Shown piece by piece: positions 1-64,000 of a stretch of 64,000 bases of DNA. The notes beneath the pieces are model-generated. The model saw nothing but the letters and a program-made list of their open reading frames with translations, did not search any database and was not told the origin of the DNA. The DNA comes from Branchipolynoe longqiensis. Taxonomy: Eukaryota > Annelida > Polychaeta > Phyllodocida > Polynoidae. Both the position numbers and the translations under genes were made by a program. The stretch covers positions 496,001 to 560,000 of the forward strand of contig CM059203.1 in the NCBI GenBank assembly GCA_030323885.1, written 5' to 3'. Positions within the stretch are counted from its first letter, which is position 1; each line of letters starts with the position of its first letter.

Positions 1-19
1 CCTTATTCTATATACCTTT

Positions 20-130
20 TGTGTAAATAACCCTGAATTGAAAAATGGCTGGAAGACCAGTGCTTCGGCACTGACAAAAGATTTATTCAGCAGAATAAAC
101 ATATTTACCAAAAAAAAAAAAAAAAAAAAA
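20..130 (+). mobile_element. LINE 3'-UTR fragment ending in poly(A)
   Basis: The fragment carries GGCTGGAAGACCAGTGC, then TTCG, then GCACTG, then an ATTTATTCAGCAGAATAAAC-like stretch and about 20 A residues. CAGTGC-TTCG-GCACTG is a perfect stem with a four-base loop. The same block recurs near 13190, 18716, 43330 and 51940. At 43.3-44.2 kb it is the 3' end of a piece that also encodes a LINE ORF2 C-terminus, so I read this as the 3' end of a truncated LINE copy. Confidence 0.65.
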
Positions 131-644
131 TATATAACATGACCCAGAAATATTGTTCTCGGAAAGTCCTTTTGTTGTTGTTTAGTTTTGTTTAAATGAA
201 TATATTTACCTTGTTCATATGTCTCTTTATGTTCTAATTATCTCCATTATTTTAAGATGTTTTGTCTGTACATTGTTGACTAATGGCAGAATTGATTATA
301 TACAAAAACTTCAACAAAAGTCCAAATTTAACCAAAGAAATTATATTTCAATCGTGCAAATTACACAAAATGCCATTTTTGAGGCATACTCTCTTCTTTC
401 TTCCTCTGTTGTATGACTAGACAACAAATAATTTGATAATTGTGCTACAGATATGGAGTGTACCAAATATGAGCTCTGTATTATCAATCGTTTTAATTTG
501 ATCAGTTTTGAAAAATGGCAGTTTGAATTATTTGTGCAAACAGCCAAAATGTACGTTTTTTCAACCTGTCATATCTCATTTTCGAATGCACTTAGAGCCT
601 TGTAATTTTTAATAAATGAGTGGGTATATCTAGTATATCACACA
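131..644. other. AT-rich stretch, nothing recognised
   Basis: The sequence is AT-rich. The short open frames are not protein-like, and I see no repeat structure here. Confidence 0.5.
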
Positions 645-784
645 CGATATTGGGTTATCATACAAATCAGTTATCGAATACATTATTCTATTATCATGCA
701 AGTTACTCAATTATACCAGTTACTCAGTTATCATTCACATTACTCTATTATCATGCATGCTACTTAGTTATCACATAAATTATC
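645..784. repeat. Degenerate TCAGTTATCA-type tandem repeat, left part
   Basis: Diverged 17-20-bp units built on TTATCA(C/T)ACAAATTAC. The same motif resumes at 930-1045, on the far side of a LINE fragment, so the array looks interrupted by an insertion. Confidence 0.55.
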
Positions 785-929
785 CATCAAGAGAAACCTG
801 AAGCCGAGAGACATTAAGACCGACTCATGGACGCAACTCTCACAGCAGAGAGCTAAAAGGAGAGCGGCAGTCAAGTAATGAAAGCAGTCTTTGTCGCATC
901 ACGACCGACAGCATGATGATGATGATGAT
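785..929 (+). mobile_element. RTE-like LINE, extreme 3' end (truncated)
   Basis: This matches, nearly base for base, the 3' end of the longer fragment at 31.6-32.06 kb. It encodes the last residues of the polyprotein (IKRNLK..RDIKTDSWTQLSQQRAK..AAVK, then stop). A short 3' UTR (TCTTTGTCGCATC..CGACCGACAGC) and a (GAT)n tail follow. Codon CAA after SWT is intact here but mutated to TAA in the 31.9-kb copy. It is a 5'-truncated retroposed copy without function. Confidence 0.8.
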
Positions 930-1045
930 TCAGTTATCAAAGAAGTTAGTCAGTTATCCCAGAAACTACTTAATTTCAACTTGAGTTACTTAATTATCAC
1001 ACGAGTTAGTCAGTTATCACACAACTTACTCAGGTATCATACAAC
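930..1045. repeat. TCAGTTATCA-type tandem repeat, right part
   Basis: Continuation of the 645-784 array, with units such as TTAGTCAGTTATCACACAA. Confidence 0.55.
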
Positions 1046-1153
1046 TTACACTAAATCAAATCAGATTAAATTATAATTGTCAACATGGTTTATTTAACTA
1101 AACTATATTAAAATTGCCTTCAAGTTAAATCAGTCATTTACGCAACCACGATA

Positions 1154-1331
1154 CAGTAAAACCTCTCTAAATCGACCGACCCTGGGACTGCCTTTAAGTG
1201 GTCCATTTATGGAGGTGGTCGGTTTAGGGAGTTAGAATATGGTTACAATGGTATTGTCGGGACCCACATATAGCTATCAATATAGGGGAGTGGTCGATCT
1301 GTGGAGGTGGTCGGTTAGAGAGCTCTGACTG
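1154..1331. mobile_element. Tigger/pogo-like MITE, 178 bp
   Basis: Starts CAGTAAAACCTCTCTAAATC after TA and ends in CTG before TA. The right terminus is mutated (GAGAGCTCTGACTG). The interior is a nested palindrome around GGTCGGTTTAGGGAG. Near-identical copies with the same 178-bp length lie at 45217-45394 and 58449-58626, and a 193-bp copy lies at 35716-35908. A TA duplication and CAG termini fit the Tc1/mariner superfamily, pogo/Tigger branch. There is no coding capacity. Confidence 0.85.
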
Positions 1332-1478
1332 TATTTAATTGAAGCAGACCGGTTTGTGATGAAATTCCTCACTCCCTGTATGTACTGATGTCAACACTTC
1401 TTGGTTCCAGTGAACCCGCCAGCAGGGGTGGGGGGGGGGGGGGGGTGCTGACCAAAACTCAATTAGAACAGACCTTAA

Positions 1479-1825
1479 TGCTGCATAGTCTGATGAAATA
1501 TCAAATTTTCAAAACCAAACCAATTATCTAGATTTGATTTTACATATCTAATTTAGATACTGATGAACTTATTAAGCATTTGTTTCTGCATAGAAGGGAA
1601 CACTGAGTCAATTTATCAGAACCTGTTACTGCAGAAGTCTATGGTGTCAAAGTTTTGGCAAGCTTGCCAAAACTAATTTTCCATGTTTGCACTCAAACTA
1701 TCTCAAAAGTTTACCATTTAAAATAAAAGTAACTTTGAACTAATGTAAAGTAGATACTAGTGATCGATTTAATATATTTATCTCAGAAAAAATACAGAAA
1801 TTCAAAACTATCGGACTATGCAACT
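1479..1825. mobile_element. TTAA-flanked MITE, family T, copy 1
   Basis: Terminal inverted repeats TGCTGCATAGTCTGATG and CATCGGACTATGCAACT analogues (right end ATCGGACTATGCAACT), flanked by TTAA at 1475-1478 and 1826-1829. The interior carries TTGGCAAGCTTGCCAA and a CTCAAAAGTTxxCCATTTAAAATAAAAGT block typical of the family. Full-length copies are 344-355 bp. TTAA flanks suggest piggyBac-like or Kolobok-like mobilisation, which is inference. Confidence 0.85.
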
Positions 1826-2188
1826 TTAAGTGTCCTTTGTTGATTACTCATATTTCATGATCTTTGACTCTTCTAATTGCAAATCTAACGAGAATGTCAT
1901 GAAGAAGTTATAGCTGACGAGTGTGACACTTCACATAATAACGTGTTATATCACATGTTAATGAACTGCTTCAGCGCTGAATGTAGGTCAGCGTGAGTGC
2001 ATGCGCTAAGAGTGGTTGCTGGCAGGTGGAATTCTGACCTTCATTAAGTCCGAGATGTGACCCTGTAGGTCATACTCTCCACAGCTGCATGGCTGGACTT
2101 GTACCTGTCTCAATGTTTACCTTGTAGATAAGCGCCACCTAGCAGTTACTGTGTACAGTCGCCTGTCCCAATATAATGCTAGATCTAA

Positions 2189-2543
2189 AGTTCCACAGTC
2201 TGATGGTTTAGTGTTTCTGTAATTTTATGAGATAAATATATTAGTTTGATCGTTATAATCTACGTTACTTTAATCTAGTTTGAAATAACTTCTATTTTAA
2301 ATGGCTAACTTTTGAGGTATTTGAAGTGGAACCATGCAAAATTAATTTCCGCAAGCATGTCAAACCTCTGACACCCTCGCCTTCTGCAGTAACAGGTTCT
2401 ATTAAATTGCTCCAGTATCGCCTGTTATTTGATAACAAATAATGCCTAATACGTGCACCAGTATGTAAGATAGATATGTAGAATCAAATCTAGATAATTG
2501 CATTGGTTTTGAAAATGTTATGTTTTCATCGGAGTATGCAACT
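2189..2543. mobile_element. TTAA-flanked MITE, family T, copy 2 (inverted)
   Basis: Opposite orientation to copy 1. It begins AGTTCCACAGTCTGATGG and ends ATCGGAGTATGCAACT before TTAA at 2544-2547. The left TTAA has changed to CTAA. The interior includes TCTAGTTTGAAATAACTTCT and the (T)GTAGAATCAAATCTAGATAA block. Confidence 0.8.
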
Positions 2544-2663
2544 TTAAACTCAGAAAGAACAAAACACAACACTAGTGTAATGCACTTATGTGTTGTTTAA
2601 TGTGTCTTACACTGGAACCTCTGGGTTCGAGTCCATCACCAAAAGATGACGTAGACTGTCTTA

Positions 2664-2875
2664 AGGCCCGGTCACATCCACGTTAGTGGATGTAGTTGAA
2701 TGTAGTGGAGGCTAACGTAGTTGAACATAGTTGAACGTAGTTGAACGTAGTTGAAAGTACCGGAACGTTCAACTAGATTACAATGGTATTGTTGGGACCC
2801 ACATGCTGGTACGTTCAACTACGTCAGCCTCCACTACGTTCAACTACGTCCACTAACGTGTATGTGACCGGGCCT
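2664..2875. mobile_element. Harbinger-type MITE, 212 bp, modular interior
   Basis: Terminal inverted repeats AGGCCCGGTCACAT and ATGTGACCGGGCCT, flanked by TTA (left) and TCA (right, probably a mutated TTA). The arms consist of repeated ACGTAGTTGAAC modules in one direction and GTTCAACTACGT in the other, so the element is almost entirely palindromic. TIR and flank resemble the elements at 9119, 21952 and 34378. Confidence 0.8.
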
Positions 2876-2975
2876 TCAGTAATGAGGCAAGAATTGGCTC
2901 CCTAACTCGACACTCATAGTCATAGCGTTTACATAGAGCCTTCATTCTGATTGGTTGCTATTTCACGGACGCCGG

Positions 2976-3552
2976 TGTAACGATTTCAATTTCTCCCACT
3001 TTTCAAGTTCCCCCGGGGAATCTGAAAACTTTTTTAATTTCCCCAGAGGGAAATTAAAAACCTTGAAATTTGTACCTGGAGTGACACCAATTCAGGCGCT
3101 GTACATGTGGCGCCCCACTCGCGCGCCCCGGTTGGGGCAGGTGCGTGACTCCTAATACATATAATACAGGAGCAACAGTAATAATAAACATTAATTAAAC
3201 CTTGGTATATGCTTCGTTATTTATATTATTATAATTCATTATAATACACATACTATTTTGTTCTTAGCCATCTTGGAGACTTTTTGTGTCATTTGGGGTG
3301 AAATATGTTTTGTTGTACTAGTAATAATTTCCATTATGCTATTCTCTGTGTATTATATTTGTCATGAAAAATAACAAAAAATAACAACAAAAATATAGAA
3401 AATATAGAAAATTCCCCCAAAATGGGGGGCGGGAAAGTTAAAACGAGGCAGGGAACTTGAAAACGTTTTCAAATACCCCTGGGATGAATTTGAAAATGTT
3501 TTCAAGTTCCCAGGGGGCAACTTGAATCAGGGGGGACTTTGAAATCTTGACA
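2976..3552. mobile_element. Ginger1-like non-autonomous transposon, 577 bp
   Basis: The termini are TGTAACGATTTCAA and, on the other strand, TGTCAAGATTTCAA, each preceded by CCGG (2972-2975 and 3553-3556). The arms contain palindromic modules around TTCAAGTTCCCCC..GGGAA..TTGAAAAC. TGTNR termini with a 4-bp CCGG duplication match the published description of Ginger1 transposons as I recall it. The MITE at 30176-30519 shares the terminal consensus TGT..(A/G)..G.TTTCA and the CCGG flanks. No transposase is encoded. Confidence 0.65.
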
Positions 3553-3687
3553 CCGGGGTGCTGCTGTGCACATGCGCATCTCATGTTTGTGTACTGTTTG
3601 ATAACCGGGGAGTTTTCCATTTGAGTTTTATTTGCATCTAAGCACTGTTGGCTGCTGATTCTAACATCCATATGGATTGTGAATGAA

Positions 3688-4034
3688 TGGTTGGTTGTTG
3701 GAGTTTTATGCACTGACAACATCTAAGGTCATGTCAGGAGGGGTAGCGACTTGTGACAGTGTGTACTCATGGCGACTTTATAGTGCTGCCCCACTGGGAG
3801 ACCAGGTTACCAGCATCATGACCTGATATCCCATGCAGTCAAATTATCCTGACACTGAGCCAACCAGTACTTGCCCTATCCTAATAACGGTAACAGCGCC
3901 TGGCTTGGAAGCGGTGGGTATCAATTTTGAAGTCATTGGTTTAACTCGACCAGGGTTCGAACCCGTCTGTTCGAATCCCACAAATCTACCAAAGCGGGAG
4001 ATGGATATGCAACTCATTCGGCCATCCTGTCTGG
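3688..4034 (-). mobile_element. tRNA-derived SINE, family S, full length
   Basis: Read on the minus strand: a tRNA-like head with A box TGGCCGAATGAG-like and B box GGGTTCGAACCC-like segments, a central body (GATACC..CTTCC..AGCC, CAGTGTCAGGATAAT, TATAAAGTCGCCATGAG) and a 3' hairpin-plus-tail, GACATGACCTTAGATG..GTGCATAAAACTCC, followed by CAACCAACC. Pol III A and B boxes imply internal transcription. A second GTTCGAA occurs beside the B box (3980-3990), probably a small duplication. Confidence 0.85.
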
Positions 4035-4203
4035 TTGAATGTGTTAGCAGCAGACAACACAGGTGTCGCGGTGAATTGTGATCCCTGTGAAATACCAGAT
4101 CGCTTGGATCAGACCAAACACAGTCATCCAAATAGAAATACAGCTGAGTTTGTACTCAATTGGTACGGCTTTAATTCAACAGACGCACATTCGTGGGTCC
4201 TTA

Positions 4204-5252
4204 GTTCTACAGTGTGGCGCAACTGTTTGTGGATTAGCTGTTTGTAGATAGTCTGTTTGTATATATGCTGTTTGTTGATAGGCTGTTTGTATATATTCTG
4301 TTTGTAGATATGCTGTTTGTAGATAGTCTGTTTGTATATATGCTGTTTGTTGATAGGCTGTTTGTATATATGCTGTTTGTAGATAGGCTGTTTGTATATA
4401 GGCTGTTTCTAGATAGGCTGTTTCTAGATAGGCTGTTTGTAGATAGGCAGTTTGTACATAGGCTGTTTGTAGATAGGCTGTTTGTAGATAGGCTGTTTGT
4501 AGATAGGCTGTTTGTAGATAGGCAGTTTGTAGATAGGCTGTTTGTAGATAGGCTGTTTGTAGATAGGCTGTTTGTAGATAGGCTGTTTGTAGATAGGCAG
4601 TTTGTAGATAGGCTGTTTGTAGATAGGCAGTTTGTAGATAGGCTGTTTGTTGATAGGCTGTTTGTAGATAGGATGTTTGTAGATAGTCTGTTTGTCGATA
4701 GGCTGTTTGTAGATATGCTGCTTGTAGATATTCTGTTTGTAGATTAACTGTTTGTAGATATGCTGTTTGTAGATATGCTGTTTGTAGATTAGCTGTTTGT
4801 AGATAGGCTGTTTGTAGATAAGCTGTTTGTAGATAGGCAGTTTGTACAAAGGCTGTTTGTAGATATGCTGTTTGTAGATAGGCTGTTTGTAGATAGACTG
4901 TTTGTAGATAGACTGTTTGTAGATAGCCTGTTTGTGGATAGGCTGTTTGTAGATATGCTGTTTGTAGATATGCTGTTTCTAGATTAACCGTCTGTAGATA
5001 GGCTGTTTGTAGATAGGTTGTTTGTTGATATGCTGATTGTAGATTAGCTGTTTGTAGATATGCTGTTTGTAGATATGTTGTTTGTAGATTAGCTGTTTGT
5101 AGATATGCTGTCTGTAGATATGCTGTTTGTAGATATCCTGTTTGTAGATTGGCTGTTTGTAGATAAGCTGTTTGTAGATATGCAGTCTGTAGATAGGCTG
5201 TTTGTAGATAGATTATTTGTCGATTAGCTGTTTGTAGATATGCTGTTTGTAG
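4204..5252. repeat. 15-bp satellite array (about 70 units)
   Basis: The unit is CTGTTTGTAGATAGG with variants in the last four bases (ATATG, ATTAG, ATAGT). The unit is a multiple of three and lacks stops, so frames on both strands stay open (a five-residue LFVDR-type repeat on + and IYKQP on -). These are not genes. Confidence 0.95.
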
Positions 5253-5309
5253 GGCACTGTGTGATGCATCGGTTTATAGGGTAGTGCACATATACTGTAC
5301 ATATACCTG

Positions 5310-7320
5310 TTTGTATATTACTATGTGGACTGTTGTACCTGTTTGAAGATTAAGTACTATGTTGCCTGCTACATGCTGTGCATGTTTGTAGATTATTATG
5401 TTGCCTGTTGCTTGCTAAACCTGTTTGTAGGTTACTGTGTGGCCCGTTGCATACCGTACCTGTTTGTAGATTACTATGTGGCCTGTTGCTTACTGTACCT
5501 GTTTGTAGGTTACTCTGTGGCCTGTTGCCTACTGTACCTGTTTGTAGATTACTATGTGGCCTGTTGCATACCGTACCTGTTTGTAGGTTACTGTGTGGCC
5601 TGTTGCCTACTGTACCTGTTTGTAGGTTACTGTGTGGCCTGTTGCCTACTGTACCTGTTTGTAGGTTACTGTGTGGCCTGTTGCCTACTGTACCTGTTTG
5701 TAGGTTACTGTGCCTGTTGCTTACTTACCTGTTTGTAGGTTACTGTTGCTGTTGCCTACTGTACCTGTTTGTAGGTTACTGTGTGGCCTGTTGCCTACTG
5801 TACCTGTTTGTAGATTACTGGGTGGCCTGTTGCTTACTGTACCTGTTTGTAGATTACTGTGTGGCCTGTTGCTTACTGTACCTGTTTGTAGGTTACTGTG
5901 TGGCCTGTTGCTTACTGTACCTGTTTGTAGGTTACTGTGTGGCCTGTTGCTTACTGTACCTGTTTGTAGATTACTGTGTGGCCTGTTGCCTACTGTACCT
6001 GTTTGTAGGTTACTGTGTGGCCTGTTGCTTACTGTACCTGTTTGTAGGTTACTATGTGGCCTGTTGCTTACTGTACCTGTTTGTAGGTTACTGTGTGGCC
6101 TGTTGCCTACTGTACCTGTTTGTAGGTTACTGTGTGGCCTGTTGCCTACTGTACCTGTTTGTAGGTTACTGTGTGGCCTGTTGCTTACTGTACCTGTTTG
6201 TAGGTTACTGTGTGGCCTGTTGCTTACTGTACCTGTTTGTACGTTACTGTGTGGCCTGGTGCTTACTGTACCTGTTTGTAGATTACTGTGTGGCCTGTTG
6301 CCTACTGTACCTGTTTGTAGGTTACTGTGTGGCCTGTTGCTTACTGTACCTGTTTGTAGGTTACTGTGTGGCCTGTTGCTTACTGTACCTGTTTGTAGGT
6401 TACTGTGTGGCCTGTTGCCTACTGTACCTGTTTGTAGGTTACTGTGTGGCCTGTTGCCTACTGTACCTGTTTGTAGGTTACTGGGTGGCCTGTTGCTTAC
6501 TGTACCTGTTTGTAGGTTACTGTGTGGCCTGTTGCTTACTGTACCTGTTTGTACGTTACTGTGTGGCCTGTTGCTTACTGTACCTGTTTGTAGGTTACTG
6601 TGTGGCCTGTTGCCTACTGTACCTGTTTGTAGATTACTGTGTGGCCTGTTGCTTACTGTACCTGTTTGTAGATTACTGTGTGGCCTGTTGCTTACTGTAC
6701 CTGTTTGTAGGTTACTATGTGGCCTGTTGCTTACTGTACCTGTTTGTAGATTACTGTGTGGCCTGTTGCTTACTGTACCTGTTTGTAGATAACTGTGTGG
6801 CCTGTTGCTTACTGTACCTGTTTGTAGATTACTGTGTGGCCTGTTGCCTACTGTACCTGTTTGTAGGTTACTGTGTGGCCTGTTGCTTACTGTACCTGTT
6901 TGTAGGTTACTATGTGGCCTGTTGCTTACTGTACCTGTTTGTAGGTTACTATGTGGCCTGTTGCTTACTGTACCTGTTTGTAGGTTACTGTGTGGCCTGT
7001 TGCTTACTGTACCTGTTTGTAGATTACTGTGTGGCCTGTTGCCTACTGTACCTGTTTGTAGGTTACTGTGTGGCCTGTTGCTTACTGTACCTGTTTGTAG
7101 GTTACCATGTGGCCTGTTGCTTACTGTACCTGTTTGTAGGTTACTGTGTGGCCTGTTGCTTACTGTACCTGTTTGTAGGTTACTATGTGGCCTGTTGCTT
7201 ACTGTACCTGTTTGTAGGTTACTGGGTGGCCTGTTGCTTACTGTACCTGTTTGTAGATTACTGTGTGGCCCGTTGCATGCCATACCTGTTTGTACGTTAC
7301 TATATGACCTGCCACTTGCA
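5310..7320. repeat. 39-bp satellite array (about 51 units)
   Basis: Each unit starts CTGTTTGTAGGTTACTGTGT and ends GCTTACTGTAC. The first 12 bases equal the core of the neighbouring 15-bp satellite, suggesting common origin. Thirteen codons per unit and no stop codons give open frames of up to 689 codons on + and 520 on -. The Cys-rich product LFVGYCVACCLLY repeated is an artefact. Confidence 0.95.
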
Positions 7321-7748
7321 GGTCCTGATCCTAGGGAACTCTCTGAGCTCTACATCTGGACCTTTTAGAACTAATTGCCCACAGCCAGTCATGGCGATGA
7401 GTCCGTTGTGGAGAGTGCGCGTTTTTAAGCCGACCCCCCTCTCTTAATGGCGCGTTCCCCTGAGGGCACATTCAAGTTCAAAATCACCCAATTGTGGCCC
7501 ACAGACACCTTACGCGCAACGCTCACTGTGTTAAACCTGGTTGATGTTACGTCTCCAATTAATCAACTCCAATTTGGTGGAAAGTGCTGGCAAAATGTTA
7601 GTAAACCAGACCGGGGACTGAACACACTCACTTCTCAGAACACACAACAATCGCCACTCTGTCTGCTTCCATGAATTATTAGGCTGGTGCTGAATAATTA
7701 ATGAGATGACACAAAATGGCGGCAAGCTTTGACCCGTCGGATGGGGAG
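7321..7748. other. Single-copy stretch between arrays
   Basis: There is no recognised gene. AAAATGGCGGC at 7713-7723 resembles a YY1 site. The short frames (7447-7674 on +, 7531-7938 on -) have no protein-like features. Confidence 0.4.
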
Positions 7749-9056
7749 GTTGCACTGTACCCACATGTCCTTTAACAATCTGCACTGTGCCATCCCACAT
7801 GTCATTTATCGACCCACACTGTGCCACCCACATGTCCTTTAACAACTCGCACTGTGCCACCCACAGTCCTTTAACAACCTGCACTGTGCCATCCCACATG
7901 TCATTTAACAACCTGCACTGTGCCATCCCACATGTCATTTATCGACCCCACTGTGCCATCCCACATGTCCTTTAACAACTCGCACTGTGCCATCCCACAT
8001 GTCCTTTAACAACTCGCACTGTGCCACCCACAGTCCTTTAACAACCTGCACTGTGCCATCCCACATGTCATTTAACAACCTGCACTGTGCCATCCCACAT
8101 GTCATTTATCGACCCCACTGTGCCATCCCACATGTCCTTTAACAACTCGCACTGTGCCATCACACATGTCCTTTAACAACTCACACTGTGCCACCCACAG
8201 TCCTTTAACAACCTGCACTGTGCCATCCCACATGTCATTTATCGACCCACACTGTGCCATCCCACATGTCCTTTAACAACTCGCACTGTGCCACCCACAG
8301 TCCTTTAACAACCTGCACTGTGCCATCCCACATGTCATTTAACAACCTGCACTGTGCCATCCCACATGTCATTTATCGACCCACACTGTGCCACCCACAT
8401 GTCCTTTAACAACTCGCACTGTGCCACCCACAGTCCTTTAACAACCTGCACTGTGCCATCCCACATGTCATTTATCGACCCACACTGTGCCATCCCACAT
8501 GTCCTTTAACAACTCGCACTGTGCCACCCACAGTCCTTTAACAACCTGCACTGTGCCATCCCACATGTCATTTAACACTGCATTGTGCCATCCCACATGT
8601 CATTTATCGACCCACACTGTGCCATCCCACATGTCCTTTAACAACTCGCACTGTGCGATCCCACATGTCCTTTAACAACCTGCACTGTGCCATCCCACAT
8701 GTCCTTTAACGACCCGCACTGTGCCATCACACATGTCCTTTAACAACCTGCACTGTGCCACCCACAGTCCTTTAACAACTCGCACTGTGCCACCCACAGT
8801 CCTTTAACAACCTGCACTGTGCCATCCCACATGTCCTTTAACAACCTGCACTGTGCCATCCCACATGTCCTTTAACAACCCACACTGTGCCATCCCACAT
8901 GTCCTTTAACAACCTGCACTGTGCCATCCCACATGTCCTTTAACAACCTGCACTGTGCCATCCCACATGTCATTTATCGACCCACACTGTGCCATCCCAC
9001 ATGTCCTTTAACAACACGCACTGTACTATTCCACATGTCCTCTAATGGCCCGCGCT
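7749..9056. repeat. 34-bp satellite array with 32-bp variants
   Basis: The unit reads CCATCCCACATGTCCTTTAA, then CAACCTGCACTGTG. Common variants have ATTTATCGACCC in place of CTTTAACAACC, and a 2-bp shorter CCACCCACAGTCC form. The variants recur in the same order (long, long, short), suggesting higher-order units of about 200 bp. The right end decays into sequence beside the 9119 element. Confidence 0.95.
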
Positions 9057-9118
9057 GGGTCATCCCACATGCCCTTTGCTGGTTCGCGCTGGGCGATCTG
9101 TGGTGCTGGTACTGCTTA

Positions 9119-9887
9119 AGCCCCAGTCACAGATACCCGAATCAGGGGCCGGACAAGCTCCGGACCGTCATCCGGCGTGGTCCCTGGCGATCCGGGGTGG
9201 TCCGAGGCTAATCCGTGGCTGGTCCTTGGTGATCCGGCATGATCCGTGGCTGGTCCGGCCTCATCCGGGGTCCACCCCGGATGTTTTAAAATGTTTAAAA
9301 CATCCGGGGCGGTCCGGGGCATTTTGCGATCCGGGCTCGATCCGGCATGGTCCAGGGCGATCCGGGGGTGGTCGGGGTAGTCCAGAGATGGACCGGGAGT
9401 AGTCCGTGCCACATCCGGCCCAGTCCGGGGCTGTTTCGCCCCGGATGAGCCACGGTTCAACCCGGACCACCCACGGACTTGCCCATACTAGTCCCGACAT
9501 AGCCACCGACCACCCAGACTGCCTGGATAAGACCCGGACACGCCGGATGACCACAGATCAGCCACGGATAGCCTGGTTTACCACGGATCAGTCCAGGATG
9601 AGCCCCGTTTTTGTATATATATATATAGCAGGAGCAAGTCCACTTCCAGTCTGGGACTGATGCGTGACTACTCCGTGGGTACACCGGGTAGTCTGGGGGT
9701 GGTCCAGCTAGACCGGGAGCTAGACCAGGAGCTAGACCGGGGGCTAGACCGTGTAGGTGTGACTGCGAGGCCAAAAGCGACCAAAATAGCGATTTTATCC
9801 GGGGCTGTCCAGGACAGTCCAGGCGACTGGTCCGGGTGTGGTCCGGCTAAAAATCCGGGGCTCGTCCGGGTAGGTGTGACTGGGGCT
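9119..9887. mobile_element. Harbinger-type non-autonomous transposon, 769 bp
   Basis: TIRs AGCCCCAGTCACA..TACCCG at both ends, flanked by a perfect TTA duplication (9116-9118 and 9888-9890). The interior is built almost wholly from GATCCGGGG/TGGTCCG modules, pointing one way in the left half and the other way in the right half. A (TA)n run lies near 9617. A 3-bp TWA duplication fits PIF/Harbinger. A related left end lies at 40866. Confidence 0.8.
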
Positions 9888-10541
9888 TTACAGGTATGCA
9901 TGTCGATGTAACCCGGACTGGCTAACAAGAAAGGCACTATTGTCAAAGTGCATTATGTTTGAATCGACCTACTTGAGCTGCTGGTGACCAGTTCCTATGC
10001 ATGCATTGTATAACTTTACCAACTTTGCCACCAGAATAGGCAAGTGCTTATATATAATCATTTGCATATATATATGTGTGCGTATATTATATATATATAT
10101 ATATAGAGTGACAGATGGCTCACGGTATAGAAGGCGGGGGGAGTAGAGAATGACCCGCTCCACAGCAAATAACATGGAAGACAATGGTAATGGGGGGAAA
10201 CATTTAGGGGCTGCCGTTATTTATATCCACATAATGAATTATATGGTACATATATATATATATTATCTGCGCTATAATGAAGACAAAATCAGGGTGAAGT
10301 GACCAACTGGTACTGGGACAGGAAGCACCTGCTGACCAGCTGCCTTTGCTTACCTGTCCCTAAAAGCAATAGGGTTCCAAGCCGCTCCAACTGCACACAA
10401 TATAGAACCTTCTGGAATCAGTATGCATTCATCTGACCTACTTATATAATATTTGCATAAAGGTAAACATTTATACATACACAGAAATATATATATATAC
10501 TTATTTTAGCACATTAGTGGCATGAAGATAATCTTAATAGT
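9888..10541. other. Unassigned stretch with TA microsatellites
   Basis: Short (TA)n tracts lie at about 10085-10105, 10243-10263 and 10487-10500. I see no gene. Confidence 0.5.
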
Positions 10542-10690
10542 GGTTGATGTAGTTGGAGTTTGTATCCTGGTAACCGCTGAGGACATTACTGGTTTGTGAC
10601 AGTACGTATTCATCTCGGCTTTATAGTTCTGCCACACTGCGATACCATGCTAGCAGCACTCTGATAATATACCCCATACAGTCACTTCCT
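10542..10690 (-). mobile_element. SINE family S, 3' half, diverged
   Basis: The block TGTGACAGTACGTATTCATC, then GGCTTTATAGTTCTGCCACA and CAGCACTCTGATAATAT, matches the body of the family on the minus strand. The tRNA head is missing. Confidence 0.65.
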
Positions 10691-11336
10691 TGTGCAGAAC
10701 GGGACTGGGTTGCATCATGCGTTTACTTCAGGATCTTCAAACTTATGCCTCGTGTCTAAGACAACTGTTGTTGCTAGGGTAGGCTGGTTGCCAGAGTGAC
10801 AGCGGCGTGCTTGGCAACCGTACGGTATGGATTAGACGGACTGTGGTGTCATGCCAACATGCAGCCTGACATGACAGTTGGCAGGACGGCCATCGGAACG
10901 GGCCGGGCCCCCTTCGCCAACAATCTGCCAAACACTCCTGTCAAATGAACCCCCATCACAAACAATCTGCTGAACACTGCTGTCAAATGGGCCCCCTTCC
11001 CCAACAATCTGCCAAACACTCCTGCCAAATGAACCCCCTTTGCTGGTAATCCATCGAGTGCTTGTGTCAAACAGACGCCCTTATTTGCTACCATGTTATG
11101 CAGGCTTGTGGTGGAGCTGATGGTTGCCTCGTTCTGGTTACGGTCGGGTTTGATGCTTATTGCTTGTTTTTGCTGATTGTTTGATGGCATCAGTAGGCGG
11201 GGGTTGTCCTTGATAGCCTACATCAGGGTTCGTCTACCCAACACCTGAGCTAGTCGTCTCCAGCTGCAGCAAAGCCTTGTCAGCCCATGTCCGGCCACGC
11301 GCCGGCCAATGAGAATGGCGCAACAACAATGCACAG
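10691..11336. other. Unassigned stretch with short direct repeats
   Basis: AACAATCTGC(C/T)(G/A)AACACT repeats about three times at 10918-11035 with roughly 60-bp spacing (CTGTCAAATGAACCCCC). Otherwise nothing is recognised. Confidence 0.45.
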
Positions 11337-11650
11337 AAGGCGATGTGGCCAGATGCCGTCAGAAGGCCATGTGGCCAGATGTCATCAGAGGGTGATGTGG
11401 TCAGGAGGCGATATGGCCAGATGCCATCAGAGGGTGATGTAGCGAGATGCCATCAGAGGGTGATGTGGCCAGATGCTATCAGAGGGTGATGTGGTCAGGA
11501 GGTGATGTGGTCAGGAGGCGATGTGGCCAGATGCTGTCAGGAGGTGATGTGGCCAGATGCGTAAGGAGGCAATGTGGCCAGATGCTGTCAGAGGGCGATA
11601 TGGCCATATGTTGTCAGAGGGTGATGTGGCCAGATGCCGTCAGGAGGCGC
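11337..11650. repeat. 26-bp minisatellite
   Basis: The unit is close to GTGATGTGGCCAGATGC, then CATCAGAGG, with GGAGGCGATGTGG variants. There are about a dozen diverged units. Confidence 0.85.
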
Positions 11651-11695
11651 TGCGAGTTGATGGTTGGCAGCTCTGAGCCTCACTTCCATCTGACA

Positions 11696-12395
11696 TTAAC
11701 GCTGCATTGTCCGATGGCTTTTGAATGTGTGCCTTATTTTAAATATAAGTATATCAGGTTTACCATTATAACCTACTATTCATTAATGTGGAATAACTTT
11801 GTTGAAAAATTACTCATTCTGGACCAATTTGAGCTGAAAGAACCCAAAATAATTTTGACAAGCTTTCCAAAACTCCTGTAGGTCTGACCCAGATTGTCAT
11901 TTTGCGATGACCATGTGATGTGTAGTGTATCATATGTGATTATACCGAAAAGGTATGTAATCAGTCCCCCTCAGAGCTGCTCTGAGCGGGGGGGAGTACA
12001 ATCATCAATTTGGTGACCTTAAGGGTGACCTTTGACTTTTGTACTCTTCGCAGTGACCTTTGTATTGTATTCCCAGATGTAATTGGTTCTGTATGAGTTG
12101 AGTAATTAAATCGCACAGTTATAATCACTTATGATATACTACTGGATCCCCTGAGAATGATGGCAAGACTAATGAAGTCACCAAATTGACCTAATTGGCT
12201 AGTAGCCTCCCTGCCTAATGGCTGTCTCAAAGTAGGTGTCCAAAGGGATGGGGTTATAAATTCACTGATTATTCTTTTTATGCTGTCGCAATTCATTAGT
12301 TAATGCGTCAATGTCTAAGTTGGATATATAGAATCAAATGTAAGTGAATATTTTGGTTTTGAAACCAGGCATGTTTATTCTGATGCGAAACAATG
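11696..12395. mobile_element. TTAA-type MITE family T, diverged and interrupted copy
   Basis: Left part: TTAACGCTGCATTGTCCGAT through a TTTTGACAAGCTTTCCAAAA segment (to about 11880). The right-end block TATATAGAATCAAATG..ATTCTGATGCG reappears at 12320-12395. About 400 bp of unrelated DNA lies between, so the copy is either interrupted or two fragments. Confidence 0.5.
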
Positions 12396-12675
12396 TAATA
12401 TATGCATATTAGAATGGGTCGCGTAATCACAAAAGGGTGTGTTGTCCATTGCACTCACTTAGGTCTCATTGCCGATTAAAGTCGTTGTGTTATATATGGT
12501 TCTGGAACAATGCATGTTGTTTAATAGCCATCTTGCTTATGTAGTAATGCAATCCTTACTGAGGTATTGGGCCGATAACTTGCATCTGCTAATTTGAAAT
12601 CACGCAAAGTCATCATTGTATCTGATTGTGTAGTCATGGTTGCAGGGAGTATTTCCCATTACTGTCGTTATATAT

Positions 12676-12740
12676 ACCTAGGTGAGGGGTTCGAACCCTG
12701 GTCGAGTCAAACCGATGACTTACAAATTTATACTCGTTGT
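12676..12740 (+). mobile_element. SINE family S fragment (B-box region)
   Basis: GGGGTTCGAACCCTGGTCGA, then GTCAAACCGATGACTTACAA, matches the region after the tRNA B box. The rest is absent. Confidence 0.7.
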
Positions 12741-12771
12741 ACATTAGTTGATTAAGCACGGGAAATTTCAG

Positions 12772-12954
12772 TCGCAGAAGACTGGTCTTCCTCATTCCAC
12801 TGCTCCTTGCCCTGTCCTAATAATGCCGAGCGTCTGGCTAGGAAGCGACAAGTATCAATTTTTTAAGTCATTGGTTTGACTCAACCAGGATTCGAACCCA
12901 TGATCTACCAACATGGGAGACGGACGCTCTAACTCATTCGGCCATCCCGTCTAG
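12772..12954 (-). mobile_element. SINE family S, 5' half
   Basis: On the minus strand: GGGATGGCCGAATGAGTTAG, the B box TGGGTTCGAATCC-like, then the ATTGATACTTGTCGCTTCC body. It is broken at GAAGACCAGT. It lies inverted beside the 12676 fragment. Confidence 0.75.
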
Positions 12955-12957
12955 TTA

Positions 12958-13074
12958 GCCATTTAAAATAAAGGTTACTTCAAACTAAAGCGTGGTAGAT
13001 TATAACGATTAACCTAATATATTTATCTCAGAAAATGACTGAAACCGCAAACCATCAGACTATGCAAGTTTTAA
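12958..13074. mobile_element. TTAA MITE family T, half copy
   Basis: Contains CCATTTAAAATAAAGGTTAC, then ATATTTATCTCAGAAAATGA and the right terminus CATCAGACTATGCAAGTTTTAA. It abuts the SINE on its left. Confidence 0.7.
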
Positions 13075-13183
13075 CACTCGCCGCAATATTCAACATTTGT
13101 TATTTGTTGGAGCTTTACGTCCTGTCAACATGTAAGGTCATATCAGGACGGTACTGCACCTGTATGTAGGGTTTTTGTTGTTG

Positions 13184-13400
13184 TTTTTTGTGTGTAAATA
13201 TAGTTTATTCATAAGTCTTTTGTCAGCGCCGTGGCACTGGTCTTCCAGCCATGTGACAATACAGTTATTTACAATATATGCAGCTAGCCCAAATCAGCTC
13301 AAATAACAATATCAAACATTCAAAGACTGACATATGGTATAGTTTGACAATTCACATACAAAAATAGCAGTTATATGTTGTATTCCTACACACTTGATAC
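13184..13400 (-). mobile_element. LINE 3'-UTR fragment (TTCG-hairpin family)
   Basis: Reverse complement of the block seen at 20-130: TTTATTCATAAGTCTTTTGT, then CAGCGCCGTGGCACTGGTCT and TCCAGCCATGTGACAATACA. It extends into an AT-rich region also seen at 43.4-43.5 kb (TATATGTTGTAT..CATAC). Confidence 0.65.
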
Positions 13401-13771
13401 ATACATGTGTATTGATTAGCAATATTGTCAGTGAAACTCGTTAGAACACATGAAGCTGAACACGTCTATGCACGCTGTGTGGTTTCTATTGTCGGGGCAA
13501 ACTGCACACGGCAATATTATATTAAGTCAATTAAGCAGGCATTAGTGGGTCATGGTTAATGTGCCTATGGCTGCAGTTACCCTCGCAGGCATGCAGAAAT
13601 CTGACACAGATTGAAAGGGCATTACATCGAGAATTAGACAGCACTGAAGGGAGAGGAACAGGGAGGAATGACGACAGACAAATGGAGAGAAATAGAGAGA
13701 TAGTTATTGACGAATGGAGAGAAAGGAAGAGAAATATAGAGAATTGAAATGGAGAAAAATGAAGAGAGGCT

Positions 13772-14690
13772 GCCGGGTGAGAGGGACGGGGCAGCCTGCC
13801 GGGTGAGAGGGACGGGGCGGCCTGCCCGGTAAGAGGGCCGGCCTGTCGGGTGAGAGGGACGGGGCGGCCTGCCGGGTGAGAGGGACGGGGCGACTGCCGG
13901 GTGAGAGGGACGGGGCGGTCTGCCCGGTGAGAGGGACGGGGCGGCTTGCCGGGTGAGAGGGACGGGGCGACTGCCGGGTGAGAGGGACGGGGCAGCCTGC
14001 CCGGTGAGAGGGACGGGGCGGCCTGCCGGGTGAGAGGGACGGAGCGGCCTGCCGGGTGAGAGGGACGGGGCGGCCGGCCGGGTGAGAGGGACGGGGCGGC
14101 CTGCTGGGTGAGAGGGACGGGGCGGCCGCCGGGTGAGAGGACGGGTGACTGCGGGTGAGAGGGACGGGGCGGCCTGCCGGGTGAGAGGGACGGGGTGCCT
14201 GCCGGGTGAGAGGGACGGGGCGGGCGGCTGCCGGGTGAGAGGGACGGGGTGACTGCCAGGTGAGAGGGACGGGGCGGCCTGCGCGGTGAGAGGGACGGGG
14301 TGGCCTGCCGGGTGAGAGGGACGGGGCGGCCTGCTGGGTGAGAGGGACGGGGCAGCCTGCCCGGTGAGAGGGACGGGGCGGCCTGCCGGGTGAGAGGGAC
14401 GGAGCGGCCTGCTGGGTGAGAGGGACGAGGCGGCCGGCCGGGTGAGAGGGACGGGGCGGCCTGCTGGGTGAGAGGGACGGGGCGGCTTGCCCGGTGAGAG
14501 GGACGGGGCGGCCTGCCGGGTGAGAGGGATGGGGCGACTGCCGGGTGAGAGGGACGGGGCGGCCTGCTGGGTGAGAGGGACGGGGCGGCCTGCCGGGTGA
14601 GAGGGACGGGGCGGCCTGCCGGGTGAGAGGCCATCCTGCCGGATGAGATGGACGGCCTGCCGGGTGAGAGGGAGGCGTGCCGTGGCGATC
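13772..14690. repeat. 26-bp GC-rich satellite (about 35 units)
   Basis: The unit is GGGGCGGCCTGCCGGGTGAG, then AGGGAC, with variants (GCCCGGT, GCTGGGT, CGACTGCCGGG). CpG density is high. The period is not a multiple of three, but the minus strand lacks stops in every phase, giving the long Pro/Ser/Arg-rich frames at 13531-14634 and 13704-14708. They are not genes. Confidence 0.95.
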
Positions 14691-14861
14691 TGCCGGGTCA
14701 GGGGGCATGGTGACGTGTGTGTGGGGGGGGGGGGGGGTTAATGCCCGATGAGGGCGGGGACTGTGTGGCCGTGCTGCTTTTACGTTTTAGGCCTTGGTTT
14801 CAACCACGGGATGATATCGGAAAGCTCTGTGTACGGCGGGTCGAGCGTGACACGTGACCGC

Positions 14862-15448
14862 CCTTCACTCCCCTCCCCTCCTCCCCTCCTCCCTCCCCCC
14901 CTTCCCTCTCCCCTTGTCTCCCATCCTCCCCCCATTTCTCCCCCTTCCCTCTTCACCTCATCCCCTCCATTCCCCCCTCCTTCCCTTCCCTCTCCCCTCC
15001 CGCCTCCTTCCTACCCTCCCCCTCCTCCCTCCTCCCCTCCTCCATTCACCCCCCTTCCCTCTCCCCTTCTCTCTCCTCTTCACCTAATCCCCCCATTCCC
15101 CCCTCCTTCCATGCTCCCCTCCTCCCATCCTCCCCCCCCCCCTGCCTCCCCTCCTCCCATTCTCTCCCCTCCTGCTTCCTCCCTCCCCTCTTCCCTCCCC
15201 TCCCCTCCTCCCTTCCCTCTCCCCATCCTCTCCCCTCCTGCTTCCTTCCTCCCCTCCTCCCCTTCCCTCTCCCATCCTCCCCTCCTCCTCTCCTCTCCCC
15301 TCCTGCTTCCTTCCTACCGCTCCTCTCCTGCTCACGCCCCTTCTCCCCCCTCCTTCATCTCTGTCATTCTCTCCCTCGTTCACTCCCTTCCTATTTCCCT
15401 CCTTCGCTCCCTCCAGCCCACCCCCCTCCCCCCTGTCCGCTCCCCCCT
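14862..15448. repeat. Polypyrimidine tract, about 590 bp
   Basis: The + strand is almost pure C/T, built from CCCTCC, CCTCCC and TTCCCTC units with occasional A. The complementary polypurine strand could form triplex (H-DNA) structure. Pro/Ser-rich open frames across it are compositional artefacts. Confidence 0.9.
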
Positions 15449-15526
15449 CTCACAGCCACCATTGAGTGGGGTTGGCGCTGGCGGTGCGTGCGCAGGTGCA
15501 GGTGCATGCGCAGCACGATTCCTATA

Positions 15527-15538
15527 CCGGAAGATGGC
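15527..15538 (+). promoter_or_regulatory. ETS/YY1-like motif in CpG-rich segment
   Basis: CCGGAAGATGGC combines an ETS core and the YY1 core ATGGC. It follows a CpG-rich stretch (15460-15520, repeated GTGCGTGCGCAGG-like units). A promoter role is conjecture, and I see no first exon downstream. Confidence 0.2.
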
Positions 15539-15599
15539 AGAAGCAACATGCACCGAGTCTGCCCAGCAAATTGTAGACGCGGGCGAACAAAAAACCAAC

Positions 15600-16080
15600 C
15601 CGGCGTTGCGGTTTGCCAGGGACACCAGTTTGCCAGGGACACATTCCTTCTGCGCATGCATCAAAATCGAACAGCATCGTCACTAACCTTATAACTTTAA
15701 TATATTGTTTTTGGTAAAGATGTTTTCTATATGTGTACCAAACGATTTGTTTCTAGGTGGTGTCGTTTTAGAGATATTTAACTTTTCCTGTATTTTCTGT
15801 ATGAAGATTGTTCATGGCCATTGACAATGCCTTGAGTTGGACGGTACGCGCAGTGAAAAACATTAGTTTTATTCAAAATTAATAGAAATCAAGAACCCTA
15901 ACCATATCAATTTAATATAATCTTAATGGTAAAGATGTTTTCTATATGTGTACGAAGCGATTTGTTTCTAGGTGGTGTAATTTTAGAGATATTTGATTTT
16001 TTCTGTATGAAGATTTGCTCACGGCCGTTGACAATGCATTTGAATGGAAGTGTCCCTGGCAAACTGGTGTCCCTCGGAAT
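15600..16080 (-). mobile_element. Fragment related to the 49.1-kb TIR element
   Basis: Shares with 49560-49625 (reverse complement) TTTTATTCAAAATTAATAGA, then AATC and CCCTAACC..ATCAATTTAATATAATCT. It also contains two ~90-bp repeats of GATGTTTTCTATATGTGTAC with GATTTGTTTCTAGGTGGTGT (15719 and 15930), and GTTTGCCAGGGACAC repeated at both edges (15612, 15629, inverted at 16050). Confidence 0.45.
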
Positions 16081-16419
16081 CTGCAACACCGGCAACAACA
16101 AAAAGGGAACAAAAAGTGGGAGAAATAATGCCGTGCCTCCTGGAGCTGCCTCCGGGAGGAGCTGTGGAGGGCGGAAGACGGCGGTATTGATTTGTACTCG
16201 CCTCTGGGATTGATTGGTGCATTACGTATTTACCTATTGGGTCATGTCAGAGGTCAGAGGGGGCCAGTAGCGCAGCGCCATCCCCATCCCCGAGTATCAA
16301 CTGCGCTATAGTCTGAGGTGTAGGAGGAGGAGGAGGAGGATGGGGGGGGGGGGGCGTCTGGTTCGACGTTGAACGGGAGTATGGCAGCTGAGAGGGCTGT
16401 GAGTGTGACACTGTGACAG
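16081..16419. other. Unassigned stretch with G-rich microsatellite
   Basis: (GGA)n with a run of Gs at 16316-16352. I see no gene. Confidence 0.5.
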
Positions 16420-17310
16420 TGTTTTTTTAAATTTATTTATTTTTATTGAGGCTGTATTTATACTGTCCATAGCATATAAGGCCGGATACCCAGGCTTGTT
16501 TTCAATGCTGGCCAGTTGTAGTGTTGGTGTTATCTTACCACACAGTGGCTGCTGATAAGGTATTTGATTGCCTGCATTTCAGTAGCAGATAGATAATTGG
16601 TTGGTATGGTTAATAGCCTATGTTAGTTTTTTTGGATTTTCTTGGCATATATGTATTTATTTTTTCTACTCTTATTACTAGACTAGCCTACTCATATTTA
16701 CATATCATAAGCTTGTACGTAGCTGTGTGGTGTGTTATCTGGCTACTTTTGGCATGGTTACCTTCCATTGGGCGTCCCGCTGGTGGGCCGTGACATATCA
16801 CATGCCCCTTTGCAGTGCAGCTTAGTGGGGGTTTCCTAGCCTTATTTTGCACAGATATTTTTTGTAAGTTTTTAGGTCAGGAATTTGTCGTTCCTTTACC
16901 GTTTGGGCATTCCACACCTTGGCAGCCATTTCCAGCGTGCTTCTCTCCCGAGCTTTTATTTGGCTTCTGGTCTGCTTTAGTAGTGGCGCATTATTTGCTC
17001 TAGTAGCCCTTTGTGGTTTTGTTAGAAGTTTAATGTTTTGACTATAGCTATATGCTAATGTTTTCAAATGAATTATTCTCCTATTTTCTAGTAATTTCAC
17101 TTTGGTTCTTTTGTGTATGTCATAGGTGGGTTGCAGCTTGTCTACTCTTAGACAGATTTTTAGGGCTCTGTTCTGCAGTGTTTGCAGTTTTTTTAGTAGT
17201 TCTTTTCTCGCACCCATGTAGTTTACATCTCCAAAGTCAAAATAGGGGAGCACCATGCCCTTGAAGATTTTTATTGACATTTCTTGTGTCATGTAGTCTC
17301 TTAGCTTTGT
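16420..17310 (-). mobile_element. LINE family L1x (26.5-kb family), 5'-truncated copy
   Basis: On the minus strand, 17292-16822 encodes 156 residues of the ORF2 C-terminus. This is the segment after the reverse-transcriptase core (MSIKIFKGMVLPYFDFGDV, YMGARKELLKKLQTLQNRAL, RIIHLKTLAY, ERSTLEMAAKVWNAQ) and ends at a stop after LGNPH. A ~400-bp 3' UTR runs to about 16420, ending GCCTCAATAAAAATAAATAA. The coding part closely matches the copy at 25.79-28.56 kb and keeps the stretch deleted there. The RT core and endonuclease are missing through 5' truncation, so this copy cannot move by itself. Non-LTR elements of this type make a cytoplasmic RNP that reverse transcribes at a nicked target. The clade (CR1/L2/Jockey-like) cannot be fixed by eye. 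Confidence 0.9.
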
Positions 17311-17375
17311 GACAGTGTGAGCTGATTTACTTTGTTTACTTTTGATGTGTAATAATAGAAATTCACGGTCCGATT

Positions 17376-17716
17376 AGGCCACCGCTCGGTAGCCTAATCG
17401 GTAGAGCGCGGGCCTCACGTGCGGACGATCGGAAGTTTGGTTCCCGGTTGAGTCAAACCAATGACTTATAAAATTGATAGTTGTCGCTTCCTAACCTGGC
17501 TTTCGGCATTAATAGGATAAGGCAAGGACTGGTTAGCTCAGTGTCAGGAGGATAATTTTACTGAGTGGGATATCAGGTCATCGTGCTGGTGGCCTGATTT
17601 CCCAGTGGAGTAGCACTATAAAGTTGCAATGAGTGTGCACTGTCACAAGTCAGTGCCCATCTTGATATGACCTTAGATGTTGCCAGGACGTAAAACTCCA
17701 ACAACCAACCAACCTG
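17376..17716 (+). mobile_element. SINE family S with second type of tRNA head
   Basis: Head GGTAGCCTAATCGGTAGAGC, then GCGGGCCTCACGTGCGGA and GGTTCCCGG. The body is the standard one (GTCAAACCAATGACTTATAA onward), ending ATATGACCTTAGATGTTGCC, AGGACGTAAAACTCC and a CAACCAACCAACC tail. The head differs from that of the 18307 and 3688 copies, but the body is the same. Confidence 0.85.
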
Positions 17717-18306
17717 TAGCTGGATTACAGGGCGTTGTGCTACCCTCCCCCTCTGGATGAGACTGGGTGGATCACGTGGCCTGCCTAGACTGCAGTCTGG
17801 TGGTGTGTGTGTGAGGCGGTGTGGGCGGGGGGGTTAGTAATTGGAGGAGGCGTTATCAGCAAATTAAAATGTCGCCACTGAATTGTTCATAGTTCTGTCC
17901 TGTCGATGCCGTCCGCCACTCACTAACACTTCACAGAGCATTCCCACCAGACTATAGTGACGTGGCCCCAGTGTGCTCAATGAAGTTCTTGTGTAGCCCC
18001 CTAGAGGTCTCTATGCAAGCCTATCATGTCCAGCATTTTCATATGCATTGCAATGTTGCATCTTTTTAAAATCAGATATCTGCAAACATGGCCATGTATA
18101 ATGCAGTCATATCTAAGTTATATGTTTTTGGAAAAAGAAGAGAGAAAAACAATGGAAGAAAGAAATGTTTGAAGAAAATTCTAGAATCAGGCAATATCAT
18201 ATAATGCATATTCACCAAATGCATAATATTTTTTATTGAACTGGAATTGTACATGATTACTATTACAACTAATAGTTAATTTATATACCTTATTATCGAA
18301 CACGAC
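17717..18306. other. Unassigned single-copy stretch
   Basis: GTGTGTGTGAGGCGGTGTGG near 17800. Otherwise there is no recognised repeat or gene. Confidence 0.45.
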
Positions 18307-18640
18307 CAGATGGGATGGCCGAATGAGTTAGAGTGTCCGTCTCCCGTGCTGGTAGATCGTGGGTTCGAACCCTGGTCAAGTCAAACCAATGACTTAAAAA
18401 TTGATACTTGTCACTTCCTAGCCAGGCACTCGGCATTATTAGGACAGGGCAAGGACTGGTTGGCTCAGTGTCAGGATAATGTGACTGAGTGGGAAACCAG
18501 GCCATGGTGCCTGCGGCCTGGTTTCCCAGTGGGACAGCACTATAAAGTCGCCATGAGTGTGCACTGTCACAAGTCGGTACCCATCCTTATATGATCTTAG
18601 ATGTTGCTAGGACGTAAAACAACAACAACAACAGAACAAT
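18307..18640 (+). mobile_element. SINE family S, best-preserved full-length copy
   Basis: The tRNA-like head is GGGATGGCCGAATGAGTTAG through the B box GGGTTCGAACCC, followed by GTCAAACCAATGACTTAAAA. The body has CAGTGTCAGGATAATGTGAC and CACTATAAAGTCGCCATGAG. The 3' hairpin is CCTTATATGATCTTAGATGT, then TGCTAGGACGTAAAAC, with an (AAC)n tail. It is a non-coding pol III retroposon that needs a partner LINE. Confidence 0.9.
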
Positions 18641-18713
18641 ATTATCGAACAGGACTTGCATGTGGTTATTATTACAACTGATAGTTTCATTCATGTACCA
18701 TCATATTGTACTG

Positions 18714-18790
18714 AAGGGCTGGAAGACCAGTGCTCTGGCGCTGACCAAAGGCATTATTCACTGAATGAACTACATTGTAGTATACACAAA
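18714..18790 (+). mobile_element. LINE 3'-UTR fragment (TTCG-hairpin family)
   Basis: GGCTGGAAGACCAGTGCTCT, then GGCGCTGACCAAAG and ATTATTCACTGAATGAAC. The stem has a mutated loop. Confidence 0.55.
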
Positions 18791-19003
18791 CAAATATATC
18801 AAAAGTACCGTACACAGCAGACGACAGTGGAGACGGTTCAGTGCACACTTGCAGTGTCTGCGGGCCACAGCACCAGAGCACCTTCCATTATCGCCCAGCC
18901 ACTTCACGCCCTCCTGTGATCAATTTATCCCCCCCCCCCCCGCCTAATATATGGCATAACATCGGCGTGAACGTTGTTACAGATGATGCATGTAAGGAAC
19001 TAA

Positions 19004-19403
19004 ATGTTGGTTGTTGGAGTTTTATGTCCTGGCAACATCTAAGGTCATATCCGGAGGGGTACTGACTTGTGACAGTGCACACTCATGGTTGTGCTGCCCA
19101 AAAGGTAATCATATGAAATCCCGACTTTGCGGGTTCCCGCATTTATGCAGGGTTTCGAAAAATATGAAGGGCCATTCTTTTTTACAATCAGGCCGCCAGC
19201 ACCATGACCCGATATCCCGCTCAGTCACATTATCCCGACACTTGGTTACCCAGTCCTTGCCCTATCCTATTAATGCAGAGCACCAGGCTAGGTAACGACA
19301 AGTATCAATTTTTATAAATCATGCTTTGACTAGACCAGGAACCGAACTCTCGACCTTCCGCATGCGAGGCCCGCGCTCTACCGATGAGGCCACCGGGCCG
19401 GTC
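19004..19403 (-). mobile_element. SINE family S with ~90-bp internal insertion
   Basis: Minus-strand SINE with the second head type (GGCCTCGCATGCGGAAGGTC at its 5' end, 19348-19380). Between the body segments at 19100-19190 lies an unrelated AT-rich stretch (AAAGGTAATCATATGAAATC onward) that also contains small inverted repeats (GCGGGTTCCCGC). Confidence 0.75.
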
Positions 19404-20020
19404 AGGAATGGAACTAAATGTATGGTTGTGGGTCGGCGTGCGGGGAGTGGGTTTAATAAAGCCCCCCACCCGCCACACCCACCCACATTAAAAAAAAAAA
19501 AAAAATTAAAAATCAATCTGCCCAAAATAAAAAAAACAAAGGCCAAAACCATGGAATATATAAATAGCTAACTAAACATAACAACCAATACAACAAAAAC
19601 CACACTCAAACACAAACAAACACAAAACCTGTCCGTTGGGAAATGTTGGTGTGCGCCGGTTCCCGACAGGTGAGTGCGAGCCGGCAGTGTGTGTGTGGGG
19701 GGGGGGGGCATCAATAGGCAGTTATCTCATTACCTAATGGCGCCTGTGTTTAGTGGACCCTGCCCCGACTATAACCGCCCGCTTCCGGTCAATATGGCGG
19801 CGTGCGGAACCAGCGGCTGGGTCGATCCACCAAACCGGAAGTGTCGGACCTGGTGACGTCAGAACCTTCTGTTTGCTGTTTTAATGGTTGCACAACGCCA
19901 CTCGGCCACCAGGAGGGGAAGGGGGTGGTGGGGGTGGGGGTGGTGATGGGGGGGGGGGGGAGCTACTGCTCTTTCTTCGCCTACAAGACGTGGATCCTCA
20001 TTCAGTAGTTCACTAGTTGG
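19404..20020. other. Unassigned stretch, CpG/G-rich part with promoter-like motifs
   Basis: A-rich at 19490-19620. Then 19680-19970 is G-rich, with AATATGGCGGC at 19791-19801 (YY1-like), CTTCCGG at 19782 and CCGGAAGTG at 19835-19843 (ETS-like). No transcript structure is visible. Confidence 0.3.
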
Positions 20021-20168
20021 TTGGTTGTTGGAGTTTTACGTCCTAGCAAAATCTAATGTCATATCAGGACAGGTACCGACTTGTGACAGTGCACATTCTG
20101 TCGATGTTATAGTGCTACCTCACTGGGAGAGCAGGCCGCCAGCACCATGACCCGATCTCCGACTCAGT
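20021..20168 (-). mobile_element. SINE family S, 3' part
   Basis: TTGGTTGGTTGTTGGAGTTT, then ACGTCCTAGCAAAATCTAAT, through CACCATGACCCGATCTCC. It breaks at ACTCAGTCA, where a TATATTG microsatellite begins. Confidence 0.8.
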
Positions 20169-20392
20169 CATATATATTGTATATATTGTATATATATATT
20201 GTATATATATTGTATATATTGTATATATATTGTATACATTGTGTATATTATGTATATTGTGTATATCGTATATATTGTATATATTGTATATATTGTATAT
20301 ATTGCATATATTGTATATATTGTATATATTGTATGCACTGTATGTATGGTATGCATTATATATATTATATACATTATATACATTATATATGA
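20165..20392. repeat. (TATATTGTA)n microsatellite
   Basis: TATATTG units with later ATTATATACATT variants, about 225 bp, starting exactly where the SINE breaks off. The Tyr/Ile open frames are artefacts. Confidence 0.95.
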
Positions 20393-20758
20393 AAGGGCTG
20401 AAGAGTACTTAGTTATATTATATCATATTGTTATTTATTATCGGCGTTATATTATTGTAAAATGGCTGTCTTCTGTCCCAGTTGGTACGCCAGTGTAGGA
20501 CGTTCAGAACATTACCACGTTCAAAACACTACGGTAGTGTTTTGAACCTAAGTTCAAAAGACTATGGTAGTGTTTTGAAATTAGGTTCAAAACACTACTG
20601 TTAAGTTCAAAACACTACCCCTACATATGTCCAAAACACTACCCAAGTTCAAAACACTATCATGATATGGCAGTGGGGGCTGTAATGCCGCAAAATGTAA
20701 CCTACTGATACATATTGGTATACGCTGACCGTACTGTGCATTTGAAGCACGTACTAGT

Positions 20759-20813
20759 TGGTTTGGTTGTTGGGAGTTTTATGTCCTGGCAACATCTAAG
20801 GTCATATCAGGGC
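20759..20813 (-). mobile_element. Hairpin-only SINE retroposon (copy D), 55 bp
   Basis: On the minus strand it contains only GCCCTGATATGACCTTAGAT, then GTTGCCAGGACATAAAACTC and an ACAACCAAACCA tail. It is flanked by a 12-bp target-site duplication with one mismatch, GCACGTACTAGT (20747-20758) and GCACATACTAGT (20814-20825). Confidence 0.75.
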
Positions 20814-20941
20814 GCACATACTAGTAGTAAACGCTGATAGCGCCATGGCGTCTGCACCACATATTAGTATATTCGCTGATGGTGCTGCGGAGATTGAAGC
20901 GCGTATTAGTAGTATAGACACATTGAGTGTTTATGTTTACA

Positions 20942-21125
20942 ACCTAGAACAGTGTCAGGATAAGGTGACTGAGTGGGATATCGGGTCATGGTGCCGGCGG
21001 CCTGATTTCCCAGTGAGCAGCACTTTAAAGCCACTGTGAGTGTGCACTTTCCTAAGTCGGTACCCATCCTGATATGACCTTAGATGTTGCTAGGATGTAA
21101 AACGACAATCAACAACAACAACCCC
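20942..21125 (+). mobile_element. SINE family S, 5'-truncated
   Basis: Starts CAGTGTCAGGATAAGGTGAC and runs to CTGATATGACCTTAGATGTT, then GCTAGGATGTAAAACGAC and an (AAC)n tail. The head is missing. Confidence 0.85.
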
Positions 21126-21481
21126 CACTGTCCCACCCTACTGCATACCTTCCCACCCTACTGCATACTGCCCCACCTTACTGCATACTGCCTCACCCTA
21201 CTACAAATGAAAATGAATATGCAGCAATTATATAAACAAAAATTAGAGTAGTGTTTTGAACTTAAAGGGAGTGTTTTGAACTTAAGGATAGTGTTTTGAG
21301 TACGACCACATTAGTGTTTTGAACCTACCTTCAACTAGGTTGAAAACACTACTGTAGTGTTTTGAACCTAGGTTGAAAACACTACCGTATTGTTTTTGTG
21401 GGGTAGTGTTTTGAACTTACTACATCGGCTCTGTGGATCCCCAGTTGTACCGAAATATGACAGAGAAGATATTCTTTCACT

Positions 21482-21839
21482 GATGAGGCTGTCTATCTAT
21501 GTGTCTCTTGCGATGATGACCTTACAGTTTGAATCTCAACCAAGCCAAACCATGACTAACACAATTTTTACTTGTCACTACCTAGCCAGGTGATCAGCAT
21601 TATTACTAATAATATTAGGATAGGGAAAGGACTGGTTAGCGCAGTGCCAGGATAATGTGGCTGAGTGAGAAATCGGGTCATGGTACTGGCAGTCCTGGTC
21701 TCCCTGTCAGGCAGCACTATAAAGTCGCCATGAGTGTGCAGTATCACAGTCACCATGAGTGTGCAGTATCACAAGTTGGAGCACCTCCTGATATGACCAT
21801 TGATGTTGCCAGGATGTAAAACCCTCAAGAAACAACAAC
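21482..21839 (+). mobile_element. SINE family S, diverged full-length copy
   Basis: The head is strongly diverged (GAGGCTGTCTATCTATGTG..GTTTGAATCTCAACC in the B-box position). The body is recognisable (GATCAGCATTATTACTAATA, ATAATGTGGCTGAGTGAG). A ~30-bp CACCATGAGTGTGCAGTATC block is duplicated at 21727-21775. Tail CTCAAGAAACAACAAC. Confidence 0.7.
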
Positions 21840-21951
21840 TACATAGTCTGCACGTCTGTATCAGGATGAAAATGAGTTAGTTCACCTCTAAGCGGTAGAG
21901 GGCGCTGTGAGCGTCATTTGTAAATAGGTCAAGTTGTACCAACATATGTAA

Positions 21952-22738
21952 AGGCCCTGTCACACTACAATGTATGGCGCCGGTGTGTGCGTAACGTGTT
22001 GAAATAAATTTCAAATCAAAATAGGTCGTCAAACGCCAAACTTTTCACGCTGTGAGGGATAAAAATGGGCGTACACACAATGTAGCACAACGTACATATA
22101 ACGTAGGTAATGTATGCAGAACGTATCTCTGACTTATTGAGAGCGTTCATGTGACTCGCAAAAGGTTTGCATATGCTGATGGTACGCTGACCAACATTAC
22201 GTACGTTACTCCATCGCTAGAAGTATGACGCATATGTTAAGAACGCTGGAGATACGACAGGCATATGTTCGAAGTACATTTGGAGTATGTTATGCAGCCG
22301 TTGGCTGTACGCGGACTGCACGTTCTCAACAGGCTGAATGTATGGCTAACGTGTTCCAACCTATCCCGACCTACCCCTAACATGTGCATAACGTACACTG
22401 ACATACACCACGCATACACTGTTGTTGTTTGTTTGTTTGTTGTTGTTTTACGTCCTAGCAACATCTAAGGTCATATCAGGACGGGGCCACGCATACACCG
22501 AGCATATGAGAAACATATGAGCCATACAGTGACATACGTTGGCAATTTTGAACATGCACAAACTTTTTTTAGCGGCTCGACCTAGGCAGGCCTATGACGA
22601 CCTAAGACGGCGTATCCCGAACGTACTCAAAATATGACCAAAATATACATAATGTATGACACCGTATGCCAATGTGTTGGTCGAAAATCGCATACATCAG
22701 AATACACTAAGGCCATACATCATAGTGTGACAGCCCCT
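21952..22738. mobile_element. Harbinger-type non-autonomous transposon, 787 bp
   Basis: Termini AGGCCCTGTCACACTA and TAGTGTGACAGCCCCT, flanked by TAA (left) and TAT (right). The interior is made of loose GCATACGTT/AACGTATG modules on both strands. A hairpin-only SINE is inserted at 22420-22486. Confidence 0.75.
22420..22486 (-). mobile_element. Hairpin-only SINE retroposon (copy A), 67 bp
   Basis: On the minus strand: CCCCGTCCTGATATGACCTT, then AGATGTTGCTAGGACGTAAA and AC(AAC)n(AAAC)n. It is flanked by a perfect 12-bp duplication CCACGCATACAC (22408-22419 and 22487-22498). No part of the tRNA head or body is present. Confidence 0.85.
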
Positions 22739-22911
22739 TATATTAGAGAGTGTCATTGATGAGCCCGTTAGTCCCTCCGCTGTGGGGGCTGATAGCTGCG
22801 ACTCTGCTCTTTGACAGTGTGCGGCAGCGTCTGACGTGCTTTGGTTTGATCTTCTAGGTGAGTTGAACGCGGAGCGGGCCGCCAAGTCTGACGGTAAGGT
22901 GGCAAAGTGGG

Positions 22912-23045
22912 CAGTTAGTTGTTGGAGTTTTAAGTCCTGCCAACATCTAAGGTCATATCAGGACGGGTACCGCTGTGTGACAGTGTGCACTCATGGTCAC
23001 TTTATAGTGATGCCCCACTGAGAGACCAGGTCACCAGCACCAGTG
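22912..23045 (-). mobile_element. SINE family S, 3' half (left arm of inverted pair)
   Basis: TTGTTGGAGTTTTAAGTCCT, then GCCAACATCTAAGGTCATAT, through GAGAGACCAGGTCACCAGCA. It is immediately followed by the same segment inverted. Confidence 0.8.
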
Positions 23046-23148
23046 GGAAAGCACTATAAAGTCACCACGAGTGCGCACTGTCACACGTCAGTGCCCATCC
23101 TGATATAACTTTAGATGTTGCCAGGACATAAAACTCCAACAACCAACC
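23046..23148 (+). mobile_element. SINE family S, 3' half (right arm of inverted pair)
   Basis: GGAAAGCACTATAAAGTCAC through GATATAACTTTAGATGTTGC, then CAGGACATAAAACTCC and CAACCAACCC. With 22912-23045 it makes a foldback of two SINE 3' halves, tails outward. Confidence 0.8.
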
Positions 23149-23179
23149 CACGTGGTGTGTTTTAAAATAACCTGCTATG

Positions 23180-24655
23180 ACAGTGTGTGTACAGAGGGCC
23201 TGTGGACAGGCCGGGTCGGGGTGAGTGAGTGTGTAAGTGTGTGTGACGGTGTTAGTGTGGCTATGTGAGTGTGTGAGTGTGTGTGTGAGTGTGTGTGTTA
23301 ATGTGAATGTGTGTGATTGAGTTATGTATGAGTGTGTGAGTGAGTGTATGAATGTGAGTGTGTGTGAGTGTATGAATGTGAGTGGGTCGGTGTGTAAGTG
23401 TGTGTGTAAGTGTGTGTGACGGTGTTAGTGTGACTATCTGAGTGTGTGAGTGGGTGTGTGAGTGTGTGTGTTAATGTGAATGTGTGTGATTGAGTTATGT
23501 ATGAATGTGAGTGTGTGTATGAATGTGATGTGTGTGTGGGTGTGTGAGTGGGTGTGTGAGTGTGAATATGTGTGATTGAGTTTTGAATCTGAGTGTGTGT
23601 GTCAGTGGGTGTGATTGTGTGAGTGTATGAATGTGAGTGTGTGTATGAATGTGAGTGGGTGTGAGTGTGTGAGTATGAATGTGAGTGTGTGTGAGTGTAT
23701 GAATGTGAGTGTGTGTGAGTGTATGAATGTGAGTGTGTGGGTGTGTGAGTGGGTGTGTGAGTGTGAATGTGTGTGATTGAGTTTTGAATCTGAGTGTGTG
23801 TGTCAGTGGGTGTGATTGTGTGAGTGTATGAATGTGAGTGTGTGTATGAATGTGATGTGTGTGTGGGTGTGTGAGTCGGTGTGTTAGTGTGAATGTGTGT
23901 GATTGAGTGTATGAATCTGAGTGTGAGTGGGTGTGATTGTGTGAGTGTATGAGTGTGTGTGAGTGGATGAATGTGATGTGTGTGTGGGTGTGTGAGTGGG
24001 TGTGTTAGTGTGAATGTGTGTGATTGAATGTATGAATCTGAGTGTGTGTGAGTGGGTGTGATTGTGTGAGTGTATGAATGTGAGTGTGTGTGAGTGTATG
24101 AATGTGATGTGTGTGTGGGTGTGTGAGTGGGTGTGTTAATGTGAATGTGTGTGATTGAATGTATGAATCTGAGTGTGTGTGTGAGTGGGTGTGATTGTGT
24201 GAGTGTATGAATGTGAGTGTGTGCGTATGAATGTGAGTGTGTGTGAGTGTATGAATGTGATGTGTGTGTGGGTGTGTGAGTGGGTGTGTTAGTGTGAATG
24301 TGTGTGATTGAATGTATGAATCTGAGTGTGTGTGTGAGTGGGTGTGATTGTGTGAGTGTATGAATGTGAGTGGGTGTGAGTGTGTGCGTATGAATGTGAG
24401 TGTGTGTGTGAGTGTATGAATGTGAGTGTGTGTGAGTGTATGAATCTGAGTGTGTGTGTGAGTGTATGGATGTGAGTATGGATGTGAGTGTGTGAGTATG
24501 AATCTGAGTGTGGGTGTGAGTGGGTGTGAGTGTATGAATGTGGGTGTGTGAATGTATGAATCTGAGTGTGTGTGAGTGTATGAATGTGAGTGTGTGAGTG
24601 TATGAATGTGAGTGTGTGAGTGTATGAATGTGAGTGTGTGTGCGTGTGAGTGTCG
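23180..24655. repeat. TGAGTG/TGTGTG microsatellite, about 1.5 kb
   Basis: GTGTGAGTGTATGAATGTGA-type units with higher-order blocks (GTGATTGAGTT.TGAATCTGAG recurs about every 130-180 bp). The His/Thr-rich minus-strand frames at 24005-24700 are artefacts of CACTCA repeats. Confidence 0.95.
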
Positions 24656-24774
24656 ACCTCTATCACCCTGGGCGACTGTTGCGTGCACGCCTAGAACCAA
24701 CCAGCCTCAGGTGCTGCGGTGGAAAACCTCGCAGACTTGAGAATGCTTTGACCTCCGAGTTCCACGCTGCACTA

Positions 24775-24913
24775 AACCTGTGACAGTGCGCACTCATGGC
24801 AACTTTATAGTGCTTCCCCACTGGTGCCAGTGACATGGTCTCCCAGTGGGGCATCACTATAAAGTGACCATGAGTGCACACTGCCACACGTCGGTGCGCG
24901 TCCTGACCTTATA
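24775..24913. mobile_element. SINE family S, foldback of two body fragments
   Basis: GTGACAGTGCGCACTCATGG, then CAACTTTATAGTGC (minus-strand SINE), is followed directly by its inverse GGCATCACTATAAAGTGACC, then ATGAGTGCACACTGCCACA. It is the same type of inverted pair as 22912-23148. Confidence 0.7.
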
Positions 24914-25450
24914 TGTGGCCTTGACAGCTGTCACACTCTGTTCTGATTGTCGCAAACACTATGGGAGAACGATCTTGACCTTTTATGTGACCTTGACAGC
25001 CATCACACTCTACTCTGGACTTCCACCCCTCCCGCCACCTCCTTCTGACACTCTGGATAGCGCCCACAGTTGATTAAAATAAGGGAAACAAGAGACAAAC
25101 TGTGACAATTTGAAAAGGAGAATACTTAGAAAAGACCATTTTCTCTCTTCTATTTTGTTGTTGTGTTTGTGCGACCCAGACACGTAAAAAAAACAACTAA
25201 ATAACCCAAAACAAACCCTCGCGGTTTGAATGCAATGAATCGCGATCCGGACATTTGCTATGTGGGTCACTGCACTCAGTCTCGTGTCACGTGACGTGCT
25301 CGACCACTGAACGCCGCCGACCGGAAGACCGGAAGAGGCCTCAGGTGCTCGATACCCGAATTTTAACATCTCAATCTACCTCAGTAAAACTAAAAGCAGG
25401 GTGGAGCATGGATGGGTCCTCGTCTTTTATCTGGGACACATTCCTTACTT

Positions 25451-25703
25451 AAAGATGCATAGTCCGATGAAACATCACATTTTCAAAACCAAAACAATTA
25501 TCTAGATTTGATTGTACATATCTAACTTAGATAGTAATGAATTTATTAACCATTACTTTCTCCATATAAGGGAATAGTGAGTCAATGTAATAGAACCTTT
25601 TGCTGCTGAAGTCTATGATGTCAGACTTTTGGCGTGCCTGCCAAAAGTAATTTGATCTATTTGCACTTCAAATATCTCAAAAGTTAGCCATTTAAAATCA
25701 AAG
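25451..25703. mobile_element. TTAA MITE family T, truncated copy
   Basis: TTAAAGATGCATAGTCCGAT start, family interior through AAATCAAAGTTACT, then an abrupt change to the 13-bp satellite. The right third is missing. Confidence 0.8.
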
Positions 25704-25792
25704 TTACTGTCACTGTGTAGCGTGACTGTGCACTCTCACTGTGTCACATGACTGCACTGTCACTGAGTAGCGTCAATGTGTAGCGTCAATTT
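25704..25792. repeat. 13-bp GTCACTGTGTAGC satellite, left remnant
   Basis: GTCACTGTGTAGCGTGACTG and similar units. It is the same satellite as 28557-29225, separated from it by a LINE. Confidence 0.85.
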
Positions 25793-28556
25793 TTTAAATA
25801 TATATATTTTTATTGAGGCTGTATTTACACTGTCCATAGCATGTAAGCACGGATATCCAGGCTTGTTTTCAATGCTGGCCAGCTGTAGTGTTGGTGTTGT
25901 CTTACCAAGCAGTAGCTGCTGATAAGTTATTTGATTGTCTGCATTTCAGTAGCAGATATATCTGTTGGTTTTTTTGGCCCCTCTTGGCATTGAATGTTTG
26001 TTCTATTCTTATTACTATGTTAGTTGTTTTCTTAGGGTTCTATGTTAGTGTTTTTTTCTATTTAATTCTATACTAGCCTATGTTATTTACATGTCCATAG
26101 GCCTGTACGTAATAGGTGGTTGAGTTATGTTTGTTTGAATTTGATTTGATTTATATTGTTGTTGGATATGTTATCTGGCTTTTATATTTCCGGTTATCCC
26201 GCCCTGGGCTGTCCCCTTGGGGTGCAGTTCAGTTGGGGTTCCCAGTTTTTATTTTGCACAGATATTTTTCGTACGTTTTTAGGTCAGGGATTTGTCTTTC
26301 TTTCACCGTTTGCGCATTCCATGCCTTGGCGGCCATTTCCAGTGTGCTCCTTTCATGGGCTTTGATCTGGCTTCTGGTCTGCCTTAGTAGTGGTGCTTTG
26401 CTTGCTCTGGTGTCCCTTAGTGGTTGAGTTAGACACTTAATGTCTTGGCTATATCCATATGCTAATGTTTTTAGGTGGATTATCCTTCTGTTTTCTAGTA
26501 GCTTTACTTTAGTTCTTTTGTGTAGGTCATAAGTGGGGTGCAGATTTTCAGGGCCCTATTTTGTAGTATCTGCAATTTTTTAAGTATCTCTTTTTTAGCA
26601 CCCATGTAGATTACATCCCTATAGTCAAAGTAGGGGAGTACCATGCCTTTGAAGATTTTTATTGACATATCTTGTGTCATATAGTTTCTTAGTTTAGCAA
26701 ATAGCCATAGTTTGTGATTTACTTTTTGTATGATTTTAGTTACACACAGATTGTAGTTTAGCTCGCTATCTAGTTCTAGGCCCAGGTATTTGTAGTGATT
26801 TACACTTTCCAGTGTTTGGTTTCCTAGTGTGCATTGTAGGTTTCTTCCTGTGATTGTTGTATGTGAGAAGAGTACAGTTTTAGATTTATTTGCATTGATG
26901 GTTATTTTATTGGACTCACACCAGCCATCCAGTTTTAGCAGGAGGTTGTTCAGTTTGGTTGCTACCTCCTCTACTGTGCTTCCTTCTGCATATACAACAG
27001 TGTCATCCGCATATAGCTGGAGACATTGTGTCTCCAGCCATTTTTCTAGGTCGTTTATGTATAGTATAAATAGTAATGGTCCCAGGACTGATCCTTGGGG
27101 TACACCACAGGTGACAGTTTGTTGGTCTGAGAGTGTACCATTTACTTTAGTTTTTTGCTGCCTGTTGTTTAGGTAGCATTTTATCCAGTTTATTGATTTG
27201 GATTTAATGCCCATGTTGTTTAATTTTCTTATTAATATGCTGTGGTCTACAGTGTCAAAGGCTTTGCTGAAGTCGATGAAGGCTGCTCCAACTAATTTCT
27301 TTTGGTTCAATGATGCCAGCGCATCACTTGTTAGGTTTGCTATTGTTTTTGATGTGGAGTGTAGTTTTCTGAAACTTCCTTGCCTCTTGTTTAGTATATT
27401 GTTTTTTTCCAGGTGCTCATTTATGATGTGCCTGTGGAATATTTGTTCAATTAGCTTGCCTGGTGTTTGCAAGATTGATATTGGTCTGTAGTTCCCCATG
27501 TTTTGTTTGTCACCACTTTTGTAGATGGGGGTGATGGTTGCCTTCCAGGCTTCTTATTTTTGGGAAATAGTAAACTTACATTTTTCCAGAACTTATTTGC
27601 CTTGCTTCCCCAGTCCTTGTCTTGTTTTATTATATATTTGCTTTTTGCTGTCCTCACTGCTTTGAGGGAGTTGTTTCTGGCAGTATTATAGGCCCTTTTA
27701 TCCTCTGGGACTTTAGTACGTTTCACTTTGTCACCTAGCTTTCGTTTTGTTGCGATATGCGTTAACAGTTCCCTGTCTACCCACGGGTCTTGGTTTCTCT
27801 GTATTTTTAGTTTCTTTATGGGACACATTTCATCTAGTGATTGTTTTATTTCTGTGACAATGTTATTCCAGTACATATCAGTGTCATCTCTGTCTGTTGT
27901 GAGGTTGTCTATATTTTCATATAGGTGGTTTTTTAGTGTTTCTTTTGAGTAGTTTTTTAGGGATCTGCCCATCTTATATTTATATTGGCTTGTGCTTTTG
28001 AGTTTTTTCCTCGTTACATATATTAGCTCATGGTCACTTATACCCCAGCTTCTATTGCCCCATTTTGTGGCATGGTTTGAGTTGGTTAGTATTAGGTCAA
28101 TTGTTGAGCTATTGTTTCCTAGTCTTGTGCTGTCTGTAATAAGTTGTTGTAGCCCTAGGATTTTGATAGTGGTTTGTAGCATTAGATTATTTTTGTCGTT
28201 GCTACTGTAGTTTATGTTGAAGTCCCCTGGCACAAAGATTTCTGCATTTGTTAGTTTTCTCACTGCATTTATGCTTTTGTCTAGAGTTTCAAGGAATGTT
28301 TTAATATCCCCGGAGGGTGGTCTGTAGAGGCTTGCTATGGCTATGTTAGCCTGCTTCTCGTTTTTTATTAGGCACCATAGTAGCTCCAGGTGTTCATTTG
28401 AGTTGTTTGCTATTTTTAGGGCCTCAGTGTCTAGATTTTTTTAGGTTTTGCAGTAAATTGCAACACCTCCACCTTTTTTTGTTTGGTTTGCTATGTTAAT
28501 TTGCTGTCTGTCATTACGTACAAGCCTATATCCTTCTATGTTGAGGGTCTGGTCAC
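25793..28556 (-). mobile_element. LINE with AP-endonuclease and reverse transcriptase (degenerate)
   Basis: Minus strand. 28263-27451 (with sequence readable back to about 28550) encodes the end of an apurinic-like endonuclease. It has KKGGGVAIYCK upstream, then GDFN (residues 13-16), STIDLILTNS (53-62) and SDH (76-78). A stop (T*K) interrupts the upstream part near 28440. The reverse transcriptase follows in another frame at 27499-26504: NYRPISIL, FIDFSKAFDTVDH (74-86), GVPQGSVLGPLLF (132-144) and the catalytic YADD (163-166). The frame break between the two lies near 27500. A ~20-bp deletion near 26540 removes LRVDKLQ-type residues kept in the 17-kb copy and shifts the frame again. The remainder (RIIHLKTLAY, ERSTLEMAAKAWNAQ) is readable in the new frame. 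The 3' UTR runs to 25793. The 5' part is lost at the satellite edge. Jockey/CR1/L2-type, clade uncertain. It is a dead copy. Confidence 0.92.
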
Positions 28557-29225
28557 TGTGGTGCACTGTCACTGTGTAGCATCACTGTGCACTGTCACTG
28601 TGTAGTGTGATTGTGCGCTGTCACTGTGTAGCGTCACTGTGCACTGTCACTGTAGCGTCACTGTGTACTGTCACTGTGTAGCGTCAAGGTGTAGCATCAC
28701 TGTGTAGCGTCACTGTGTAGCATCACTGTGTACCATCACTGTGTAGCATCACTGTGTAGCATCACTGTGTAGTGTCACTGTGTAGCATCACTGTGTACTG
28801 TCACTGTGTAGTGTCACTGTAGCATCACTGTGTACTGTCACTGTGTAGCGTCACTGTGTACTGTCACTGTGTAGCGTCACTGTGTACTGTCACTGTGTAG
28901 CATCAAGGTGTAGCATCACTGTGTAGCATCACTGTGTAGCGTCACTGTGCACTGTCACTGTGTAGCGTCACTGTGTACTGTCACTGTGTAGCGTCACTGT
29001 GCAGCGTCACTGTGTAGCGTCAAATGCACTGTCACTGCGCACTGCCACTGTGTCATGTCACTGTGTAGCGTCACTGTGTAGCATCCCTGTGTAGCGTCAC
29101 TGTGTAGCATCATTGTGTAGGTCACTGTGTAGCGTCAATGTGTAGTGTCACTGTGCAGCATCAAGGTGTAGCATCACTGTGTAGCGTCACTGTGTAGCAT
29201 CACTGTGCACTGTCACGGTCACTGT
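28557..29225. repeat. 13-bp GTCACTGTGTAGC satellite, main block
   Basis: ATCACTGTGTAGC and GTCACTGTGTAGC alternate, with GTGCACTGTCACTGTGTAGC longer units. About 50 units. Confidence 0.95.
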
Positions 29226-29309
29226 GCACAGTGACACACCCCTGGTTAAATGTGCACTTGGGCTGTTCAGTGTACCTATGTATCGTGACCACCCTATAGC
29301 TGCGTTACT

Positions 29310-30171
29310 CTGGACACTGGTTACAGTGCGCATGCCCGGCCAGTCCAGGCACGCCCTGGACACTGGTTACAGTGCACATGCCCGGCCCGTCCTGGCATGC
29401 CCTTGACACTGGTTACAGTGCGCATGCCCCACCCATCCCAGCATGCCCTGGACACTGGTTACAGTGTGCATGCCCGGCTCGTCCCAGCATGCCCTGGACA
29501 CTGGTTACAGTGCGCATGCTCGACCCGTCCTGGCATGCCCTGGACGCTGGTTACAGTGTGCATGCCCGGCCCATCCCAGCACACCCTGGACACTGGTTAC
29601 AGTGCGCATGCCCCACCCATCCCAGCATGCCCTGGACACTGGTTACAGTGCGCATGCCTGGCTCGTCCCAGCATGCCCTGGACACTGGTTACAGTGCGCA
29701 TGCCCGACCCCTCCTGGCACCCTGGACACTGGTTACAGTGCGAATACCCGACCTGTCCTGGCATGCCCTGGACACTGGTGGATAGTGCGCATGCCCGGCT
29801 CGTCCTGGCATGCCCTGGACACTGGTTACAGTGCGCATGCCCCACCCATCCCAGCATGCCCTGGACACTGGTTACAGTGTGCATGCCCGGCTCGTCCCAG
29901 CATGCCCTGGACACTGGTTACAGTGCGCATGCCCGACCCCTCCTGGCACCCTGGACACTGGTTACAGTGCGAATACCCGACCTGTCCTGGCATGCCCTGG
30001 ACACTGGTGGATAGTGCGCATGCCCGGCTCGTCCTGGCATGCCCTGGACACTGGTTACAGTGTGCATGCCCCACCCATCCCAGCATGCCCTGGACACTGG
30101 TTACAGTGTGCATGCCTGGCTCGTCCAAGCATGCCCTGGACACTGGTTACAGTGCACATGCCCCGCCTGTC
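29310..30171. repeat. 46-bp satellite with 229-bp higher-order duplication
   Basis: The unit is CCCTGGACACTGGTTACAGT, then GCGCATGCCCGGC..GTCC(T/C)GGCATG. The block 29600-29830 is repeated at 29829-30059, including its unusual members (a short TCCTGGCACCCTGG unit and a GGTGGATAGTGCGC variant). Both strands carry long open frames through this array, which are artefacts. Confidence 0.95.
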
Positions 30172-30175
30172 CCGG

Positions 30176-30519
30176 TGTGGGTGTTTCAGATCTCAGTGGG
30201 TTTGGAGTCTTCGCTTGGGGTTTTGCGCATGCGTCAAAATTGAACATCATTTCAGTGTATTCGATTAACCCACTCGGGTGACCCGAGTGACTTTTTGATG
30301 CATAAATGTGGTCAAGGCATTAACTCTTCAATTCGCTAAATATATATTATTGAGCTAAAATACTTTTAGCAAGCGGCACTTGTTTCTGTCAACTCCACTC
30401 GCAGTGTTCTATATGAATTTCTAGCAACTTGGGTGATGCAAGTCGCCCGGGTCATGTTATTTGCATACGCATAACTCTGAGCGAAGACTCCAAACCCACA
30501 GAGATCTGAAACCGCGACA
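30176..30519. mobile_element. Ginger1-like MITE, 344 bp, inside the 46-bp array
   Basis: Long inverted repeats of at least 55 bp: TGTGGGTGTTTCAGATCTCA at the left and, on the other strand, TGTCGCGGTTTCAGATCTCT at the right, then GTGGGTTTGGAGTCTTCGCT in both. Flanked by CCGG (30172-30175 and 30520-30523). The flanking array unit reads TCCCGGCATG, so one CCGG is the empty site. Interior AT-rich, with GTCACCCGAGTGG-like short palindromes. No coding capacity. Confidence 0.75.
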
Positions 30520-30523
30520 CCGG

Positions 30524-30590
30524 CATGCCCTGGACGCTGGTCACAGTGCGCATGCCCGGCCTGTCCCGGCGCGCCCTGGACGCTGGGCCC
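30524..30590. repeat. 46-bp satellite, resumption after the MITE
   Basis: CATGCCCTGGACGCTGGTCA, then CAGTGCGCATGCCCGGCCTG: about one and a half units. Confidence 0.9.
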
Positions 30591-30749
30591 TGCTTCACTA
30601 CGAGTTCACCAACCCGTTTAACGACCCCTGCACCTACTGCTGGGTCTTCATGTTCAAAACACGTCTAGCAACAGGCGACACCAGCTACTCCGTACTTACC
30701 CACTCATTCCAGGCTTGTTCTGCTTTCCTGGAAATAGTTTTTTTTTTAT

Positions 30750-30945
30750 TAAGCAAGGGACATTGCGGACAATTGGTCTTCCTCATTCCACTGCTCCTTG
30801 CCCTGTCCTAATAGTACTAATACTGCTGAGCGCCAGGATAGGTAGCGACAAGTATAAATTTGTAAATCATTGGTTTGACCCGCGAGTTCATATTCCACAA
30901 CCTACCAGAACGGGAGGCGGACGCTCAACTTATTTGACCAATATT
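30750..30945 (-). mobile_element. SINE family S, 5' half
   Basis: Minus-strand head (TGGTCAAATAAGTTGAGCGT, then CCGCCTCCCGTTCTGG) and body up to GCAAGGAGCAGTGGAATGAG. It breaks at GAAGACCAAT, the same position as the 12772 copy, so the two may share a derived 3' end. Confidence 0.65.
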
Positions 30946-31347
30946 TGTAATATTTGACTGGTGTTTTTTTAAACAACAATTTGGGTAGTGCGGACAATTG
31001 GTTGGTTAACCAACTGTCGTCATTCAGCCTGGGGCGGCCCCTCCCCTCCTCTCCTCTCCCCTAAAACCTGCCTATCTCGATATAATACCTGTGCCAGGTA
31101 TCACAACACTGAATGTGACAATATGCGCAATGACTGCGGGGGGTCACATGACCAGACCACGTGTTCACCACTCAGAACGAGGCCTGCACCTGGGTCATTA
31201 TCCCCGGGAGAGCACAACTAAAGGAATTTGAAACGTCGGTCTGCATCTGTTTTTTAAATATTTAAATATTTATTTATTCTTTTCTTGTTTGTGACTGATC
31301 CTGTCGGGTATTGAGTGGCATACAAATGAGATAAGGCATAATGCACA

Positions 31348-31404
31348 AATCGCGTCCTGATATGACCTTAGATGATGTTAGGACGTAAAACAACAACAAA
31401 CAAA
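31348..31404 (+). mobile_element. Hairpin-only SINE retroposon (copy C), 57 bp
   Basis: AATCGCGTCCTGATATGACC, then TTAGATGATGTTAGGACGTA and AAAC(AAC)nAAACAAA, flanked by a perfect 11-bp duplication CATAATGCACA (31337-31347 and 31405-31415). Confidence 0.85.
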
Positions 31405-31589
31405 CATAATGCACATATTGATGTTTGCCCAGTTTGATGTGACTCTGATCTCTGTGTCGAGTCTGGTGACAGATATCACCATTTGACACCAGATTCCCTC
31501 GGTTATTTGTAATAACTGCATCTGTATTGTGACAGACTGTTAGTGCTGTGACTGTGACTACTCGGTATGATTATGAGGTAATGGGTCGG

Positions 31590-32060
31590 GTTGGATCAAA
31601 GGTCGTGCTATCCACCCTACTATATGGAGCCGAGGCCTGGAGAGTGTACAGACGACAGGTGAAAAAGCTGCATGCCTTCATGATGTGACATCTGCTTTCA
31701 ATCATGAGGCTAACCTGGAAGGACAAAGTGACAAATAAGGAAATACTCGAACAGACGGGGCTGCCCTCTATGGAAGATCTTCTGATCACAAAGAATCTCC
31801 GGTGGACTGGGCACTTCGTGAGGATGTCATCAGACATGCTACCAAAGCAAATCCTCTATTCTCAACTGTCTTCTGGTTACAGAAAGAAAGGGCGCCCTTG
31901 TCTCCGGTTCAAGGATACCATCAAGAGAAACCTGAAGCTGAGAGACATTAAGACCGACTCATGGACGTAACTCTCACAGCAGAGAGCTAACTGGTGACCG
32001 ACAGTCAAGTAATGAAAGCAGTCTTTGTCGCATCGCGACCGACAGCATGATGATGATGGA
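31590..32060 (+). mobile_element. RTE-like LINE ORF2 C-terminus, truncated and broken
   Basis: Reads SKVVLSTLLYGAEAW..YRRQVKKLHAFMM, then a TGA stop (31686-31688), then RLTWKDKVTNKEILEQTGLP, SMEDLLITKNLRWTGHFVRM, LPKQILYSQL and KGRPCLRFKDTIKRNLK. TAA follows (31968-31970), where the 785-929 copy has CAA. LLYGAE(T/A)W and (N)LRWTGHVxRM are hallmarks of the region after the RT core in RTE-like and related LINEs. The 3' end TCTTTGTCGCATCGCGACCG, then ACAGC(ATG/GAT)n, is shared with 785-929 and, inverted, with 35561 and 51055. Confidence 0.88.
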
Positions 32061-32119
32061 TCAAAGGTTACCAAACCAAACAGCTGTAGCATTAAACCCA
32101 CTATATTTATAGTTGCATA

Positions 32120-32446
32120 ACCCAATGGTTTTCAGTTTCTGTAGTTTTTTTTAATATAAATTTATTAAATTGAACGTTATAATCTACCTTACTTCAGTTT
32201 GAAGTAACGTTGATTAAAATGGCTAACTTTTGAGATATTTGAAGTGCAAACATGTGAAATTAATTTTGGCAAGCATGCCAAAACTCCTAACACCATAGGC
32301 TGCTGCAGTAATAGGTTCTATTAAATTGTCTCAGTTTTCCTTTTTATGTGGTGACAAAATTATAAGCGGATCAGTATGCATGGAATCAAATCTAGATAAT
32401 TGTTTTGATTTTGATAAGTTGATGCTTCATCAGATTGTGCAGCTTT
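32120..32446. mobile_element. TTAA MITE family T copy
   Basis: CCAATGGTTTTCAGTTTCTG start (outer left terminus lost), interior TTGGCAAGCATGCCAAAACT, right end CATCAGATTGTGCAGCTTTAA. Confidence 0.8.
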
Positions 32447-32467
32447 AAATTCAGTCTCAATTATTGG

Positions 32468-32630
32468 TCTTCTCTGTGGCGGAGTGGTTAGAGTGTCTGG
32501 CTTTTTCCTAGGTCGAGCTCCTAATCTGACGGTTGGTGGTTCGATGCCAATTTGGATTTCCACCGCTGTGTAAAACTTACAGCGTCATCAAAGGCTGCTT
32601 GCTCTTTTAAATTAAAATTTCTTTTTTATG
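32468..32630 (+). mobile_element. tRNA-derived SINE, family V (second family)
   Basis: Head GTGGCGGAGTGGTTAGAGTG, then TCTGGCTTTTTCCTAGGTCG and TGGTGGTTCGATGCC (B box). The 3' part is ATTTGGATTTCCACCGCTGT, then GTAAAACTTACAGCGTCATC and AAAGGC. A second copy lies at 49806-49980. The 3' end differs from family S. Confidence 0.75.
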
Positions 32631-34180
32631 GACAAGGTATTTACTCTGCCCATAATGTATAAGCTCCCGTGAGGGTGTTTGTTTTCAATGCTGGACAGCT
32701 GTGGTGCTGTCTTGATTTGTTCCTTCACCCAGGAGTGTCTACCTGTGTCTGCTCAGGTCAGCCTTCTGCAACTTTGGTTGTTAGTAATAGCCTATCTTAG
32801 TTTGTTTGTAATTTTCCAGTTTGTCTAGTCGGAGTATGATACCGTAGCCTACTATGTACAGCTACTTGGGAGACATGCAGGCTTGCGGGAGAGGATCCCG
32901 TCCCATTTAGATTTTTTGATCTGTTACAGCATCCTTTCACCTAAACCCTGTCCTTAGATAGTGGACCCATGTGCTAGAACACACTCGGACCCTTTAGGAC
33001 TGCGGCCAGGTGGGATGGCCGTGTTGTTTTCCTAGCCATTTTGTATTTCAGGGTGGATCTGTCCATTTCTCTGTTGATTTGTGCCATTACACATACCCAG
33101 GTGGACTGTGCCATGTGGTGATAGCTTTCCTAATTTGCTTTATACTTAGGAGGGCTAATTTTCCTCTTTTTTTCTGTTTAGTGCCTACCACTTTATCTGG
33201 CCTGTCTTTTGTATTTTGTGCCAGTGTACAGCAAGCAGTAACTGTGCTCAGGGGCAAGTGTGGTTTTGTTGTGTCAGTAAGTAATTGTTTTCTTTAGGAA
33301 TTTTTTTTTTAGTGGTCAGGGTTACGGATTGCCCATAGTTTTACATTTTGTTTATTCCAGCCATGTGCTGCCATGGTTAGTACACTTCTCTCATGTAATT
33401 TCGTGTTGCTTCTTTCTGTTAGGAGTATTGGGGCTGCCATGTGTCTAGTGTCCCTGTGGGGGGGCTACTGTGTAATCCGGTTTCGTGGTGTAGTGGTGTG
33501 CTAGTATTTTCAAGTGCATTTCTCTTCTGCTTGTTAATAGTGTTGCTTTGCATTTTTTGTGTAGTTCTATCATGGGATATCTTTTGTGTACTTGGAGTCA
33601 CATTTTAAGGGATTTATTTTGCATCACTTGTAGTTTATTTAGTAGTTTGGTATTTCCACCCATGTATACATCACCATAGTCGAAGTAGGGAAGGATCATG
33701 CCTTTATATATTTTGATTGCCATGCTTTCAGTCATGTAGTACCTTAGTTTTGCCAGTAGCCATATTTTGTGGTTTGCTTTTTTGATAGTGTTTGTTATGC
33801 AAAGGTCATACTTTAAGTGCCTGTCCAGGTCCACTCCCAGATATCCATAGTTGTCTACCTGTTCTAACTCGTTGTTTGCCAGGAGACATTTTATTTTGTC
33901 ATTACTGGTTAGTCTGGTACCGAATAGCACCGTCTTCGATTTATTGCTATTTATAGTTATCTTATTTAGATGGCACCATTCAGTTAGTTTCGTTAGTGTT
34001 TGATTTAGTTTTGTTTCAATCTCTTCAGATGTTTTTTCCTGCAGTATATTCCACAGTATCATCTGATTATAGTTGGATGTTTTCAGTGTCTAGCCAGTTG
34101 TTTAGATCATTTATATATATGAGGAAGAGGAGCGGTCCCTGGACTGACCCTTGTGGTACACCACAGCTTATCTTTTCCTC
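32631..34180 (-). mobile_element. Second RT-bearing LINE, heavily damaged
   Basis: Minus strand. Near 34170-34110 it reads [20 protein letters not shown], then [15 protein letters not shown]. At the catalytic site the codons are CTA TAA TCA GAT GAT, so YADD has become stop-SDD. The frame continues as a 154-residue stretch at 34062-33598: LNKITINSNKSKTVLFGTRL, then NYGYLGVDLDRHLKYDLCI, ANHKIWLLAKLRYYMTESMA and MILPYFDYGDVYMGG. A ~970-bp damaged C-terminus and 3' UTR follows to about 32631, ending near TACATTATGGGCAGAGTAAA. It is related to, but a different subfamily from, the 25.8-28.6-kb LINE. The 5' part (endonuclease, first RT blocks) is missing. Confidence 0.88.
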
Positions 34181-34374
34181 GCTTGATATGTCTATGTGGT
34201 CTGGGAGGTTAAAAATCCCTTGCGTCAGTAAAAGTGTAGGCTCAGCCTTTCTATCGACAAACTATCTAATGGCGAAAACAAGACTATTCAGACTTATCCA
34301 CGATAGGCAGTATAAATCTTCAAGAATTAAACAAAATTCACGGCAGGGACTCCGGAGAATCAGATTGACGCTTG
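34181..34374 (+). repeat. Dispersed repeat shared with 49975-50125
   Basis: ATGTCTATGTGGTCTGGGAG, then GTTAAAAATC, CTATCGACAAACT and TTATCCACGATAGGCAGTAT, then AAATCTTCAAGA are found at both sites with a few differences. At 50 kb it is followed by a minus-strand tRNA-like head. The identity of the parent element is unknown. Confidence 0.6.
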
Positions 34375-34377
34375 TAA

Positions 34378-34902
34378 TACCCCTGTCACATTACGATGCT
34401 TCTCGCCGGCGCGCCGCCAACGTGCAAAATCACTTTTAATCGTCGAGACACGTCAAACTTTTCGACATCAGCACAACGTATTGGTAGCATGCGGCCGACG
34501 TTGTTGTAAAAGTTTGGCGCACCGTCCTGATATGACCTTAGATGTTCCTAGGATGTAAAATAACAAAAAGCAACAGTTTGGCGCAATGTGTGGGAAAGAC
34601 CCTCACGCGCACGGCGTCTGCCTGGCCTTCGCATAACGTTATTCCAGCGACTCTAACGTATCTCGACGCACCCCTAACATCGCCATAACATTGGCACCTG
34701 CACGTCATCACACGTTGAAAGTTTTGTGCAAGCACAAAACTTCGGCGATTCCCTGACGCGCGCTGCCGACCCTCGCCATCCATCAATAAATACAAATGCG
34801 CGCTGTGCGCGCATACCGCTTCCTTAAGTATCCCGATGTTGTGGCAAAACATCACATACGTCGACGCGCATTGGTGAGAAGCGTCGGAATGTGACAGCCC
34901 CA
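34378..34902. mobile_element. Harbinger-type non-autonomous transposon, 525 bp
   Basis: Termini TACCCCTGTCACATTACGA and, inverted, TGGGGCTGTCACATTCCGA, with perfect TAA flanks (34375-34377 and 34903-34905). The interior is rich in CGTCGACGCG/GGCGCAxxGT modules. It hosts hairpin-only SINE copy B. Confidence 0.78.
34522..34574 (+). mobile_element. Hairpin-only SINE retroposon (copy B), 53 bp
   Basis: CCGTCCTGATATGACCTTAG, then ATGTTCCTAGGATGTAAAAT and AACAAAAAGCAAC, flanked by a perfect 11-bp duplication AGTTTGGCGCA (34511-34521 and 34575-34585). Confidence 0.85.
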
Positions 34903-34905
34903 TAA

Positions 34906-35384
34906 GATCTGTGGAATTACTTATCAACCTGCCATATTCACAGGGGCGGGGGGGGGGGGGGAGGGGAAGAGGGGCGGCAGCTAACACACTTGTTCTCATT
35001 TTTTTCTGCGCAGTGAGATTTCTACCGTATTTGTCTATACTTTAACAATAATTTGGAGACGGTTGTGCGGGGATGGGGAATCAGAGCTGAGCCCTGAGTC
35101 GCGCAGTGTGTGAAGGTGATGCAGTGTGAAGCAGTGGTCGAGCTGTGTGACGGTTGTACCTTACTGGACATACCGAGCTGTGTTTATGGCTGAAGCCTGG
35201 GGGATAGTCTCTGTCCCTGCAGGGGGGCGGGGGCGGGGAGGGTGGGGGGTGCCTCTGGGCGTGCATACGTGCCGCCTTTGTCTCTCTGACCCCGCGCATG
35301 CGCACTGCACGGAGTCAGCGCAGCCAGCCCCGGCCAGGCGCGGCCAGGCCCGTCGCTGGTAACGATTGGCGGGCGGGCACTCTC
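34906..35384. other. Unassigned, CpG-rich toward the right
   Basis: A G-run lies at 34948-34960. From 35215 to 35370 the sequence is GC- and CpG-rich (GGCCAGGCGCGGCCAGGCCC). It might be a small CpG island, but no gene start is visible. Confidence 0.35.
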
Positions 35385-35560
35385 ACCTGCCTCCAACTTG
35401 TGCACACTCTCCAAGCACTCATGCACTCTCTAATCATACAGGCACTCTCCACTCATACATACACTCTACAAGTATATATTTTCGCACTCTACAATCATGT
35501 GTGCATTCTCCAAGGACATAATTATGCACTCTCCAATCATAAATACACTTCATCAACATG
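35385..35560. repeat. Degenerate GCACTCTCCAATCATA tandem repeat
   Basis: About eight diverged 18-22-bp units of (T)GCACTCTCCAATCATA(CA). It ends where a LINE-tail-bearing retroposon begins. Confidence 0.65.
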
Positions 35561-35705
35561 CTGTTGTTCGCGATGCGACAAAGACTGCTCTCATTTGTGT
35601 GGTTGTACATTTCATGAAAGCTGCCTGCAAAAGTTTTGAAGAGCTGCTGGCTTTTGAAAGTTACCAGCGGCACTCTCTCGGGGAGCAAGTTTCGGCGTTC
35701 TGCCT
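35561..35705 (-). mobile_element. Retroposon carrying the RTE-like LINE 3' tail (copy 1)
   Basis: Minus strand: a body (GCTCCCCGAGAGAGTGCCGC, then TGGTAACTTTC..AGCAGCTCTTC..TTGCAGGCAGCTTTCAT) runs into GCAGTCTTTGTCGCATCGCG, then AACAACAGCATG, the tail seen at 785-929 and 31.6-32.06 kb. Copy 2 is at 51055-51250. The body is not in the LINE fragments seen here, so this may be a SINE or a chimeric LINE. Confidence 0.55.
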
Positions 35706-35715
35706 AAAACATATA

Positions 35716-35908
35716 CAGTAAAACCTCTCTAAATCGACCGACCATGGGACCGACTTCAGTTTAAATGGTCCATTTAGGGACATGGTTGGTTTAGGGACTT
35801 TTGTAATCGTTACATTGGTATTGTATGGGCGATCGTTTGGGACCCAAATAAAGCGATCGATATAGGGGAGTGGTCGATCTGTTGAGGTGGATGGTTAGAG
35901 AGGTACTG
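35716..35908. mobile_element. Tigger/pogo-like MITE, 193 bp
   Basis: CAGTAAAACCTCTCTAAATC start after TA; AGAGAGGTACTG end before TA. It has 15 extra bases relative to the 178-bp copies. Confidence 0.85.
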
Positions 35909-36037
35909 TATGTATTGGAATGTCACGACACTTCAAAAGCCCGACATGGTTTTATTCACCTTTACGTGCAGTGATGACGTCTTCAGCTGCTCGATGTTCC
36001 CCCCCCCCCCCCACACACCCCATATGGTTACTAGGTG

Positions 36038-36380
36038 ACCGGACGCGATGACCGAATCGGGAGAGTGCAGGCTTCCCATGCGGAATGTTGGGCGTTTGAT
36101 TTCCGGTCGAGTCAAACCAATGACATACAAAATGTATACTTGTTTCTCAGTATCACCTGTACCCCCTGGTGCTCTGTATTACTAGGATAGGGCAAGGATT
36201 GGTTAGTTCAGTATCAGGATAATGTGACTGACTAGGGAATCGGGTCATGGTGCCAGAGGCCTGGTCTCCCAGTTGTGCAGCACTATAAAGTGTCCATGCC
36301 TGCACACAATCGCCATGCCTGCATCCTGATATGGACATACATGTTGCCAGGACGTAAAACTCCCAACAACCAACCAACAA
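36038..36380 (+). mobile_element. SINE family S, second head type
   Basis: Head GACGCGATGACCGAATCGGG, then AGAGTGCAGGCTTCCCATGC. The body and 3' end read CTGATATGGACATACATGTT, then GCCAGGACGTAAAACTCCCA and a CAACCAACC tail. Confidence 0.8.
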
Positions 36381-36490
36381 ATTCAGTATCAGGATAATGT
36401 GACTGAGTGGGAAATTGGGTCATGGTGCCGGAGGTCTGGTGTCCTATTGGGGCAATACTATAAATTTGCTATGACGTTGCTGTTGCTGGG
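36381..36490 (+). mobile_element. SINE family S body, in tandem after the previous copy
   Basis: TTCAGTATCAGGATAATGTG, then ACTGAGTGGGAAATTGGGTC through ACTATAAATTTGCTATGA. There is no head, and the 3' hairpin is lost. Confidence 0.7.
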
Positions 36491-36518
36491 ATGTACAATT
36501 CCAGCTAACTGCGTTTTC

Positions 36519-36520
<2 letters not shown>

Positions 36521-36549
<29 letters not shown>
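36521..36549 (+). repeat. Run of 29 G residues
   Basis: Uninterrupted G29, a possible G-quadruplex former and a likely place for length error in assembly. Confidence 0.9.
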
Positions 36550-36732
36550 AGTTGCTGGTGTTGGGCAGGGATAGGTGTCGATATCACCACAGCGTTCACA
36601 AAAACACATGCACACGTGCAACATTTAATTGTTTTAGAGTGGATTTTACGACTTGGATGCGTCGTTAATTGATAATCGGATAATTAAAATTTGAATGTCG
36701 AGTTTGGGTTTGGTAACACACGGTTACTTTGT

Positions 36733-38262
36733 TAGTGAGTGAGTGAGTGTGACTATTTCAGTGAGTGAGTGTGACTTAGTTAGTGAGTGAGTGTGACTTT
36801 GTTGGTGAGTGAGTGACTTTGTTAGTGAGTGAGTGTGGCTTTGTTAGTGAGTGAGTGTGACTTTGTTAGTGAGTCAGTGTGACTATTAGTGAGTGAGTGT
36901 GACTTTGTTAGTGAGTGTGACTTTGCTAGTGAGTGAGTGTGACTTTGTTAGTGAGTCAGTGTGACTATTAGTGAGTGAGTGTGACTTTGTTAGTGAGTGA
37001 GTGTGACTTTGTTAGTGAGTGAGTGTGGCTTTGTTAGTGAGTGAGTGTGACTTTGTTAGTGAGTGAGTGTGACTATTTCAGTGAGTGAGTGTGACTTTGT
37101 TAGTGAGTGCGACGTGGTGGATTCTTTGTTAGTGAGTGAGTGTGACTTTGTAGTGAGTGAGTGTGCTTAGTTAGTGAGTGTGACTTGTTAGTGTATTTGC
37201 TAGTGAGTGAGTGTGACTTTGTTAGTGAGTGCGTGTGGACTTTACTGTTAGTGAGTGAGTGTGACTTTGTTAGTGAGTGAGTGTGGCTTGTTAGTGAGTA
37301 GTGTGACTTTGTTAGTGAGTGAGTGTGACTTTGTTAGGTGAGGTGACTATGTAGGATGTGTGACTTTGTTTAGTAGTGAGTGCGTGTGACTTTGTTAGTG
37401 AGTGAGTGTGACTTTGCTAGTGAGTGAGTGTGACTTTGTTAGTGAGTGAGTGTGACTTTGTTAGTGAGTGAGTGTGACTTTCTTAGTGAGTGAGTGTGAC
37501 TTTGTTAGTGAGTGAGTGTGACTTTGTTAGTGAGTGTGACTTTGTTAGTGAGTGAGTGTGACTTTGTTAGTGAGTCAGTGTGATTTTGTTAGTGAGTGAG
37601 TGTGACTTTGTTAGTGAGTGCGTGTGACTGTGTTGGTGAGTGAGTGTGACTTTGTTAGTGAGTGAGTGTGACTTAGTTAGTGAGTGCGTGTGACTTTGTT
37701 AGTGAGTGAGTGTGACTTTGTTAGTGAGTCAGTGTGATTTTGTTAGTGAGTGAGTGTGACTTTGTTAGTGAGTGAGTGAGTGTGACTTAGATAGTGAGTC
37801 AGTGTGACTTTGTTGGTGAGTGAGTGTGACTTTGTTAGTGAGTGAGTGTGACTTTGTTAGTGAGTGAGTGTGACTTTGTTAGTGAGTGAGTGTGACTTTG
37901 TTAGTGAGTGCGTGTGACTTTGTTGGTGAGTGAGTGTGACTTTGTTAGTGAGTGAGTGTGACTTTGTTAGTGAGTGAGTGTGACTTTGTTAGTGAGCGTG
38001 ACTTTGTTGGTGAGTGAGTGTGACTTTGTTAGTGAGTGAGTGTGACTTTGTTAGTGAGTGAGTGTGACTTTGTTAGTGAGTGAGTGTGACTTTGTTGGTG
38101 AGTGAGTGTGACTTTGTTGGTGAGTGAGTGTGACTTTGTTAGTGAGTGAGTGTGACTTTGTTAGTGAGTGTGTGTGACTTTGTTGGTGAGTGAGTGTGAC
38201 TTTGTTAGTGAGTGAGTGTGACTTTGTTAGTGAGTGAGTGTGACTTTGTTAGTGAGTTAGTT
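36733..38262. repeat. 22-bp satellite (about 70 units)
   Basis: The unit is GTGAGTGAGTGTGACTTTGT plus TA. 18- and 26-bp variants differ in the number of GAGT repeats. The block at 37100-37380 is unusually degraded (indels). Confidence 0.95.
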
Positions 38263-38310
38263 ACATACTTTGTCACCTCCTTTGTTAGTTAGTCAGTCAA
38301 TTACTTTGTT
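38263..38310. repeat. TTACTTTGTTAGTTAGTCAG array, left part
   Basis: A derivative of the 22-bp satellite that continues at 38627-38830, beyond an inserted SINE. Confidence 0.7.
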
Positions 38311-38626
38311 GTTTTGCGTCGTAGCAACAACTAAGGTCATATCAGCACGCGTACCGTCTTGTGACAATGCGGACTCATGGTGACTATATAGTGCTGCCCC
38401 AATGGTAGACCAGGCCACCAGCACTATGACCCAGTATTCCCCAAAGTCACAGGATCCGATACTGTGCTAACCGTCATTGCCCTATCCTAGTAATGCTGAG
38501 TGCCAGGCCAGGTAGCAATTACTATCAATTTGATAAGTCATTGGTTTGACTCGGCTTGGATTCGAACTCCCGACCTTCCACACCGGAAGCCCGCGCTCTA
38601 TCGATTCGACCACGGCGTCCGGTGTG
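38311..38626 (-). mobile_element. SINE family S inserted in the satellite
   Basis: Minus strand, second head type (CGCCGTGGTCGAATCGATAG, then AGCGCGGGCTTCCGGTGTGG), full body and GACGCAAAAC 3' end. ATTACTTTGTT flanks both sides (38300-38310 and 38627-38637), fitting an 11-bp target-site duplication, although the array itself repeats this sequence. Confidence 0.85.
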
Positions 38627-38830
38627 ATTACTTTGTTAGTTACTTTGTTACTTAGTCAGTTAGTTACTTTGTTAGTTAATTAGTCAGTTAGTTACTTTGT
38701 TACTTAGTCAGTTAGCTAGTTACTTTGTTAGTTAATTAGTGAGTTAGTTACTTTGTTATTTAGTCAGTTAGCTAGTTACTTTGTTAGTTAATTAGTGAGT
38801 TATATCTTTGTCAGTTACTCAGTTAAAAAT
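38627..38830. repeat. TTACTTTGTTAGTTAGTCAG array, right part
   Basis: Units of TTACTTTGTTA(C/G)TTAGTCAGTTAG with GTTAATTAGTGAG variants. Confidence 0.8.
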
Positions 38831-38954
38831 GTAAAATTTAAGACCTAACTACACTGGGATTGGTCCCACTGCTTCAACGGTCACAGCTGGTCCAGTGTAT
38901 TATTAACAACCCCACCCCGACAACATAATTCATAAACTCACATAACTAACTACA

Positions 38955-39275
38955 CTAGAGTCCTAGCAACATATAAGGTCATATCAGGACGGGTACTTAC
39001 TTGTGACAATGCACACTTATGGTGAGTTTATAGTGCTGCCCCACTGGGAGACCAAGCCAAAGGCACCATGATCTGATATCCCACTTAGTTACATTATCCA
39101 GACACTGAGCCAACCAATCCTTACCCTATTCTAAAAATGCAGAGCGCCAGGCTAGGAAGCGAAAAGTGTCAATTTGTTACTCATTGGTTTGACTTGACCA
39201 GGGTTCCGTGGGTTCGAATGCCACGATCTACCAAAACGGGAGACTGACTCTCAACTCATTCGGCACACTGTGTGG
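38955..39275 (-). mobile_element. SINE family S, near full length
   Basis: GTCCTAGCAACATATAAGGT through GAACCCACGGAACCCTGGTC in inverse and CCGAATGAGTTGAGAGTCAG (head). GGGTTC is duplicated around the B box. Confidence 0.8.
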
Positions 39276-39371
39276 TCTGTTTGCCCATGTTCAGAGCACA
39301 GACTGCAGCAGGGTCAGGTTCTATTCAATTAATTTGGTATTCTATTCCTTATAAAGTTATGTATACACTAA

Positions 39372-40176
39372 AGGGCGCATTCCATATATATGCATAATGC
39401 GTTATGCGTTATGCGAATGCCATCATTCCATACATGCGTTATGCGTTATGCAGTGAAGTATATAAAAAGTATGGTGCAAACATGTAGGTTTATGCGGCGG
39501 ACCTGTTAGGAAGCAGTCTTCATGAGAAATATGAAGAATGGGACGGTGCAAACATGGCTCAGTTTAGCTTGCTTAGAGGGATGTTAGGACCGTCCCAAAT
39601 ATGAAGACTGCTTCCTAACAGGTCCGCCGCATAAACCTACATGTTTGCACTGTCCCATTCTTCATATTTCTCATGAAGACTGCTTCCTAACAGGTCCGCC
39701 GCATAAACCTACATGTTTGCACTGTCCCATTCTTCATATTTCTCATGAAGACCGGCTGTCCGTAATTATCAGTCGCCTCCTCCAGCCTTATATCAATGGA
39801 CAAATGCGACTGATGCTTTTCTGTTCGCACCACCTTGTCCCGGCTGTCCGTAATTATCAGTCGCCTCCTCCAGCCTTATATCAATGGACAAATGCGACTG
39901 ATGCTTTTCTGTTCGCACCACCTTGTCCTGGCTGTCCGTAATTATCAGTCGCCTCCTCCAGCCTTATATCAATGGACAAATGCGGCTGATGCTTTTCTAT
40001 TCGCACCACCTTTACGCATTACGCATTACGCACCGATCGCTACATGGAGCGATCGGGATAATGGATTTCTTTCGCATTCGCATTAAGCATTACGCGTGTA
40101 TGGAATGTAGCTCATAGGTTTCAAGGCGTTTCGATTTTTTTTCACATACGCATTACGCGTATATGGAATGCGCCCT
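39372..40176. mobile_element. Harbinger-type transposon H, complete copy, 805 bp
   Basis: Termini AGGGCGCATTCCATATA and TATATGGAATGCGCCCT with perfect TAA flanks (39369-39371 and 40177-40179). Subterminal regions repeat GCATAATGCGTTATGCG on one side and GCATTACGCATTACGC on the other. Long inner inverted repeats surround CGGTGCAAACATGG. An 88-bp unit beginning GGCTGTCCGTAATTATCAGT is present three times in tandem (39753, 39841, 39929). No transposase is encoded. Confidence 0.88.
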
Positions 40177-40179
40177 TAA

Positions 40180-40560
40180 GTCATGACATGCCGGGAGCCT
40201 GCGGGCCGGGACCAGCGAACAGGCAACCAGCGCAGACTGGGTGGCACCGTAATAAAGTCATTATGCAACTGGACGTCAATGCGTGTAGTCGGTTCTTAAT
40301 CATATCTTTACATGTTGTCAGAATCGGACCTTCTGATCAGCGATGGCTCTCTCTGGGTTAAACCCACCCAGACCACAGAATCTAGATGAAAATCTAGTGG
40401 CAAATTGGAAAGCCTGGATACATGCTTACATCATTTACACCACCGTATCTGGAGTTCTTAATCACAACTTTACAAACATGGTTCATGAATGCAAGAGTAG
40501 CTACATTTCAAGGCTTAATCGCATCATGCAATTTTTAATCTGCAAGTACAAAATATTAAG
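40180..40560 (+). pseudogene. LTR-retrotransposon 3'-of-LTR and gag N-terminus remnant
   Basis: Sequence with AATAAAG (about 40251) ends in TTTACA and is followed by TGTTGTCAGAATCGGACC, which resembles an LTR end plus primer-binding site. An ATG at 40343 opens a frame whose first ~35 residues (LNPPRPQNLDENLVANWKAW, then IHAYIIYTTVSG) match the start of Ty3/gypsy-like gag proteins of invertebrates (L.PP.PL.L.GNLA.NW..W...F..Y). After this the match is lost, though the frame stays open to 40564. A small gag remnant, inference only. Confidence 0.5.
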
Positions 40561-40865
40561 TTAAATTAAAACAACCTGTCACTGCTGCACATCATACAAG
40601 CCTCTGGTGACCGGCATGTCCTATGTGCACACACAAACTGTTGTTGTGCTTTCACTTCAAATATCCCCAAACTTTTCAATTTATACAAATTAAATAAAAT
40701 TAAAAAAACTATAGTTTCTCTGGACTGAAGTAAAGTCGATGAGTCGGTCGGTCAGGACGTGTTTGGTTGATTGGGAATATTCATGATTGTTCATCGCCAC
40801 CGTTCACTACCCGCCTACCTGTTGAATTAGTGTGGGCATCCTTCTTATGCCAGTGAGCTGCCTAA
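40561..40865. other. AT-rich unassigned stretch
   Basis: Nothing is recognised. Confidence 0.4.
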
Positions 40866-41050
40866 AGCCCATGTCACACCTACCCGTACTAGCCCCGGAC
40901 TTTTCGTCGGACCACCCCCGGACCATTCCTCAGGAGTGTCCCGGAAAGCCCCGGTTAAAATCGCTGTTTTTGCCTCACTCTCACACCTACCCGGACGAGC
41001 CACGGACTTCAAGCCCAGATCACCCAGTATGAGCCCCGGATGAGCCCTGA
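40866..41050. mobile_element. Harbinger-type element related to 9119, left end only
   Basis: AGCCCATGTCACACCTACCC after TAA, with TAGCCCCGGACTT and GGACCACCCCCGGA modules as in 9119-9887. No right end was found. Confidence 0.6.
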
Positions 41051-41239
41051 CTGGCTATCCAGTAGCTGCGTCTCACTGAGGTGGCGCCACCTGCCCGTGG
41101 TCATCGCCTCCTGGTACCTGCAGCGCCTCGCGTTTAAACCGGCATCCGGGCCCAGATCCACAGGCGCCCGACCGGCTGTGTCCAGCAAGCCCCCTCCCTC
41201 CAATCTCATCCCTCTCCCCCCTCCCCCCTCCCCCTCCCC

Positions 41240-41715
41240 GTTGACCAGTCGGCACTGACAGGTGACCAGTTGGCACTGACAGGTGACCCGTCGGCACTGA
41301 CAGGTGACCAGTCGGCACTGACAGGTGACCAGTCGGCACTGACAGGTGACCAGTCGGCACTGACAGGTGAACAGTCAGCACTGGTCGGTGACCAGTCAGC
41401 ACTGACAGGTGACCAGTCGGCAGTAGTCGGTGACCAGTCAGCACTAACAGGTGACCAGTCGGCAGTGACAGGCAACTAGTTAGCACTGGGGTGACTAGAC
41501 AACACTGGTAAGTCCCCAGTCGGCACTGGTCGGTGACCAGTCGGAACTGGTCGGTGACCAGTCGGCACTGGTCGGTGACCAGTTGGCACTGGTCGGTTAC
41601 CAGTCGGAACTGATAGGAGACCAGTCAGCACTGGACGGTGACCAGTCGGAACTGATAGGAGACCACTCAGCACTGGTGGGTGACCAGTCGGCACTGGACG
41701 GTGACCAGTGGTGGG
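41240..41715. repeat. 21-bp minisatellite (about 22 units)
   Basis: The unit is GGTGACCAGTCGGCACTGAC plus A, with ACTGGTC in place of ACTGACA in the right half. Seven-codon periodicity gives artefactual ORFs on both strands. Confidence 0.95.
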
Positions 41716-42054
41716 GATGTTACCAAAGAGCACAAACAAACGGTCATTAAACAAAGGGCTTGCTGCTTTATTTTACATGTGTTGGACGCCCTGCCGCATT
41801 TCCCGCCTTTTTCATCAGTAGTCACGTGACCAACAACAAAGTGGGTCATTTCCCCGGAGCTTCCGGGCCAGCCGCCCCAGGCTGTTGGTCATATTCACAA
41901 CCGCGCGCTGTGTGTGTGTGTGTGGTTATGTGTGAGTGTGAGTGAGTGTGTGTGTGTGAGTGTGTGTGAGTGTGGGGGGGGGAGGTAACTTTCTTAGCTG
42001 CTAGAATGAAGGACGCTTCCTAATTCACTACGAGGCTCGTGTCGTTTCCTTGTG
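41716..42054. other. Unassigned, with TG microsatellite
   Basis: (TGTG/GAGTG)n at 41908-41980. Nothing else is recognised. Confidence 0.45.
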
Positions 42055-42058
42055 TTAA

Positions 42059-42405
42059 AGCTGCATAGTCCGATGAAGCATCAAATTTTCAAAACCAAAC
42101 CAACTATCTGGAATTGATTCTACATATCTAACTTAGATACTGATGCACGTATTAAGCATTTGTTGCCACTTAGCAGGGAATACTGAGGCAATTTAATAGA
42201 ACCTGTTACTGCTAAAGCCTATGGTGTCAGAGTTTTGGCAAGCTTGCCAAAACTAATTTGAAATGTTTGCACTTCAAATATCTCAAAACATAACTGTTTA
42301 AAATAAACAGGACTTGAAGCTAAAGTAAGGTCGATTATAACGGTCAGGTTAATCTATTTATCTCAGAAAAATTACAGAAACTCAACACCATCGGACTATG
42401 CAACT
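42059..42405. mobile_element. TTAA MITE family T, intact copy, 347 bp
   Basis: AGCTGCATAGTCCGATGAAG and CATCGGACTATGCAACT ends with perfect TTAA flanks (42055-42058 and 42406-42409). The same length as copy 1. Confidence 0.9.
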
Positions 42406-42473
42406 TTAAAACATAAGATATTTGATTTTTCTGAACCCTCCTCACGGGGCATTCTCTGAAACTGGGCAGGAAG

Positions 42474-42773
42474 GTTTGTTTGTTGTTGTTTTACGTCCTA
42501 GCAACATCTAAGGTCATATCAGGATGGGTACTAACTTGTGACAGTGCACACTCATGTTGACTTTATAGTGCTGTCCCACTGGGAAACCAGGCCGCCGGCA
42601 CCATGATTTGGTATCCCACTCAGTCACATTATCCTGACACTGAGCACACCAGCCCTTGCCCTGTCCTAATAATGCCGGGCGCCTGGCTAGGAAGCGACAA
42701 GTATCAATTTTTAAGTCATTGGTTTGACTCGACCAGGGTTCGAACCAATGACTTAAAAATTGATACTTCTCAG
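42474..42773 (-). mobile_element. SINE family S, head replaced by an inverted body piece
   Basis: The minus-strand SINE reads normally from the (AAC) tail to the B box GGGTTCGAACC. Then the sequence turns around: AATGACTTAAAAATTGATAC on the + strand is the same body segment inverted. The tRNA A box is missing. Confidence 0.75.
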
Positions 42774-43079
42774 GAAGGTGTGACATAGAAACCATAAGGT
42801 AAAACCTTCCAAATAATAGCAGCAGAATCTATGAAGGTTTATATGTTGTGCATAAGTCAGACTTGAGAGAAAAAGCTATTTCACTTTTTGATTTTGATCT
42901 TTTATAAGTTATACAAATTGAGCAATGTGCTTATATCACTTCTGTGATATGGGAATCAAACACACATCCAAAACATCATCTTAACAATAACATACAAGAA
43001 AATTAAAACAACATTTAAATACATGTAGCATTGATAACATACTTAACACACACATGCAACAATAATTACTTGATTGATC

Positions 43080-43316
43080 AGGTGAAATTACGCCGGAGCA
43101 AGTGATACGTGAACATCTGGTTGAACTGGTGAAATGTTCCCTAGAGCAGACGACAGTTGAGCATTTATTTGTGAGGGTGATATTTCCCCTCGAACCGGCC
43201 AGAACTGAGCATTTGATTGAGCTGTGATATTCCCTGTAGAACATACAAGAAGCGTGTATTTGATTGATATATGCTATTTCATTAAAGGAGACGACACATA
43301 TGCATTTTTCAAATAT
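43080..43316. repeat. 48-bp array, left diverged part
   Basis: Units of GAGC(A/G)TTTGATTGAG..GTGATATTTCCCxTxGAAC. It continues at 44172 beyond a LINE. Confidence 0.7.
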
Positions 43317-43317
43317 T

Positions 43318-44171
43318 TGTGTGTGTACATATAGTTTATTCATTGTAAAGTCTTTTGTCAGCGCTGTGGCATTGGTCTTCCAGCCATGTGAAAATACAGT
43401 CATTTACAATATATGTATAATGTAGTCTGATATTGTCATCAACAGCTAGCTCAAGTATACTTTGACAATTCACTTATAAGATAGTAGTTATATGTTGTAT
43501 ACATACATACTTAGATACATACATATGTATTGATTAGACCGTTACATTACAGAGTGGTTAGGTGCATAGTTTCCCCTCACAGGTTTATATTCCTACTGTG
43601 TTGTGAATTGCATAATTATCATGTTGTTGGAGATAACATTTTGAAATGCAGTGTTAATATAATTAGTTGCTTATTCTGGTAGATGGAGTATGGTTAGCTT
43701 GTAGGGTTATGCTTAAAAGGTAATACCAGGGGTGTGTTTTTGACTACATGAAGTAGTTTGAATAAGTAGGTCGTTAGTAATGATGGGATCAACTATGCTT
43801 GGAGGATTGTACATTTCAGTCATTTAGTAGAGTAGTACAGTGTTTATTAGTGTCTACGTTTATAGGAATACTACCAGACTGATATGCATTTTCTGAAGTT
43901 GTTGGGCAAATACTTTCTAAGATGGATAACTTGGTTTGTTGGCAGCAGGTAAGGGAGCGCGGTGTGGTGGGGGAGGGGGTGGCCATAGGTGCTTATAATA
44001 GGTAGATAATTTAACATGGTGACCTCATCACTAGGCCTGTGGAAGGGCCTGATTGGCTTGGTGAATTCTTACCAGATTCTTGAATTCTAGTTGTGTTTGT
44101 GCATGTCTAATTCTGACTGGGAGTTCATTTAATAATTTGCTGCCTTTGTAGACCACGGATTGGAATGTTAT
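43318..44171 (-). mobile_element. LINE 3' portion (TTCG-hairpin family) with ORF2 C-terminus
   Basis: Minus strand. From about 44171, codons read NITFQSVVYKGSKLLNELP, then VRIRHAQTQLEFKNLVRIHQ. This resembles the last conserved segment of CR1/L2-type LINE ORF2 proteins (YKASKLWNxLPxxI+..xxLxxFKxxLK). About 700 bp of AT-rich 3' UTR follows, ending in the GGCTGGAAGACCA hairpin block and TATATGTACACACACAAAT. This ties the hairpin fragments at 20, 13184, 18714 and 51930 to a LINE. The copy is 5' truncated. Confidence 0.65.
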
Positions 44172-44560
44172 ATTTCATTCATAGCAGACGACACATAATC
44201 ATTTGATTGAGATGGTGATAATTCATTTAGAGCAGACGATAGGGAAGAATTTGATTGAGATGGTGATATTTCATTTAGAGCAGACAATAGGGAAGAATTT
44301 GATTGAGATGGTGATATTTCATTTAGAGCAGACGATAGGTAAGCATTTCATTGAGATGGTGATATTTCATTTAGAGCAGATGATAAGTAAGCATTTCATT
44401 GAGATGGTGATATTTCATTTAGAGCAGACTACAGATGAGTATTTATTCGAACAGACGACTGGTAAGCATCTGAGTGAGATGGTGATATATAATTTCTAGA
44501 ACAGACCATAGGTAAGCATTTCATTGAGATGGCGTATTTCCTTTGGAGTAGACAACAAGT
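44172..44560. repeat. 48-bp array, right part (about eight units)
   Basis: The unit is GATGGTGATATTTCATTTAG, then AGCAGACGATAGG and AAGAATTTGATTGA. Sixteen codons per unit produce the frame at 44203-44499, not a gene. Confidence 0.92.
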
Positions 44561-44602
44561 TGTGGGTTGCTATGCAGTGAGCTGGGTGCGTTGCAATGTT
44601 AA

Positions 44603-44946
44603 AGTGGCATAGTCCGATGGTTTTGAGTTTCTGAAATTTTCTGAGATAAATACATTAGGTTGATCATTATTTTACCTTACTTTAACTTGAAGTAACTTTT
44701 ATTTTAAGTGGCTAACTTTTGAGATATTTGAAGTGGAAACATGCAAAATGAATTTTGACAAGCTTGTCAACACTCTGAGCCCATAGGCTTCTGCAGTAAC
44801 ATGTTCTATTCAATTGCCTCAGTATTCCCTTCTGTGTGGTGACAAATGTTCAATAAGTGCACCAATATCTAAGTTAGATATGTAGAATCAAATTTAGATA
44901 ATTGTTTGGTTTTGAAAATTTGATATTTTCATCGGACTACGCAGCT
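44603..44946. mobile_element. TTAA MITE family T, intact copy, 344 bp
   Basis: AGTGGCATAGTCCGATGG left end and CATCGGACTACGCAGCT right end, perfect TTAA flanks (44599-44602 and 44947-44950). Inverted relative to the 42059 copy. Confidence 0.9.
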
Positions 44947-45216
44947 TTAACGCTATCAGTATATATCGCGGGACGCATGACGTTCACTACCAGCAGGTCA
45001 CGTGACTGGTATTGCACATTTAGTACAATTACCAGGCCTGACTGATGGGCCTCGCACAAAAACAAATCCACAAACAATTTTGTCCTAAAAGTTTCTCCGA
45101 ATTATCCAATCGAACGTTCTCAAAGCTGTAATGCTTCTATTGCTTGTGACAAATGATATACATGTATGTGGACACGTTCATCGATCTGATTCTCTCTGTA
45201 ACCCTCTCCCTATATA

Positions 45217-45394
45217 CAGTAAAACCTCTCTAACGGACCACCTCAACAGATCGACCACTCCCCTATATCGATCGCTTTATTTGGGTCCCAACAACACAAT
45301 TGTAATCATATTCTAACTCTCTAAACCGACCACCTCCCTAAATGGACCACTTAAAGTCGGTCCATAGGTAGGTCGATTTACAGAGGTTTTACTG
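45217..45394. mobile_element. Tigger/pogo-like MITE, 178 bp (inverted)
   Basis: CAGTAAAACCTCTCTAACGG to AGAGGTTTTACTG, TA flanks. Orientation opposite to 1154-1331. Confidence 0.88.
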
Positions 45395-45788
45395 TATATA
45401 TGAAGGTGTGAATATAAACAAAGAGCTAGGTTATATTATGCATGGAATTGCCCACGGGCGCTCTAGTTCTCCATCCTGCCACCAGGGCACCAGGTGCGTG
45501 TGGACATGCTTCTTACTAAATTAGCCACAGAAAAAAAAAATACACGCCTGCATATTGTGTTCAGGTTCACGTCGCTCAATCTCGCTACAAGTTATGCAGA
45601 TTGCGACGTAATAGTAAAACACATCACTTAGAACTGCACACTTTATTTGGTACTTTGTTGCCCACAATCAACAGTTTCTAATTGACGTTTCCAAAACAAT
45701 ATACAACACCTCTCTAAATCGACCCAACATGGGACCGATTTTAAATGGTCCCATTCTGGTGCTAACGTACTGACCATTAGCCTACTAA
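45395..45788. other. Unassigned; half of a Tigger-like MITE at 45705-45770
   Basis: AACACCTCTCTAAATCGACC, then GATTTTAAATGGTCC, is a left-arm fragment of the 178-bp MITE. Otherwise nothing is recognised. Confidence 0.5.
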
Positions 45789-46129
45789 AGGGCGCATTCC
45801 ATATACGCGTAATGCGTAATGCGAATGCGACAAAAAATCGAAACGCCTTGAAACCTATGAACTACATTCCATACACGCGTAATGCGTAATGCGAATGCGA
45901 ATGCGAAAGAAATCCATTATTCCGATCGCTCCATGTAGCGATCGGTGCGTAATGCGTAATGCGTAAAGGTGCTGCGAATAGAAAGTCCTCAGTCACCTTT
46001 GTCCATTGATATAAGGTTGGAGGAAGCGACTGATAATTACGGACAGCCGGGACAAGGTGGAGCGCGGACCTGTTAGGAAGCAGTAGAAGGAGCAGTATGG
46101 AGAAGGAGACGGTGCAAACATGGTATGGT

Positions 46130-46770
46130 ATGGTATGGGGTGTTCGTAACCTTACGACGGTTACCGGTTGCAGAACTGCAACATTTATAGAGAGGCTCCG
46201 ATAAATCGGCCCAGTCTTTGGTTAAGACATGTCTTCTGCGGGTGAAGTGGTCTCAGAGGAAGTGTTATGAAGGCTGGGACATCCTTCACGACGTAGTGAC
46301 GACGGGGCGCCGGGTGGCAGCGGATCTCTCCGTGCCGTCTGTATGTAGTAGAGCTGTATGGTGTGTGTAGTGTAGCACTTGCATCCGGTCAGCAGGGGTT
46401 CGAGGAAGGCGGGCAAAGGTGGGAGCAGCGGTCGTTCCAGCAACAAGAACCAGACAGAGAAATCGTAAAAGGTCAAGAGCCCCACCCAAGAACACAACAA
46501 CCCTGGTTAGGGGAAGAAGTGAGCCTGGGAGAAATCGAATGGGCAGATCTAGGAAAGAGAAATGAGGAGAGTTGAGTCAAAGGCCCGTGCCTATCTGCCC
46601 TATGGTGACTAACCGGCGAGCCATAGACACGGACAGAGTAAGGGTAGAAAGTGAAAATGCCGGCAGGCACCCCCTCCTGGAACTCTTTTCAGACATATCA
46701 AGGAGGTGTCCGGCCGGCGGAGAGGTGATAGAGAGAGGTGTGGACGAAGTGCGGTCCGGATAGCAAGTGC
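46130..46770. other. Unrelated insert within transposon H, possible captured sequence
   Basis: Bounded on both sides by CGGTGCAAACATG of the element arms. Composition is balanced and not repetitive. Two + frames (46363-46575, 46572-46763) and several - frames are open, but I recognise no domain. It contains a GGTATGGTATGG start and no splice-like structure I can defend. It could be captured host DNA or simply the interior of a longer family member. Confidence 0.3.
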
Positions 46771-46884
46771 GGTGCAAACATGTAGGTTTATGGGGCGGAC
46801 CTGTTAGGAAGCAGTCTTCATATTTGGGACGGTCCTAACATCCCTCCAAGCAAGCTAAACTGAGCCATGTTTGGACCGTCCCAT

Positions 46885-47120
46885 TCTCTGTGTGTGTCTC
46901 TGTGTGTGTCTCTGTGTGTGTCTCTGTGTGTGTGTCTGTGTGTGTATCTGTGTCTGTGTGTATCTGTGTCTGTGTGTGTCTGTGTGTGTGTCTGTGTGTG
47001 TCTGTGTGTGTATATGTGTATGTGTGTGTCTCTTTGTCAGAGACACAGAGACACACACAGAGACACGGAGACACAGACACACACATAGAGACACACACAC
47101 AGACACAGAGTCACACACAC
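46885..47120. repeat. (TCTGTGTG)n with inverted (CACACAGA)n
   Basis: About 150 bp of TCTGTGTGTG, then the hinge TGTGTCTCTTTGTCAGAGAC, then the complementary ACACAGAG/CACACA run: a snapback microsatellite inside transposon H. Confidence 0.9.
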
Positions 47121-47699
47121 TTTTTATATACTTTTTATATACTTCACTGCATAACGCATAACGCATTACGCGTATATGGAATGCTGGCATTCGCATAAAG
47201 GGCGCATTCCATATACGCGTAATGCGTAATGCGAATGCGAATGCGACAAAAAATTGAAACGCCTTGAAACCTATGAGCTACATTCCATATACGCGTAATG
47301 CGTAATGCGAATGCGAATAAAATCCATTATCCCGATCGCTCCATGTAGCGATCGGTGCGTAATGCGTAATGCGAATAGTGCTGCGAATAGAAAAGCATCA
47401 GTCGCATTTGACCATTGATATAAGGCTGGAGAAGGCGACTGATAATTACGGACAGCTGGTCTTCATGAGAAATATGAAGCAGTCTTCATAATTGGGACGG
47501 TCCTAACATCCTTCAAAGCAAGCTAAACTGAGCCATGTTTGGACCGTCCCATTCTTCATATTTCTCATGAAGACTGCTTCCTAACAGGTCCGCGCATAAA
47601 CCTGCATGTTTGCACCGTCCCATTCTTCATATTTCTCATGAAGACTGCTTCCTAACAGGTCCGCGCATAAACCTACATGTTTGCACCGTCCCATTCTTC

Positions 47700-48270
47700 A
47701 TATTTCTCATTTCTGTGTTTCTGTGTGTGTCTCTGTGTCTATGTGTGTGTCTGTGTGTGTCTCTGTGACTCTGTGTGTGTCTCTGTGTCTGTGTGTGTGT
47801 CTGTGTGTGTGTCTCTGTGTTGTGTCTCTGTGTGTGTGTATCTCTGTGTATCTGTGTGTGTCTCTGTGTTTCTGTGTGTGTCTGTGTGTATGTGTCTCTG
47901 TGTCTGTGTGTGTGTCTCTGTGTGTCTGTATCTGTGTGTGTCTGTGTGTGTGTCTCTGTGTGTGTCTCTGTGTTGTGTCTGTGTGTGTCTCTGTGTGTGT
48001 ATCTGTGTCTGTGTGTGTGTGTCTCTGTGTGTGTGTCTGTGTGTGTGTCTCTGTGTGTATCTGTGTCTGTGTGTGTCTCTGTGTTTGTGTCTCTGTGTCT
48101 GTGTGTGTGTGTCTGTGTGTGTGTCTCTGTGTGTGTATATGTGTATGTGTGTGTCTCTTTGTCAGAGACACAGAGACACAGACACACACATAGAGACACA
48201 CACAGCGACACAGAGTCACACACACACAGACACACACAGAGACACAGACACACACATAGAGACACACACA
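47700..48270. repeat. (TCTGTGTG)n microsatellite foldback
   Basis: About 450 bp of TCTGTGTGTG variants, the same TGTGTCTCTTTGTCAGAGAC hinge at about 48150, then about 100 bp of the complement. The Cys/Val and His/Thr frames are artefacts. Confidence 0.95.
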
Positions 48271-48409
48271 CTTTTTATATACTTTTTATATACTTCACTG
48301 CATAACATGTAGGTTTATGCAGCGGACCTGTTAGGAAGCAGTCTTCATATTTGGGACGGTCCTAACATCCCTCTAAGCAACCTAAACTGAGCCATGTTTG
48401 GACCGTCCT

Positions 48410-48672
48410 ATTCTGTGTGTGTGTGTCTCTGTGTGTGTCTCTGTGTGTGTATCTGTGTCTCTGTGTGTGTCTCTGCGTGTGTCTGTGTGTGTGTGTCTCT
48501 GTGTATGTGTGTGTGTCTGTGTGTGTGTCTGTGTGTGTGTCTGTGTGTGCGTGTCTCTGTGTGTGTCTCTGTGTTGTGTCTCTGTGTGTGTCTCTGTGTG
48601 TGTCTCTGTGTGTGTCTGTGTGTATATGTGTCTGTGTGTGTCTCTTTGTCAGTGACACAGACACACACATAG
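48410..48672. repeat. (TCTGTGTG)n microsatellite with short foldback
   Basis: About 230 bp of TCTGTGTGTG variants, hinge TCTCTTTGTCAGTGACACAG, then a few complementary units. It follows CCGTCCTATTC of transposon H, the same junction as the other two. Confidence 0.95.
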
Positions 48673-48697
48673 ACTCGCTGATGCAATCAACCTACTC

Positions 48698-48845
48698 CGG
48701 AGGAGGTGGCCGAATTGGTAGAACGCAGGCCCGCCGTGTATCCGGAATTTCATGTATCCGGCACGCTGTGTATCCGGAATTTCATGTATCCGGCACGCCG
48801 TGTATCCGGCATTTCATGTATCCGGCACGCTGTGTATCCGGTGCC
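48698..48845 (+). repeat. tRNA-like head followed by 30-bp tandem repeat
   Basis: GGAGGTGGCCGAATTGGTAG, then AACGCAGGC, looks like the first half of a SINE head. It runs into about four units of TGTATCCGGAATTTCATGTA, then TCCGGCACGC. Confidence 0.65.
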
Positions 48846-49111
48846 CCACCAGACACCGCCCATTGCGGCTGTCACGACTATCTTGCTTCGTTATCTCTCT
48901 CATCCATCTCCACCACCCCCCACACTCCCGCACCCCCCACGTGAGAGGTCACGGCTTGGGCAGGGGGCACTGCCCCAGCAATCTGTGCCCCTTGTAGCAA
49001 CCCCCGACTGGTTCACGGCCAGTCATATCATGTGCCACTGGTTGTCATTGGTTCATTGGTGACGCATGCGCATTCTGAGGTAGTCTCGGTTTGAAACAGC
49101 AGCCATGAGTT
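48846..49111. other. Unassigned C-rich stretch
   Basis: Nothing is recognised. Confidence 0.4.
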
Positions 49112-49706
49112 GATAGACTACATCACGGTTCCAGCGGTGCGGTGCATTGTGGGATGGGTCAGAGCAAACCAACCCGCCCAAAAGCACATGGCACATGCTA
49201 ATACACTGGGTGCAGCAATGAAATGTGCTAGTTTCAGCTCATCTCAGCTCCTGTTTGAAACATAGAATACTAACTAAAAATATATATGTAATAAATTAAG
49301 ATATTAATCTTTTATCCAGCATTGCATTTACATCAATATAATCAGCACATCTTATGCCATGTGCATTTAGATTTAGAAAGATCTAGGCACTCAAACTAGT
49401 GTTAGAGCCACAGCCAGAGTACTCAATGCATTGTCAATGGCAGTGAGTAATCTCCATACAGAAAAAGTAAAATATTGCTAAAACCACACGACCTAGGCAC
49501 AAACCGCTTGGAACACATATAAAAAACAGGTTTACCAAAAAGATTATATTAAATTGATAAGGTTAGGGTTTGGGATTTCTATTAATTTTGAATAAAACTG
49601 ACATTTTTCAATGCGCGTATAGGCAAACTCAATGGCCGTACGCCTTTGCTTTGCTCCCAAGGCCGTTTTCGGCGCATGTGCAGTCGGAACTGTGATGTAG
49701 TCTATT
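49112..49706. mobile_element. TIR element family A, copy 1, about 595 bp
   Basis: Termini GATAGACTACATCACGGTTC and GAACTGTGATGTAGTCTAT(T). Subterminal GCGGTGCATTGTGGGATG on the left and GCGCATGTGCAGTCGG on the right. A central AT-rich core is shared with 55.6-56.3 kb and (part) 15.8-15.9 kb. No coding capacity; superfamily unknown. Confidence 0.75.
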
Positions 49707-49805
49707 CTCTCACGTGGAACCAAACACAGCCCGTCATTACCATCGTCGTGGTCTCATCACCGTGCCGTATGAGGTTGCAATAAAAGCTGGCTGTTTGTTG
49801 CCATC

Positions 49806-49974
49806 GTGGTGTTCTTTGTGGCGGAGTGGTTAGAGTGTCTGACTTTTTTCTAGGTTGGACACCTAATCTGAACGTCAGTGGTTCGATTCCGCGTGCCCCC
49901 ACCTCTACCAATTTGGATTTCCATCGCTGTGTATAATTTACAGCGTCATCAAAGGCCAGTTGCTCTCATGCCAT
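49806..49974 (+). mobile_element. tRNA-derived SINE, family V, copy 2
   Basis: TGTGGCGGAGTGGTTAGAGT, then GTCTGACTTTTTTCTAGG and GTGGTTCGATTCCGCG (B box), 3' part ATTTGGATTTCCATCGCTGT, then GTATAATTTACAGCGTCATC and AAAGGCCAGTTGCTC. Compare 32468-32630. Confidence 0.78.
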
Positions 49975-50212
49975 GTCTATGTGGTGTGGGAGGTTAAAAA
50001 TCGCTTGGGTCGGTAAAAGTGTAGGCTCGGGCTTTCTATCGACAAACTGTCTAATGGTGAAAACAAGCCTATTCAGGCTTATCCACGATAGGCAGTATAA
50101 ATCTTCAAGAGAGAGAGAGAGAGATTCTACCAAAAGTCTGATTCGAACTCCCGACCTTCCACACGGGAAGCCTGCGCTGTACCGATTCGGCCACGGCGTC
50201 TGGTTCATTTAT
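49975..50212 (-). mobile_element. Repeat shared with 34.2 kb, ending in a tRNA-like head
   Basis: 49975-50118 matches 34181-34340. Then (GA)n and, on the minus strand, a tRNA-like head GCCGTGGCCGAATCGGTACA, then GCGCAGGCTTCCCGTGTGGA and GGGAGTTCGAATC. This may be a third SINE family whose body is the shared repeat. Confidence 0.55.
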
Positions 50213-50312
50213 CATGTCTGAACCAGAATAGACGATTTCCACCACCAATCAGCTGGCTAACGTTAATCGGAAATTAAAAACACTGGTACCACTCTGGGCA
50301 GTGGCTTATTAT

Positions 50313-50655
50313 GTAGGACCGGGTACGGTGGCTGTATCGGTAGAGCACAGGCCTCGCATGCGGAAGATCGGGAGTTCGCGAGTTTGGTTCCCCGTCGAGT
50401 CAAACCAATGACTTAAAAATGTATACTTGTCGCTTCCTAGCCTGGTGCTTGGCATTATTAGGATGGGGCAAGGACTGGTTGGCCCAGTGTCAGGATAATG
50501 TGACTGAGTGGGGTATCAGGTCATGGTTCTGGTGGCCTGATTTCCCAGTGGGGCCGCTCTATAAAACCGCCATGAGTGCATACTGTAACAAGTCGGTACC
50601 CATCCTGATATGACCTTAGATGTTGTTAGGACGTAAAACAACAACAAATAAACTT
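50313..50655 (+). mobile_element. SINE family S, second head type, full length
   Basis: Head GGTGGCTGTATCGGTAGAGC, then ACAGGCCTCGCATGCGGAAG and GGTTCCCCG, full body, 3' CCTGATATGACCTTAGATGT, then TGTTAGGACGTAAAAC and (AAC)nAAATAA. Confidence 0.88.
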
Positions 50656-51054
50656 GTGTCGCATGTGACCTAGAGGAGGTTCACCACGTACCCGCCCTTT
50701 GGTGGCAGAGAGGAGAACCAATGTTGCGGGTAGCAGCTGAATTAACAACCTACCAGTTACTACCCCAGGTAATTAATGTCTGCACAGGAAATGAACACGT
50801 GAACGCAGGGAATTGTGGGACGGCCGTCCTGCTGTTCTGAGAAAATGCCTCAATTGCACACATCTGACATGCAACTCTCAGACAATTAAATCGAATGTCA
50901 GGTAAAGCTGTTTTGGGAACCAATAAAGAATTGCACAATGCAGTCAGTCGATATTACTATTAGGCACAGCGATTACGTGACTGAGTGGGATATTGGTATA
51001 GTAGGGTGGCCGTTATAAAATGGCAATGAATGTGGACCTTTCCACCCTTATACA
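50656..51054. other. Unassigned single-copy stretch
   Basis: A short SINE-body echo (TGACTGAGTGGGATATTGG) lies at 50978-50996. Otherwise nothing. Confidence 0.4.
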
Positions 51055-51250
51055 TCATCATCATCATCATGCTGTTGGTCGCGATGCGACAAAAACTGCT
51101 TTCATTACTTGACTGCCGCTCATGCAGTTGTACATTTGATGAAAGCTGCCTGCAAAAGTGTTGAAGTGCTGCTGGCTTTTGCAAGTTACCAGCCACACTC
51201 TCTCGGGGAGCAAATAGAGGTTTCACACCGGCAAGAACATGTCAAGACAG
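51055..51250 (-). mobile_element. Retroposon carrying the RTE-like LINE 3' tail (copy 2)
   Basis: Begins (CAT)n, then CTGTTGGTCGCGATGCGACA and CTTTCATTACTTGACTGCCG, the inverse of the LINE 3' end. It then departs from the LINE coding sequence into the same body as 35561-35705 (ACATTTGATGAAAGCTGCCT, AGTTACCAGCCACACTCTCT). Confidence 0.6.
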
Positions 51251-51929
51251 GCGCAAAACTATTTGTCCCTACAGTGGCTGGTCGGGAGATGTTGGGAGTT
51301 CCATTCATCAACCGCCCTTAATGCTGCCACAGTGACATGGTTTCCTGTTTAGGGTTTGCTCCCTTCGCCTTCAGTTCTGTCAAGAACCTGTACCACAAGG
51401 CAGTCGTTTACAACTCTGAGGGCAGGGGCGTCAAACTCCCTGAGGTATTGCAATACCTGCATTCCATGTAATTACAGGGGAGAGATTCTAAAAATAACCA
51501 ATTAGATAGTGACAACTTAATGGCCGCTTTTGACTTTTAATGCTACGTGATTTCATAAATGCTTCACTCCAGAAGTAGCAGTCTTTCGTAGCGGAGATCT
51601 TCTCTTAGTTGTCCATCGGCGACGATGATGACTCATCATTTATTGTGAACTCATTGATGACAATTGAGTCCAATTTGTGCTTGGAATGTGCGGTGGCACA
51701 TTGGACATGTGTGTGTAGCTGCAGTCTGAGAGTCGGGTAGATGAAGCAGACAATCTTTCCCCTGCTGACACTTTTTAACTTGAGATATACAATCAGTTTC
51801 AAACTGTGCCGTGCCTTTGCGAATAGAAGCATGCTACAACTCCTTTCCTTGGCCACGCTATTTCCCAGGTTTCAGTCTGATAGATAGATATATGAAAAAT
51901 ATATCACACTTTTTTGTCATTTTTGTTAA
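51251..51929. other. Unassigned stretch
   Basis: No recognised gene or repeat. Confidence 0.4.
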
Positions 51930-52110
51930 AATAATTTATTCATCAGAATATACATTTTTCAGTGCCGAGGCACTGGTCTTGTGGTTGTAAATAGGTAGAA
52001 CAGCGGGTATATTAGATTGTAAATTCATGTGGTTATGTCCATAACCCAATATAAGTTCGATAAGGTTGTTCATCGGATCTGTCACAAGTCTCACATACTG
52101 CAGGAGTAAC
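51930..52110 (-). mobile_element. LINE 3'-UTR fragment (TTCG-hairpin family)
   Basis: AATAATTTATTCATCAGAAT, then TTCAGTGCCGAGGCACTGGT, the inverse of the 20-130 block with an intact CAGTGC/GCACTG-type stem (AGTGCCTCGGCACT on the minus strand). Confidence 0.6.
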
Positions 52111-52319
52111 TAGTGTCCTGTACTGTGGCACTCCAGGCTTGTGTACAGTAACCCCAGGCCCCTCCCACGCAAACTTCTAAGCCGTGTCCCCTTCCATCCC
52201 CTGCCGCGCTCCCTGCCACCCTGCCTGCACCGAGCCTATTCTTAGTCTAATGAATTATCAATGGTTGAACACAGGCATAATAAAGCATGCCCATTAACAT
52301 GCATCTCGTCACCTGTGCT

Positions 52320-53310
52320 GTCCGACTGCACTGATACCTGTGTGTGCTGCCATGACCCACTATGGTGCTGCATATGTGTGCTGATGTGACCCACTATGGT
52401 GCTGCCTGTGTGTGGTGCCATGACCCCTATGGTGCTGCATATGTGTGTGCTGCCATGACCCACTATGGTGCTGCCTGTGTGTGCTGCCATGACCCACTAT
52501 GGTGCTGCATATGTGTGCTGATGTGACCCACTATGGTGCTGCCCGTGTGTGCTGCCATGACCCACTATGGTGCTGCATATGTGTGCTGATGTGACCCCCT
52601 ATGGTGCTGCCTGTGTGTGCTGCCATGACCCACTATGGTGCTGCATATGTGTGCTGCTGTGACCCACTATGGTGATGCCTGGGTGTGCTGCCATGACCCA
52701 CTATGGTGCTTCATATGTGTGCTGATGTGTCCCACTATGGTGCTGCATATGTGTGCTGCCATGACCCACAATGGTGATGTCTGTATGTCCTGCCTTTACT
52801 CACTATGATGCTGCATATGCGCTGCCCTGACCAACCATGGTGCTGCTTCTGTGTGCTACCCTGATCCACCATGGTGCTGCTTTTGCATGCCGCTTTGACC
52901 CACTATGGTGCTCCCTGTGTGTTCTGCCTTGACCCACTATGGTGCTGTCTGTGTGTGCTGCCATGACCCACCATGGTGCTGCCTGTGTGGGCTGCCTTGA
53001 CATCTATGGTGATATCTGTGTGTGCTGCCTTGACTCACTGTGACGCTGCATATGCACTCCCCTGACCACCCATGGTGCTGCTTATGTGTGCTACCCTGAT
53101 CCACCATGGAGCTGCTTGTGCGTGCTGCTTTGACCCACTATGGTGCTGCCTGTGTGTGCTGCCTTGACCCGATATGGTGCTGCCTGTGTGTGCTGCCATG
53201 ACTCACTATGGTGCAGCCTGTCTGTGCTGCCTTCACTCATATGGTGCAGCCTGTGTGTGCTGCCATGACCCACCATGGTGCTGCCTGTGTGTGCTGCCCT
53301 GATAATGGCA
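52320..53310. repeat. 34-bp satellite (about 29 units)
   Basis: The unit is GTGCTGCCATGACCCACTAT, then GGTGCTGCCTGTGT. In the left half it alternates with a GCATATGTGTGCTGATGTGA form, giving a 68-bp dimer. The right half is diverged. Confidence 0.95.
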
Positions 53311-54074
53311 TCGACTCTGGGCACCATAGCATTCATGTGTGTAGCCTGTGCGGAAGGCTCGCACTGTTATAGTGACGGGACCAGCACTTTTTGCCGTTAT
53401 TGACAGAGATGCGTCATTGACAGAGGCCGTTATTGACAGAGTAGACTGTAGGTAGGGCAGCTGAGGAGAGCACTGGTAACCAGCTACCTGGGCCGTTATC
53501 GATCAAGCAACTCGGATCATCCAAACCACTTTTTTTGCGCAGGTACTACAACCTCGGGTTGCATAAACGAACACGCTCAGGGTGGAACAAATGGTGGCTT
53601 ACTCCAAAACCTTTTTTTTTTCTAATAACCCATATAATTACAGCAAAATAGGATTTAAAGTTTTTTATGATTGCATAATTTAGATATATGTCCATTTTAA
53701 TATGGATGGTCTCTTACATTAAAAAAAAGTAGATTTGCAGTACATGACACACACATGTACCAGCAGACATGCTCCTGGAACCCCCAGCCCAGAGTAGGGC
53801 ACTGGGGTTGGATCGTTTTGCACACGGCCTGTGTATTTTTAGGATAACCTTGCGGTGTTCTATTTGAAATCCTGACGACTCGGATGACGCGAATTGTCCA
53901 GAGCGTCATAATCGAATATGGCCCAGGTGCCTGTAGAGTGTGTTATCTGTTATACCGTTGGAGTAGACCATTGTGTGCACATAACTTAGTTGCATAGGCG
54001 TTGTCTGTTACACAGAAATGTCACCAGATTAGACACTTATTTATTTAGCTGCCTCTTTATAATAGTGTGCAAGT
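53311..54074. other. Unassigned stretch
   Basis: GAxAGAG and TTATTGACAGAG short repeats at 53395-53440. No gene is visible. Confidence 0.4.
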
Positions 54075-54365
54075 GAGCTTGTTTGTTGGGTCTTACACCC
54101 TAGCAACATCTACGGTCATACCAAGACGGCTACCGACTTGTGATAGTGCACACTCATGGCGACTTTATAGTGCTGCCCCACTGGGATACCATGTCTACTG
54201 CTGGGACCATGACCTGGTATCCCTGTCAGTCACATTATCCTAATACTAGGCGAACCAATGTCTGTATTGTCTTATTAATGCCAAGCACCAAGCAAGGCAG
54301 CGACAAGTATTACTTGTGTAGGTTTGACTTGGCTCGGGTTCGAACCCACGACCTCGGCCACTGCA
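54075..54365 (-). mobile_element. SINE family S, head incomplete
   Basis: TTGTTGGGTCTTACACCCTA, then GCAACATCTACGGTCATACC, through GGGTTCGAACCCACGACCTC (B box). It is truncated before the A box. Confidence 0.8.
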
Positions 54366-54429
54366 AGTGTGCAGATTGGAGTGTTGCTTTTACTTGCACA
54401 TACTTAGGGACACACATGTCGTGCTCACG

Positions 54430-54775
54430 TGTACTCTAACCACATACACCCACCCACACCCACATGTACTTCCCCCACCCCCACACCACCCACACCCACA
54501 TGTACTCCCCCCACACCACCCACACCCACATGTACTTCCTCCCCACACCACCCACACCCACATGTACTTCCCCCACCCCCACACCACCCACACCCACATG
54601 TTCTTCCCTCCACACCACCCACACCCACATGTACTTCCCCCACCCCCACACCACCCACACCCACATGTACTTCCCCCACCCCCACACCACCCACACCCAC
54701 ATGTACTTCCCTCCACACCACCCACACTAACATGTACTTCCTCCACCTCCACACCACCCACACCCTGACCCCTGG
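54430..54775. repeat. CCACCCACACCCACATGTACTT minisatellite
   Basis: 30-36-bp units CCACCCACACCCACATGTAC, then TTCCCCCACCCCCACA. A His/Thr/Pro frame on + and a Gly/Val/Trp frame on - are artefacts. Confidence 0.93.
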
Positions 54776-54830
54776 ACTCACCCTGACCCCGTAGAAACGT
54801 GGCGTCTCGTGCCAACAACTTCCTGGTGGT

Positions 54831-54857
54831 ATTACAGTTGCACAGTCCGATGGCTTT
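54831..54857. mobile_element. TTAA MITE family T, terminal fragment
   Basis: ACAGTTGCACAGTCCGATGG is the terminal repeat. The rest is replaced by a SINE. Confidence 0.6.
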
Positions 54858-55035
54858 GTTTGTTAGTTGGAGTTTTCCGTCATGGCAACATCTAAGGTCA
54901 TATCAGGACGGGTACCGACTCGTGACTGACAGTGTACACTCATGGAAACTTTACAGTGCCGAGCGGCTGGCAAGGTAGCCACAAGTCTTTGGTTTGACTC
55001 GGTCAGGGATCGAACCCATGATTGATCAGCAAACG
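54858..55035 (-). mobile_element. SINE family S, internally deleted
   Basis: TTAGTTGGAGTTTTCCGTCA, then TGGCAACATCTAAGGTCATA through the stress-free body, then GCCGAGCGGCTGGCAAGGTA directly. The central GACACTGAG..TCCT section is missing. It ends at a B-box-like GGATCGAACCC. Confidence 0.7.
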
Positions 55036-55144
55036 CCCTGTCGAGTGTGCGAACCAGTCCTTCTGACTGTTTTGGGTTGAAGTGCTCACACTGCCCAGGT
55101 TCATTGTGGCTGTTCGATGAGTGTCATGAGTCGGTTCAATGTGC

Positions 55145-55195
55145 AATGCTTACAATGGCTTACAATGGCTTACAATGGCTTACAATGGCTGCTTT
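55145..55195. repeat. TTACAATGGC x4
   Basis: Four tandem TTACAATGGC units. Confidence 0.9.
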
Positions 55196-55559
55196 TACCG
55201 CAGCACCGACTACCGCATGAAGTCCGCACTCAAATGAACACGTTTAAGTCCACAATGCCGTCTCCACCAATCAAATGTGGGAATCTTCACCGAGCTGTGG
55301 CAGTCTGGGCCCCATTGCGCGCAAAACTCTGGCAGGTCACAATGGAGAAGGAAGTACTTTTCCTGGTACCTGCAAGTCGTTGACGTAAAACAAGCTCAGG
55401 CGTGGTCGCCTCCTCCTGTTGTCGCTGGTTTGGTTCGATACAAGTGCTACTTTCCCATTCTGTGTTCATTACTTGGCTGGTGAGCACAGCCCCTCAAACC
55501 CCGTGAAGAGAAATTTCCCAGAAATGTCTTTAAGTCATTTTGAGATTCTGGAAGGTTTC

Positions 55560-56346
55560 AATAGACTGCATCGCCATTCCTGCGGCGTGGTGCATTGTGG
55601 GATGCATGGAAGAAAAACAAACCCGCGAGAAGCACATGGCACATGGCACATGCTAATACACTGTGTGCAGTTATGAAATGTGCTGGTTTCAGCTCATCTT
55701 AGCTCTTGTTTGAAACATAGAATACCAACTAAAAAAATGTATATAATAAAGTAAGATATTAATCTTTTATCCAGCACTGCATTTACATCAATATAATCAG
55801 CACATCTTATACCATCTGCATTTAGATTGAGACAAATCTGGGCACTCAAACTAGTGTTAGAGTCATAGCCAGAGTCAGTTTTACTCATTTTATTCATGTT
55901 TTTTATTTATATCCTAATTCCTATGGTTAATAATATTTTTTGGGCTAGGAAATGGGTACGGTTAATCAGACATGGGTTATATATTTCTTTGAAACAAGTT
56001 TTTGGTGACACATTTGATATTTTAATATTTAGAACAAGAATTACAGAAAACTTATGTCTAATCAACAATGGTGATGTAAACAACAGCCTGTAAAGTGATT
56101 GAAATTGTATGTTTCTGAGCTCAAAATGCTTCATTATGGAGAGTTGTGCCTTAAACACATTCATTATATTATTATATTGCATCCATCCATCCATGTTTGT
56201 GCCAAATTGTTATGTATTTAGATTAATTTTGAATAAAATTGAAGTTTTACCCTACGCATACCTGCAAACTCAATGGCCGTATGCCTTTGCTTTGCTGCCA
56301 ACACCGTTTTCAGCGCATGCGCAGTCGGAACAGTGATCTCGTCTAT
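55560..56346. mobile_element. TIR element family A, copy 2, about 787 bp
   Basis: Termini (A)ATAGACTGCATCGCCATTCC and GGAACAGTGATCTCGTCTAT. The left 300 bp and right 130 bp match 49112-49706. The middle (55880-56180) is different and longer, with (ATCC)3 at 56181. Confidence 0.75.
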
Positions 56347-56544
56347 TGAGTTGAGTTGATTTAAGCAGATAGTCCGTTGGATAGATAGGCTGCGTCACAA
56401 CTGACACATGCTAGTCTCCGTGTGTGGGTGGTGGTGGTGTGTGTGTGTGGGGGGGGGGGGGTTCGTGGATGTACACCAGATGGAATAAAGTGATTGAAGT
56501 GTAATTTATTTACAAAGAATACAAGTAGACATCTCAATTGCACT

Positions 56545-56705
56545 GGTTGATTTAGTGTGAAGATAATGTGACTGAGTGGGGTATTGGGTCATGGTTCCGG
56601 TGATGTGATATCCCAGTGAGACAACCCTGTGAATTTCTCCATGAATGCGCACTGCCACAAGTCATGATATGCCATCAGATGTTGCGAGGGCGTAAAACCT
56701 TAGTT
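56545..56705 (+). mobile_element. SINE family S, 5'-truncated and diverged
   Basis: TTAGTGTGAAGATAATGTGA, then CTGAGTGGGGTATTGGGTCA, ending CATGATATGCCATCAGATGT, then TGCGAGGGCGTAAAACC. Confidence 0.75.
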
Positions 56706-56834
56706 ACTCACTGTCTCACTAAAACAGTTATGATGCTCGCCCAAGCTGTTTCAGCCACTGTCACCGCAGATCTCTCAGCAGGTGCTAGCATTCCTGGAAG
56801 TATGTAGGCACTTAGAGTTACTTTAGTAGCCTGG

Positions 56835-58008
56835 TGTTGATTGACCTGACAATGACCTATCAGTGACCAGGCAGTACTCTGACAGTATTCTGACAGTGAC
56901 CTATCAGTGACCTGGCAGTGATCTGACTGTAATCTGACAGTGACCTGGCAGTAATCTGACAGTGACTAGGCAGTAATCTGACAGTGACCTGGCAGTAATC
57001 TGACAGTGACCTGGCAGTGACCTTGCAGTAGTCTGACAGTGACCTGGCAGTAATCTGACAGTGACTAGGCAGTAATCTGACAGTGACCTGGCAGTAATCT
57101 GACAGTGACCTGGCAGTAATCTGACAGCGACCTGGCAGTAATCTGACAGTGACCTGGCAGTAATCTGACAGTGACCTGGCAGTAATCTAACAGTGACCTG
57201 GCAATAATCTGACAGTGACCTCGCAGTAATCTGACAGTGACCTGGCAGTAATCTGACAGTGACCTGGCAGTAATCTGACAGTGACCTGGCAGTAATCTGA
57301 CAGTGACCTGGCAGTAATCTCACATTGACCTGGTGGTGACTTATCAGTGACTTATCAGTAACCAGACATCAGTCTGAAAGTGACATCAGTGACCAGCAGC
57401 AGCCTGCCATTGACCTGGTGGTGACCTGTCAGTGTCAAACTATCAGTAACCTGGTAGTGATCTGACTGTAATCTGACAGTGACATGGCAGTAATCTGACA
57501 GTGACCTGGCAGTAATCTGACAGTGACCTGGCAGTAATCTGACAGTGACCTGACAGTAATCTGACAGTGACCTGGTGGTGACTTATCAGTGACTTATCAG
57601 TAACCAGACAGCAGTCTGAAAGTGACATCAGTGACCCAGCAGCAATCTGACATTGACCTGGTGGTGACCTGTCAGTAACTGGGCAGATTAGTAACCTTGC
57701 AGTAGTCTGAAAGTGACCTGGTGGTGACCTATCAGTGACAAAATATCAGTAACCTGGCAGCAGTATGAAAGTGACCTGGTGGTGACCTCTCAGTCACAAA
57801 CTATCAGTAATCTGGCAGCAGTCTGAAAGTGACCTGGTGGTGACCTATCAGTCACAAACTATCAGTAACCTGGCAGCAGTCTGAAAGTGACCTGGTGGTG
57901 ACCTATCAGTGACCTATCAGTAATCGGGCAGTAGTCTGAAAGTGACCTGGTGGTGACCTATCAGTGACCTGGCAGCAGTCAAAGTGACCTGGTCGTGACC
58001 TATCAGGT
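56835..58008. repeat. 22-bp satellite with 66-bp superunits in the right half
   Basis: The unit is GTGACCTGGCAGTAATCTGA plus CA. From about 57640, longer units (CAGTCTGAAAGTGACCTGGT, then GGTGACCTATCAGTGAC) take over. Minus-strand open frames are artefacts. Confidence 0.95.
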
Positions 58009-58263
58009 ACCATGCTAAGTATAGAAGCTGTCTTTGGGTTTGGCAGCCATCTTGAAAAGTAGATTGCTTTATCTACGTGAATCCTACAGGTACCAAATCT
58101 TAATTCTGGTGCCCCAAAAAGTGTGAGCTCATTCGGCGAGTGGGCAATTTAAAGTTGTAAGTGTGTTTGCCTTTTGACGGTCTTCTCGTTAATGTAATAT
58201 GGCACTTTTGAAAATAGACCTCCTTACTCGACACTTGGTCACGTGTCTGCTCCATAATTAGAT

Positions 58264-58304
58264 CTACTGTAAAACCTCTCTAAATCGAACGACCTTGGAA
58301 CCGA
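58264..58304. mobile_element. Tigger-like MITE, terminal fragment
   Basis: TACTGTAAAACCTCTCTAAA, then TCGAACGACC, broken at a (GA)n run (58304-58329). Confidence 0.65.
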
Positions 58305-58378
58305 TATAGAGAGAGAGAGAGAGAGAGAGTGTTGATTATTACTTTGAATTTGAGTAAAACATGATCATAAATGGCTAA

Positions 58379-58446
58379 AGGCCCTGTCACACTATGCGCA
58401 TTGCATCAGCGTAGGCTGTGCAGCCCACACGACTGCAACACTAGAC
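58379..58446. mobile_element. Harbinger-type element, left end, interrupted
   Basis: AGGCCCTGTCACACTATGCG after TAA, the TIR of 21952-22738. It is cut by the Tigger MITE at 58449 and may continue weakly after 58628. Confidence 0.6.
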
Positions 58447-58448
58447 TA

Positions 58449-58626
58449 CAGTAAACCCTCTCTAAATCGACTGACCTAGGGACCGAATTTAAGTGGTCCA
58501 TTTAGGGAGGTGGTCGGTTTAGGGAGTTAAAATATAATTACAATGGTATTGTTGGGACCCAAATGAAGTGGTCGATATAGGGGAGTGGTCGATCTGTGGA
58601 GGTGGTGTGTTAGAGAGGTTTTACTG
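58449..58626. mobile_element. Tigger/pogo-like MITE, 178 bp
   Basis: CAGTAAACCCTCTCTAAATC to AGAGGTTTTACTG, TA flanks at 58447-58448 and 58627-58628. It sits inside a Harbinger-type element. Confidence 0.88.
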
Positions 58627-58774
58627 TAGTTACTAATTTAGGACGCAGTGTGGGTGTGCAGCTGGACAACTTCAGTGTAAGGAGGGCAGAAAATGCCTTA
58701 ATTCAGGGAATGCCTTTTGTTAATACACTTTTTTCACAGAGCATGCGCAGTCTGAACCTCGGGTTGTGGGTGAA

Positions 58775-59100
58775 TTTCAGACTTTTTTAACACCTTTTGT
58801 TTTCAAATTCTAACCTAACATAGAACCTTAAGAAAACAACTAACATAGTAATAAGAATAGAACAAAAATACAATGCCAAGAGGGCCCCACAAAAACTAAC
58901 ATAGGCTACTAAGCATACCAACAAAGTATCTACCTGCTACTGAAATGCAGGCAATCAAATAACTTATCAGCAGCTACTGTTTGGTGAGTCAACACCAACA
59001 CTATGGCTGGCCAACATTGAAAACAAGCCTCGGTACCCGGGCTTACATGCTATGGACAGTATAAATACAGCCTCAATAAAAACAAATTAAAATTTAAAAA
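58775..59100 (+). mobile_element. LINE 3' UTR (26.5-kb family), + strand copy
   Basis: AACATAGTAATAAGAATAGA, then CAACAAAGTATCTACCTGCT, TGAAATGCAGGCAATCAAAT and GGACAGTATAAATACAGCCT, then CAATAAAAACAAATT. It matches the 3' UTRs at 16420-16820 and 25793-26200 in inverse. No coding part is present. Confidence 0.85.
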
Positions 59101-59809
59101 GATTTGGTGTAGTAGAAACTGGAATTTAAATCTATTTCAACAAATCATCAGAATATCTTTAAATTGCTATCGGATTGTTCAGTGCAATATTATTTTTATC
59201 GCAGCAGGCAGGCGGGCATTACGCTTACAAGAGAGGGGGGAAGGAAGCCCTATACAGGAAGTGTTATTTCTGCTGCTAATTTTAGACTCTTGTTGTGGAT
59301 CTCACGATGGGAAATCCATCCCTGACTCACAGCTAACTTCAAACCTGTGTTTTGTAGTCAACCTAATTTGAACATATATTTTCACGATGAGACCATATTG
59401 TTGTAATGATAATTAATAATACATTATGGGAGAAAACAACTGAAGGGAAAGTGATCGATCATATAGCTGAGTCAATTCTTTATTCAGGTCTGTTTGTCTT
59501 TGATCATGAAGAACAGTGTTCAAAGGACATGATATTCTAATGACACTTTTCAACGCACATTTCACGATATTTATAATGATATTTTGATATCGTGTTACTA
59601 GGCCATTCTCTGAAACTGGGCACCACATATTTGGTTTCCATGTTATGATGGTGATAATTAATTTTCTTCTTTTGGCATCAAGTAAAATAATTATTGTTGC
59701 TTCGAGGTGTTACGTGTATTTGTGATACTACCTGTATTTAATATATCCCACAACATGTACGAAACGTATATTTGTACGGATTTGTATTTGTGTATTTGTA
59801 TTTGAGGCT
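59101..59809. other. Unassigned AT-rich stretch
   Basis: No recognised gene or repeat. Confidence 0.4.
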
Positions 59810-60045
59810 ATGTTCTGAGATCTGTGACCAATCCCCTGTTTGTCTGATGGTATTATGGGCAGTGTGAGATCTGTGATCAATCCGCTGTTTGTCTGATGGT
59901 GTTACGGGCACTGTGAGGCCATGTTCTGAGATCTGTGACCAATCCCCTGTTTGTCTGATGGTGTTATGGGCAGTGTGATATCTGTGATCAATCCGCTGTG
60001 TGTGTGATGGTATTACGGGCACTGTGAGGCCGTGTTCTGACCCAG
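59810..60045. repeat. About 120-bp dimeric repeat, two copies
   Basis: GAGATCTGTGACCAATCCCC, then TGTTTGTCTGATGG and TATGGGCAGTGTGA alternates with a TGATCAATCCGCTGT form. The pair occurs twice (59813 and 59931). Confidence 0.85.
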
Positions 60046-60298
60046 AGGTCCAATCCCAGCTGCTCCCACCCCGGAAGTCGCGGTCAGGTGCGTCCCAGGC
60101 TGACCAGTCAATAGGGTGCCCCCGGCACTAAACGCTGGCAGCGCCACCACTCGGCGCCAGAGACCCGGCCGCCCAACAGGGTCACGTGATGTCTGAGAGG
60201 CTGGCCCGGTTCAGTGGCCGAGTACGACCATTATTACAAAGTCCTAACGAATGGGCACCCGGCCTTGGGGAGTCAGCAGGCCGCCTAGCATTTCAGAC

Positions 60299-61036
60299 AG
60301 GGCCCATATGTATGAGCCCGGGTTAGCGGTCGTAACCCGACGTTGTGCGGATTTCCCGGGTTAGTGGCGAAAAGTCTGTATGTATGTGTTGGGGTTAAAC
60401 TAACTCGGCGAGTTTAAAGTCACCTGCACTAACCCCATGCGAAAGGAGGGTTAAAGGTGGGGTTAGGCACCGATTATCGCCAAATCTATTCAATGCGATC
60501 ATATTTAACAGAATTACATACGCAATAAGTGAAATTTGATCAATTTAACCCTAAATTCGAACCCTTCTTAAGGCTACCGCCGCATTGGCGGCGATATTAA
60601 TAGTTATATTTTCGAATCGACGAACGTAAAGTAAACAAATCGCCGCCACCGCCGCATCGACATCGCTTTCCATACTGGCGCCGGCGACGGTTTGTTTACT
60701 GTACGTTCGTCGATTCGAAAATATAACTATTAATATCGCCGCCAATGCGGCAGTAGCCTTAATAATGCTTCGAATTTAGGGTTAAATTGATAAAATTTCA
60801 CTTATTGCGTATGTAATTCTGTTAAATATGATAGCATTTTATATATTTGAGCCTAATATATGGCTACAAACCCAGAGGGATTTCCCAAATCTATAAATAA
60901 CTGAAACGTTAGCTAACCCACGCGCGCTTTGGACCCATACATCCCCCCTGACACATTTGGAACCCCGGGGTTAGATAACCCGGGACCCGCCTTTAACCCT
61001 CGTACGGTTAAAAATTGGCTCATACATATGGGCCCT
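60299..61036. mobile_element. Palindromic foldback transposon, 738 bp
   Basis: Termini AGGGCCCATATGTATGAGCC and its exact complement. The outer arms are loosely inverted (GGGTTAG/CTAACCC motifs). The inner arms (60480-60645 and 60660-60830) are nearly perfect complements, with TTCGAATCGACGAACGTA and GCATTGGCGGCGATATTAAT. The centre is a ~30-bp CATCGACATCGC loop. No clear target-site duplication. The ORF at 60551-60745 is a palindrome artefact. Confidence 0.8.
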
Positions 61037-61189
61037 GGACTAGTTCTGTGACAACTTCATCAGGATTGAAAGATCTCCTTCGTTTGGCGGATTTCCACCA
61101 TTTTTTATATTTACCGATTAATGTAAAGGAATCAGGATGTACATGACAGCAATTGGTCAGTTGGATGTATATGACAGCAATTGGTCAGT

Positions 61190-61436
61190 TTGGATTGGTT
61201 AAAAATTGATACTTGTTGCTTCCTAGCCTGGTGCTCAGCATGATTAGGATAGGGCAAGGACTGGTTGGATTAGTGTCAGGATGATGTGACTGAGTGGGAT
61301 ATCAGGTCATGGTGCTGGCAGCCTGGTCTCACAGTCGGACAGGACTATAAAGTTGCCATGAGTGCACACTGTCACAAGTCAGTACCTGTCCTGATATGAC
61401 CTTGGATGTTGCGAGGACCTAAAACAATACCAAACA
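61190..61436 (+). mobile_element. SINE family S, head missing
   Basis: TTGGTTAAAAATTGATACTT, then GTTGCTTCCTAGCCTGGTGC, the full body, 3' CCTGATATGACCTTGGATGT, then TGCGAGGACCTAAAACAATA. Confidence 0.85.
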
Positions 61437-61919
61437 AACAATTCAGGATACCCCCTCCCCCCATTTCTCCTTTTCAGCATGACCTGGTTGAAGACAAAAT
61501 GTTAAATACTTTGTTTGATAAATTTGGTTCCTGCAGGATATTGATACTTACTCTTTGGCATAACAGAACACGAATATCGGGTGAGATCTATACCTCTGGC
61601 TGGCCAACATAATACACTACCGTTTTATTTACTTTGGTCAAAATTTTCAATAGGAGTGAGGTTGATAGTCGTACTCGCAACAGCTCGGCAGTGATACTGG
61701 GCTTTGTCTGCTTGTGCACAAACCGCTGTAGCGCCAGCGGAACCAAGTGAGTAAAGTTAGCAGGGCGAAACGCTACCGACCTTCCCTTAAGTAATATTTA
61801 TATAATGTATTTATATAGCCGGAAATCATTACGACAATTTGATGTGAATATTGTGTGATTTAGTGGAATGGGCATAAAACAGATCCTCATGTAGCAGACA
61901 CATTCATACCACAACCTTC
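61437..61919. other. Unassigned stretch
   Basis: No recognised gene or repeat. Confidence 0.4.
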
Positions 61920-62022
61920 ACAAACCCGTGTAGCTAGGTGGTTAATGAGTTAGTGGGCAGTGTGCCAGTCTGCAAATGAGGGAGATCTAGGCTCGAACCC
62001 TGCACTAGGACCGCAGCATACA
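61920..62022 (+). mobile_element. tRNA-like SINE head, third type
   Basis: TAGCTAGGTGGTTAATGAGT, then TAGTGGGCAGTGTGCCAGTC, AGGGAGATCTAGGCTCGAAC and CCTGC (B-box-like). The body is not like family S or V. A degenerate tRNA gene is a less likely alternative. Confidence 0.45.
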
Positions 62023-62299
62023 TATATGAGCCTGTCTCAAAAGGTGATAACTCTTCTTTTTTTCTCTCCATTGTAACGATTAACACAAAAGAGCACAGAA
62101 ACGGTTACACTGAAAACACAAGGACATTTGCTTCAAATCAATATGTATTCTATTGGGATTATGAAACACTATGTAAAAACCACATCAGTTTATCCATAAG
62201 TAGATAGTATGTTGATCGTTATAATGGACAAAGTTTTGTCCCATATTGCTTAGTACCGTTTGAGACAGTCTCATATACCTTAGTCACTACAGATTGATT

Positions 62300-63562
62300 A
62301 TTGATTGATTGGTGGTTGTTTTACGCCGTGTCGGCAGCATAGGCCATATTCACGGCAAGAAATGCCTGTTTTTTGTTCAAACCATCACTTTTACATGTAA
62401 AAGCAGACAATCAATTATGTGCCAATAGACACTCATTAAATTAGAAAGCTCACAATCATATATTTGTGGTCAAGGGAATTCCCATAGAAAAAGAAAAGTT
62501 TTATTAATAATTGATAGAATCTATTTAGTAAACTATATGAGGCGGTACAGTCCAGCTGCCCTCAAAAAGGCTAAAATGTTTTACCTTAGTAAAAAGGTCA
62601 TGCATACTGTCTGCAGTGTAGAACTGTTGACGCAGGGCCAACAAATCAACGCAACTTAGTAAAATGTGTTTGAGTGTCAGTTCCCCCTTGAGCAGAAAAG
62701 CATGTGTAAGCCACGAGTGGCCGATACGGCAGCGGCTAAGGACCACATGGTCCGGCCGACCTCCCGCATGAGTTTGTGGTGGCTTTCCCACAGATGGTTC
62801 AATTTCTTTAAGTTTATTAATGTTTTGATCCCACTCATGTTGCCATTTGGATTTTATGTGGGTGGCTATTAGTGGTTTCAGATAAGAGTGAGGGATCAAA
62901 CACGGTTCAAGATCACAATTCAGGGCCTTCTTCGCAGCCCGATCAGCTCGTTCGTTTCCTTGTATGCCGGCATGGCCAGGCACCCAGCACAGGTGGATGT
63001 CATACCCATCCGTTGTCAGTTGGTTCATTTTATAAATGACCGTTGCTAGAATAGGGTGATTCATTTTCAGTCCAGCAACAGCCAGGAGGCAAGAGAACGA
63101 ATCACTGTATATAACATAGTTAATGTGGTTGGATACCTCGATACACTCCAACGCGAGAAGGAGTGCTCGGGCTTCTGTAGTGAAAATCGAGCTCTGATCA
63201 GGTAAACATACACCAAATTTTTCCCGTCGGCAGACTGCCGCAGCAGCTACCTGGCTTTGGTCTTTTGAACCATCAGTATATATGGAGAGGTGGTCTGCAA
63301 ACTGGGCTTGAATCTCTGCATGCAGTCCTTGGTGCTCGAGTGGATGTGTCCCAGACTTCCTCAATTCCGTGAGTCGGAGGATAACCGATGGCTTTCTCAA
63401 CAACCACGGGGGATGTTCTGGGACTTTGGCATCCTCCAACACGTCCAAATCCACGCCCAAGGCCTCCAAATGAGGTTTCATTCGGAGCCTCAGTGGCCGG
63501 ATGTAATTTGGCCTGGCTTCATACCTGGATTCGTCATGTTGCTCTAATATACAATTGTGTGC
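62300..63562 (-). mobile_element. LINE with RNase H domain, 3' portion
   Basis: Minus strand. A 318-codon open frame from Met at 63481 to 62525 (readable upstream to about 63560 as ILEQHDESRYEARPNYIRPL) encodes the linker after the RT and an RNase H domain, which degrades RNA in RNA:DNA hybrids. It has YTDGS (Asp70), TTEARALLLALE (Glu103), YSDS (Asp127), then WVPGHAGIQGNERAD (His170, Asp180). All four catalytic positions are present. The tail reads CRIGHSWLTHAFLLKGELTL, then KHILLSC. The usual Cys-x2-Cys between LLKGE and LTLKHILL is missing, so a small deletion hit the zinc-finger-like end. RNase H domains occur in I-, Jockey-related and LOA/R1-type LINEs. The 3' UTR (to about 62300) ends CCGTGAATATGGCC..GGCGTAAAACAACCACCAAT(CAAT)n, very like the SINE 3' end. 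The RT and endonuclease are absent, cut at a SINE head. Confidence 0.92.
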
Positions 63563-63573
63563 AGGATTGATGT

Positions 63574-63662
63574 AATGGGCGGGATGGTCGAATGAGTGGA
63601 GCGGATCACCTGCCTTCCCAGGGGCAGGTCGTGGGTTCGAACTCAGGCAGAGCCAATCTAGT
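63574..63662 (+). mobile_element. tRNA-like SINE head
   Basis: GGGCGGGATGGTCGAATGAG, then TGGAGCGGATC and CGTGGGTTCGAACTCAGG (A and B boxes). It resembles head type one of family S but does not continue into the S body. Confidence 0.6.
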
Positions 63663-63774
63663 GAGTAAAGATTGTAATACCTAACTTGTAAGTACTAGAA
63701 TAGACCAATGAGCAGGACCCGTCTCATATATTGTTATGTAATAATTAGATCTATGTGTTTTATATATCCGGACA

Positions 63775-63950
63775 CAGCGCCGCAATTGTACATCTGTACG
63801 TCTGTACATATGTACATCTGTACATCTGTACATTTGTACATTGGTACATCTGTACATTTGTACATCTGTATATTGTACCTCTGTACGTCTGTTCATCTGT
63901 ACATCCATACATCTGTACATCTGTACATCAGTACATCAGTACATCTGTGT
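63775..63950. repeat. (TGTACATC)n microsatellite
   Basis: About 22 units of ACATCTGT, self-complementary at TGTACA. Frames on both strands are artefacts. Confidence 0.95.
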
Positions 63951-64000
63951 AAAGGCATTGCAGCAAGGTGTATTTAGTACTGTAGGGTTCTAGTACTTCT

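Follow-up and report, generated by a model that had tools for sequence, protein, structure and literature searches.

Results

Hairpin copies in the window

The window analysed here is a stretch of 64,000 nucleotides from the genome of Branchipolynoe longqiensis (assembly GCA_030323885.1, contig CM059203.1, positions 496,001 to 560,000) and contains copies of a SINE family whose full-length form is represented by the element at 18304..18620 on the plus strand. This reference copy spans consensus positions 1-315 at 92% identity, lies between 12-bp duplications (TATTATCGAACA) and has its hairpin at consensus 278. The head of the family, judged by eye from the alignment, is tRNA-like with GGTTCGAACCC; ARAGORN reported no tRNA in the window, and the window gave 0 matches to Rfam at the gathering threshold. 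Exact 22-mer searches of viral and prokaryote contigs returned 0 and 0 matches. Within the window, the 18-mer GTCCTGATATGACCTTAG had 21 matches at three or fewer mismatches versus 0.1 expected, and the tails of the hairpin copies were AAC-rich or TCCAACAACC-like.

Four of these copies, 55, 67, 57, and 53 bp in length, consist of the hairpin and its tail, with 5' ends 0-6 nt above the hairpin and with each copy enclosed by 11-12-bp target-site duplications, whose sequences are given here in element orientation. Copy 1 (20759..20813, minus strand) is made up of the 38-nt hairpin region at 20776-20813 and the tail TCCCAACAACCAAACCA with 0 extra bases at its 5' end, and is bordered by the 5' duplication ACTAGTATGTGC at 20814..20825 (minus strand), which differs by one mismatch from the 3' duplication ACTAGTACGTGC at 20747..20758 (minus strand). 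Copy 2 (22420..22486, minus strand) carries CCCC ahead of the hairpin region at 22445-22482 and an AAC-rich tail, with GTGTATGCGTGG repeated on the same strand at 22487..22498 (5') and 22408..22419 (3'). On the plus strand, copy 3 (31348..31404) begins with AATCGC, followed by the hairpin region at 31354-31391 and an AAC-rich tail, between 5' and 3' copies of CATAATGCACA at 31337..31347 and 31405..31415, while copy 4 (34522..34574, plus strand) begins with CC, followed by the hairpin region at 34524-34561 and a tail, between 5' and 3' copies of AGTTTGGCGCA at 34511..34521 and 34575..34585 (both plus strand). These coordinates and duplications agree to the base with those given in a preliminary description of the window. 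The duplications scored 8, 12, 11, and 11 for copies 1-4, respectively, and random pairing of flanks from 23 window copies reached a score of 8 in 6.7% of cases and of 11 in 1.2%. A fifth copy without a SINE body lies at 13114..13151 on the minus strand, where a duplication is not clear.

Position of the 5' ends

Including loci outside the window, we collected 18 hairpin-only insertions flanked by duplications, 15 from scans and 3 by eye (L010:9034, L022:4351, and L026:7708), all of which start inside a single 7-nt span at the hairpin base. Twelve hairpin-only elements were measured and found to be 51-69 bp long, with the 38-nt hairpin region preceded by 0-6 extra bases and followed by the tail. 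That such copies were carried along by other repeats as these spread is an explanation to which we give almost no credence: the insertion at 34522 is common, at the same site, to L019:1645 (flanks 68% identical over 592 bp) and, judged by eye, to L035, and therefore lies inside repeated host sequence and is old, but the 18 copies carry 18 different duplications. L064 and L065, which are one duplicated locus, would likewise suit such spread. For one host repeat, at L013:3825, the joined flanks gave 13 spanning insertion-free matches, and each of the 8 displayed has a single copy of the target. The disappearance of duplications on alignment with related loci, named in the preliminary description as something that would refute its claim, was not seen at this locus, where such relatives allowed a test.

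Ends defined by homology were then compared across 314 kb. Of the 47 truncated copies, 16 start at the hairpin base, within 9 of the 224 consensus positions (P 2e-11 if ends are uniform and independent). Two of the 16 are not independent, L019:1645 carrying the same insertion as 34522 and L022:5368 being one unit of a tandem repeat. The other 31 copies start elsewhere by BLAST homology, although some of these are variants of the head and not true truncations, and 2 of the 31 have a duplication score of at least 8. The 5' ends grouped at consensus 46-57 were considered as a second truncation site, a reading rejected because most of these copies show, by eye, a full-length head of a variant type with a longer tRNA arm.

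A scan for duplications that was blind to homology was applied to 120 of 123 hairpin copies, keeping the best match per copy only, a rule that places W20813 and L004:874 in other distance bins. This revealed 8 ends at 0-8 bp from the hairpin versus 0.53 expected, or 6 (P 2e-5) after removal of L002:1048 and L010:9106, which belong to other repeats; 12 versus 6.2 expected at 9-250 bp (P 0.02); and 22 versus 4.8 expected at 251-420 bp. Several of the 12 ends at 9-250 bp were tandem or SINE-internal repeats. The sharp peak of 5' ends that, according to the preliminary description, would support its claim was found at the hairpin base, together with a second at full length and a modest excess between them, and the scattered truncation points of usual 5'-truncated products were not seen. 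As the searches are nearly blind to copies truncated inside the hairpin, the peak describes the body side only. One copy, L015:3863, may be truncated inside the hairpin, with an 8-bp duplication and a start near 285.

Abundance in the genome

The exact 25-mer core of the hairpin occurs 65,951 times in the 1.85-Gb B. longqiensis genome, while a control occurred 0 times. In a second sample of 60 exact-core places, taken in listed order, 13 copies were without a SINE body and 47 had one. A duplication score of at least 9 within 30 bases of the hairpin was reached by 7 of the 13 body-less copies and by 1 of the 47 bodied copies, the latter being a neighbouring SINE repeat; mismatched pairs of flanks reached the duplication score in 1.3% of cases. 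The motif GTANCY stands immediately above 36,045 of the 65,951 exact cores and above 37 of the 47 bodied copies in the sample, from which we estimate that 15-39% of perfect-core copies lack a SINE body, a share that matters for annotation since such short fragments are easily lost. Separation of the two classes was also evident among the 123 hairpin copies in 354 kb, where the body score was two-peaked, with 29 copies at or below 18, 93 at or above 25, and 1 at a locus edge; for shuffled upstream sequence 95% of scores were at or below 18, with a maximum of 28.

Random truncation or later deletion of DNA, in which case the pattern would stem from the selection of copies, would be compatible with the 31 of 47 truncated copies that start elsewhere and with copies shorter than the hairpin going undetected. 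We consider it highly improbable, given the concentration of ends at the hairpin base even with two of the 16 not independent, the close-set duplications, which speak against later deletion, and the recurrence of the pattern in the second sample of 60. Truncation at a fixed point, the hairpin base, is real and recurrent, and the suggestion that hairpin-only copies form a general class gains support beyond the window from the 16 clustered ends and from the 18 duplication-flanked copies, which start 0-6 nt above the hairpin.

Structure and sequence at the hairpin base

Folded alone, the form of the hairpin with GTCC at its base had a free energy of -10 kcal/mol (z -2.7), and copies 2, 3, and 4 gave z values of -2.5, -5.0, and -1.8, respectively, whereas the ATCC form (z -0.4) and copy 1 (z -0.5) folded no better than shuffles. 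The hairpin as drawn is absent from the minimum-energy structures predicted for the complete SINE and for a 51-copy alignment; it is recovered when the last 165 nt are folded and in approximately half of the ensemble for the 51-copy alignment. A second stem is predicted at ~252-275, adjoining the hairpin at consensus 278-308. The idea that the body-less share falls when the 278-308 pair is lost was rejected, as the share did not differ significantly between copies with G and with A at 278 (13/66 versus 3/32, counted by hand; p 0.25).

Above GTCC, as many as three SINE-matching C's are retained in several copies, and in some of these the C's are followed outward by non-matching bases. CCCC precedes GTCC in 3 body-less copies versus 0 of 93 bodied copies, and is not given by the SINE template alone. 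These bases could be LINE sequence if the hairpin-only copies derived by extreme 5' truncation from a partner LINE, with the hairpin as the only part that this LINE and the SINE have in common. We regard this as unlikely: among the 123 copies no longer LINE-derived one was recognised, the 93 bodied copies run into SINE body, and the 5 of 29 body-less copies with neither a duplication nor another explanation have, by eye, no common upstream sequence. No LINE with the same 3' end was recognised in 354 kb. A motif scan of the same 354 kb found nine RT-like reading frames, three with a hairpin at most 2.5 kb downstream; naming the partner LINE from these frames was rejected, as all three hairpins belong to SINE-bodied copies, which also speaks against truncated LINEs as the source.

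Discussion

Proposed origins: release at the hairpin base or retroposition of a short RNA

LINE and SINE truncation is usually put down to processivity lost at variable points; in these copies, truncation would instead be a structure-set release that follows the presumed recognition hairpin. We hypothesize that a LINE-type reverse transcriptase, presumably working by target-primed reverse transcription on a SINE transcript, would first copy the tail and then the hairpin that presumably serves for recognition, and would let go of the template at the hairpin base, where the second predicted RNA stem starts. The stop would thus be set by the junction of the hairpin (278-308) with its predicted neighbour (~252-275). 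Synthesis would end at approximately consensus 275, and untemplated bases could be added, as expected from the retained C's followed by non-SINE bases. That such release yields the last 53-67 bp of the SINE as duplication-flanked insertions is the explanation we favour, with a confidence slightly above even. Weighing against it are the missing hairpin in the minimum-energy structures of the complete SINE and of the alignment, the CCCC seen ahead of GTCC in body-less copies alone, the lack of a significant difference in body-less share between G and A at 278, the five unexplained body-less copies, and the failure to recognise a partner LINE in 354 kb.

The preliminary description had left open whether the reverse transcriptase stops or a short RNA is itself retroposed; the sequence does not decide between them, and the short RNA is the main rival to enzyme release. 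If SINE transcripts were cut at the base of the hairpin, the enzyme would run to the 5' end of the resulting 50-70-nt RNA, which would account for the narrow 5' end, for the few duplication-flanked ends between the hairpin base and full length, and for SINE-matching C's that give way to non-SINE bases in some copies, as at a template end. However, no processing signal was identified and an early enzyme stop can also give untemplated bases, and we consider this origin possible but rather doubtful. Equally tentative is the proposal that a discrete 50-70-nt hairpin-and-tail RNA is the retroposing species, adding a third size class to LINEs and SINEs, accounting for a third or more of the family's youngest insertions, and leaving ready-made 3' modules for building new SINEs. 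Matetovici 2016 and Nishihara 2016 reportedly describe mollusc SINEs and MetaSINEs as assembled from exchangeable modules, with LINE-like 3' ends.

Our data suggest that a retroposition event can carry nothing beyond a 3' hairpin and its tail, and that a single stop site is used repeatedly. If the enzyme releases the RNA at the hairpin base, as we favour, a bare recognition hairpin could spread alone. The release step would also be the point where a switch to another RNA could join that RNA to a LINE-type tail as a new SINE, and the origin of LINE tails on SINEs would therefore become directly testable.

Relation to known retroposons

The hairpin is presumed, by analogy, to be a LINE-recognition hairpin: PMC4176376 describes recognition of a 3' stem-loop by the ORF2 protein in ZfL2-1 and ZfL2-2, and the review PMC3747384 also covers it. 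The parent family resembles stringent-type tRNA SINEs with a LINE-derived 3' tail in its seemingly tRNA-like head, body, predicted ~40-nt 3' hairpin, short-repeat tail, and duplications on some copies, whereas the hairpin-only copies have neither promoter nor body and retain only the 3' hairpin and tail. They are like 5'-truncated LINE and SINE copies in their intact 3' end, missing 5' part, and target-site duplication, but LINE copies are described in PMC3747384 as truncated at varying positions, while here most duplication-flanked truncations fall in one 7-nt span. Retroposition with 5' truncation is thus already known, and it is the stop that is unusually sharp and frequent here. For the Magnaporthe elements MGL, WEIRD, and Mg-SINE, PMC2104539 reports template switching by an enzyme that quits its template at recurrent positions that have predicted hairpins directly upstream, a precedent for the release favoured here. 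Mammalian U6/L1 chimeras made by template switching are described in PMC13174262; the hairpin-only copies differ in that they abut the target and a second RNA is absent. Tailless retropseudogenes, short retroposed pieces of tRNA or SINE RNA as outlined in PMC3747384, lack a 3' repeat tail, while the hairpin-only copies keep just the 3' end and tail. A search of literature titles and abstract openings, in which subscription journals were thinly covered, returned no hairpin-only or fixed-truncation SINE copies, and the element sequence strings matched literature on unrelated subjects only.

The hairpin-only copies do not resemble MITEs or DNA transposons, as their duplications vary from 7 to 17 bp and their ends are the hairpin base and an A-rich tail, nor are they autonomously expressed SINEs, an internal promoter being absent in the 12 measured elements. 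In 18 copies a target-site duplication lies at the element ends, as in target-primed retroposition. Inverted pieces were also found in the family: the SINE copy at 42488..42771 (minus strand) has consensus 76-107 inverted before 57-315. L021:9004, which also has an inverted piece, was considered as a product of twin priming joined at the hairpin base, a reading rejected because the inverted piece has its own hairpin, and the piece is taken as an older antisense SINE.

Hairpin-only SINE insertions in the window and in sampled loci

One SINE family is abundant in the window, from which the 23 copies that retain its 3' hairpin were taken for analysis. The SINE consensus of ~315 bp, built from nine longer copies, comprises a tRNA-like head and a body, with the hairpin GTCCTGATATGACCTTAGATGTTGC(T/C)AGGACGTAAAAC beginning at position 278 and followed by a tail that is either AAC-rich or TCCAACAACC-like. 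The preliminary description had reported four copies made of hairpin and tail alone, 53-67 bp in length and flanked by duplications of 11-12 bp, and these were recovered exactly where claimed, at 20759-20813 (-), 22420-22486 (-), 31348-31404 (+), and 34522-34574 (+). Among the other 19 copies, a target-site duplication score of at least 9 was obtained for a full-length copy (18583), a copy with an insert (19056), a copy with an inverted 5' piece (42525), and a copy inside a minisatellite (38348). The SINE copy at 42488-42771 (-), which has consensus 76-107 inverted at its 5' end and the duplication ACCTTCCTG, is a possible product of twin-priming or snap-back.

The window forms positions 496001-560000 of contig 18 in a 1.85 Gb genome of 1914 contigs. 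From this genome, 25 unselected 10-kb stretches of contigs 1, 2, 3, 5, and 7 were sampled, then four more of contigs 4, 6, 8, and 9 (sampled loci are designated L plus a number, then the position in the locus), and together the window and these 290 kb (354 kb) contain 123 hairpin copies at E 1e-3. When the 90 bases preceding each hairpin were aligned locally to the SINE body, these copies split into 29 scoring 10-18, here termed body-less, 93 scoring at least 25 (L028:3558 exactly 25), and one at a locus edge; of shuffled upstream sequences, 95% scored 18 or less, with a maximum of 28. Sorting of the body-less copies by eye revealed a close-set duplication in 11 of 29, namely the four in the window and L004:874, L010:9034, L013:3825, L013:4135, L017:4014, L022:4351, and L026:7708, the duplication being imperfect at L010:9034, 7 bp only at L022:4351, and within a minisatellite at L026:7708. 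Both tail types are present among these 11. L019:1645 has its insertion in common with the window copy at 34522, seven copies belong to local tandem arrays (four in L027, two in L022, and L010:9106), in five the copy is interrupted, degenerate, or nested with antisense repeats (L017:2497, L021:9004, L013:4311, L015:3863, and L004:297), and five fit no class (L007:5915, L014:4472, L022:8997, L025:5729, and window copy W13149). The L027 array (6570-7110, minus strand) comprises approximately seven diverged hairpin-plus-tail units by eye count, with a period of ~67 bp, and two-unit cases occur at L022:5368/5442 and L010:9034/9106.

Truncated copies end preferentially at the base of the hairpin

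The uniform 5' end described for the four window copies was examined in the sampled sequence, with the expectation of a peak set down after the first 21 of the 25 stretches had been seen. In the first 314 kb, BLAST homology places the start of 47 copies at consensus 58-281, L021:2 (locus edge) and L022:5442 (tandem unit) having been dropped before the count. The peak at the hairpin base was borne out, with 16/47 ends at 272-280 (P 2e-11 assuming independent, uniformly distributed ends; L019:1645 and L022:5368 are non-independent), while uniformity did not extend to the remaining 31/47, which start elsewhere and are in part head variants. Duplication scores of at least 8 were found in 8/16 of the 272-280 copies, including L022:5368, whose score stems from a microsatellite, versus 2/31 of the others. 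Through mistaken chaining to an unrelated piece, L013:4135 was counted among the full-length copies.

For independence from homology, the 420 bases above the hairpin were scanned in 120 of the 123 copies (three lack flank) for a second copy of the 3' flank with a score of at least 9, taking the best match per copy and deriving the expectation from mismatched pairs. Ends at 0-8 bp numbered 8 versus 0.53 expected, or 6 (P 2e-5) once L002:1048 and L010:9106, which are other repeat kinds, were removed; as W20813 (the first window copy) and L004:874 were given to other repeats, this bin is if anything low. Ends at 9-250 numbered 12 versus 6.2 expected (P 0.02), several being tandem or SINE-internal repeats, and those at 251-420, uncurated, 22 versus 4.8. 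Most copies with flanking duplications are thus either full length or truncated at the base of the hairpin, with L014:649 and L004:2335, both ending near consensus 84, as clear exceptions.

Spacing between duplication and hairpin, hand-compiled for 18 copies, was 0, 0, 0, 1, 2, 3, 3, 3, 3, 3, 4, 4, 4, 4, 5, 6, 6, and 6 bases (six from top matches of the blind scan, seven from a 30-base scan, three by eye, and L004:874 and W20813 from a scan around the homology boundary). In many copies the bases in between read CCC, ACC, or CC, matching the SINE, in which ACCC stands above GTCC in 54/93 bodied copies; in some copies they do not fit it (CCCC, TCCC, ATAC, ATC, GTGGCC, and AATCGC). CCCC precedes the hairpin in three body-less copies (W22482, the second window copy, L004:874, and L007:5915) versus 0/93 bodied copies. 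Hand-entered duplication lengths were alike in hairpin-only and full-length copies (medians 11 and 12, p 0.14), consistent with one machinery for both.

Genome-wide share of body-less copies

An exact 25-mer core of the hairpin occurs 65,951 times genome-wide; allowing as many as 3 mismatches raises the count to 347,693 (control 0 for both). A second set was formed from 160 bp around the first 60 of 100 listed core places, all of them exact matches in plus orientation on contig 1, in a list that omits some exact places. Of these, 13 lack the SINE body (score at most 16) and 47 have it (score at least 30). Duplication scores of at least 9 within 30 bases were found in 7/13 body-less (L031, L036, L040, L057, L073, L082, and L089, the surroundings of L082 and L089 being simple sequence) versus 1/47 bodied places (L085, a SINE repeat); mismatched pairs attained a score of 9 in 1.3%. 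Since L064 and L065 derive from duplication of a single locus and L035 has the insertion already seen at 34522, the 13 represent 11 new events. Perfect 38-base hairpin copies were body-less in 12/30 cases (5/10 in the 354 kb and 7/20, hand-counted, in the second set). GTANCY lies immediately above the core in 36,045/65,951 occurrences genome-wide and in 37/47 bodied second-set copies, from which about 31% of exact cores are estimated to be body-less (15-39% given the uncertainty in 37/47), a broader class than proven hairpin-only insertions given that 7/13 have a duplication.

Insert-free relatives

The preliminary description held that duplications vanishing on comparison with related loci would speak against it; no such loss was seen at the loci that allowed the comparison. 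The L013:3825 insertion sits in a different repeat, for which 13 matches bridge the joined flanks without the insert and with a single copy of the target; the 8 displayed lie in 8 different places at 72-82% identity. The joined flanks of W20813 gave two overlapping matches (L004:9756-9948), one of which has a 3-base gap, the L026:7708 minisatellite includes units without the insert, the single match for L010:9034 was its own locus, and the other eight loci had no match in the sampled sequence. A window member of the repeat hosting L013:3825 lies at 12740-12951; its 12804-12951 segment (minus strand) matches SINE consensus 6-150, and from this sequence likeness the repeat may represent a further SINE family whose 3' end differs. 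The insertion at 34522 lies in a repeated host sequence, 34381-34897, that is 68% identical to L019:1452-2040 with the same hairpin-only insertion in both, and L035 resembles a third copy.

A possible origin at a stem junction

The GTCC form, when folded alone, yields the hairpin at -10 kcal/mol (z -2.7); neither the ATCC form nor the first window copy folds better than shuffles. The hairpin is absent from the minimum-energy structure of whole SINEs and present in the fold of the last 165 nt. For an alignment of 51 copies, the minimum-energy structure lacks it, while the ensemble contains a hairpin at 278-308 about half the time and an adjoining predicted stem at ~252-275. Provided that both stems form, an enzyme entering from the tail would complete the hairpin and reach the 3' arm of this second stem at 275-276, the point at which the copies end, and the reverse transcriptase could release its template at this junction. 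In Magnaporthe, LINE enzymes are described as leaving their templates at recurring positions with hairpins predicted immediately upstream (PMC2104539). On the strength of this precedent and the modelled junction, we favour release over the main rival, in which a processed short RNA would be the copied template. By analogy with zebrafish L2, where the segment of the protein lying between endonuclease and RT is reported to bind a 3' stem-loop (PMC4176376), the hairpin may act as such a recognition element. No partner LINE was found in the sampled 354 kb, and a search of titles and the starts of abstracts returned no prior report of hairpin-only copies or of fixed SINE truncation at a recognition hairpin.

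Other repeats

Fragments of one reverse-transcriptase-like family lie at 26507-27553 (-) and 33922-34166 (69% identical over 246 bp), with no hairpin within 2.5 kb downstream of the former. Two palindromic head-to-head pairs of 5'-shortened SINEs, at 22927-23134 and 24776-24919, are joined at consensus 200/221 and mutually opposite in orientation, as though through copying of a single fold-back unit. Long minisatellite arrays are numerous in the window (4223-9077, 13770-14630, 28568-30173, 36738-38261, 52337-53302, and 56861-58006).
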